A stretch of DNA of 33,758 bases. It comes from Verrucomicrobiota bacterium. GTDB taxonomy: Bacteria; Verrucomicrobiota; Verrucomicrobiia; Verrucomicrobiales; DEV007. The translations under genes were made by a program, and so were the position numbers. Shown here one piece after another: positions 1 through 33,758 of the stretch. The notes beneath the pieces were generated by a model, which saw only the letters and a program-made list of their open reading frames with translations, was not told where the DNA came from and ran no database searches. Position 1 is the stretch's first letter. Every line of letters starts with the position of its first letter. The DNA lies in NCBI GenBank assembly GCA_024277195.1, contig JAJRVS010000350.1, positions 1-33,758 on the forward strand. The letters run 5' to 3'.

Positions 1-998
1 ACGCCGCCCTCCCATTGCCGCCCTTTGCCCCCGCGCAGTGGCAAAGCACTGGTCGCATAACCGTCCCCCGAAGACACCCCTCCATTATCCGAAGTGAATA
101 CCACCACCGTATTTTCCATCAAACCATTTTCCTGCAAAGCTTTAAGCGCATGACCCACGCCCTCGTCCATCGCCTCCATCATGCCCGCATAAACAGGGTT
201 ATCCTGCACTTGGCGCACTTCCTGCAGACGATCCAAACGAAATCGAGGTTCCTGCCGATCGGTCAAGCCCATTCGCTCGGCCTTCGCTCGATATTTTTCC
301 CAACGTTTTTTGCTGCATTGAATCGGTGCGTGCACCGAATAAAAACTCAACATGGCAAAAAACGGCTGGTCTTTATTTGCTGTGATAAACTTCGCCGTTT
401 CACGCCCGAGCCTCACCGGCAGTTCCTCCCCCCGCGGCCCATCTGCAAGCGCAGGATTTTTATAAGGCGGAAAGTACCCGCCAGACGGTGATCCGCTAAG
501 ATTGCCTGCCACATTAACGTCATAACCCTGATCCTGCGGCCCTTTGCCCTCATGTCCCAAATGCCATTTGCCGGCAAAAAAAGTTTTATACCCATGTTCA
601 CGCAATGCCTCAGCGATAGTGACCTCCTCCAGTTCCATCTCCATCTTATAGTGTGCCGGTAGCAGCTTAGTATTGCGCTTCCACTTATCCGGTTGATTGC
701 GACCGGTCGTTCCTCCGATGTAATCAGTGATCCCCACCCTTGCCGGATATTTGCCCGTTTGAATCGCCGCCCGAGAAGGACTGCAAACCTGGCAGGCCGA
801 ATAACCATTGGAAAAACGCAGTGCCTTATGAGCTATGCTATCAATATTCGGAGTCTCATAAAAAGCACTGCCCTCACAACTCAAATCCTGACGCCCCAGA
901 TCATCCACCAGAATAAACAAAAAATTAGGCTTGGATGACTGAGCTTGAGCCAACGACAACATAAAGAAATAGATTATAAAATGATAAAGTGATTTCAT
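1..998 (-). CDS. Sulfatase, formylglycine type (C-terminus cut by window edge)
   Basis: Open reading frame read on the minus strand from ATG at 998 down to base 1 without a stop, so the C-terminal part lies outside the window. It begins with a signal peptide (about residues 1-19, hydrophobic, ending AQA). The sulfatase fold is clear: metal-binding Asp pair in LVDDLG (residues 30-35), the C-x-P-S-R signature CSPSR with Cys72 as the residue converted to formylglycine, the second signature GKWHLG, and the DNGG motif near the visible end. Such enzymes hydrolyse sulfate esters, often on algal or host polysaccharides, in the periplasm or outside the cell. They need a formylglycine-generating enzyme (family knowledge), which is not in the window. 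Substrate cannot be told. It is divergent from the GH5 gene at 1104, which fits polysaccharide degradation. Very confident of family, not of substrate. Confidence 0.95.
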   Translation of the reverse strand, partial: MKSLYHFIIYFFMLSLAQAQSSKPNFLFILVDDLGRQDLSCEGSAFYETPNIDSIAHKALRFSNGYSACQVCSPSRAAIQTGKYPARVGITDYIGGTTGRNQPDKWKRNTKLLPAHYKMEMELEEVTIAEALREHGYKTFFAGKWHLGHEGKGPQDQGYDVNVAGNLSGSPSGGYFPPYKNPALADGPRGEELPVRLGRETAKFITANKDQPFFAMLSFYSVHAPIQCSKKRWEKYRAKAERMGLTDRQEPRFRLDRLQEVRQVQDNPVYAGMMEAMDEGVGHALKALQENGLMENTVVVFTSDNGGVSSGDGYATSALPLRGGKGRQWEGG

Positions 999-1103
999 GA
1001 TTAGACATTTGACTCCTCTAAACCAGCACGGTCAAGCCAATATGCGCCTTCGCCTCCCTCTCTTTTTTTTCGCCAAATAAAAAATGGCGGTTAAAGTGGT
1101 TAC

Positions 1104-2114
1104 ATGAAACTCTTACTTCGGACTTTAACCCTTTTTGTCACCCTAAGCACACTCAGTGCCGCCGAGCAAAAACACGACGCCTACCACTGGAACTCACTCA
1201 TAGGCAAAGGAGTCAATCTCGGCAATGCACTCGACGCCCCCAAAGAAGGCGCCTGGGGAGTCACTCTTAAAAAAGAGTATTTCGAACTGATTTCCCAAGC
1301 TGGATTCGACTCGATCCGCATCCCAGTGAACTGGGCCAATCACGCTGCAAAAGAATCCCCTTACACCATCGACCCGACCTTTCTCGCCCGGGTGGATTGG
1401 GCCGTTGAACAAGCTCTCTCCCGCGATCTGGTTGTCATCCTCAACATCCACCACTACGACGAACTCTACAGCCATCCAAAAAAAAATCGCGCTCGCTTTC
1501 TAGCTTTATGGAAACAACTGGCTGAACACTACCAAAACTCACCATCCACCCTGTATTTCGAGATCCTCAACGAACCCCACGGAAAACTCTCCAGCGAGCT
1601 ATGGAACCAATACCTCAAACAAAGTCTCGCAGTGATTCGAAAATCCAATCCCCACCGTGCGGTGGTGATCGGCCCGGCCCACTGGAACAACATCTCCCAC
1701 CTCAAAGAGCTTCAACTGCCCAGTGAAGATAAAAACATTATTGTCACCTTTCACTTTTACCTGCCGTTTAAATTCACTCATCAAGGAGCCTCCTGGGTGG
1801 GTGAGCAAAGTCAAAACTGGCTGGGCACCGAATGGAACGGCTCGGATGCTGAAAAACAAGAGCTCAGCAGCTATTTTGACCAAGCTGCCCAGTGGGCAAA
1901 CGCTCAACAACGCCCTCTGTATATGGGAGAATTTGGAGCTTACAGTCGCGCAGATACCGCAGCGAGAGTCCGTTGGATGTCCTTTGTGAAAACTGAAGCT
2001 CAAAAAAAGAACTTCTCCTGGGCCTATTGGGAGTTCTGCGCCAGCTTCGGACTTTACGATTTGAAAACCAAAAAATGGCGAAAGGAACTGCTCAATGCTC
2101 TGATTGACAAGTAA
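1104..2114 (+). CDS. Secreted glycoside hydrolase family 5 (cellulase-like endoglycanase)
   Basis: 336 aa with a signal peptide (about residues 1-20, ending LSAAE). The GH5 (beta/alpha)8 barrel is recognisable from GKGVNLGNALDAP near the N-terminus, the RIPVNW motif (about 72-77), NIHHYDE (about 114-120), the acid/base glutamate Glu157 in ILNEPHG, and the nucleophile Glu276 in YMGEFGAY. The WAYWEF motif near the end is also typical. The enzyme should cleave beta-1,4-linked glucan or mannan outside the cytoplasm; the exact substrate is open. It is a single-domain protein with no carbohydrate-binding module visible. It is divergent from the sulfatase across a 105-base spacer and is followed by a 186-base gap before the respiratory cluster, so it is probably its own transcript. 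Start chosen at ATG 1104 because it gives an immediate signal peptide; no strong ribosome binding site is visible. Confidence 0.93.
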   Translation: MKLLLRTLTLFVTLSTLSAAEQKHDAYHWNSLIGKGVNLGNALDAPKEGAWGVTLKKEYFELISQAGFDSIRIPVNWANHAAKESPYTIDPTFLARVDWAVEQALSRDLVVILNIHHYDELYSHPKKNRARFLALWKQLAEHYQNSPSTLYFEILNEPHGKLSSELWNQYLKQSLAVIRKSNPHRAVVIGPAHWNNISHLKELQLPSEDKNIIVTFHFYLPFKFTHQGASWVGEQSQNWLGTEWNGSDAEKQELSSYFDQAAQWANAQQRPLYMGEFGAYSRADTAARVRWMSFVKTEAQKKNFSWAYWEFCASFGLYDLKTKKWRKELLNALIDK

Positions 2115-2219
2115 TGGCTGACTAATAGCAAGATACGCGAAGTAGGACGCCATTCTTCTTATAGAGTGCTAACGAAATTATCCTGCATCAAATACTACTT
2201 GCCTACTGGAAACTTTTTT

Positions 2220-2243
2220 TGCAAAATCACTAGTTATTTTGCA
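2220..2243. promoter_or_regulatory. Inverted repeat, possible operator upstream of the nap-like cluster
   Basis: TGCAAAAT at 2220-2227 and ATTTTGCA at 2236-2243 form a perfect 8-base inverted repeat with an 8-base spacer, 57 bases before the start of the cytochrome gene at 2301. The 16-base centre-to-centre spacing suits a dimeric DNA-binding protein. It does not match the FNR/CRP consensus. It is the only strong symmetry in the 2115-2300 gap. A function as operator is an inference; a short mRNA hairpin is the alternative. Confidence 0.4.
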
Positions 2244-2300
2244 TCCAAGCCCAGACACCCAACGTAAGCCATAATTGAGCAACAGGAAACCCGGCCCGTC

Positions 2301-3659
2301 ATGGAAAACAACTCATCTCCTTCAAATAAATCGCTAAGCCCCATTTTATTGCTGGTAGCGGCATTCGCGTTCTGCCTCATCCTTGGTGGAATCACTTTGG
2401 CAAAAAAATACGCCCCCAAAGCGCTAGCATCCAAAGAACGACATATTGTCAGGAGCGTAGCCTCCTCCCCCTTGAAAGGTAGAACCGCACGGGTTGACCC
2501 CGAACTGTTAAAAATCGGTGAAACCACATTCAATACTCTCTGTGTTGCCTGCCATCAACCTGGCGGTATTGGCAAAGTCGGTTTTGCTCCAGGTATCCGC
2601 AATCACGACTTTCTAGCCCTCGCCTCCGACGATTACCTTCGTAATACCATTCGTGCCGGCCGACCTGGCACAGCTATGGTTCCTTGGAGCGCCCTCAGCG
2701 AAAAAGAACTTGCCGGAGTGATCGCCTATCTGCGCACTGGCAATGAAGGTTATGTTTCCGAGCTTTCTCAGGATCCGGAAAAGAAAATCGCCGGGGCAGC
2801 AGGGAAAGGGAAAATCACTTTTGAAACCTATTGCGCCGCCTGCCACGGCCCCAATGCCGAAGGCTATGCCGCCGGAGGATCCGGACCTGGTATCGGACTG
2901 GCTGGTTTCCTTTCCGTGGCTTCCGATGACTTCATCATGCAGACCGTCAAACACGGACGCTCTGGCACCGCGATGCTGCCCTTTGTGGGTTCCAAAGGGC
3001 TCGCCAATTTATCGGAGAGTAGCGTCGGCGACATCATCGCTTATCTGAGATCCCTGCCCGGCAAACCGGTCGTAGCCGAAGCCAAAAGCACCGCTCCACC
3101 GGATCCCAAAGCCGGCAAAATGCACTTCGATGCCAACTGCATGGCCTGTCACCAACCCGGCGGCACCGGCAAAGCTGGTTTTGCTCCCAGTATCCGCAAC
3201 CGCGATTTCCTCGCCCTGGCCGACGATGACTTTATCCTCAAAACGGTGAAACAAGGCCGTCTGGGCACCGCAATGCTGCCCCGACCCGACCTTTCAGACA
3301 AAGTGATGGCAGACATCATCGCCTACCTGCGCTCGGTTCCAGCAAAAACCGTGGTCAATGTCAGTGTCGATCAGAGCAAAAAGTTCAAAGGCGACTCCCA
3401 ACAAGGGCATAGCAAATACACCTCCTACTGCCTTGCCTGCCACGGAGACAAAGGCACCGGTTACGTCGCCGGAGGGGCGGGCCCCGCGATTGGATTGGCC
3501 GGATTCCTCTCGGTCGCATCAGATGACTACATTTACCAAACCGTAAAACTCGGGCGCATCGGCACAGCGATGAAACCCTTCATCGGGAGCAAAGGCCTCG
3601 CCAACCTGAATGACCAGGATGTTTACGACATCATTTCCTATTTAAGAAGTTTAAATTAA
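2301..3659 (+). CDS. Membrane-anchored tetrahaem cytochrome c (four class I-like domains, ABAB)
   Basis: 452 aa. An N-terminal hydrophobic stretch (about residues 14-35) acts as a signal-anchor. Four CxxCH haem-binding motifs follow, at Cys81, Cys178, Cys280 and Cys377, each with a downstream GTAM that supplies the likely Met ligand. Domains 1 and 3 share a CHQPGG/GFAP pattern. Domains 2 and 4 share a CHG/AGG-GP-IGLAGFLSVASDD pattern. The gene is therefore a tandem duplication of a two-haem unit. It should face the periplasm and pass electrons. Being the first gene of the cluster and 21 bases before napA, it is the best candidate for the direct electron donor to NapA, in place of the absent NapB and NapC. 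That role is an inference. AGGAAA at 2284-2289 is a plausible ribosome binding site, 11 bases from the ATG. Confidence 0.9.
   Translation: MENNSSPSNKSLSPILLLVAAFAFCLILGGITLAKKYAPKALASKERHIVRSVASSPLKGRTARVDPELLKIGETTFNTLCVACHQPGGIGKVGFAPGIRNHDFLALASDDYLRNTIRAGRPGTAMVPWSALSEKELAGVIAYLRTGNEGYVSELSQDPEKKIAGAAGKGKITFETYCAACHGPNAEGYAAGGSGPGIGLAGFLSVASDDFIMQTVKHGRSGTAMLPFVGSKGLANLSESSVGDIIAYLRSLPGKPVVAEAKSTAPPDPKAGKMHFDANCMACHQPGGTGKAGFAPSIRNRDFLALADDDFILKTVKQGRLGTAMLPRPDLSDKVMADIIAYLRSVPAKTVVNVSVDQSKKFKGDSQQGHSKYTSYCLACHGDKGTGYVAGGAGPAIGLAGFLSVASDDYIYQTVKLGRIGTAMKPFIGSKGLANLNDQDVYDIISYLRSLN
2496..3656 (+). repeat. Internal tandem duplication of a dihaem unit in the cytochrome gene
   Basis: The segment coding residues about 66-254 (roughly 2496-3062) and the segment coding residues about 268-452 (roughly 3102-3656) are similar along their whole length. 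Each holds one type-A and one type-B haem domain. The second A domain keeps CHQPGG, GFAP, IRN and DFLALA. The second B domain keeps IGLAGFLSVASDD and GSKGLANL. Boundaries are approximate because they were read from the protein by eye. Confidence 0.85.
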
Positions 3660-3680
3660 TCACCAGAAACCCAACTAACG

Positions 3681-6299
3681 ATGAAAAGAAGAACACTATT
3701 AAAAAGCTCGGCAACTGCTGTTGCCCTATCAACCGGGGTGACCAAAACGGGATGGGCGGTACCTTCGGGTGATGAAATCGAGCTAGAAGGCAAAGAGGCC
3801 AAAACCGATTGTTATGCGGCTTGCCCTTATTGCGGAGTAGGTTGCGGAACTATCATTAAAACCAAAAACGGCCGTATCACCAACATCGTTCCGGATAAAG
3901 ATCACCCTACCAACAAAGGCCTGCAGTGCATCAAAGGCCTTACCTCGGCCGAGGCCATTTACGTCAATCGCCTGACCAAACCGCTAATCCGCAAAGACAT
4001 GTCGGATCCGCTGCGTGGCCATGTTTCCAAAACCAAAGGTTCCTACGATCCCGAACTGTTCCGCGAAGCCTCTTGGGAGGAAGCCGAGGAATTGATCGCC
4101 GAGCAGATCACCGAAATCATCAAGGAATCCGGCGGCAACTCCGTGGGACTCTACGGATCCGGACAACTTTCGCTAGAAGGGCAGTATCTGGAAAATATCT
4201 TCATGAAAGGTGTGATCGGCTCCAATACGATCGAGGCCAACGCACGTATGTGTATGACTTCGGCAGTGACCGGTTATTTTAAATCACTGGGCTCGGACAC
4301 TCCACCCACCTGTTACGACGATGTCGAACTGGCGGACATGATTTGTTTCTGGGGACACAATGCGCGTGGCGCCCATCCGATTCTATACTGGCGTGTCGCC
4401 GATACCAAGGCCAAACGCGACATTCCTACTCTAGTGGTCGATCCTCGCCGCACGGGTACCGTGATGGGCTTGGAGGATGTGGATAAAAACAACAGCTTCC
4501 ACTTCCCCACCATCAATGGTGATATTTCGATTCAAAATGCCATCGCCTGGGCGATTCTGAACAAACACCCCGAAGCGGTGAACTGGGAGTTCTTGAAAGA
4601 ACACACCTCCGGCTGGGAAAATTACATCAAAGAGGTCAAAGAGGGCTACAAACCCGAGGACGTCGAAGACCGCACCAAGATCCCCGCAGCCGAGATTTAC
4701 GAAATCGCAAAAATCTGGGCAGAAAAAAGTGTTCAGGGTCGCGAACGCGGCAGCGGTGGCGTGCTCTGTATCTGGGGCATCGGCTACAACCAGCACCTGC
4801 ATGGCCAGAACAATACCATGAGCCTGGTCAACTTGCTCGCTCTGACCGGAAACATCGGTCGTCCCGGTTGCGGACCTCACTCCCAGACTGGACAACCCAA
4901 CGCCATGGGAGAACGTCTCACCGGCGGACTCACCGGACGTTTGCCTTTTAATATCGGCATCAAGGATGACAAACACCGCAAATGGTGTGCCGAGCAATGG
5001 GGCATCCCGCAAGAGCGCCTCGACGCGGTCGCCAAAATGGAGAACGTCGGCATGGCCGTTGGCATGATGGAACGCGCACTGAAAGGCGAGGTCAAAGCAA
5101 TGTTCCTGATCTACGCGACTCACATCGACCTTCCCGATGCTTATAATCTGTCGCGACCAGCACTGACCAAAACCTTCACGGTGGCCCAGGAAATCTACAA
5201 AGACGCGCCCAACAATCTATACGCCGACGTGATTCTGCCCGCCGCCACTTGGGGCGAATGGGTCAACGGCATTTACATCCAATCGGAACGCCGACTCTAC
5301 ATCAATGAAGGCACCGGCAATCCGGTCAAGGGCTGCCGTCCGGACATGGACATGGTGATCGATAAAGGCAAGTTGATTGCAGAAAAACTCGGCCTCGATG
5401 CAGACAAAATCTTCCCTTACCAACGTAAGGAAAACGGTTTTTACGATCCCGAAGAAGTGTTCCGCGATTTCATCAAAGCCTCCAAAGGCAGCGACTGCGA
5501 TCTCACCGGCATCCTTGAAGTGGAAAAAGAAACCGGCAAGTCTCCTTATGAGCAGATCAAGGAACTGCGTGGCATCCAATGGCCGGCGCCAACCGCAGCC
5601 ATCGCCAAAGCCGGCGGCACCAAACGCCGCTACATGGGGCAGGAAGCCGCTTGGCCGGACAAACCCTATGCTGAGTTCCGTCACAAGGACGGCAAGATGC
5701 ACTTCAACATGTGCCATCAGGATTATTCCAACTATCGTGAGATCACCGACGAACTCTCGAAAGTGGGCGTCGAGCCAGGCTTTTACATCACCGATCACAT
5801 GGATCTACTGGTGAAAGCCCGTGACGCCGGACTGACCCCTGAGCTTCCGCACGCGGAGCACCTCGGCAAAAAAGCAGGCGAAGCACCCAAGGGAACCTAC
5901 CCTTTCTGGTGGGCCACCGGCGTGGTTTACGAACACTTCCACACCGCAAAAACCATCCGCGCGGGTACCACCAAAAAACTGGTGCCAGAGATGTACGTGG
6001 AAATGCATCCCGACGACGCCAAGGAACTGGGAGTCAAAGACGGACAGTGGGTCAAAATCACCACCCGTCGCGGATCGATCGAAGCCCGTGCTTCAGTCGG
6101 CCTGGATTCCGCAGTCAAACCAGCGCGTAATACCGTACCCAAAGGTTTCCTCTTCAGTCCGTGGAATCTGTCAGTGGCAGACTCAGCGGATCCGAAGAAA
6201 AACAAATGGTTGGCCAATGGCACCACTCACCGGGCCTTTGATCCGGTGTCGGGCCAGGCTGACTTTAAAAAATGCGCAGCGCGAGTAGAACTTCTGTGA
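3681..6299 (+). CDS. napA: Periplasmic nitrate reductase catalytic subunit, NapA type
   Basis: 872 aa molybdopterin oxidoreductase. The N-terminus carries a twin-arginine signal (KRRTLLK, residues 2-8, then a hydrophobic stretch to about 27), so it is folded and cofactor-loaded in the cytoplasm and exported by Tat. Cys48, Cys51, Cys55 and Cys83 bind a [4Fe-4S] cluster. Cys191 in ARMCMTSAVTGYF is the expected molybdenum ligand of NapA. The region CYDDVELAD, the GQPNAMGE motif and the C-terminal DFKKCAARVE ending are typical of NapA/NasA enzymes. The reaction would be nitrate to nitrite with two electrons. Tat export favours respiratory NapA over cytoplasmic NasA. Length is slightly above E. 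coli NapA. The usual partners NapB, NapC and the chaperone NapD are not found here. Related Mo enzymes with other substrates cannot be fully excluded. Confidence 0.93.
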   Translation: MKRRTLLKSSATAVALSTGVTKTGWAVPSGDEIELEGKEAKTDCYAACPYCGVGCGTIIKTKNGRITNIVPDKDHPTNKGLQCIKGLTSAEAIYVNRLTKPLIRKDMSDPLRGHVSKTKGSYDPELFREASWEEAEELIAEQITEIIKESGGNSVGLYGSGQLSLEGQYLENIFMKGVIGSNTIEANARMCMTSAVTGYFKSLGSDTPPTCYDDVELADMICFWGHNARGAHPILYWRVADTKAKRDIPTLVVDPRRTGTVMGLEDVDKNNSFHFPTINGDISIQNAIAWAILNKHPEAVNWEFLKEHTSGWENYIKEVKEGYKPEDVEDRTKIPAAEIYEIAKIWAEKSVQGRERGSGGVLCIWGIGYNQHLHGQNNTMSLVNLLALTGNIGRPGCGPHSQTGQPNAMGERLTGGLTGRLPFNIGIKDDKHRKWCAEQWGIPQERLDAVAKMENVGMAVGMMERALKGEVKAMFLIYATHIDLPDAYNLSRPALTKTFTVAQEIYKDAPNNLYADVILPAATWGEWVNGIYIQSERRLYINEGTGNPVKGCRPDMDMVIDKGKLIAEKLGLDADKIFPYQRKENGFYDPEEVFRDFIKASKGSDCDLTGILEVEKETGKSPYEQIKELRGIQWPAPTAAIAKAGGTKRRYMGQEAAWPDKPYAEFRHKDGKMHFNMCHQDYSNYREITDELSKVGVEPGFYITDHMDLLVKARDAGLTPELPHAEHLGKKAGEAPKGTYPFWWATGVVYEHFHTAKTIRAGTTKKLVPEMYVEMHPDDAKELGVKDGQWVKITTRRGSIEARASVGLDSAVKPARNTVPKGFLFSPWNLSVADSADPKKNKWLANGTTHRAFDPVSGQADFKKCAARVELL

Positions 6300-6330
6300 T
6301 GCTCGTCACTGCGACAAGAAAGTCTGAATC

Positions 6331-6984
6331 TTGTCTGAAAAACCATCACCTGAAAAAAGTAGCGGACTCAGTAGAAAACGCTTCATCGGCTCATTTGTTT
6401 TTGGATTAGGGGCAACCCTGCTATTGCCCCTGATCGAAAAACTGCCGATTTCCGCCCAGGTAAAACTGAAACGCTTCCTGCGCCCGCCGGGAGCGCAAAG
6501 TGAAGCGCTTTTTTTACAAAACTGCATCGCCTGCGGTCAATGCGCCAACGTCTGTCCCAACCAATGCATCAGCCTTTATGGGCTGGAAGCAGGATTGGAG
6601 AACCTAGGCACGCCACGCATCACCGCCCGCGCCCAAGCCTGCATTCTCTGCATGGCCTGCACCCAGGTCTGCCCCACCGATGCGCTTGAAAAACTCGAAC
6701 CCACCAAGGAAGGCAAACGTGCCGTGCAAATGGGCGTCGCTGTTCTTTCCGAGGATCTTTGTTACTCTTTTGCAGGTCGCACCTGTGGAGTCTGCTACCG
6801 CGCCTGCCCCTTGCCCGGAGAAGCGATGACCATCGGTCTATTTGAGCAACCCCACGTGCACGCCGAACACTGTGTCGGCTGTGGCCTGTGCGAACAAGCC
6901 TGCGTAAAAATGCCGCAGGCCATCCGTATTATTCCCCGTCTCGAACTTGAAAATGCGGCTAAATCCCAAACAGAAATATCATGA
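6331..6984 (+). CDS. napG: NapG-like ferredoxin, four [4Fe-4S] clusters (first copy)
   Basis: 217 aa, MauM/NapG family. Start is the TTG at 6331, preceded by an AAGAAAG-like ribosome binding site; it keeps the whole N-terminal export region. That region (SRKRFIGS at about 14-21, then hydrophobic to about 35) is Tat-like, but has Arg-Lys-Arg instead of a plain Arg pair. The RPPGA motif at 51-55 is a family hallmark. Four cysteine clusters follow: C65/68/71/75; the CILCMACTQVCP group; the CYSFAGRTCGVCYRACP group; and CVGCGLCEQAC near the end. All look complete. NapG proteins pass electrons from NapH-type membrane proteins towards periplasmic reductases. The gene follows napA by 31 bases and overlaps the next NapG copy by four bases (ATGA), so they are co-translated. 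Confidence 0.88.
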   Translation: MSEKPSPEKSSGLSRKRFIGSFVFGLGATLLLPLIEKLPISAQVKLKRFLRPPGAQSEALFLQNCIACGQCANVCPNQCISLYGLEAGLENLGTPRITARAQACILCMACTQVCPTDALEKLEPTKEGKRAVQMGVAVLSEDLCYSFAGRTCGVCYRACPLPGEAMTIGLFEQPHVHAEHCVGCGLCEQACVKMPQAIRIIPRLELENAAKSQTEIS

Positions 6985-7589
6985 TACGTCGAAAATTCAC
7001 TCGGATGGTATTGCGCACCATCGGCGTAAGCATCGCATCCTTTGCCGGACTCGGCGCTTTTGCCGGTTTGTTAAAAAGAAAAGCCGCGCCCAATCCCGTA
7101 ATAGGAGAACCCGAAATCATCCGTCCTCCCGGCGCCTTGGAAAAGGAAGCCGACTTTTTATCCCAATGCATCCGCTGTGCTCGCTGCCGCGATGCCTGCC
7201 CCACCGGCGCGATCAAACTGGGAGGATTCAGCGATCCTGCACAGCTGGGCACGCCTTACGTTTTGCCCTTTGAATCAGGTTGCAACTTGAGCCTCGCCTG
7301 CACCACCACCTGCCCCACCGACGCGCTGCAACTGCTGACCCTCACCAAAGACGTGAACATGGGACTTGCTGTGGTTGATGAACGCACCTGCGTTTCGTTC
7401 AATGGCACCGGAGTCTGCGGTGCGTGCCACACCGCCTGCCCCTTCAAAAACTTTGCCATCACCCAAGGCTCGCACAACGCCCCCACCGTTCACCAAGACC
7501 ACTGTGTCGGCTGCGGTTTGTGCGAAGAAGCTTGCATCGTTGATGGCATCAAAGCTATTCGAGTCTTTTCCGGAAGGGAGTCCCTATGA
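6981..7589 (+). CDS. napG: NapG-like ferredoxin, second copy, one cysteine ligand replaced
   Basis: 202 aa, a second MauM/NapG protein with only family-level similarity to the preceding one. It has a basic N-terminus (MIRRKFTRM), a hydrophobic segment (about 12-30) and the RPPGAL motif (about 48-53). Cysteine groups one (C63/66/69/73), three (TCVSFNGTGVCGACHTACP) and four (CVGCGLCEEAC) look complete. In group two, read as C101-S104-C107-C111, a serine (codon AGC at 7290-7292) stands where both the sister copy and E. coli NapG have cysteine. That cluster may be [3Fe-4S], serine-ligated or lost. The gene overlaps its neighbours on both sides by four bases. Export is likely by Tat or as a membrane-anchored protein, but the twin arginines (residues 3-4) are not followed by a perfect motif. 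Confidence 0.87.
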   Translation: MIRRKFTRMVLRTIGVSIASFAGLGAFAGLLKRKAAPNPVIGEPEIIRPPGALEKEADFLSQCIRCARCRDACPTGAIKLGGFSDPAQLGTPYVLPFESGCNLSLACTTTCPTDALQLLTLTKDVNMGLAVVDERTCVSFNGTGVCGACHTACPFKNFAITQGSHNAPTVHQDHCVGCGLCEEACIVDGIKAIRVFSGRESL

Positions 7590-8602
7590 GCAAATTATTC
7601 ACCACCCCATCCGGCTTTGCTGGTTCAACTCTAGTGCAAGTTCTACGCCATACGATCCGTTTGGCGATATTGCTAAGCATTATCGGAGTCGGCCTAGTGG
7701 CTCACTATCGGGTTTTTGTTACCAAGGAAAAAATCAATGTCATCCAGTCGGAAGACAACCCCAACCTGGCGCGCAAAACCGCCCTGATGATGCACCAGCA
7801 CCTACAAACTGCCGAAGCTCAACGGGGCGTCGAACAAAAACGCCTGTCCGATATTCGTGGAAACACCTGGTCAGCCGACATCTACGGCTTCAGCGTGACC
7901 GACCCTCTCGCCGGGGCAGAATCAGTGACTACCAGTCGCACCATCACCAAATCCCTGCTGATCGGCCTGGCTCTACCCGTGATCGCCACCCTGCTACTGG
8001 GACGCTTTTTCTGCTCGTGGATTTGCCCGGCAGGATTCCTCTTCGACATCGCCGACCGCCTGCGTGCCCTGTTGCAAAAAATCGGTGTGCCGGTGCATCA
8101 CCTTCACCTCTGGCGCGGCAATAAATACGTGCTGCTGGTGACCGGACTGATCATTGGCGCGGTTGTGGGCGTTCCTGTGCTGGGAGCTTTTTATCCACCC
8201 GCCGTACTCGGCCGGGAGATCAGCCACCTGACCGCCTCCTTTTTCTCCGTGCTCAGCGACTACCCTGTAGCCAGCGGAATCTCCCTCAGTGGACTGTTCA
8301 TCCTCGGCATCATCATCGCCGAAACCTTTGTCAGTCGCCGTCTGTGGTGTCGCTACGTCTGCCCCGGCGGCGCCTTGTATTCCCTGATTGGAATGGGACG
8401 AGCGGTGCGGGTTCACAACGACTTGAAACAATGCACCCGCTGCACCGAATGTGTGCAAGTCTGCCCAATGGGCCTCAACCCGATGAAAACAAAATCGCCT
8501 GGCATCGAATGTGACCAATGCATGCTGTGCCTGAACACCTGCCCGCCCGGATCGCTGAGCTTGCAATTCGGGCTAGCCAAACAAAACAAGGGGAATGACT
8601 GA
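7586..8602 (+). CDS. napH: NapH-like membrane iron-sulfur protein (first copy)
   Basis: 338 aa. A first membrane segment (about 25-41) is followed by a periplasmic loop of about 80 residues, then further membrane segments at about 121-139, 181-202 and 232-248. The NapH/NosR-type CxxxCP motifs are CSWICP (Cys143, Cys147) and CRYVCP (Cys255, Cys259). The cytoplasmic end carries two [4Fe-4S] ferredoxin motifs, C283/286/289/293 and C309/312/315/319. NapH proteins take electrons from quinol and hand them to NapG; that is family knowledge. The start overlaps the end of the preceding ferredoxin gene, which argues for a stoichiometric complex. It is longer than E. coli NapH mainly because of the periplasmic loop. 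Confidence 0.88.
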   Translation: MSKLFTTPSGFAGSTLVQVLRHTIRLAILLSIIGVGLVAHYRVFVTKEKINVIQSEDNPNLARKTALMMHQHLQTAEAQRGVEQKRLSDIRGNTWSADIYGFSVTDPLAGAESVTTSRTITKSLLIGLALPVIATLLLGRFFCSWICPAGFLFDIADRLRALLQKIGVPVHHLHLWRGNKYVLLVTGLIIGAVVGVPVLGAFYPPAVLGREISHLTASFFSVLSDYPVASGISLSGLFILGIIIAETFVSRRLWCRYVCPGGALYSLIGMGRAVRVHNDLKQCTRCTECVQVCPMGLNPMKTKSPGIECDQCMLCLNTCPPGSLSLQFGLAKQNKGND

Positions 8603-8625
8603 AACTGCAAATCCCGGCAGGCGAA

Positions 8626-8668
8626 GCGCCCGCCCTACAGACGCACCTCCTCATTGTAGGGCGGCCGC
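8626..8668. repeat. REP-like palindromic hairpin between the two napH-like genes
   Basis: Left arm 8626-8639 and right arm 8655-8668 pair at 13 of 14 positions across a 15-base loop. Both arms contain the core CCGCCCTACA or its complement. The 8603-8719 gap that holds it is the only gap of more than 50 bases inside an otherwise tightly packed cluster. Flanks (8611-8625 and 8669-8679) are GC-rich and loosely related to each other, as in repetitive extragenic palindromes. No run of T follows, so it is not a simple terminator. Confidence 0.6.
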
Positions 8669-8719
8669 TCCGGTTGCCCACTCAACCCACCCGACCTCAA
8701 TCCGGTCAACTGCTCCACT

Positions 8720-9679
8720 ATGAAATCAGGACGTCTGCTGCTGGCCATCTCCATCATCTCCCGAATCGGGGTGGTGACGATCCTCTGCGCCCTAGCTTTA
8801 TTAACCCATTACCACAATCTCAAAACCGCCTATAACCACCCCCGTCTGGTCGAACTCAGCAGCGGCAAAACAGCACGTTTTCTTTACCAAAGCAGCGACG
8901 ACTTTTTATCCTTGTTCGGTGACCCGCAACAAGTCGCCCGCAAAAGCGGCGGCATGACCTGGTCCATCCGCCTCGCCGGCATTCCTTTCACTGACCCCGT
9001 CGCCGCTCTCTCCGTCTTAGCAAAGAACCGCCGTTGGGAACTCGGTTTTGCCTTGGGACTGATCGTGCCCCTGAGCCTGGCTTTCATTTTTGGACGGGTT
9101 TTCTGCTCTTACATCTGCCCCGCCTCTCTCCTGTTTTTCTCCATTTCCCGACTGCGAAAATTGCTCTCCCCTATTTTCTTTTTCCCCGACCTCAAAATAA
9201 ACCGGGGGTTTTCCTGGGGGATCCTCGTCGGCGGCCTGAGTCTGGCCGTTTGGTACAGTCATGGCATTTGGATCCTCATCCTACCCTACTTTGCCATTGG
9301 CCAGACCATCTACGCCGGCATCGCCTCCGGCACCTTGTCGATTGCCCTTGGCAGCCTGGTGCTGTTCTGCTCCCTCGACCTGTTTCTCGGCAAACAATTC
9401 ACCTGCCGCTACGTCTGCCCGACCGGCCGCTTACTGGGTTTCATCGGCAGGAAGTCGCCGATCACCATCCAACGTGACAGCAGCGCCTGCCTCGATTCCT
9501 GCCAAAGTTGCATCGACGTCTGTCCAATGAAAGTGCAACCCAAATACGATCAAAGCATCGACTGCTCAATCTGTGGTGAATGCCTGACCGTCTGCCCACC
9601 GCAATGCCTCTCCATCGGCTTGCGCAAAAAAAACAAACCTTTTACCACACCGGTTGCTCACTCCAAAAGTTCCGCATGA
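8720..9679 (+). CDS. NapH-like membrane iron-sulfur protein (second copy)
   Basis: 319 aa. First membrane segment about 8-30, then a periplasmic loop of about 75 residues (to about 105), then membrane segments near 108-125, 165-195 and 198-220. CSYICP (Cys129, Cys133) and CRYVCP (Cys229, Cys233) are the NapH/NosR motifs. At the C-terminal end one cluster motif is spaced C257-x3-C261-x2-C264-x3-C268, one residue wider than the usual C-x2-C-x2-C. The second, C282/285/288/292, is normal. It is clearly related to the 7586 gene in layout but diverged in sequence, with a different periplasmic loop. The likely role is a second quinol-linked electron entry, or the partner of the second NapG copy. It is separated from the first copy by the REP-like hairpin and overlaps the next gene by four bases. 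Confidence 0.82.
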   Translation: MKSGRLLLAISIISRIGVVTILCALALLTHYHNLKTAYNHPRLVELSSGKTARFLYQSSDDFLSLFGDPQQVARKSGGMTWSIRLAGIPFTDPVAALSVLAKNRRWELGFALGLIVPLSLAFIFGRVFCSYICPASLLFFSISRLRKLLSPIFFFPDLKINRGFSWGILVGGLSLAVWYSHGIWILILPYFAIGQTIYAGIASGTLSIALGSLVLFCSLDLFLGKQFTCRYVCPTGRLLGFIGRKSPITIQRDSSACLDSCQSCIDVCPMKVQPKYDQSIDCSICGECLTVCPPQCLSIGLRKKNKPFTTPVAHSKSSA

Positions 9680-10293
9680 AAAAACAACTTCCCATCTTCT
9701 GGCCCAGCTTCTGCGCTATCTTCTTGTGCCTGCTTCCCCTGACCGCCGCAGCCCACCACTTCAAAGGGCTGCCGCACTACAACTATTTCGAAAACTACCC
9801 CGAGATCCCCGAAGACGAATTCCTCGGACAGGTCGGCGACTACGAAGTATCGCTAGTCGTCTATGACTTCCAAGGCATTCAACGGGAGAACGTCGATGAC
9901 CCCGACATGGTGCGCATGTTCCTAGTCATATTCAACCTGCGCAACAATGACATTTACGGTGGCCCTTTGACCCTCGAAGTGCTCGACAAAGGTAAAGTCA
10001 TCCACAGCGAACGACACAAATCCTCGGAACTCGAAAACCTCTACTCCATGCATCAGGATCTGCCCGACACTGGCAGCTATGCCCTTCGCTTGACCCTGCA
10101 CAGCGTCGATGATCTGCAGTGCGTGATCCCGTTTAAATTATCATCGCAAAAAATCCACTGGGGCAAATGGGTCGCCGGTTTCATGCTGGTAGTGATTGTT
10201 ATCGCCGCCATCGGGGCAAGAAAAGCCAGAGTCTCAATGGATCGCAAAGAAGAAGCTGGCAGAAGGAGAGAGGAGTTAGAAGAGAGCAATTAG
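9676..10293 (+). CDS. Exported, C-terminally anchored protein of unknown function in the nap cluster
   Basis: 205 aa. The start is set at ATG 9676, in a four-base ATGA overlap with the preceding napH-like gene; an in-frame upstream extension would run inside that gene. Residues 1-26 form a signal peptide ending TAAA just before HHF. The mature part (about 27-160) is soluble, acidic and rich in aromatic residues, starting HHFKGLPHYNYFENYPEIP. Its alternating pattern suggests a beta-sandwich. One membrane segment (about 172-188) is followed by a charged, Glu/Arg-rich cytoplasmic tail. It has no haem motif and only one cysteine in the mature domain. The topology is periplasmic domain plus one C-terminal anchor. 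I do not recognise the family. By position it may help assemble or couple the NapA electron chain, or bind a metal through the HH at the mature N-terminus; both are inferences. Confidence 0.75.
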   Translation: MKKQLPIFWPSFCAIFLCLLPLTAAAHHFKGLPHYNYFENYPEIPEDEFLGQVGDYEVSLVVYDFQGIQRENVDDPDMVRMFLVIFNLRNNDIYGGPLTLEVLDKGKVIHSERHKSSELENLYSMHQDLPDTGSYALRLTLHSVDDLQCVIPFKLSSQKIHWGKWVAGFMLVVIVIAAIGARKARVSMDRKEEAGRRREELEESN

Positions 10294-10338
10294 GATTTAA
10301 TATTTTCACCAAAGACCCAGCTTCTATCTACTAAAAAA

Positions 10339-11874
10339 ATGAATCATTCCGAGATGAGCGCAAGCGGTGGCCACATGATGGACGGCATTCCCGTGTGGAT
10401 GGGCATCGTAGGATTGGTCGCCATCATCATTTCCTCGCACCTGCTGGTGCGCTACCGCAAACCCTCCATCGAACTGATGGACTACCCGAAGTGGCGCTTG
10501 TTCAAGTTCAAATGGATCTCCGGTCTGGTGAAAAAATCCTGGTTTCCATTGTTAGTACAATCCCTGTCGATTTTCTTTTTCCTTCTAGTCATCACCGCCG
10601 GCCTGATAGGCAATGACAAACACAACATCGGCCCGGTTCTGACTTGGACCTGGTGGTGGGTGCTGCTGATCTTTCTTGCCATGGGATTCGGTAAAGTGTT
10701 CTGCATGATCTGTCCTTGGGAGGGCCTCTCTTCAATGATCACGTCTCTCTCATTCACCTCGCGGGTAAAAAAACTGGGCTTTGATCTGCCTTGGCCAAAA
10801 TGGGCACGCAACATCTTCCCCGCGATTATCTTTTTCATCATCCTCACCTGGTTCGAACTCGGTCGCGACATCACCCGCTCGGCGATGTGGACCTCCATCC
10901 TCGGACTGGTCATGGTCAGCATGGCGATCCTCTCCGCCATCATCTTCGAAAAACGTTCCTTCTGCCGTTACGGCTGCCTGGTCGGCCGCATCAGCGGTTT
11001 GTATTCACTCTTCGCCCCGGTCGAACTGCGCGCCGCCTCGGCGCAGGTCTGCGGCGATTGTAAAACTAAAGAATGTTACACCGGTACCGACACCACCACC
11101 GCCTGCCCCACCTTCCTCTTCCCCTCCAAGCTCAGTGAAAACTCCTATTGCACCCTGTGCACTGAATGTGTGCGCTCCTGTCCCCACGACAATTTGGAAA
11201 TCAATTTCCGCCCCATCGGCACCGACCTCAAGAACAAAGACAAATTCCAGTGGGACGAATCCATCCTCGCCGTCGTGCTGCTCTCACTAACCAGCTTCCA
11301 CGGACTCACTATGACTCCGCACTGGGGACACTGGAACGGCGTTCTGCGTGCTGAGACCGGCCTCGGATCCACCGCCGTCTTCACCATCCTGATGAGCCTG
11401 ATGATCATTCTGCCCATTCTACTTTTCTGGGTCGGAGCCAAAATTGCACGCAAACTTGCCCAGCCCACCGAGGTCAGTGCGGCAGAAATTTTCAAAGCCT
11501 TTTCCTACTCGCTGATCCCCATCGCCCTGTTCTATCATCTGGCGCACAATACCATGCATTTTTTCATGGAAGCCCAACACCTCACGCCACTGCTGAGCGA
11601 TCCTTTTGGTTTTGGCTGGGATCTATTCGGAACCGCAGGAAAAACCTACTTGCCACTGCTATCGCTCAATACCATCTGGTACCTGCAAATCATCTGCGTC
11701 ATCGTCGGCCACCTCTACGGCGTGGTGATGGCGGATCGTTTCGCTCGGCGTCTATTTGGCGACAGCCCGGCCGCCTTCCGCAGTTTGATCCCGCTTATTT
11801 TCACCATGATCCTCTACTCCAGCTTCAGCGTATGGTTGATCATGCAACCGATGGACATGCGCTCGGCGATGTGA
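10339..11874 (+). CDS. Large NapH/NosR-like membrane iron-sulfur protein with His-rich membrane domain
   Basis: 511 aa. The N-terminal half is like NapH/CcoG: membrane segments at about 20-37, 68-90, 103-121, 158-172 and 183-203, the motif CMICP (Cys122, Cys125), then CRYGCL (Cys209, Cys213). A cysteine-rich region follows with C238/C241/C246/C256, then a standard ferredoxin motif C271/274/277/281. The C-terminal 200 residues add about four membrane segments with many histidines: His321, 328, 331, then His400, 403, 407 and 414, then His458. NapH does not have this part. Such histidines could ligate haem b or another metal, or bind quinone; this is inference. It may be the quinol-oxidising hub of the cluster. 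The gene starts 45 bases after the unknown gene and runs to 13 bases before the last ferredoxin. Confidence 0.8.
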   Translation: MNHSEMSASGGHMMDGIPVWMGIVGLVAIIISSHLLVRYRKPSIELMDYPKWRLFKFKWISGLVKKSWFPLLVQSLSIFFFLLVITAGLIGNDKHNIGPVLTWTWWWVLLIFLAMGFGKVFCMICPWEGLSSMITSLSFTSRVKKLGFDLPWPKWARNIFPAIIFFIILTWFELGRDITRSAMWTSILGLVMVSMAILSAIIFEKRSFCRYGCLVGRISGLYSLFAPVELRAASAQVCGDCKTKECYTGTDTTTACPTFLFPSKLSENSYCTLCTECVRSCPHDNLEINFRPIGTDLKNKDKFQWDESILAVVLLSLTSFHGLTMTPHWGHWNGVLRAETGLGSTAVFTILMSLMIILPILLFWVGAKIARKLAQPTEVSAAEIFKAFSYSLIPIALFYHLAHNTMHFFMEAQHLTPLLSDPFGFGWDLFGTAGKTYLPLLSLNTIWYLQIICVIVGHLYGVVMADRFARRLFGDSPAAFRSLIPLIFTMILYSSFSVWLIMQPMDMRSAM

Positions 11875-11887
11875 TTCCTTCTATTTT

Positions 11888-12514
11888 GTGAGCTCTAACT
11901 TTTCCAGACGACAACTCTTCAAATTACGTCTCGGTGACGTCGGCAACCTCGTGCGCCAAGCTCGCCAGAGCCTCGTAGAGGAAAGCGCCGCTAAAGAATC
12001 GCCCGCTGCCGAACACCCGGCCGAAAGCATCAGCATCATTCGCCCACCCGGAGCCCTTTCACCCGACAGCGATTTCCTTGCCGCCTGCGAACGCTGCCAT
12101 GCCTGCGCCGACGCCTGCCCTCACGACGGCGTGATCCAAACCTTTGGCCCCTCCCACGGAGCCCACGAAGGCAGCCCTTTTCTCGACCCTGGGCAAGCCC
12201 CTTGCCGCTGGTGCTTCGACACCCCCTGCATCAGCGCCTGTCCCAGCGATGCCCTGCAAATCCCTAAATCAGACAGTCACGAACCAGAGTCCCTTGCCCC
12301 AATCGCCACCGCCGTGCTCGATCTCGACACCTGCCTCAATAATCAAGGCACCATCTGTGACACCTGCGCACTGATTTGCCCGCCCCACGTCAAAGCCATC
12401 AAAATGATCGGCCGGCAACCCCAACTCGATGCCGACCTCTGCACCGGCTGCGGCATGTGCGCCTATTACTGCGAATCAGAGCCCGGCTCGATCACGATTG
12501 TGCCACTCACTTAA
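11888..12514 (+). CDS. NapF/NapG-like ferredoxin, four [4Fe-4S] clusters, probably cytoplasmic
   Basis: 208 aa starting at GTG 11888, 13 bases after the preceding stop. The N-terminus SRRQLFKLRLGD resembles the start of NapF proteins and is not followed by a hydrophobic segment, so the product is probably cytoplasmic. The RPPGAL motif (about 52-57) and four cysteine groups are NapG-like: CERCHACADACP; CRWCFDTPCISACP (same spacing as NapG group two); the CLNNQGTICDTCALICP group; and CTGCGMCAYYC. All cysteine groups look complete. A role in maturing NapA before export, as proposed for NapF, or in cytoplasmic electron supply is inferred. It is the last gene of the cluster; the next genes are on the other strand. 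Confidence 0.83.
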   Translation: MSSNFSRRQLFKLRLGDVGNLVRQARQSLVEESAAKESPAAEHPAESISIIRPPGALSPDSDFLAACERCHACADACPHDGVIQTFGPSHGAHEGSPFLDPGQAPCRWCFDTPCISACPSDALQIPKSDSHEPESLAPIATAVLDLDTCLNNQGTICDTCALICPPHVKAIKMIGRQPQLDADLCTGCGMCAYYCESEPGSITIVPLT

Positions 12515-12543
12515 AGTTAACCGATATTCTGTTTCCCTCTGCG

Positions 12544-12610
12544 TTTCAACCATCAGTTGAAAATGGAAAGCGACATACATTATGTTTAAGTTTTTAACAT
12601 CAACTTAAAC
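12544..12610. terminator. Two inverted repeats between convergent genes, weak terminator candidates
   Basis: TTTCAAC at 12544-12550 and GTTGAAA at 12556-12562 make a 7-base stem with a 5-base loop, 29 bases after the last nap-cluster stop. GTTTAAG at 12584-12590 and CTTAAAC at 12604-12610 make a second 7-base stem that overlaps the end of the toxin gene. Neither has a clean T tract, and the second is AT-rich, so termination here is only a possibility. Confidence 0.35.
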
Positions 12611-13184
12611 TCCTCCCTCCCCTGCTAAAAAACCTTTCCGCCCAAACAGGTATCCTCTCCATCGTTTTTTGAAAAACCTCACCAGATCGAAATTCACCCA
12701 ATAGCCGAAAGGGAGTCTCATATGAGCTGTTATCATAAATGGTAACCCTCGGCAACAACACGATTGCTCGTTCCAAATTATCCAAATTTCGCAAGTAGCG
12801 AGCCACTATTTTTTCTTCTGGAACAGAATGCCCTCCTCGCTTGACACGAGATTTCACCCGCTTCACTGCCATAGCCGAATCATCAATTCCAATAAATATT
12901 AATTGAACATCAAAACCAGCTTCAACCGCTCCCGCCAAAAACTCAACCTTCTCTCCCACAGGGTCGGACAACACCGTTTCAGTCACAAAACTCTGTCCAC
13001 GCTCGACCATCAAACGACGAATAGCCGTCGTTTGTGATGCAGCTTCATATACACCCATGCCTGTTGATGCCCTCAAAACATCCGCGTTCAAAAAAGGAAG
13101 CTCTAAAGCAGACAAGTAAACACGGTGAAAAGTGCTCTTCCCTGCACCGTTGGGCCCAGCCAACATGATCAGAACCGGATCCAC
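12600..13184 (-). CDS. Zeta-toxin-like P-loop kinase (toxin of a type II pair)
   Basis: 194 aa, GTG start at 13184. The Walker A motif GPNGAGKST lies at residues 10-18, followed by the FLNADVLR-type stretch (about 31-38) and FVTETVLSDP (about 66-75), as in zeta toxin and related small kinases. Zeta toxins phosphorylate UDP-N-acetylglucosamine and block wall synthesis (family knowledge). Some relatives are simply P-loop kinases of unknown substrate. The start codon overlaps the stop of the small upstream gene by one base, so both are made from one mRNA. Pairing with a ParD-like protein rather than an epsilon antitoxin places it with the chromosomal zeta-like/ParD-like modules. Its GC content seems lower than the nap genes beside it (judged by eye), which suggests acquisition. 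Confidence 0.8.
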   Translation of the reverse strand: MDPVLIMLAGPNGAGKSTFHRVYLSALELPFLNADVLRASTGMGVYEAASQTTAIRRLMVERGQSFVTETVLSDPVGEKVEFLAGAVEAGFDVQLIFIGIDDSAMAVKRVKSRVKRGGHSVPEEKIVARYLRNLDNLERAIVLLPRVTIYDNSSYETPFRLLGEFRSGEVFQKTMERIPVWAERFFSRGGRSLS

Positions 13185-13462
13185 TACGTTTGAGAAACAA
13201 TGTTAGCACTCGTTCTCTGGATTTCCGCCTGCGCTTTTTTGATACCGCTACTGCTTCCTACCACCGATAGGGCTTCATCAATTTTTTTACGGTCAATGGC
13301 AGCGAGCATCTTCTTTTCAGCAGGATAAGATAAAGCCACCTCCATCACCCGCCCTATTGCCGCCCAATGTTCAATTTGTTGAGGAGGCGAGCGATGAAAC
13401 AACGCCGCCTGCTGCTTTGCCACCTCGGCGAGTTCATCACTGATGCGTATGGACTGACTCAT
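13184..13462 (-). CDS. ParD-like antitoxin
   Basis: 92 aa from ATG at 13462. A longer reading from 13507 is possible, but it would begin upstream of a likely operator and breaks the family pattern, so the inner start is preferred. The N-terminus MSQSIRISDELAEVAKQQA is a ribbon-helix-helix type start, followed by HRSPPQQIEHWAAIGRVMEVAL, typical of ParD-like antitoxins. The C-terminal half is charged and probably wraps the toxin. It lies directly upstream of the zeta-like toxin with a one-base overlap. It should bind DNA at its own promoter, where a palindrome is present. Confidence 0.78.
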   Translation of the reverse strand: MSQSIRISDELAEVAKQQAALFHRSPPQQIEHWAAIGRVMEVALSYPAEKKMLAAIDRKKIDEALSVVGSSSGIKKAQAEIQRTSANIVSQT

Positions 13463-13472
13463 ACTTTCACGC

Positions 13473-13497
13473 TGTGGCAATTTACCACAATTGTCAA
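13473..13497 (-). promoter_or_regulatory. Promoter/operator of the ParD-like/zeta-like pair
   Basis: On the minus strand a consensus -35 TTGACA (13492-13497) is followed at once by an imperfect 17-base palindrome at 13473-13489 (outer arms TGTGG and CCACA). The palindrome ends 10 bases before the ATG at 13462. A -10 box is not clear. The arrangement fits autoregulation by the antitoxin; function is inferred. Confidence 0.45.
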
Positions 13498-13558
13498 TCA
13501 ATATCACTATTCGACACCGCTCTCGCCGGGTGGGGACACCCGCGCTACGTCGCTATAT

Positions 13559-16384
13559 TCACTTCACCACCTTCATCACCCCGCGCATGATTCTCCAATG
13601 ACCGGGGAAAGTGCAGATATATGGATACTCGCCTGGTTTGTCGGGGGCAAAAAAGTTCAGGGTGTAAGAACGTGCAATGCCCAGAGTGATCTGCGGTGTG
13701 AAATGCAACACATCGGGATCGTCGGGCACGTAATTTTTATCCAAGCCGTCCGGTTGCCCCGCCATCATATCCGCTTTAGTTCCAATTTTGTCCAAAGCCC
13801 CCTCGTTCACAATCACCATATTATGGTAAAGGTTATCCGGATTGCGGAACAATAACTTCACCGCACTGCCGGCTTTCACCGAGAACTCGGTAGGCACAAA
13901 TTTCAAATCCGGAGTTGCCGATACGGTCACGCTCGAAAGCACACGATTGCTGTATTCCGGCGGCCATACACTGCTCGGGATGCGCCGCATCGCCTCGAGA
14001 GCGGAAAAAGCCAGAGCGATGTTTTTCTCAGCGTATTTATCCGATGTCGCCACCAACAACTTAAGACTCTGCTGGTCCTGTGACGGAAAACTGGCGATGG
14101 CAGGCATCATCGTTTTCACCAGACCTGCCGAGGACTTTTCCCCAGTGAGCAATTTGCTGAATCTTGGATACAAAGTATCCGGCGACTTGCCACGTCCCGC
14201 ACGGGTCACCGCCAGAGCCAACAGAGTATCGCTTTTTAACAAACGTCCTTCGCCACTTACTGCACCAGCACGCAATAACACCGCCTGCGCACCAGTACGC
14301 ACACTGGTGGCCTTACCCGCAGCCATCAGTGAAGCAATCGCATCCGCATGCTTCTTGCTGTCCTCGATCGGCCAGGCCAATAACATCGCCTCCAAAGCCG
14401 GCAAAGCCTTATCCGGTGTTTCGGCCGTGCTTTTTTCTAATCTTGCCAACAAATACTGCAACTCGTCTTTTTGCCCCGCTTGCCCCGCCAAGTAATCCAA
14501 AGCGCGACGATGCTGATCCGCTGTCAATTTAGGCCGACTAAGAATCTGATCCGCGACCGCGGGGCTCAATTCCATCGTCAGCAGCCGCTGCTCATTCGAA
14601 AACGGAAGCAAAAAATCGCTCACTTTCTCCACCGATGTATCCGTCTCACTGGTCAGATAAGTGAACCCATCGTAAGCCGCGTTCACACAACCGGCATCCA
14701 TCTCCTTATCCAGCACCAGCGCCGCCACCGGCAGCGCCTTATCCACATCGGCATAAAAACTAAGATCGATCAAGGCCTCGAGCCGCACCCGTTGGGAAGG
14801 GTCTTGGATCGCCGTTTTCAACAAAGCCAATACCTCCTTTTGATCCATCTGTGTTTGCCAGTAGCGCAATACTCTCAATGCCGCGGTGCGCACATGATGA
14901 TCCGGTGCCGCCAAAACAGTTTTTAATAGCGCAGTGTCATAGTCATTGAAGTTCTGGTGCAACCACAGCGCTTCGATCATTTTTTTGCCATCGTCCACTT
15001 TGGATACCGACAAGCCTGCTATCCATTTATCCACCACTGGCAACACCTCGCCAGCCTTGCGTTGATGCAGTTCATGCCGTGACAAATAACGCGCCCGTTC
15101 ATTGCTGTGATTCAAGTTAGCCAATAAAGCAGGCACCTCTTCACCATAAATTTTCGGCTGCCAGTCGAGCGGACGCGTTTTATGAGTGATACGCCACACC
15201 CGGCCGTGGGTTTTGATATGCCGAGGATCACGGAAGCTGTAAGTCGTATGACCAACAATCGGGTTATAATAATCCAAAATATAAAGTGCGCCATCAGGCC
15301 CGATCTGCTGGGCAACGGGACGGAACATGATATCACTGGTAGTCAGCAATTCGTTGTCCTCGCCGTAAGGCTGGCTCGCTTTCACTCCTGAACCGCTCTC
15401 CTCCAATTTATACCAGCGCACCCCATGCCAGCCTTTCATCTGATTGGTCAAATACCAACCCCGCACTTCCGGCGGAAAATGATTGGATGACAAAAACTCA
15501 TTGCCACAAGACGGACGACGCCCGGACGGAGTGAAAGAGACATCATTGCGACGCCCCATCCAGTTGCCATACTTATCTGGTTTGGGGTAAGTAAAATTAC
15601 TCGTCGTATGGGACATGTAATAATTCAACGCTGGTGAAGCATCGGCGAGAAAAGGCTGGCCCCAGCTATCAAAAACAATGCCCCAGACATTCGACCACCC
15701 AAAACTAGCGAACACCTCCAACTTATTGTCGCGAGGATCATGACGGAAAACCGCTGCCTGATGCGCACGCACCGGACCGTAAGTGGTCTCGACCTGGGTA
15801 TTCAGAAACAAGCCCTGGCCCGAATACAAACGCCCGTCCGGGCCCCACTGGAAAGCTGAGATGAAGTGGTGATTGTCCTCAGTACCAAACCCCTCCAGCA
15901 TGATTTGTTTTTCATCCGCCTTGCCATCACCATCGGTATCCGTCAAACGAACCAAGTTGGGTTCATCCGTGACATACACCGTCCTGCCTCCGTCCGCCAC
16001 TGCCAAGCCCAGAGGCAAATACAAACCTTCGGCAAACACCGTGTGTTTGTCCGCCTTGCCGTCCTTGTCCGTGTCCTCAAGAACAATCACCGAGTCTTTG
16101 ATCGGCACTCCGGGTTTGGCATGCGGCTGCGTCGGAATATTTCCCACCCACAAACGGCCGCGCGAATCAAAGGTCATCGCCGCCGGACTGTGCAAAGGGA
16201 ACTCAACTTCCGAAGCGTAAAGATTAATCTGGTAATCAGGATGAAGTTTGAACTTCTTCATCGATTCCTGAGGAGTGAGCAAGGGGGCCGCCTCACCACC
16301 AATCAAATCGGTAGCCCGGGCGGTTCCGCTAAGGCCAAACAGCCCCAGGGAAAATAATAACAGTGTGGAAAGAACAGGTTTCAT
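13559..16384 (-). CDS. PVC-type beta-propeller dehydrogenase with HEAT repeats and azurin-like domain
   Basis: 941 aa. Signal peptide about 1-24 (ending ARA). Residues about 40-410 match the membrane-bound dehydrogenase N-terminal domain typical of Planctomycetes and Verrucomicrobia: HPDYQINLYASE near the start, repeated DTDKDGKAD/DTDGDGKAD calcium-type loops, GPDGRLYSGQG, and GPDGALYILDYYNP. Residues about 420-770 are helical HEAT-like repeats. The C-terminal 110 residues are a cupredoxin with blue-copper ligands His854, Cys924, His929 and Met933; the spacing C-TFPG-H-x3-M is that of azurin. Many PVC relatives end in a haem c domain; here copper takes that place. It likely oxidises a sugar or similar substrate in the periplasm and passes electrons through its own copper site (inference). 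The start overlaps the stop of the SGNH-like gene by four bases, forming an operon. Confidence 0.88.
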   Translation of the reverse strand: MKPVLSTLLLFSLGLFGLSGTARATDLIGGEAAPLLTPQESMKKFKLHPDYQINLYASEVEFPLHSPAAMTFDSRGRLWVGNIPTQPHAKPGVPIKDSVIVLEDTDKDGKADKHTVFAEGLYLPLGLAVADGGRTVYVTDEPNLVRLTDTDGDGKADEKQIMLEGFGTEDNHHFISAFQWGPDGRLYSGQGLFLNTQVETTYGPVRAHQAAVFRHDPRDNKLEVFASFGWSNVWGIVFDSWGQPFLADASPALNYYMSHTTSNFTYPKPDKYGNWMGRRNDVSFTPSGRRPSCGNEFLSSNHFPPEVRGWYLTNQMKGWHGVRWYKLEESGSGVKASQPYGEDNELLTTSDIMFRPVAQQIGPDGALYILDYYNPIVGHTTYSFRDPRHIKTHGRVWRITHKTRPLDWQPKIYGEEVPALLANLNHSNERARYLSRHELHQRKAGEVLPVVDKWIAGLSVSKVDDGKKMIEALWLHQNFNDYDTALLKTVLAAPDHHVRTAALRVLRYWQTQMDQKEVLALLKTAIQDPSQRVRLEALIDLSFYADVDKALPVAALVLDKEMDAGCVNAAYDGFTYLTSETDTSVEKVSDFLLPFSNEQRLLTMELSPAVADQILSRPKLTADQHRRALDYLAGQAGQKDELQYLLARLEKSTAETPDKALPALEAMLLAWPIEDSKKHADAIASLMAAGKATSVRTGAQAVLLRAGAVSGEGRLLKSDTLLALAVTRAGRGKSPDTLYPRFSKLLTGEKSSAGLVKTMMPAIASFPSQDQQSLKLLVATSDKYAEKNIALAFSALEAMRRIPSSVWPPEYSNRVLSSVTVSATPDLKFVPTEFSVKAGSAVKLLFRNPDNLYHNMVIVNEGALDKIGTKADMMAGQPDGLDKNYVPDDPDVLHFTPQITLGIARSYTLNFFAPDKPGEYPYICTFPGHWRIMRGVMKVVK

Positions 16385-17421
16385 TTGGAGGGTTTCAGTT
16401 TTTTCGCTGTAGCATGAATTTTTTGCTCAAGAGCGATGATCATTTTATCCCACTCCGCCATTTCCGGAGGATAGGAAATCACTCCAAAAGGATCCCGGCG
16501 GCGGCCATAGACATATTCGCCATTGATCGGTCGCCAGCGAAAAAAGAACTGTTTGTTTTTCTCCACAATCAGTTTGCGCATTTCTTCGAACTGGTCTGAC
16601 CAAGGATCCGTTATACCTAAGCCAGTCGCCAAAGCCTCTGCGATGATTTTCTGCCCGTGGGCATTCAACTGCGAACCATCAATAGTCAGCGGCTTGCCCT
16701 GTGACGTTTTCATCTGGCTCACGCTCGGGGCAAACAAATCAACAAAGCGCAGCTCATTCTTTTCCGCAATCTCCCCAATCCGCTGGACGTAGATTTCAAG
16801 GCTCTTATTTTGTCGACTAGGATCCGGATAAGGAGCTCCGCGATTTTCCTGGGCTATCGGCGAAACTAAAATCAAGCGCGGCGACGTTTTGCCATTGAAT
16901 TTCTTCTCCGACAAATGATCAATCAACACTTGGTAATTAGCCGCAAACTTAGCCAGCCCCGCTTTACCCTTGAATGCTTCATTAGCCCCAAAACACAGCA
17001 AAATCGTATCCGCTTGCTGCGCTTGCAAATGAGCCATCAAAGTTTGATGGTCGGCATCCGATTCAAAAGAAAAACCGTAACCCGGATCTGGATCATCCTT
17101 CACGCCGGTTCCAGCAGAAATCACAAAGTTATAGGGTCGCGGCATCAACGCCACCTCATCTCCAGCCCAGGCCATATTACGCACAATCAAATCGTGCTCG
17201 CTTTCATGCTGTGACAGTAGCGCTTCAAAATAACCAAAATACTGCAGGCGTTCGGCAAAAGTGCCACCTAGCAGAATCACTCTCTCTCCTTTGCTCGAGC
17301 CGAAGGAAGAATCCGCAGCAGTTGAGGAAAACAAAAAGAGCGCAGAAGATATCAACAGGCTGGCTAAAACCAAGGCAAACTGCCGACGCTGCCGAAACCG
17401 GCTTTTACTTGAGGGGGTCAT
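16381..17421 (-). CDS. SGNH/GDSL-hydrolase-like exported protein, catalytic residues apparently changed
   Basis: 346 aa. The N-terminus is basic with a hydrophobic segment (about 17-36, FALVLASLLISSALFLFSS), so it is exported. The SGNH fold is suggested by ILLGGTFAERL (block I, about 49-59), RNMAWAGDE (about 81-89), LCFGANEAF (about 142-150, the Asn block), RLILVSPIA (about 182-190) and DGSQLNAHG (248-256). In block I a threonine (Thr54) stands where the nucleophilic serine is expected. In the last block the usual D-x-x-H reads D248-G-S-Q251. The protein may therefore be non-hydrolytic or use other residues. Genes of this kind are often found beside PVC-type dehydrogenases (from memory), and here the pair is translationally coupled. 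The substrate is unknown. Confidence 0.78.
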   Translation of the reverse strand: MTPSSKSRFRQRRQFALVLASLLISSALFLFSSTAADSSFGSSKGERVILLGGTFAERLQYFGYFEALLSQHESEHDLIVRNMAWAGDEVALMPRPYNFVISAGTGVKDDPDPGYGFSFESDADHQTLMAHLQAQQADTILLCFGANEAFKGKAGLAKFAANYQVLIDHLSEKKFNGKTSPRLILVSPIAQENRGAPYPDPSRQNKSLEIYVQRIGEIAEKNELRFVDLFAPSVSQMKTSQGKPLTIDGSQLNAHGQKIIAEALATGLGITDPWSDQFEEMRKLIVEKNKQFFFRWRPINGEYVYGRRRDPFGVISYPPEMAEWDKMIIALEQKIHATAKKLKPSK

Positions 17422-17428
17422 TGTATTG

Positions 17429-17442
17429 ATAGTAAATACTAT
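17429..17442. promoter_or_regulatory. Palindrome just upstream of the SGNH-like gene
   Basis: ATAGTA at 17429-17434 and TACTAT at 17437-17442 form a perfect 6-base inverted repeat with a 2-base spacer, seven bases before the start codon. It sits where a -10 region or operator would be. No matching -35 box is obvious. A regulatory role is an inference. Confidence 0.35.
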
Positions 17443-17472
17443 TGGATCATTCTAGTCCCGCTTTGTTCAAAC

Positions 17473-17504
17473 AAAAAAGCCCGCCCGAATTTCTCAGGCG
17501 AGCC
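17473..17504 (-). terminator. Rho-independent terminator of the trypsin-fold gene
   Basis: Read on the minus strand, a GC-rich stem formed by 17497-17504 and 17479-17486 (GGCTCGCC with GGGCGGGC, one G-T pair) is followed by six T residues (17473-17478). It lies 38 bases after the stop of the gene at 17543. It also separates that gene from the SGNH-like gene, which starts at 17421. Confidence 0.8.
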
Positions 17505-17542
17505 GATATAGAGATGGCACGAAGCCCTTAAAACCGCAGCAG

Positions 17543-18391
17543 CTACTTACCCGAAGTCGCTTTCTCCATCGCCAGATTGGCCATGACCTGAATCGAACCT
17601 GCTGACAACGTCCCCAAAATACCCGAGCGTTTGCCGTCCACAATGCGCTCCAGAGTCACTCCGATCGGACTGCCACCCAAAGTAAACACCGGGATACCCT
17701 GAGCCGTGCCTGCAGTAGTGACGTAATAGGTGCGGTCACCTTTAAACACGCCAGTGATATGACCCATGATCACCGTTGGCATATAGCTATAAACCGCCGA
17801 TGACCGGGACAGACCCACCACATTGTCCGCAGCTTTAGCAGTAGTGGCAAATTTGGAAAGATCCACGGCAGTGAATGTTTTACCTAATTTTTTAGCGGCG
17901 GCCGCATCTGGCAAAACAAAAGCCAGATCGATCTCAGGACGTTGAGCGATCACCCGGCCAGGCAGCACCACCGCATCTCCGTAGCTGATTTCCACTTTAG
18001 AAAACTCACTCTTGGCCGAGGCCACCGTCACGATCTTCGGCTTGCCGTCTTTACCTTGAAGGCGCACCTTTTGCTGCACCAAACCCACACTCGCGTCCAA
18101 TGCACTGTTGGAGCATACGATCAAGCCATTTGGGAAAACCGTGGTGCCGAGCGTTCTGCGCTGCTGGGTTTTAGTCGGCAAAGGATCTCCGTCCGTGGTC
18201 GTGACCACCTTGCTCTCTGCTGTCACCACCACCAGAGCCCCCTTGTATTTATCCATCAGGGATCTCGCCGCATCATTCACCTCTTTTTGCGCGGATGCCT
18301 GATGGGGCAAAGCAAAAGCGAATGCGATTGAAAATAAAGCAGCTGCCTTGATAAGACCGCCAACTGAAAACGAAGGACTATTTTGTAACAT
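17543..18391 (-). CDS. Exported trypsin-fold protein, likely inactive protease
   Basis: 282 aa with a signal peptide (about 1-34, ending ASA). The pattern resembles S1/DegP-type proteases. GTTVFPNGLIVCSNSALD (82-99) corresponds to the strand-turn that normally ends in the catalytic His; here Ser96 stands at that place. IDLAFVLPD (154-162) matches the Asp region with Asp155 kept. TTAGTAQGIPVFTLGGSPIG (226-244) matches the GNSGGP region with Gln231 at the catalytic serine position. Two of three triad residues therefore seem lost, and it is better viewed as a binding protein. This alignment was made by eye. It is a monocistronic gene between two intrinsic terminators. No partner is evident. Confidence 0.6.
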   Translation of the reverse strand: MLQNSPSFSVGGLIKAAALFSIAFAFALPHQASAQKEVNDAARSLMDKYKGALVVVTAESKVVTTTDGDPLPTKTQQRRTLGTTVFPNGLIVCSNSALDASVGLVQQKVRLQGKDGKPKIVTVASAKSEFSKVEISYGDAVVLPGRVIAQRPEIDLAFVLPDAAAAKKLGKTFTAVDLSKFATTAKAADNVVGLSRSSAVYSYMPTVIMGHITGVFKGDRTYYVTTAGTAQGIPVFTLGGSPIGVTLERIVDGKRSGILGTLSAGSIQVMANLAMEKATSGK

Positions 18392-18518
18392 TGATCCGAA
18401 TAGGTTGAGTATGAGAGAAAATTAGCAGAAAGAAGGCATGTTATAACGGGTTCCCCCAGCCTTCCAAAGCTTTTTTGTTATTAAAACGGGTTTTGTGACG
18501 AAAATCCGCTCATTAAGC

Positions 18519-18558
18519 AAAAAAAAGCCCTCGAACTCGGTTTCCCAAGCATGAGAGC
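18519..18558 (-). terminator. Rho-independent terminator after rpsD
   Basis: On the minus strand, an outer stem from 18553-18558 with 18527-18532 (GCTCTC with GAGGGC) encloses an inner stem CTTGG/CCGAG with a GAAA loop. It is followed by eight T residues (18519-18526). It lies about 60 bases downstream of the rpsD stop and ends the ribosomal cluster, so no rpoA follows. Confidence 0.8.
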
Positions 18559-18620
18559 TCTTGTTTTGCCCATCCTTGCCTTCGCTTTTACAAAGACACG
18601 GTGGGCGCGGTTTTTAGAGA

Positions 18621-19235
18621 TTAACGGGAATACAACTCAACCACCAACTGCTCGTTGACCATTGGGTCGATTTCGTCACGCTCAGGTGCCCGGTTTACGG
18701 TTCCCCTGATCGCGTCGCGATCCATGGTCAACCACTCGGATTCAGGACGTGCCTGGGTAGAATCCAACAAACGCATCGCCAATTGACGTGAACGATTACC
18801 TTCGCTAACGGTGACCACATCACCCGATTTGCACTGGTAAGAAGGAATATCCACTTTCTGGCCATTCACCAGAATGTGACCGTGATTAACAAACTGTCTC
18901 GACGCACGACGAGTCGTTCCCATTCCAAAACGGAAAACAATATTGTCCAAACGCATCTCCAACAATTCCAGCAAAAGCAAACCCGTCACTCCACGGCGAC
19001 GTTGAGCTTCAGCAAAATAACGACGGAATTGTTTTTCCATCACACCATACTGAAAACGCAGTTTCTGCTTTTCAGCCAGGGCGACCGAGTAATCCGATTG
19101 TTTGCGACGACGTCCACCACGGGGTCCGTGCTGTCCGGGGCCGTAAGGGCGACGTTCCAACGCCTTTGAAGGGCCGAACAAAGGCACTCCAAAACGGCGG
19201 TTGATTCTTTCAATGGGTCCAGTGTATCTAGCCAT
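18621..19235 (-). CDS. rpsD: 30S ribosomal protein S4
   Basis: 204 aa. It starts MARYTGPIERINRRFG and contains the S4 RNA-binding domain (about residues 95-160) with RLDNIVFRFGMGTTRRASRQ and the following VNHGHILVNGQKVDIPSY segment. It ends in the usual VVELYSR. The N-terminal region lacks the four zinc cysteines, so it is the zinc-free form. S4 is an early 16S rRNA-binding assembly protein and often the translational regulator of its operon (known from E. coli). It is the last gene of the ribosomal cluster here: a terminator follows, and rpoA and rplQ, which usually come next, are absent. Confidence 0.98.
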   Translation of the reverse strand: MARYTGPIERINRRFGVPLFGPSKALERRPYGPGQHGPRGGRRRKQSDYSVALAEKQKLRFQYGVMEKQFRRYFAEAQRRRGVTGLLLLELLEMRLDNIVFRFGMGTTRRASRQFVNHGHILVNGQKVDIPSYQCKSGDVVTVSEGNRSRQLAMRLLDSTQARPESEWLTMDRDAIRGTVNRAPERDEIDPMVNEQLVVELYSR

Positions 19236-19279
19236 GAGTCTTAATTAGAAAAAATTAATATGAAATGTGATATGAAACC

Positions 19280-19888
19280 CTACACACGACGTGCTTTAGG
19301 TGGGCGACAGCCGTTATGTGGCACCGGAGTGACATCCGTAATCTTGGTGATTTCCACCCCGATCGCCTGAACCGCACGAACCGCAGATTCGCGACCGACA
19401 CCAGGTCCTTTAACCCGCACTTCAGCCTGCTTCAGGCCGTGGCTCATTGCCTGGCGCAGAGCGTCCTGACAAACCAACTGACCCGCGTAAGCGGTGCTTT
19501 TTCTCGATCCACGGAAACCCAGTTTGCCCGAGCTCGACCAACCCAGAGAGTTGCCCTTTTGGTCAGTGATCGTCACGATCGTATTGTTAAAAGTCGCCCG
19601 CACATGAACAATACCCGAGTGCACGTTCTTGCTGCTCTTAGATTTAAGGATCTTCGGTGCATCCGCTTCGCTAGGATCCAACTCCAGGAAAATATCCGCA
19701 GCGGTCTTTTCCTTTTTAGGCTCCTCAGCGACTGGCGCTTGAGTTGCTGCCGGTTTTTCCTCTGCTTTTTCAGCAGGTGCTTTCTCTGCTTTCTCAGCAG
19801 GTGCCGCTGCTGGCGCTTCTTTTGCTTCGACAGCTTTCTCTGCAGCGTCTTTCACCACTTCCTCTTCCTTTTCTGATTCTTCAGCCAT
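19280..19888 (-). CDS. rpsK: 30S ribosomal protein S11 with long acidic N-terminal extension
   Basis: 202 aa, against about 130 in most bacteria. The conserved S11 core runs from about residue 86 ([20 protein letters not shown]) to the [12 protein letters not shown] end. The first 85 residues are low-complexity and rich in Glu, Lys, Ala and Pro with [12 protein letters not shown]-type repeats, and lie in the same open frame. No internal ATG near the core offers an alternative start, since the stretch before KNVHSG has no Met or plain start with a ribosome binding site that I can see; this supports the extension being translated. S11 sits on the 30S platform. The extension probably stays disordered on the ribosome surface. 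It lies 37 bases after rpsM and 44 bases before rpsD. Confidence 0.96.
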
Positions 19889-19925
19889 AATAGATGATCT
19901 TTCTCTGGTCTATAAAATTGCCCGA

Positions 19926-20324
19926 CTACTTAGCGCGCACCACACCAACCGTTCTACGTTTGCCCTTACGGGTACGACTGTTGGTTGAAGTTCTCTGTCC
20001 ACGCACTGGCAAGCCTTTACGGTGACGGATGCCCCGGTAACAGTTGATCGAAGCGATACGCTTCATGTGTCCCTGCAGCTCCCGGCGCAAGTCACCCTCG
20101 ATGAGCAATTTACCGCCTTCACAATTGAGCGTTTCGCTCTCAGTGATCACATGAGCGATTTTGCTGATCTGCTCATCGCTCAATTCTCCGGTGCGAATGC
20201 CTGGTTCAACACCAGCCTGCTCCAAAATTCTTTTCGCCGTTGTCGGGCCAATGCCATAGACGTAAGGCAATGATGCCTCAATCCGTTTTTCGTTTGGTAT
20301 TTCTACTCCTAGCAATCTTGCCAT
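19926..20324 (-). CDS. rpsM: 30S ribosomal protein S13
   Basis: 132 aa. Starts MARLLGVEIPNEKRIEASL. The helix-turn motif YVYGIGPTTAKRIL (about 22-35) is present, and the basic C-terminal tail GQRTSTNSRTRKGKRRTVG is typical of S13. It binds 16S rRNA in the 30S head and contacts the P-site tRNA through that tail. It follows rpmJ by 53 bases in the usual rpmJ-rpsM-rpsK-rpsD order. Confidence 0.98.
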   Translation of the reverse strand: MARLLGVEIPNEKRIEASLPYVYGIGPTTAKRILEQAGVEPGIRTGELSDEQISKIAHVITESETLNCEGGKLLIEGDLRRELQGHMKRIASINCYRGIRHRKGLPVRGQRTSTNSRTRKGKRRTVGVVRAK

Positions 20325-20377
20325 TGTATTTCTATGCCTCCTGGGATGGTAATTCGTTAAATAAAAACTTACTAAAA

Positions 20378-20491
20378 TTATCCCTGACGCTGCTTGTGGC
20401 GCGGGTTGCTACAAATAACACGCACAATGCCGTGTCTGCGAATGATCCGGCATTCGGTGCACATACGTTTTACAGATGGTCTGACTTTCAT
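20378..20491 (-). CDS. rpmJ: 50S ribosomal protein L36
   Basis: 37 aa, read from ATG at 20491 to the TAA at 20378. The sequence begins [19 protein letters not shown] and ends NPRHKQRQG. The zinc ligands Cys11, Cys14, Cys27 and His32 are all present, so it is the zinc-binding form of L36. It is the first surviving gene of the ribosomal block downstream of the inserted nos island, and needs its own promoter or read-through from the 20492-20784 region. Confidence 0.97.
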
Positions 20492-20784
20492 AGTTTTGTT
20501 TGGTGATTTTCCCTGGCCTTCTAGCTGCTCACTCGTGTGAACCGGTTCAATGCTTGATTCAAAATCCTAGCATCTGAAGTCCTTTCCAGCCGTAGCAAAT
20601 ACGGCGGGAGGGAATCTGTATCACAACTTTGCCAAGAGGCAAGCTGTGTTTCCTCTTCAAATGACTGATTTTTATAAATTCTCACCAAATCAAGCTTTTT
20701 GAGCGTATTTTCTATTTGAAACCAGCTATTTTTTTAAAAAATGTATTCAAACAACCGTGACTTCAAGGGAACTCTAATGACTCG
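20492..20784. other. Intergenic region between vapC and rpmJ, must supply rpmJ transcription
   Basis: About 290 bases without a gene. Two hairpins are visible. GCCGTA at 20589-20594 pairs with TACGGC at 20600-20605 (5-base loop). TTGCC at 20629-20633 pairs with GGCAA at 20638-20642 (4-base loop). I could not find a convincing -35/-10 pair on the minus strand. No tRNA and no T-tract terminator is seen. The region should hold the promoter for rpmJ-rpsM-rpsK-rpsD, because vapBC upstream on this strand is a separate toxin-antitoxin unit. Confidence 0.4.
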
Positions 20785-21198
20785 TCACAAGCCCGACTCT
20801 CTCGATCTCCAATTCTCCAACAACAAACCCTCTACCCTTGTGAACTCTTTCACATGATCGGTGACCCATACTAGACTTAGAGCCAGAGCATGGCCAGCCA
20901 ACAGCGTATCATAAGCTCCTATTTTCCTTCCATCAGCTTCCAAATTCACACGAATCCTGGCAGCCGCCTTCGCCGCGTTCACGTTCCACGAAAGCACGTT
21001 CAAAGTATCGCACAGCAACCTTACTTTCTGCAGCTCAGCTTGCGGATCCCTTGATTTATGTGCCCCCGCTTCAAGCTCGAACAACGACACGGTGGAAATC
21101 GCACAGTCGTCAGGCGACATCGATCTGAGCCGGGCGATCACTTCCTCCCGACCCCGCATAACATCGATGCACACATTGGTATCAAGCAAATACCTCAT
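20785..21198 (-). CDS. vapC: VapC-type PIN-domain toxin
   Basis: 137 aa. PIN domain with the expected acidic residues Asp6 (LLDTN), Glu41 (LFELEAGA), Asp97 ([11 protein letters not shown]) and Asp114 (WVTDH), which bind Mg/Mn in this RNase fold. VapC toxins cut tRNA or rRNA when free of VapB (family knowledge). It overlaps the stop of the upstream vapB by four bases. It lies on the same strand as the ribosomal genes, between them and nosZ, and may stabilise the inserted segment. Confidence 0.92.
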
Positions 21199-21434
21199 TT
21201 CCGGATGTTATCATTCGCAACGATATCAGGGGTGACCGGCTGTTCAGGTCGCTCGAAGCCCTCGGCAACCCGTATCTCTTCAAAAAAACCCTCCGGCCAC
21301 TCCCGTTTGGCAACAGGCTCCAACATAACCACCCCACCCTCTCGCCGAATCTCTACCTCACTGCCCTGAAAACGAAACTCCTTCGGAAGCCGAACGGCCT
21401 GCGAACGCCCATTCATAAATAATTTAGCTTTCAT
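21195..21434 (-). CDS. vapB: VapB-type antitoxin (AbrB/SpoVT fold)
   Basis: 79 aa from ATG at 21434. A longer reading from 21518 is possible in the same frame but would start upstream of the promoter, so it is not used. [20 protein letters not shown] followed by [14 protein letters not shown] is the swapped-hairpin AbrB-type DNA-binding domain of VapB. The C-terminal part ([15 protein letters not shown]) fits the toxin-binding tail. It is translated just ahead of vapC with a four-base overlap and probably represses its own promoter. Confidence 0.9.
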
Positions 21435-21470
21435 GGATGATAGTATATACCGTATATACCATTTACTCAA
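21435..21470 (-). promoter_or_regulatory. vapBC promoter with tandem palindromic operator
   Basis: On the minus strand -35 TTGAGT (21465-21470), a 17-base spacer and -10 TATACT (21442-21447) are visible. Two copies of the self-complementary octamer GTATATAC, at 21443-21450 and 21452-21459, cover the spacer and the -10 box. This is a classic place for VapB repression. The -10 box ends only seven bases before the ATG, so the transcript would start at or next to the start codon. Confidence 0.7.
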
Positions 21471-21785
21471 CTGTTTTGAAAGGTGCTCAGAATGCCTCAC
21501 TGCATTTATGCACCCCAACTGGTTTTATTTTAAAATCAGTCATCGTGCCACCGTATTTCTCCACTCAAGCCGCAACCCGTTTTAGCATAGGGGCGATGAA
21601 TCTAAAGGCCTCGACAATTACATCTCCATGAATTCCCAAACCTAGCGGAAAAAAGTGGCAGATCTTCGGCTTTTTTTCACAGCTTGATGCAACCTCACCC
21701 CCCCCCGGTGCGTAACTCTACTGAAGCCCCGTCCCATGACGGATCGCGATTATCAGTATTGACACAAGCAACCAATTAGAAGGCA
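21471..21785 (+). promoter_or_regulatory. Upstream region of the nos operon
   Basis: About 315 bases between vapB and nosZ. Seen here: a weak hairpin (AGCGGAA at 21644-21650 with TTCGGCT at 21665-21671, one mismatch) followed by seven T; a run of nine C at 21698-21706; and a good ribosome binding site AGAAGG at 21778-21783 just before the nosZ ATG at 21786. No convincing FNR/DNR box (TTGAT-N4-ATCAA) was found. TTGAC at 21759-21763 is at best half a site. The nos promoter must lie here, but I cannot point to it. Confidence 0.45.
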
Positions 21786-23681
21786 ATGAAATCATCATCA
21801 AAGGATAAACAAAGCAATCTGGATCAGGCACTGGATCGCCGAAAATTTCTCACCGGAGTCTCACTGGCCGGAGGTGGGGCGGCTCTAGGCGCCATGACTG
21901 GCTGCAATGGCGGCGGCAGCACCGAAAAAAATAGCAAAAATGCCGACACGGCCAAACCACACGCGAACAAAGCTGAGGTGGCTCCGGGAAAATTGGACGA
22001 CTACTACGGCTTTTGGAGCGGTGGACAATCAGGAGAAATTCGCATCCTCGGCATCCCCTCGATGCGGGAGCTAAAACGCATTCCAGTCTTCAACCGCGAT
22101 GCCGCCACCGGATGGGGTGCCACCGATTTCTCCAAGCAACTGCTCAAGGGCTCTCAGTCAGGCGACACTCACCATGTTCACCTATCCTATGACAAAGGCA
22201 CCTATGATGGGCGTTATGTCTTTGTTAATGACAAGTCCCAGGCACGCCTGGCTCGGGTGAACATCAAAACAATGGAGACCGACAAGATCGTCGATATCCC
22301 AAACGCCCAGGGCACTCACGGAATTTTTCCCCAGCGACACAAAACCGGGCTGGTATTCTGCAATTCCGAATTTCGCACGCCGTTGCCCAACGACGGGCGC
22401 GACCTCGACGACCCAAAAAAATACGCTGCCTTGCATACCGCCATCGACGGCGAGACCATGGAGGTTAAGTGGCAGGTCATGATCGAGGGCAATCTCGATC
22501 TTTGTGCTACTGACTACAAGGGCCTCTATTCATTTGCCACCTGCTACAACTCCGAAGGAGCGGTCACGCTGGAGGGCATGATGGCCAACGATCAGGACTA
22601 TTGTTATGTTTTTAACCTCGCCAATATCGAAAAAGCTGTGAAGGGTGGCAAAGGCATAACTTTAGGTGATTCGCCGGTGCCAGTGATCGATGCTCGTGGC
22701 GAGAACAGCAAATTCGTGACCCGTGTTCCAGTGCCCAAAAGCCCCCATGGGGTAAACATTGATCCCACAGGGAAATACGCAATCTGCTCGGGCAAACTCT
22801 CTCCGACTTGTAGCGTCATAGCTATCGACAAGCTAGCTGAGGTATTCTCCGGCAAGATCAAACCCCGCGATTCCGTAGTAGCTGAGCCGGAAGTAGGCCT
22901 CGGACCGCTGCACACAGCCTTCGACGGTAAGGGCAATGCCTACACCTCGATCTTCCTCGACTCGGTGATGACAAAATGGAATATCGCAGACGCACTCAAA
23001 CAGTTCAAGGGGGAGGACGTGAACCCCATCCTTCAGAAAATCGATGTCCACTACCAGGTGGGGCATACCAACGCCTCGATGAGCGAGACTAAAGATGCTG
23101 ACGGCAAATGGCTGGTGGCTCTGTGCAAATTCTCGAAGGATCGCTTTCTCAATGTCGGGTGCCTGCACCCCGAGAACGACCAGTTGTTCGATATCTCCGG
23201 CGAAAAGATGAAGCTTGTTCACGATGGACCAACCTTCCCAGAACCGCATGATGCCGTCATCGTCAAGAGCGACCTGATCCATCCCACTAGCATCCAACCC
23301 CGCACTGATGAGCGCTTCAAAATGTACTCTGATTGGGCCAAAGAGGACGGTGTGGATTTAATGAAAGACAACAAGGTAATCGCCAAAGGCCCCGGCAAAG
23401 TTCGGGTCTACATGACTTCGATGGCACCAAAATTCGGTATGACCGAGTTTCAGGTGAAATCGGGAGATCAGGTGCAGGTGATCATCACCAATCAGGACAA
23501 TGTTGAGGATCTGAGTCACGGATTTTGCGTTCCTCAACACGATGTGAACTTCTTGGTTAATGCTCAGGACACACAGAGCTATACCTTCGTGGCCGGTAAA
23601 CCAGGTCTTTATTGGTACTATTGCCCTTGGTTCTGTCATGCGCTGCACCTTGAAATGCGCGGACGCATGATGGTCAGCTGA
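21786..23681 (+). CDS. nosZ: Nitrous oxide reductase, clade I-like
   Basis: 631 aa. Reduces N2O to N2 in the periplasm with two copper centres. The N-terminus has a twin-arginine motif (DRRKFLTG, 17-24), which is the clade I export route. The seven CuZ histidines are all present: His129 and His130 (DTHHVH), His178, His321, His376, His427 and His488. The CuA ligands are His578, Cys613, Trp615, Cys617, His621 and Met624 (WYYCPWFCHALHLEM). The propeller region reads closely like Pseudomonas stutzeri NosZ as I recall it (AGKLSPTCS-like and VRVYMTSMAP stretches). Just after the Tat hydrophobic region, residues AMTGC (36-40) could be a lipobox, giving a membrane-tethered enzyme. It is followed by nosR, not preceded by it, which is unusual for clade I operons. 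Confidence 0.97.
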   Translation: MKSSSKDKQSNLDQALDRRKFLTGVSLAGGGAALGAMTGCNGGGSTEKNSKNADTAKPHANKAEVAPGKLDDYYGFWSGGQSGEIRILGIPSMRELKRIPVFNRDAATGWGATDFSKQLLKGSQSGDTHHVHLSYDKGTYDGRYVFVNDKSQARLARVNIKTMETDKIVDIPNAQGTHGIFPQRHKTGLVFCNSEFRTPLPNDGRDLDDPKKYAALHTAIDGETMEVKWQVMIEGNLDLCATDYKGLYSFATCYNSEGAVTLEGMMANDQDYCYVFNLANIEKAVKGGKGITLGDSPVPVIDARGENSKFVTRVPVPKSPHGVNIDPTGKYAICSGKLSPTCSVIAIDKLAEVFSGKIKPRDSVVAEPEVGLGPLHTAFDGKGNAYTSIFLDSVMTKWNIADALKQFKGEDVNPILQKIDVHYQVGHTNASMSETKDADGKWLVALCKFSKDRFLNVGCLHPENDQLFDISGEKMKLVHDGPTFPEPHDAVIVKSDLIHPTSIQPRTDERFKMYSDWAKEDGVDLMKDNKVIAKGPGKVRVYMTSMAPKFGMTEFQVKSGDQVQVIITNQDNVEDLSHGFCVPQHDVNFLVNAQDTQSYTFVAGKPGLYWYYCPWFCHALHLEMRGRMMVS

Positions 23682-23728
23682 CCCTGCATGCCTTTGCCAG
23701 GAGAAAGAACCATTACAACCGTTCCACC

Positions 23729-25807
23729 TTGCATCTAATCAGATCCAGAATGACCCAGATTGGTGTCCTATTGGCGTGCCTGCTGTTCCTCATAACTGGG
23801 GAGCAGTTACACGCTCAGGCCATTCAAATTACAGATCTTACTGATGCGCAATTAAAGGAGGTGCTTCCAAGGGCCGAGTCCTTCCGAGAGGTCCCCAACC
23901 AGCCTTACCAGGAGGGAGTTGATGTTGACGGCAAGGTTGCCGGCTGGGTGGTGTTATCCACTGACGTCGTCTCGATCAAGGGCTACTCCGGCAAGCCACT
24001 TGTGACCCTTGTAGGTCTCGATCCGGCGGGCGTCATCAGCGGTGCCAAGATAATCCACCACAGTGAACCCATCATCCTACTGGGCATCCCAGAAAAAAAA
24101 CTTGCTGATTTCGTCAACTTCTACATCAATAAACGAGCCGATGCCCAGATCACCGTGGGCACCGCTGACGCAGATTCTCTGGGTGTAGCTGCTGTTTCTG
24201 GAGCAACCGTCACGGTGCTGGCTGAGAACTCTACCATCCTCGACACAGCGCGTTCCCTCGGAGCTGCGATGGGGATTTTGGAGCTCCAAACCACCCTGCC
24301 TGGAGATTTTGTCGAGTCAGAACAGGATTGGTCCTTTGCTACGATGAAACGCAAAGGGGTGTTCGGCCATTTGCGGGTCAGCGAGAATCAAATGGGCATC
24401 AGTGACAGCGATGATGCCTTCGTCGACTTGCTCTTCACCATCGCTGACGCCCCTCAAATCGGTCGCCCCTTGTTGGGCGAGGGCACCTACGCGCATCTCA
24501 TCGGGCAATTGAAACAAGGCGAGCACCTTGTGGTTATTCTTGGCAACGGTTCGGGCTCCTTCAAGGGATCGGGATTTGTGCGCGGCGGCGTTTTCGACCG
24601 GGTTCACCTGCGACAGAAATTGCTTACCTGCATGTTCGCCGATACCGACTACACCAACCTGACTGCTCTCGCGGCCCCCGACGCCCCTCAGTTCAAGGAA
24701 GGTGCTGTTTTCATCAGCCGAGGAGCCGAGATCGACCCGGGGCGTCCCTTCGATTTAATTTTTCTGGGTAGCTTCTATGACAAAAAAAGCGCCTTCTCCC
24801 GAGAGTTCCACAGTTTCAGCAGCACACACCGGCTACCGAAATCAATATACCGGATCGAGGGTCCCGATCCCGACTCCCTGATCTGGCGCAGCGCCTGGGC
24901 AGGGCGTAAACTCGAGCTAGCAGTTCTCTCCATCGTGCTCATCAGTGTGCTGGGACTCTTCGTCCAGCGCAGATGGCTCACCGGATCGGTGAAGCGGCTA
25001 AAGCTTATCCAGATCACAGTGTTACTGGCCTCCTTCTTAGTGCTGGGATTATTACTCTCCGCCCAACCATCCATTACCCAGATACTCACTCTGGTCGGCT
25101 CCATCATCAGTGAGTGGGATGGGAAGCTTTTTCTCTCCGAGCCAATACTGTTTGTGAGCTGGATATTCATAGCTATCGTATTATTCATCTGGGGCCGGGG
25201 AGTCTTTTGTGGCTGGGTCTGCCCCTTTGGCTCCCTCAGTGAACTTCTCAACCATCTGGGCAAATGGCTAAAAATTCCACAATTCGAATTACCTGAAAAG
25301 TGGCACTTGAGGCTGCGCTACCTACGTTATCTTATATTTGCCGGATTAGTTCCTGCGTTCATCTACTCACCCGAGCTAGGCGAAAAGCTAGCCGAGATCG
25401 AACCCTTCAAAACGACCTTCCTGTTGGTTCCCTGGCAACGATCCTGGGGCTTCTTCAGCTATTGGCTAATATTGATGGTCATTTCACTCTTCTGGTTCCG
25501 CCCCTTCTGCCGTTACCTTTGCCCTCTGGGGGCCGCCCTTGCCCTACCTTCGTTCCTGCGCATCTCCGCCCCCCGGCGGCGCAAGTTCTGCTCTAGTTGC
25601 ACCATCTGCGCCGACATCTGCGAACCCCAAGCCATCCGTCCCGATCGCAGTATCGACTCCATGGAATGCTTGAACTGCATGCATTGCGAAGCTAACTATT
25701 ATGCAGATAAAATATGCCCACCATTGATCGGATTGAAAAAACTCGATACCGGCCCCGATGATTCGGAGCGTCGCAAACGACTCGAAAATTACAAAAAGCG
25801 CACCTGA
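23729..25807 (+). CDS. nosR: NosR, flavin/iron-sulfur membrane protein for N2O reductase
   Basis: 692 aa from TTG 23729; ATG at 23750 (seven codons later) is an equally possible start, and neither has a clear ribosome binding site. A signal peptide comes first. A periplasmic FMN-binding domain follows, with the SGAT motif (157-160), whose Thr is the usual covalent flavin site. C-terminal membrane segments then carry CGWVCP and CRYLCPLGAA motifs. At the end a ferredoxin motif CSSCTICADIC and a second group CLNCMHC...CPP bind Fe-S clusters on the cytoplasmic side. NosR is needed for nosZ expression and electron supply (known from Pseudomonas). ApbE/NosX, which would load the flavin, is not in the window. 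Confidence 0.95.
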   Translation: MHLIRSRMTQIGVLLACLLFLITGEQLHAQAIQITDLTDAQLKEVLPRAESFREVPNQPYQEGVDVDGKVAGWVVLSTDVVSIKGYSGKPLVTLVGLDPAGVISGAKIIHHSEPIILLGIPEKKLADFVNFYINKRADAQITVGTADADSLGVAAVSGATVTVLAENSTILDTARSLGAAMGILELQTTLPGDFVESEQDWSFATMKRKGVFGHLRVSENQMGISDSDDAFVDLLFTIADAPQIGRPLLGEGTYAHLIGQLKQGEHLVVILGNGSGSFKGSGFVRGGVFDRVHLRQKLLTCMFADTDYTNLTALAAPDAPQFKEGAVFISRGAEIDPGRPFDLIFLGSFYDKKSAFSREFHSFSSTHRLPKSIYRIEGPDPDSLIWRSAWAGRKLELAVLSIVLISVLGLFVQRRWLTGSVKRLKLIQITVLLASFLVLGLLLSAQPSITQILTLVGSIISEWDGKLFLSEPILFVSWIFIAIVLFIWGRGVFCGWVCPFGSLSELLNHLGKWLKIPQFELPEKWHLRLRYLRYLIFAGLVPAFIYSPELGEKLAEIEPFKTTFLLVPWQRSWGFFSYWLILMVISLFWFRPFCRYLCPLGAALALPSFLRISAPRRRKFCSSCTICADICEPQAIRPDRSIDSMECLNCMHCEANYYADKICPPLIGLKKLDTGPDDSERRKRLENYKKRT

Positions 25808-25816
25808 AAGACTGCT

Positions 25817-27061
25817 TTGAACCATCATATTCCATACATCCTTACGGTTTTGACTGCGATGCTTCTGACGGCATCTGCTGTCGCAGCCTCCCAGCACCGC
25901 CCCGCCACCGCAGCGGAACTGATCGCCGTTTTATCTAACTGCGAAAATGGTGACGAAATAGTGCTGGAGAAAAGAGTTTTTATCGGCAATTTTCGCGTCA
26001 CCAATAGTATTACAATCACTGGCAAAGGGAGCATACTCGATGGCGACGGTCAGGGAACCGTGCTCACCCTCGATGCTCCTAATATCGTGGTAAATGGAAT
26101 TCAAGTGCGCAACAGTGGCACCGACCTCAGCGGACCCGATTGCGGAATCTATCTCAGTCCCGCCGCCGCGGGAAGCCGCATCTCTTCAAACCTGATTGAG
26201 CACTGCGCCTTCGGCATCTGGGTACACGAATGCCAGAGCGTCACCATCGAAAACAACCGAGTCATGGGAATCAAGACAGGGCACACCTCTAACCGTGGCA
26301 ACGGCATCCAGCTTTTCGACAGCACTAAAGTGACGGCACGCGGCAACACGGTGCGCGACGGGAGGGACGGGATCTACATTTCAGCCACCGAGGACTCCCT
26401 CATCGAGAACAACCACATCGAGGGAGCGCGCTACGGCATCCACTACATGTATTCCTATAGCAACACCGTGCGCGGAAATATTTGTCGCAACAATGGCAAC
26501 GGCTACGCACTGATGGAAAGCAAGCACCTTATCGTCGAGAACAATCTGTCCGAGAACAACAAGGGACAGGGTCTCCAGTTTCGCGATGCCCAATACTGCA
26601 CGATTCGAAACAACCGGCTTATCGGCAATGCCGAAGGGCTTTTTTTCTATTCCAGCACCAACAACAAGATCCTCGATAACTTGGTGAAAAACAACAAGGT
26701 GGGAGTCAAAATCTGGGCGGGCAGCCTTCGCAACCAAGTCGAGGGCAACCGCTTCATCGGTAACAGTCAGCAGGTTTTTTATGTCGGAACCACAGAGATT
26801 GAATGGGGCAGCGATAAACGCGGCAACTACTGGAGCGACTATCTCGGCTGGGATCAGGATGGCGACGGCATCGGAGACCGACCTTACCGAGTCAACTCGT
26901 TCCACGCCCGCCTGCTCTACCGCTTTCCTGCTGCCGCCCTATTGATGAACAGCCCTAGCCTGGAAACCCTTTCCCTGCTGGAGCGCCGCCTCCCCGTGTT
27001 GCGCACCCCCACGATCACTGACCGGAAACCACTAATGAACAACCCTGCTTCTGATGAATAG
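25817..27061 (+). CDS. nosD: NosD, periplasmic copper-site maturation protein
   Basis: 414 aa, TTG start at 25817, nine bases after nosR. That start yields a full signal peptide (about 1-24, ending AVAA); an ATG at 25859 would cut it short. The body is a right-handed beta-helix with regular N-x-x-x-x-N repeats such as IENNRVMGI, ARGNTVRDG, IENNHIEGA and VRGNICRNN, as in CASH/NosD proteins. A conserved NosD-like end GNYWSDYLGWDQDGDGIGD (about 336-354) precedes a short tail. NosD works with the NosFY transporter to build the CuZ centre, probably by delivering sulfur or copper. The stop overlaps the nosF start by eight bases. Confidence 0.95.
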   Translation: MNHHIPYILTVLTAMLLTASAVAASQHRPATAAELIAVLSNCENGDEIVLEKRVFIGNFRVTNSITITGKGSILDGDGQGTVLTLDAPNIVVNGIQVRNSGTDLSGPDCGIYLSPAAAGSRISSNLIEHCAFGIWVHECQSVTIENNRVMGIKTGHTSNRGNGIQLFDSTKVTARGNTVRDGRDGIYISATEDSLIENNHIEGARYGIHYMYSYSNTVRGNICRNNGNGYALMESKHLIVENNLSENNKGQGLQFRDAQYCTIRNNRLIGNAEGLFFYSSTNNKILDNLVKNNKVGVKIWAGSLRNQVEGNRFIGNSQQVFYVGTTEIEWGSDKRGNYWSDYLGWDQDGDGIGDRPYRVNSFHARLLYRFPAAALLMNSPSLETLSLLERRLPVLRTPTITDRKPLMNNPASDE

Positions 27062-27971
27062 CATCGCCTTCCACCAAATTACAAAATGTTTCGGACGGCT
27101 GTGCGCATTGAACGAAGTCAGCCTCACTCTGAATTCGTCTTGCGCCATGCTTCTTGCCGGGCCGAACGGAGCTGGGAAATCAACTCTCATTAACATTCTC
27201 TTGGGTCTTTATCTACCGGACGGCGGGGGAATACATGTCGACGGTTTGCGCCTTCCTATCGACAACAAACTCAAAGCTCGCATGGGCTATTTGCCAGAAA
27301 GCGTAGCTTTCAGCGAGAATCTCTCCGGTTGGGCGATGATGTCGTTTTTTGCTCGCGCACGGGGCATCGGACGTAAAAGGATGCACGAGGTCATGGAGCG
27401 AATCGGATTGAGCCAGGCCTCCCGGCGAGCCATATCTGGCTATTCCAAGGGAATGCGACAGCGCCTAGCGCTCGGAATCTCCGTTCTGCACGAGCCCGAG
27501 GTTTTAATTTTAGACGAACCTACTAGTGGACTAGATCAAGAAGGGCTAGGCGTCCTTTGGTCATTGCTTGATGAATGGCGCGAAAAAGGTCGCCTGATAC
27601 TAATCTCATCTCACGACCTCGGCATCCTAGAAAAACGAGTGGACAAATTCTGTATCCTACGCGCAGGCTCTGTGGTGGCTTGCGACGAACCGCCAGCCCT
27701 CCGTCGACAGGCCTCTCTTCCCGTCAAAGTTCGCTTCACCTTGAAGGAGGATTACAGCAGGCAGACGGATTTCATCGAGGGGCTCCGAGATCATTTCCCG
27801 ACCTTGCAGATTGTTCAAGACGGCTGTTCGGTTCGAATAGAGATGGAGCCTGAACGGATCGTAGATTTGATGGCAAGTGCATTTTCCAATGGTCACCCTC
27901 TTATCGAATCCATGCGTGTCACGGAACCTGAAATGGAGAATATTTACGAGCACCTGCTCATGTCAGCATGA
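27054..27971 (+). CDS. nosF: NosF, ABC transporter ATPase
   Basis: 305 aa. Walker A GPNGAGKST (36-44), ABC signature YSKGMRQRL (as in NosF-type ATPases), Walker B VLILDEPTSGLD and the switch His in ISSHDLG are all present. It powers the NosY permease and, with NosD, takes part in maturing the CuZ site of NosZ. The C-terminal 80 residues are the accessory domain of CcmA/NosF-type proteins. It starts inside the end of nosD and overlaps nosY by four bases. Confidence 0.96.
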   Translation: MNSIAFHQITKCFGRLCALNEVSLTLNSSCAMLLAGPNGAGKSTLINILLGLYLPDGGGIHVDGLRLPIDNKLKARMGYLPESVAFSENLSGWAMMSFFARARGIGRKRMHEVMERIGLSQASRRAISGYSKGMRQRLALGISVLHEPEVLILDEPTSGLDQEGLGVLWSLLDEWREKGRLILISSHDLGILEKRVDKFCILRAGSVVACDEPPALRRQASLPVKVRFTLKEDYSRQTDFIEGLRDHFPTLQIVQDGCSVRIEMEPERIVDLMASAFSNGHPLIESMRVTEPEMENIYEHLLMSA

Positions 27972-28768
27972 TGGGAAAAGTAGCTAGAGCCCTTATTTGG
28001 CACGAGTTTTTAGAACGCAGCCGCGATCGGTGGATTTTGGTATTAACGCTGTTGTTCGTGCTCTTGAGTTCGGGCATCACCCTCTACGGAAAAGCCGGAG
28101 ACATGTCCCAGGGCGAAGTGGTCGGCCCCAGTCTGGTAACGCTCTCATCACTTCTCATCCCCCTGGTCGGACTGCTTCTCGGATTCGACGCCGTTGTCGG
28201 CGAGCGCGAACGGCGCACCCTCAATCTCCTTCTGTCGATGCCGATTCATCGATGGGAACTCATTGTGGCGAAATTTCTTGGCCGCTTCATCCCACTGGCC
28301 TTCGCCATTCTGGCTGGTATTTTTGCTGCTAGTTTCATGATGGAAGATGGTTGCGAAGCTGGACTGAACCGCCTGATCATTCCCTCGCTCCTACTTGGAG
28401 CCAGCTTTCTCGCTTTGGGAATTTTGGTTTCCAGCGTGGTGCTGCGGCAGGCTACTGCTTCCAGTCTGCTCATCACGATATGGTTCCTACTGGTATTCTT
28501 CTACGATCTTGGAATCCTCGGTGCATTGGTGGTAACTGATGGGGCCCTGCCCGATTCACTCTGTGCTGGTCTGGTGGTGGCGAATCCCGTCGGCTTGTAT
28601 CGCATCGTTATGATCCAGCGTTTCGGCGGGGACGATTTTTTCTCGGGATTTGGAATGGATGCGTATATCCCAGGACCAGGCGTCGAAGCCCTCGTTTGGT
28701 CGGGATGGATCGTAGGGGCACTCCTGTTGAGCGTATTTTTTCTCCATCTTAAACGAGAACGGACATGA
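27968..28768 (+). CDS. nosY: NosY, ABC transporter membrane subunit
   Basis: 266 aa with about six membrane segments (near 22-38, 54-75, 101-117, 135-155, 165-190 and 240-258). GERERRTLNLLLSMPIHR (about 78-95) is the cytoplasmic coupling-helix region of ABC-2 permeases. Together with NosF it forms the transporter that acts with NosD. Four-base overlaps on both sides (27968-27971 and 28765-28768) show tight translational coupling. Confidence 0.94.
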   Translation: MMGKVARALIWHEFLERSRDRWILVLTLLFVLLSSGITLYGKAGDMSQGEVVGPSLVTLSSLLIPLVGLLLGFDAVVGERERRTLNLLLSMPIHRWELIVAKFLGRFIPLAFAILAGIFAASFMMEDGCEAGLNRLIIPSLLLGASFLALGILVSSVVLRQATASSLLITIWFLLVFFYDLGILGALVVTDGALPDSLCAGLVVANPVGLYRIVMIQRFGGDDFFSGFGMDAYIPGPGVEALVWSGWIVGALLLSVFFLHLKRERT

Positions 28769-29256
28769 GAAAACTTATCCTAATCCTGTGTTTCTCACTT
28801 CTATCGACGGCTTGCCGACGAGATCAAGTCACACGTCAAAACCACACGGCGACCGTAGCTGAAAATGCCGACACGGAGACCTGTGCCGCCTGCGGTATGG
28901 TGGTGCGCGAGCAACCGGCTCCACGAGGTCAGGTGATTCACCGCGACGGAACCCACAGCTTCCTATGCTCTATCGGCGATCTGGTACATTTTCTCGCCGT
29001 GCCTTCGCCCAGCGGCAAGCCTCTGATGGTTTACACCGAGGTGATGCCTGATGATTTCGAGGCCAATATACGCAGCACTTCGTGGCAACCGTGGGGTAAA
29101 GCGAGCGAACTCTTTTTTGTCACCGACATCGAGCTTACTGCCGTGATGGGAAAACCTGCGCTAACCTTTCGCACTCGGGAAGCCGCCGAAAAATCCTCCA
29201 AAAAGCTCACCGGGAAAGTGGTGATTTTTAATCAATTGAGAACAGGAAAACAATGA
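28765..29256 (+). CDS. nosL: NosL, copper-binding lipoprotein
   Basis: 163 aa. Lipoprotein signal LLSTAC with Cys17 as the lipidated residue. The motif CAACGMVVREQPAPRGQVIH (from about 38) and the HRDGTHSFLCSIGDL stretch match NosL, which binds Cu(I) and hands it to NosD or apo-NosZ. It sits next to nosY in the order usual for nos operons. Four-base overlaps tie it to nosY and to the following cytochrome gene. Confidence 0.94.
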   Translation: MRKLILILCFSLLSTACRRDQVTRQNHTATVAENADTETCAACGMVVREQPAPRGQVIHRDGTHSFLCSIGDLVHFLAVPSPSGKPLMVYTEVMPDDFEANIRSTSWQPWGKASELFFVTDIELTAVMGKPALTFRTREAAEKSSKKLTGKVVIFNQLRTGKQ

Positions 29257-29681
29257 ACAATAAACAACAAATGAGATACTATTCAATATTTGCCGTGGCA
29301 GTCGGCAGCCTGCTTACAGCTTGCGGTAATTCCAAATCTGAATCAACCGTTACTGCTACTACGGAACCCGGGGTCGCCGCAGCCAATCAACCCGCCGTCT
29401 CCCACCCCTTGCCAGGAGACCCCGAAGCCGGGAAGGAGATTTACTTGAGAGCTTGCTCCGCGTGCCACCAACCCGATGGATCAGGACTGAACGGTATGCT
29501 TGCTGCTAACTTCGTTTCCGACAAAACCCGGCTAGCTAAGCCTAACGAAGTTCTTCTGAATTCGATTCGCAACGGGATCATCGCTGAGAACAAAGTCATG
29601 CCCCCGCATAAGGATATTCTCTCCGATCCTGAAATCAAAAATGCCCTTTCCTATATTCGAAAAACTTTTGGTGACCAATAG
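29253..29681 (+). CDS. Monohaem cytochrome c lipoprotein, last gene of the nos operon
   Basis: 142 aa. The lipobox LLTAC (Cys25 lipidated) is followed by a flexible Ser/Thr/Ala/Pro linker to about 50. A single class I cytochrome c domain follows with CSACHQPDGSG as haem site and a Met ligand likely in KVMPPHKD (about residues 110-117). Length fits a small tethered electron carrier. The start overlaps nosL by four bases; a later ATG at 29271 is possible but less well placed. It is the probable electron donor to the CuA site of NosZ, as in other nos operons that end in a cytochrome. It could also serve other periplasmic reductases. Confidence 0.88.
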   Translation: MNNKQQMRYYSIFAVAVGSLLTACGNSKSESTVTATTEPGVAAANQPAVSHPLPGDPEAGKEIYLRACSACHQPDGSGLNGMLAANFVSDKTRLAKPNEVLLNSIRNGIIAENKVMPPHKDILSDPEIKNALSYIRKTFGDQ

Positions 29682-29851
29682 TAACGAGAAGTAACAATTG
29701 ATTTTACAGTCGAATTCCAGAGGTAGGCTTTTCACCCAGTGGATACCCTTGCTTACCGAGGAATATGATAATTGATGAAAGCCAATTTCTGCTCAGAGGT
29801 GACTGGTGGTGCGTGCGCGATTGGACGAGGCTAAAGTTCAGAGTGACTAAT

Positions 29852-29871
29852 CATAGGCTGGAAAGCCCATG
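29852..29871 (-). terminator. Hairpin downstream of map, possible transcript end
   Basis: A 20-base element with an 8-base stem (one G-T pair) and a TTCC loop lies 15 bases after the map stop codon. No T tract follows on the minus strand, so it is not a standard intrinsic terminator. It could stabilise or shorten the mRNA end left when the ribosomal operon was split. The rest of 29682-29886 shows nothing I can support. Confidence 0.4.
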
Positions 29872-29886
29872 CTCCGAACTACGAAG

Positions 29887-30693
29887 CTACGCCATTACCG
29901 ACTTCGCCAGGGTCAAATTCGGCACGGTGCGTTCCCGCGCCGTGAGAATTTCCGGTTGGTCATCGGTGATCAAAACGGTGTGTTCAAAGTGGGCCGATAA
30001 AGAGCGATCCGCGGTTTCCACCGTCCATTGATCGTCCAAAACGCGCACATCCGGCCCTCCGGCGTTCACCATTGGTTCGATCGCCAGGATCATGCCAGCG
30101 CGCAAACGCGGCCCTTTGCCCATTGAGCTTTTGTCCCAATGATTGGGAACCTGTGGCTCTTCATGTAAATTTTTTCCCACCCCGTGGCCGACAAACTCCT
30201 TCACTACGGTGAAACTAAAAGTATCAATGCATTTTTCGACTGCCCCACACAACTGAGCCAGACGCACCCCATCACGCGCTTGATCGATTGCCGCCTGTAA
30301 AGATTCTTCAGTAGCAAACAGCAGACGCTCGACTTCAGGCTCCATCGCTCCCACCGGGATCGTTTTTGCGTTATCACCCACCCAGCCATCCTTAATGATG
30401 CCCACGTCGAGTTTGACAATATCCCCGTATTGGATCACCCGCTCTCCGCCGATGCCATGCACCACCTCTTCGTTCATCGAAATGCAGGTATAACCGGGAA
30501 AACCGCGATAACCCAAAAAAGCACTCACACAACCACGCTCGGCAATGAACTGCGCAGCGGCCTCATCCACTTCGCCGGTTGTTACACCCGGTCGAATCTC
30601 CTTGGCCGTCAACTTCAGCACCTCGGCAGCGATCTCTCCTGCCCGGCGCATGTAGTCCAGTTGGCGTCCTTTGCGAATCGGTATGGCACTCAT
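29887..30693 (-). CDS. map: Methionine aminopeptidase, type I
   Basis: 268 aa. Removes the N-terminal methionine of new proteins. The metal-binding residues are visible: two Asp in KLDVGIIKDGWVGDNAKT, His in EFVGHGVGKNLHEEPQVPN, Glu in ILAIEPMV and Glu in AHFEHTVLI. There is no N-terminal zinc finger, as in E. coli. It lies 51 bases after secY in the usual spc-operon place. In the normal order rpmJ would follow at once; here the next gene on this strand is vapB, about 8.5 kb away, and rpmJ is about 9.4 kb away. Confidence 0.97.
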   Translation of the reverse strand: MSAIPIRKGRQLDYMRRAGEIAAEVLKLTAKEIRPGVTTGEVDEAAAQFIAERGCVSAFLGYRGFPGYTCISMNEEVVHGIGGERVIQYGDIVKLDVGIIKDGWVGDNAKTIPVGAMEPEVERLLFATEESLQAAIDQARDGVRLAQLCGAVEKCIDTFSFTVVKEFVGHGVGKNLHEEPQVPNHWDKSSMGKGPRLRAGMILAIEPMVNAGGPDVRVLDDQWTVETADRSLSAHFEHTVLITDDQPEILTARERTVPNLTLAKSVMA

Positions 30694-30744
30694 TCCCCTG
30701 ATCTCCTCCCTGACATTTCACCCATTCGCCTTAGCTACCCAACA

Positions 30745-32247
30745 TCAGCCTTTTGCCACTATTGAATAAGTCACCCCAACGATGACCAAAACTGCCACCA
30801 CCAAATAAAGCCACACCATGCCGCTGCCTGATGCTACGGCGGTTCCTGAATTGCGATCAAAACGTCCGCGGATTTTCCCTTTACGCAGGAAGCCGTCATA
30901 ATGGCGTTGAATCAAATGAGTCTCGACCTGGCGCATGATGTCCAACAACACACCCACCAGAATCAACAAACTGGTTCCACCGAAAAACTGCGCAGCTTGA
31001 TAAGGGACACCCATCTGGCGACTCAACATGCTCGGCAATACCGCAATAATGGTGAGGAAAATCGCTCCAGCAAAAGTCAGGCGACTCATCGTGCGGTCAA
31101 GAAACTCAGCCGTTGGTTTGCCCGGACGCACACCTGGCAAATAACCACCGTTGCGCTTGAGATCCTCCGCGATCTGGTTGGGCTGGAACATCGTCGCCAC
31201 CCAGAAGTATGAGAAAAAGAAAATCATCAGTGCTGACAAGGTATAATATAACCAACCACTGCCACCGAGATTAGCCGCCAGTTTATTGGCCCATGCCGCA
31301 TCAGGGAAAGCAAACATCAAAATCTGTGAAGGGAACAACAGGATGGCCTGGGCAAAAATGATCGGCATCACTCCGGCGTAGTTGACCTTCAAAGGCATGT
31401 ATTGAGTTTGGCCGCCATAAACCTTACGCCCCACCACTCGTTTGGCGTAGTGCACACTGAGCCGTCGCTGCGCCTGGGTGATCGAGATCACACCGGCGAT
31501 CACAAAGAACAAAAAGGCAATCAAAGCCACCAACATCAGCGGTTTCATTGGGTCCTCCGCAGCGCCTTCGACAAAAGTCACATAAACCTGACCCAAAGCC
31601 GCGGGCAAAGCGGAAATAATATTCGCGGTGATGATCAAGGAGATACCATTGCCGATCCCACGATCGGTTATCTGATCACCCATCCACATCAGCAACAAAG
31701 TGCCCGCGGTGATCACGATAATCGTAACCAAAATAAACATCGTGCCTCCGTCCGGCACCAGTTCCCGCGTATCATTCTGATCAATGATACCTCGCAGCAA
31801 AAAGTTCGACTGCGGGTTAATCAAAGATTTGGCCAGCATGTAACCCTGGAAAACACACAATATGATCGCGACATAACGCGTATACATATTGATCTTCTGG
31901 CGACCACCCTCTTCACGTGAAAGCTTGCCCAGACCAGGCACCACTGCGGTCATCAACTGCATCATGATCGAAGCACTGATGTAGGGCATGATACCCAAAG
32001 CAAAAACCGCACAATTTTGCAAACCACCACCACTGAACACATTCATCAAAGCCGCCATCGCAGCGACCCCTTGGCTTTCCCCCGCTCTTTCAACGCCCTC
32101 CTTCAACCAAGCCTGCAACACCGTCACATCCACTCCCGGAAGAGTGATCGACGCACCGAGCCGGATAATCACCAGCATCAACAGCGTGAACATAATACGC
32201 TGCCGCAGCTCGGGAATCTTAAAGGAGTTTGTAAATGCGGATATCAT
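30745..32247 (-). CDS. secY: Protein translocase subunit SecY
   Basis: 500 aa, somewhat longer than the usual 430-450. It has about ten membrane segments. The plug and first segments are in the region PELRQRIMFTLLMLVIIRLG and the following GVDVTVLQAW. The cytoplasmic loop with RRLSVHYAKRVVGRKVYGG (about 264-282) is typical of SecY, and the late loop RPGKPTAEFLDRTMSRLTF is well kept. With SecE it forms the channel for Sec-dependent export and membrane insertion. The gene is preceded by rplO (95-base gap) and followed by map. Confidence 0.98.
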   Translation of the reverse strand: MISAFTNSFKIPELRQRIMFTLLMLVIIRLGASITLPGVDVTVLQAWLKEGVERAGESQGVAAMAALMNVFSGGGLQNCAVFALGIMPYISASIMMQLMTAVVPGLGKLSREEGGRQKINMYTRYVAIILCVFQGYMLAKSLINPQSNFLLRGIIDQNDTRELVPDGGTMFILVTIIVITAGTLLLMWMGDQITDRGIGNGISLIITANIISALPAALGQVYVTFVEGAAEDPMKPLMLVALIAFLFFVIAGVISITQAQRRLSVHYAKRVVGRKVYGGQTQYMPLKVNYAGVMPIIFAQAILLFPSQILMFAFPDAAWANKLAANLGGSGWLYYTLSALMIFFFSYFWVATMFQPNQIAEDLKRNGGYLPGVRPGKPTAEFLDRTMSRLTFAGAIFLTIIAVLPSMLSRQMGVPYQAAQFFGGTSLLILVGVLLDIMRQVETHLIQRHYDGFLRKGKIRGRFDRNSGTAVASGSGMVWLYLVVAVLVIVGVTYSIVAKG

Positions 32248-32342
32248 CTTGGTAACTTAGGTCAGAAATCAAAAATACAGAATAGGTGCGAGCTTTTAAG
32301 AACCCTCGGTCCAAAGCTCATACGCCGTCAGCTCACAGATCA

Positions 32343-32789
32343 CTAGGCCGAAACGATTTCGCCACCAGCTTTCTCGATTTTTTCACGTGCTGTAGCAGAA
32401 ATCTTGTCCGCTTGCACTTTCAGCTTCTTCGACAAATCTCCGTCGCCCAGAATTTTTACTCCGGTTTGCGAACCTTTCACCAATCCCACCGCTCTCAGAG
32501 CCGCTTCGTCGACATTCGCACCAGCTTCGAAGAACACTTCCAAGTCAGACACATTCAGAATCGCATAAACTTCCTTATGCCGTCCGTTGGTGAATCCTTT
32601 TTTAGGCAAACGACGAGCGATAGGCATCTGCCCACCCTCGAAACCAGGCCGGATCGAAGCTCCCGAACGGGATTTCTGTCCTTTGTGACCTTTGCCAGAT
32701 GTTTTGCCTTTACCGGAGCTTTCGCCACAGCCGAGACGCTTACGGCGATGTTTGGTGCCGTGTTTTGGTTTTAAATCGTTTAGTCGCAT
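32343..32789 (-). CDS. rplO: 50S ribosomal protein L15
   Basis: 148 aa. It starts MRLNDLKPKHGTKHRRKRLG, followed by GSGKGKTSGKGHKGQKSRSG-like Gly/Lys-rich sequence that reaches into the 23S rRNA. The IARRLPKKGFTN stretch and the KILGDGDLSKKLKV region near the end are typical. It follows rpsE by 54 bases with no rpmD between them. Confidence 0.97.
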   Translation of the reverse strand: MRLNDLKPKHGTKHRRKRLGCGESSGKGKTSGKGHKGQKSRSGASIRPGFEGGQMPIARRLPKKGFTNGRHKEVYAILNVSDLEVFFEAGANVDEAALRAVGLVKGSQTGVKILGDGDLSKKLKVQADKISATAREKIEKAGGEIVSA

Positions 32790-32843
32790 GATGGTCGAAT
32801 TCCTCCAGCTTAATAGTTCAAATTTATCGCAATCAAACCGGCC

Positions 32844-33611
32844 TTACAGCGCGGCGTTTTCCTTAATCTTTTTCCCACGCAGCTTCCAGATCTGCTCTTT
32901 GGTGCGCAAAGACTGAAGCGCTTTCAAAGTCGCTTTGACGACATTGTTGTGATTGTTGGATCCCATCGATTTGGCCAATACATCTTTGATGCCTGCCGCT
33001 TCCACCACCGCGCGAACCCCACCACCGGCGATGATTCCCGTTCCCGGAGAAGCTGGACGAAGCATTACCCGACCGCCACCAAACTCACCAATCACCGCAT
33101 GGGGGATGGTATTGCCTTTCAGCGCGACGGGCACCATTGATCTTTTAGAGATTTCGCTGCCTTTACGAATGCAATCCGCCACTTCGTTGGCTTTACCAAA
33201 ACCGTAACCCACATTGCCTTTTTGATCACCACTGACCACCAATGCGCTGAAGCTGAAACGACGTCCACCTTTCACCACTTTAGCACAACGGTTGATGAAG
33301 ACCACTTTCTCCATCAGTTCCTCTTCTTCGTCCTCCGTCTGGTATTGTTTGAGTTTTTCCTCTGCTTTTTTCAGCACTGCTGAAGCAGGTTTCTCGGCAG
33401 GATCCTTTTTTTCCTCCTTGGCCGCAGGCGCTGCTTCTTCAGCAGGCTTTTCCTCGGTTTTCGGCTCAGCTGCCGGAGCCGCTGCTGCCACTTCCTTCTC
33501 AGGAGTCACCTCAGCTTTCGCTTCAGGTTTTTGCTGTTCCGCAGTCTCAGCCACTTCAGCTTCAACCTCTTTTTCGGACTCTTCCGGTTTATTGGTATCG
33601 TTATCGCTCAT
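32844..33611 (-). CDS. rpsE: 30S ribosomal protein S5 with long acidic N-terminal extension
   Basis: 255 aa, against about 165 in most bacteria. The S5 core starts near residue 98 ([21 protein letters not shown]) and includes [34 protein letters not shown] and the [15 protein letters not shown] end. Before it lie about 95 residues rich in Glu, Lys, Ala and Pro, low in complexity, much like the extension of S11 in this cluster. S5 takes part in decoding accuracy and 30S assembly. The start at ATG 33611 follows the rplR stop by 18 bases, which supports translation of the extension. Confidence 0.97.
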
Positions 33612-33629
33612 TACCCTTATTAACTAAAA

Positions 33630-33758
33630 TTAAAATCCCAAACCTGCCTCGCGTGCCGCGTCGGCCAAGGCTTTCACTTTGCCATGATAAATAAAACCAC
33701 CTCGATCAAAAACCACTTCTTTGATTTTTGCTGCTTTGGCGCGTCCGGCGATTTCCTC
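33630..33758 (-). CDS. rplR: 50S ribosomal protein L18 (C-terminal part only)
   Basis: The last 42 codons and stop are in the window; the gene is cut by the window edge. The end [20 protein letters not shown] followed by AREAGLGF is the L18 C-terminus, which binds 5S rRNA. It is in the usual place just before rpsE. Confidence 0.96.

Follow-up and report, generated by a model that had tools for sequence, protein, structure and literature searches.

In the window (the whole stretch of 33,758 nt that was analyzed), a nine-gene operon encodes what is probably a quinol-linked periplasmic molybdenum reductase of a lineage separate from NapA, with nitrate as its most likely substrate. We assign this reading a probability of roughly 55%. 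The gene set, its conservation, the cofactor ligands, the separate clade, and the lack of NapB, NapC, and NapD are apparent from sequence; the roles of three members (H3, HH-Ig, and G3) are presumptive. The nine open reading frames are all co-directional at positions 2301-12514; no intergenic gap exceeds 117 bp, and several neighbors overlap by 4 bp. They are listed here together with a second cluster outside the operon that provides physiological context.

2301-3659, + strand: cyt4, membrane-anchored cytochrome of 452 aa with four class-I c-type domains (4 CxxCH; four Cytochrome_CBB3 matches)
3681-6299, + strand: NapA-like Mo-bisPGD reductase of 872 aa with a Tat-type N terminus (profile scores, tree, residues, structure model)
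6331-6984, + strand: G1, exported NapG-type ferredoxin, conserved-core member (NapG model E 1e-40; TM/signal segment; Cys clusters)
6981-7589, + strand: G2, another exported ferredoxin of the NapG type, not required in the family (NapG model E 1e-38)
7586-8602, + strand: H1, NapH-type membrane ferredoxin, partner of G2 (NapH E 1e-33; 4 predicted TM segments; two 4Fe-4S motifs)
8720-9679, + strand: H2, NapH-type membrane ferredoxin, conserved-core member (NapH E 3e-31; TM segments and Cys clusters)
9676-10293, + strand: HH-Ig, exported protein with a mature N terminus HHxxGxP, an Ig-like beta sandwich, and a C-terminal TM helix (alignment, structure model)
10339-11874, + strand: H3, long NapH-like polytopic Fe-S protein of 511 aa (weak NapH match; ~8-9 TM segments; 4Fe-4S motif)
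11888-12514, + strand: G3, NapF-like ferredoxin (NapF-like by topology: no signal or TM segment)
21786-29256, + strand: nosZ-nosR-nosD-nosF-nosY-nosL, N2O reductase cluster (TIGR04244 921 bits, NosR 542, NosD 410; nosF, nosY, and nosL named from sequence only)

The first-pass annotation had described a co-directional cluster that includes NapA, ferredoxins of the NapG/F type (three), NapH-type membrane proteins (also three), a tetrahaem cytochrome, and an exported protein. Apart from the NapA label, that composition was confirmed, the third NapH-type protein matching weakly (27 bits). Membrane topology was derived from hydropathy. G1, G2, H1, and H2 have the folds, 4Fe-4S motifs, and membrane segments of NapG/NapH quinol dehydrogenases; their family matches fall under the curated cut-offs, yet reach E values of 1e-30 to 1e-40. 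G3 is probably cytoplasmic. For HH-Ig, the most likely start is position 9676, at an ATGA overlap with the preceding gene, rather than 9580. No FNR-type site was found near the operon, and FNR-type matches in the window were no more frequent than chance. Directly downstream, on the − strand, two overlapping small genes (12600-13507) resemble a zeta-toxin-like kinase and its antitoxin, and a further − strand gene (13559-16384) encodes a PVC-type haem-binding family protein (TIGR02604) with an apparent C-terminal cupredoxin domain.

The catalytic subunit was compared with profile models, reference sequences, and structures. It scored 331 and 359 bits against the NapA models TIGR01706 and NF010055 (cut-offs 931 and 904) and 294 and 255 bits against the NasA models (cut-offs 1000 and 1100), so that no curated cut-off was reached. 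Identity was ~30% to NapA and likewise ~30% to NasA. A search of plasmid records for close relatives gave nothing above 60% identity; the best matches were again at ~30%, to NapA and NasA alike. In the phylogenetic tree, four separate clades were obtained, with support of 100/99 for NapA, 94/91 for NasA, 100/100 for Fdh, and 100/100 for the operon reductases, which sit on a long branch. The best tree joined the operon reductases to NasA without support; in topology tests, grouping with NapA (p-AU 0.42) and a position outside both NapA and NasA (p-AU 0.11) were not rejected. By these tests the group is not inside NapA, and NapA, NasA, or neither as its sister is compatible with the data. The N terminus, MKRRTLLKSSA, is Tat-like by eye, and the RR pair is present in relatives. 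The AlphaFold model (pLDDT 83) matched the monomeric NapA of Desulfovibrio desulfuricans (Dd) best (Z 43.4, rmsd 2.1 over 698 residues), followed by formate dehydrogenases (Z ~40), the remaining NapA structures (38-39), and arsenite oxidase (Z ~36).

Across about 80 sequences (80-81), the four Fe-S cysteines, the conserved Lys, Mo-Cys191, and Met192 are invariant, as are Asp206, Gln405, and Arg412, the equivalents of Dd-D155, Q346, and R354. The substrate channel of NapA comprises Arg354, Asp155, Glu156, and Asp355 (PMC13223375). The equivalents of Glu156 and Asp355 are Thr and Leu/Phe in the operon group and Ala and Leu in the source genome's own NasA; because that NasA has lost both acids too, their loss is no argument against nitrate. 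Two conserved pterin-contact residues of Escherichia coli NapA, Arg720 and Trp725 (PMC13223375), are replaced by Val748 and Phe753 in 81/81 sequences, a signature of the clade. Tyr58, conserved in heterodimeric Nap (PMC13223375), corresponds to Leu in 79/80 sequences when mapped here via Rhodobacter numbering, in keeping with the missing NapB. The protein resembles NapA and keeps the nitrate-reductase residues Mo-Cys, Met, Asp, Gln, and Arg, but its scores stay below half of the NapA cut-offs, and the tree places it apart from the NapA clade. The NapA label of the first-pass annotation is an overstatement, and because of these two results nitrate is a substrate that we can only infer.

The "tetrahaem cytochrome" of the earlier description does contain four CxxCH motifs; more precisely, an N-terminal anchor is followed by four cytochrome c domains of class I, which sets the protein apart from NapC and NapM. 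The domains follow an ABAB pattern, a dihaem protein duplicated in tandem: domains 1 and 3 are 53% and domains 2 and 4 64% identical, compared with 39-51% for the cross pairs. The dihaem version occurs in Pseudomonadota, Myxococcota, and Bdellovibrionota. A GTAM motif is present in all four haem domains and suggests His/Met ligation, which is typical of high-potential carriers. HH-Ig was rightly called an unknown exported protein. Residues H1, H2, G5, and P7 of its mature form are invariant in 36 sequences, neither sequence nor family matches were obtained, and Foldseek with the structure model (pLDDT 86) returned none at E ≤ 0.001. A likeness to the copper proteins P19/FetP and CrdA (Z ~10) is near the level of any common beta sandwich, and no function was drawn from it.

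The source genome (5.49 Mb in 422 contigs, 95.6% complete, ~4% missing) was searched for the missing Nap components and for other nitrogen genes. Models for NapB, NapD, and NapC/NirT had no match in this 95.6% complete assembly, and all three found their E. coli controls; the absence of the trio from the cluster, pointed out in the first-pass annotation, thus extends to the whole source genome as searched, and it repeats in relatives. NapE, NapL, and NapM were not recognized in the operon. The source genome encodes the copper nitrite reductase NirK with a C-terminal CxxCH (361 bits versus a cut-off of 296; L128 4877-6376, G000:C372) and an assimilatory NasA with a NarK transporter nearby (L126 90-9153, G000:C157). 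Searches for NarG (beyond a 22-bit match), NirS, and a convincing NrfA were negative, and the operon reductase is the only candidate respiratory nitrate reductase found in the source genome. The nirK gene adjoins SCO-like and sulfatase-modifying-factor-like genes, and the NasA gene adjoins those of a flavoprotein and a fused DmsB/DmsC-like protein, unusual partners for NasA. The nos cluster in the window looks complete, with a TAT-type NosZ and NosR, in a verrucomicrobial genome. The congener of L007 carries a NirS cluster instead of NirK. A conserved linkage of nosZ to the operon was considered and rejected, as no nosZ turned up in the 100 kb searched on the congener contig.

One scan yielded 80 loci, ~58-96% identical and labelled as ten phyla (Verrucomicrobiota, Planctomycetota, Eiseniibacteriota, Cloacimonadota, Gemmatimonadota, Latescibacterota, Bdellovibrionota, Bacteroidota, Myxococcota, and Pseudomonadota), a count that is approximate because nearly all 80 loci are metagenome bins and two of the labels come from near-identical sequences. 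The latter are the operons L025 and L026, in MAGs labelled Gemmatimonadetes and Latescibacterota, one of which is probably mislabelled. A gene order shared by 80 loci across many phyla goes far beyond what chance would give. The core runs c-type cytochrome, reductase, NapG, NapH, HH-Ig, long NapH-like protein, NapF-like protein; the window's G2-H1 pair is optional and present in some loci only. Within the source order the distribution is patchy, with a copy at ≥79% identity in 7 of 387 genomes. Inside 21 operons, 20 of them labelled Pseudomonadota, lies a five-CxxCH gene of the NapC/NirT family. The reductase core accompanies NapGH everywhere, with a predicted NapC-family quinol dehydrogenase in addition in one group. 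This conservation as a unit across phyla, together with the failure to detect NapB, NapC, and NapD genome-wide, supports the earlier proposal of a separate type of complex without the trio.

Strong NapB matches (E < 1e-20) were obtained in eight of the 51 operon-bearing genomes, which all belong to the pseudomonadotal portion of the tree; NapC was on the same contig in these eight and NapD in seven. NapD had no match in any verrucomicrobial genome among the operon-bearing genomes checked. The isolate Ruegeria sp. HKCCD8929, for example, carries its canonical nap set on a contig other than that of the operon, and a NapA of ~28% identity lies there with NapB/C. Since canonical nap sets and the operon coexist in the eight genomes, the operon is not simply a Nap system with parts replaced. 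Of the 51 genomes, 38 had no strong match to either NapB or NarG. Two neighborhoods were recorded separately. In a Thiotrichaceae MAG (L054 1679-11171), the opposite strand carries, within a few kb of the operon, a canonical NapA accompanied by NapG, NapH, and NapF-like genes, and this NapA groups with E. coli NapA in the tree. In a Kiloniellaceae MAG (L055 930-6626, − strand, JAJFGJ010000032.1), an AioA-like large subunit, a Rieske-type small subunit, and two MauG/dihaem peroxidases, the gene set of the iodate reductase idrABP1P2, lie ~2 kb upstream of the NapA-like operon.

In the proposed mechanism, the NapH-type proteins H2 and H1, perhaps with H3, would oxidize quinol and pass electrons to the NapG-type ferredoxins G1 and G2; from there they would reach the membrane-anchored class-I cytochrome and, through the [4Fe-4S] cluster, the Mo-bisPGD of the reductase. 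This route, suggested in outline by the first-pass annotation, is plausible, with a presumed order of transfer, and is consistent with the joint occurrence of cytochrome, NapG, and NapH with the reductase across phyla. The reductase would then convert nitrate to nitrite, and the products could be processed further by the NirK and NosZ that this genome encodes. G3 might help with cofactor insertion in place of NapD, and in many pseudomonadotal versions a NapC-family quinol dehydrogenase would be added. The retained Mo-Cys, Met, and equivalents of Dd-D155, Q346, and R354 argue for nitrate, as does a structure model nearest to D. desulfuricans NapA. On circumstantial grounds, nitrate is also the simplest substrate because the source genome has NirK and NosZ and no NarG or canonical Nap, a set that suits nitrate reduction as the entry into denitrification, and because 38/51 genomes lack strong NapB and NarG matches. 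The position outside the NapA clade, Val and Phe at the Arg720 and Trp725 positions, and the lack of nosZ linkage in the congener speak against it, and a second nitrate reductase would be redundant in the eight genomes with canonical Nap.

A wider proposition, which we consider less likely than not, is that the group stands as an independent lineage next to NapA, NasA, and Fdh. It would be a respiratory molybdoenzyme, widespread and mostly aquatic, that has its own electron-transfer module and acts on a non-nitrate substrate or on nitrate where Nap/Nar fail, and annotation as napA would have hidden it. Reduction of another oxyanion or oxide, such as iodate, selenate, or chlorate, through the same electron chain is somewhat unlikely. 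The separate clade on its long branch, Val748 and Phe753, the coexistence with canonical Nap, and the AioA/IdrA-like cluster near one operon would suit such a substrate, but the Cys-Met ligand region, Asp, Gln, and Arg match NapA and NasA, NirK and NosZ are encoded in the source genome, and the Idr-like neighbor was seen at 1/80 loci.

The main alternative for electron entry keeps nitrate as the substrate and lets bc1 or alternative complex III feed the class-I cytochrome, with the NapGH-type proteins serving maturation or redox balance. The GTAM motifs suggest a cytochrome of the high-potential type that would fit this entry, and Qcr input to Nap is reported for Campylobacter jejuni (PMC6195509). 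The operon, however, has no bc1 or alternative complex III gene, NapG and NapH are conserved with the reductase everywhere, and NapGH of Wolinella is an accepted menaquinol dehydrogenase, as cited in PMC12780646; we consider this entry route improbable. Very improbable is an oxidizing enzyme related to formate dehydrogenase or arsenite oxidase that feeds electrons into the cytochrome, since the fold matches to both are countered, and both identities set aside, by the active-site residues and the tree: Cys-Met stands at the Mo site in 81/81 sequences where FdhF has Cys/Sec-His, Arg occupies the Dd-R354 position where FdhF has Cys, the Cys ligand is present where AioA has none (PMC10100899), and Fdh forms a separate clade.

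With this operon, a mode of nitrate or other oxyanion respiration may have escaped notice. In metagenome surveys, nitrate reducers are counted from their napA matches. If Verrucomicrobiota, Planctomycetota, Myxococcota, and other phyla carry a distinct lineage, often in genomes where no other respiratory nitrate reductase was found, then either the nitrate reducers gain a large group or part of the napA counts reflects another process. Moreover, the occurrence of the same catalytic core with NapGH alone and with NapGH plus a NapC-family gene makes the quinol dehydrogenase that feeds Nap-like enzymes testable by comparison.

Nap systems free of NapB or of NapC are already known: Wolinella Nap lacks NapC and Sporomusa napGHCAD lacks NapB (PMC12780646), and the nap cluster of Caldithrix abyssi comprises NapM, NapA, NapG, and NapH with neither NapB nor NapC (PMC5317091). 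The gene content of the operon matches none of the types napEDABC, napDAGHB, napCMADGH, and napAGHBFLD (PMC13223375). No such group is described in the available part of a large superfamily phylogeny (PMC10100899), and the literature searched, which was covered in part, yielded no description of the operon. D. desulfuricans napCMADGH, with monomeric NapA and the tetrahaem NapM, has the closest fold and, like the operon and the Caldithrix cluster, combines a cytochrome with NapG/NapH in the absence of NapB. The operon reductase is nevertheless a separate lineage from D. desulfuricans NapA, the enzyme of these two systems that the tree covered, and compared with both systems the operon has class-I cytochrome domains instead of NapM, lacks NapD, and has H3 and HH-Ig in addition. 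The NapC-independent napAGHBFLD of Wolinella succinogenes shares NapGH as presumed quinol dehydrogenase and a NapF-like protein, whereas the operon has no recognized NapB, NapD, or NapL-type gene and uses another catalytic lineage and another cytochrome. Sporomusa ovata and Selenomonas (L120) napGHCAD have NapG and NapH and no NapB, as in the operon, but keep NapC and NapD (PMC12780646), and the Selenomonas enzyme falls inside the NapA clade. NasA resembles the reductase in its similar ~30% identity, the GQPNAMG-x-R spacing, and the loss of the Dd-E156 acid; unlike the reductase with its putative Tat signal, it has no Tat signal or NapGH partners, and it forms a separate clade. The apparently unstudied features of the operon are its separate catalytic lineage, its class-I cytochrome partner, the HH-Ig protein and the long NapH-like protein, the absence of NapD, and its spread across phyla.

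Follow-up and report, generated by a model that had tools for sequence, protein, structure and literature searches.

In the clade I nos operons of Pseudomonadota, the genes stand in the order nosRZDFYLX. The available parts of two papers describe the nitrous oxide reductase NosZ as the only known biological sink of N2O (PMC11237620, PMC13122619), and according to the second of them clade I is commonly identified with Pseudomonadota (PMC13122619); a NosZ with a Tat/lipobox signal was proposed for haloarchaea in the part of PMC8301774 that is available. The window studied here (the whole analysed stretch of 33,758 nucleotides, contig JAJRVS010000350.1 of assembly GCA_024277195.1 from a Verrucomicrobiota bacterium) contains a complete gene set for reducing nitrous oxide, a greenhouse gas, to nitrogen gas, of a nos type found otherwise mainly in Myxococcota and Proteobacteria. 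Very probably, this is a complete nosZ-first clade I operon, acquired horizontally as one intact block by a few Verrucomicrobiota from a Myxococcota/Acidobacteriota-type pool and inserted at different places. The enzyme is an ordinary one in an unusual host and place, and its operon is a variant of a known one.

The open reading frames and their NCBIfam and Pfam profile matches gave the order nosZ-nosR-nosD-nosF-nosY-nosL-cytochrome c at 21786–29681, with all seven genes on the plus strand, exactly as the original prediction, made from the letters of the window, had read it. NosZ (21786–23681, 631 aa) carries the twin-arginine motif RRKFLTG, confirming the Tat signal noted earlier, followed by a lipobox-like MTGC. 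The next gene, nosR (23729–25807, 692 aa, TTG start as listed), encodes an FMN/4Fe-4S membrane protein with FMN_bind and Fer4_5 matches, the flavin motif SGAT at 157, CxxxCP at 494 and 594 and CxxCxxCxxxC at 621; the presence of NosR, also claimed before, thus stands, with a match to NF046105 of 542 bits that lies under the cut-off of 1000. Further downstream are nosD for the periplasmic copper-maturation protein (25817–27061; TIGR04247 409 bits, cut-off 300; PF05048), nosF for an ABC ATPase (27054–27971; PF00005 and operon position), nosY for an ABC-2 permease (27968–28768; PF12679 and operon position), nosL for a copper chaperone with the lipobox STAC (28765–29256; PF05573 and sequence) and a gene for a mono-haem cytochrome c with the haem motif CSACH and the lipobox LTAC (29253–29681; PF13442 and sequence).

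The profile scores of NosZ clearly indicate its class: 921 bits with the Tat-type model TIGR04244 (cut-off 625). Membership in clade II (Sec) was rejected with 473 bits on TIGR04246 (cut-off 625), and membership in the lactonase-type clade III with 192 bits on NF052460 (cut-off 700). The closest solved relative is the nitrous-oxide reductase 9f8x (810 bits); in the alignment to it, the histidine motifs of CuZ, the lysine motif FSKDR and the CuA motif CPWFCHALHLEMRGRM, which we take to comprise the CuZ and CuA ligand residues, are all kept. In the rooted tree NosZ falls with clade I (support 100 against an 11-row outgroup of verrucomicrobial Sec-type NosZ), and the Tat model was preferred by all six members of its branch and the sister group that were scored (6/6), so the clade I assignment of the original prediction holds on both counts.

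The Verrucomicrobiota background, likewise predicted, is borne out by the congener G001 (DAOUQC010000029.1, 'Verrucomicrobiota bacterium'). Among 57 relatives including the window's own genome (G000), clade I-type NosZ was found in G000 and G001 only, and these are also the two carriers among the 74 genomes of the family. A phylum sample of 387 genomes gave any NosZ match at 1e-30 in 11, the window's own being the only one of clade I type; eight other full-length verrucomicrobial NosZ score 817–900 on the Sec model and two partial ones likewise prefer it, six phylum-sample matches (L095, L096 and L101–L104) standing outside the clade-model scoring. No second NosZ was found in the window's genome, and a third congener, G002, whose genome is 73% complete, gave no NosZ match. 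Two family members (G013 and G003; loci L005 and L006) carry clade II NosZ, so both types occur within one family.

The NosZ tree comprised 91 rows and was rooted on the 11 verrucomicrobial Sec-type rows, with L037 left out for its shortness and twelve further loci because they were duplicate, split or partial; the locus set represents the best 80 of 279 relatives, and the gene order and lipobox counts given below apply to these near relatives only. The window, the G001 locus (L013) and a locus of an Akkermansiaceae MAG (L014) form a clade (support 99) within a branch of 22 rows (support 99), of which the other 19 are labelled Myxococcota (14), Acidobacteriota (one), Bdellovibrionota (one) or proteobacterium (two), or belong to an unlabelled MAG (one). 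A joint tree of five proteins (31 rows, after removal of six loci in which under four of the five genes were present) agrees with this placement. Whether NosZ would fall into clade II or onto a vertical branch of Verrucomicrobiota was checked, and it did neither; together with the patchy presence of the block and the clade II type of NosZ elsewhere in the phylum, the tree supports the horizontal transfer proposed in the original prediction. The close likeness to Pseudomonas NosZ, proposed there as well, proved relative only, since Pseudomonas-type sequences are 53–58% identical and the non-verrucomicrobial members of the branch 64–79%. Placement of the verrucomicrobial trio just outside the other 16 members was not rejected by the AU test (p 0.096), which makes the nesting among Myxococcota, and any donor deduced from it, tentative. 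From the comparison with G001 to that with L014, dN rises 2–7 fold in the seven nos genes, as against 12–16 fold in secY, rplO and rpsE; a rise so much smaller in the nos genes indicates transfer among Verrucomicrobiota too.

A compositional sign of foreign origin was ruled out. The GC and codon comparison with the flanks that the original prediction had suggested does not mark the block as foreign: its GC of 0.530 compares with 0.524 and 0.513 for the flanking DNA, and 22% of randomly drawn gene sets reach its codon distance. Being like the rest of the window in both respects, the block gives no information on its origin by this check. The same likeness would fit clade I NosZ as an ancestral verrucomicrobial trait, lost in nearly all lineages and vertical in these genomes, and so would the union of the three verrucomicrobial loci in one supported clade; yet such an ancestry would have to accommodate presence in only two family genomes and one genome of the phylum sample, nos proteins of G000 and L014 far closer than the housekeeping proteins predict, and a clade that sits in a mainly Myxococcota branch, and we hold it very improbable.

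The position of nosR behind nosZ had been correctly read, and nosZ does lead the operon, but the rearrangement deduced from it does not hold as a local event. Among the scorable rows, nosZ stands before nosR throughout the 22-row branch (21/21) and the sister group of 7 rows (6/6), which makes 27/27 among 29 rows; in the remaining 51 rows, nosR comes first in 48 of 49 scorable ones, and in the one that deviates it lies on the opposite strand. The locus of a Bathymodiolus symbiont (L082) has nosR and nosZ on opposite strands. The distribution corresponds to one change on the tree, and a local nosZ/nosR rearrangement is thereby ruled out; the order, fixed in the branch and its sister group, arrived with the block and is an inherited mark of the branch. 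There is a real relocation, but it is that of the whole nos block.

The flanks of the block, a point absent from the original prediction, are the spc and alpha ribosomal-protein operons. On the left are the alpha-operon genes rpmJ (20378–20491, read by eye from the sequence), rpsM, rpsK and rpsD (18621–20491, minus strand, the others by Pfam), and on the right the spc-operon genes map, secY, rplO and rpsE (29887–33611, minus strand, NCBIfam and Pfam). Ribosomal proteins S5 (255 aa, 32844–33611) and S11 (202 aa, 19280–19888), both on the minus strand, have long alanine/glutamate-rich N-terminal extensions. Relative to the congeners G001 and G002, the segment 20686–29910 between map and rpmJ is inserted and includes, at its left end, a vapBC toxin-antitoxin pair (20785–21518, minus strand; toxin NF047863 115.5 bits, not reaching the cut-off of 140, and PF01850; antitoxin PF04014) besides the nos block. 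A blastn search and alignment showed window positions 13559–20685 and 29911–33206 to be contiguous in G001 (L106, 5130–12255 and 12307–15587, with a gap of 51 bases), and the G002 flanks are contiguous across the site likewise (L110). By a hand tally, rpsM and secY share a contig in 23 of 36 family genomes, lie on separate contigs in 10 and lack an rpsM match in 3; the gap between them is 10.4 kb in the window's genome versus about 1.06–1.88 kb in the other 22 (two with a truncated gene). In other families of the order, 20 of the 21 genomes gave both matches, always on separate contigs or more than 150 kb apart, so the junction breaks readily over a longer time scale. A search of the insert for a mobility gene or an end repeat found none; the 228 bases at 29683–29910, whose source was sought, are single-copy in the genome and absent from G001 and G002, and promoter and terminator scans gave results near chance (11 versus 7.4 and 15 versus 10.2 expected).

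The ribosomal-operon insertion was seen in one draft genome of 422 contigs, and an assembly or binning chimera, with the nos block coming from elsewhere in the genome or from another organism, has to be considered, the more so as the site is empty in both congeners. Such a chimera would require two false joins within 9.2 kb, though, and the block is 84% identical to that of the congener and hence fits the genus; since, in addition, the genome contains no second NosZ and the nos site of G001 is also empty in it, a chimeric junction appears highly unlikely. In this genome, the nos block lies, along with vapBC, between the spc and alpha operons and tail-to-tail with map, any way in which it moves being conjectural.

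In G001, the nos block, of 84% identical DNA, is located on another contig (L108/L109). The shared part corresponds to 21688–29682 of the window (blastn), starting 98 bases 5' of nosZ and ending with the cytochrome gene; the region upstream of nosZ (21688–21785, plus strand) thus includes the common left edge, the similarity to L109 stopping at 21688. The stretches on either side of the G001 block form one contiguous sequence in the window's genome (L125), where the same place holds an intact 874-codon gene from a PVC-type haem-binding family (L125, 12391–15015); remnants of this gene in G001 encode residues 304–566 before the block and 844–874 after it (L108, 11429–12151; L109, 387–479). With the window's site empty in G001 and the gene at the G001 site intact in G000, each genome has the other's site unfilled. 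In the Akkermansiaceae MAG, the block occupies a third site, between argC-like and terC-like genes.

Divergence at fourfold sites between G000 and G001 is 0.41 in the seven nos genes versus 0.49 in 23 core genes (p 0.012); being like that of the core or slightly below it, it suggests that the block has been in the genus for no longer than the two species have been separate. These values also fit one acquisition in the ancestor of the genus followed by relocation. Within the horizontal acquisition favoured here, such a single entry with later transposition inside the genus and separate acquisitions by G000 and G001 are two versions, neither contradicting the general reading. The former, to which the synonymous divergence near that of the core genes lends support, has in our estimate close to an even chance: since each site is intact in the other genome, it needs a third, unseen ancestral site or a transfer between species, and G002, incomplete as its genome is, shows no NosZ. 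The presence of one block at different sites in two congeners provides a tractable case of respiratory-operon mobility.

The signal peptide of NosZ shows a second feature absent from the original prediction, a lipobox. The N-terminus reads RRKFLTGVSLAGGGAALGAMTGC, where MTGC begins 19 residues after RR. Scored after inspection of the N-termini, the combination of a Tat motif and a lipobox-like cysteine is present in 20 of the 22 rows of the branch, in none of the 7 rows of the sister group and in one of the other 51 (one of these unscorable); an Alphaproteobacteria MAG (L044) has the single lipobox-bearing NosZ of the nosR-first group. The same pattern search found a lipobox in NosL of 16 of 20 loci, and the terminal cytochrome c has one in the window and in all seven other loci where the cytochrome was found (7/7). 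A limited literature search recognised no description of a Tat/lipobox NosZ in bacteria. From the lipoboxes, a known enzyme system is predicted to occur here in a membrane-tethered form. NosZ would be folded with copper, exported by Tat and probably lipid-anchored, judging from its lipobox; NosDFY and NosL would serve the assembly of CuZ, electrons might reach CuA from NosR and the lipoprotein cytochrome c, and N2O would be reduced to N2, provided that the genes are expressed and the enzyme active. A wider proposal, which we put forward tentatively and consider somewhat less probable than its negation, is that of a distinct bacterial branch of clade I whose NosZ and NosL, joined in part of the members by a dedicated cytochrome c, would all be lipoproteins, making N2O respiration a membrane-tethered unit, and whose compact Z-R-D-F-Y-L(-c) block would move between phyla and re-insert at new sites, even between ribosomal operons. 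The lipobox branch offers a testable prediction on the location of the enzyme and its electron source.

The window's genome has other denitrification genes as well. One encodes a copper nitrite reductase with a fused cytochrome c (360 bits, cut-off 296); a nitric oxide reductase of the quinol type is divided between two contigs (phmmer to 3ayf, 4.8e-86), and the window itself encodes a NapA-like enzyme (359 bits versus a NapA cut-off of 904). The NirK (L139, 1072–2571) has its cytochrome c fusion at the C-terminus and a lipobox-like cysteine at the N-terminus; searches of G001 and G469 found no NirK. The Nap-like cluster (2301–12511, plus strand) comprises a cytochrome with four haem-domain matches, the molybdoenzyme far under NapA cut-offs, more than one copy of NapG-like and NapH-like proteins and an ORF of 511 aa without a Pfam match. 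It lies on other contigs in G001 and G002, which makes its joining to the ribosomal region another synteny break; at this second break, a Zeta-toxin-like and ParD-like pair (12600–13507, minus strand) mirrors vapBC at the nos insert. With NirK, qNor, Nap-like and NosZ genes together, the organism may, on gene content, be a complete denitrifier. A Verrucomicrobiota genome with this gene set and a clade I NosZ means that the NosZ clade alone is no guide to the taxon.

Comparison with the described systems places the locus as follows. The available part of PMC8301774 presents a Tat/lipobox signal on the clade I-type NosZ of Haloferax mediterranei with a predicted membrane anchor, as in the window; the host there is archaeal, and the prediction is in silico in both cases. 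Non-ribosomal genes between operons of the str-S10-spc-alpha cluster, as in the window, are described in the accessible text of PMC8046335; the insertions examined there were judged unlikely to be long-distance transfers, whereas in the window the insert is a laterally acquired respiratory operon. The clade II (Sec) NosZ of other Verrucomicrobiota (L003, L004, L093, L094, L097–L100) catalyse the same reaction, and several of them have a lipobox-like cysteine at the N-terminus as well, but they are 33–40% identical to the window's NosZ, lack the Tat motif and score 817–900 bits on the Sec model. The nosZ-first clade I clusters of Myxococcota and Acidobacteriota (L016, L017 from Sulfidibacter corallicola, L023, L026, L030 and L043) share with the window the Z-R-D-F-Y-L order (6/6), a Tat and lipobox NosZ of 64–79% identity and, except for L017, which gave no cytochrome c match, the terminal cytochrome c; they differ in phylum, and the locus stretches compared contain no ribosomal-operon match. 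The clade I operon of Pseudomonadota (Pseudomonas stutzeri NosZ, e.g., PDB 3sbp) has, like the window, a Tat-exported NosZ with all CuA and CuZ ligand motifs, NosR, NosDFY and NosL; in the window, however, nosX is not among the genes found, NosR scores under the NCBIfam cut-off, nosZ leads in place of nosR, the NosZ signal includes a lipobox, and a lipoprotein cytochrome c closes the operon.
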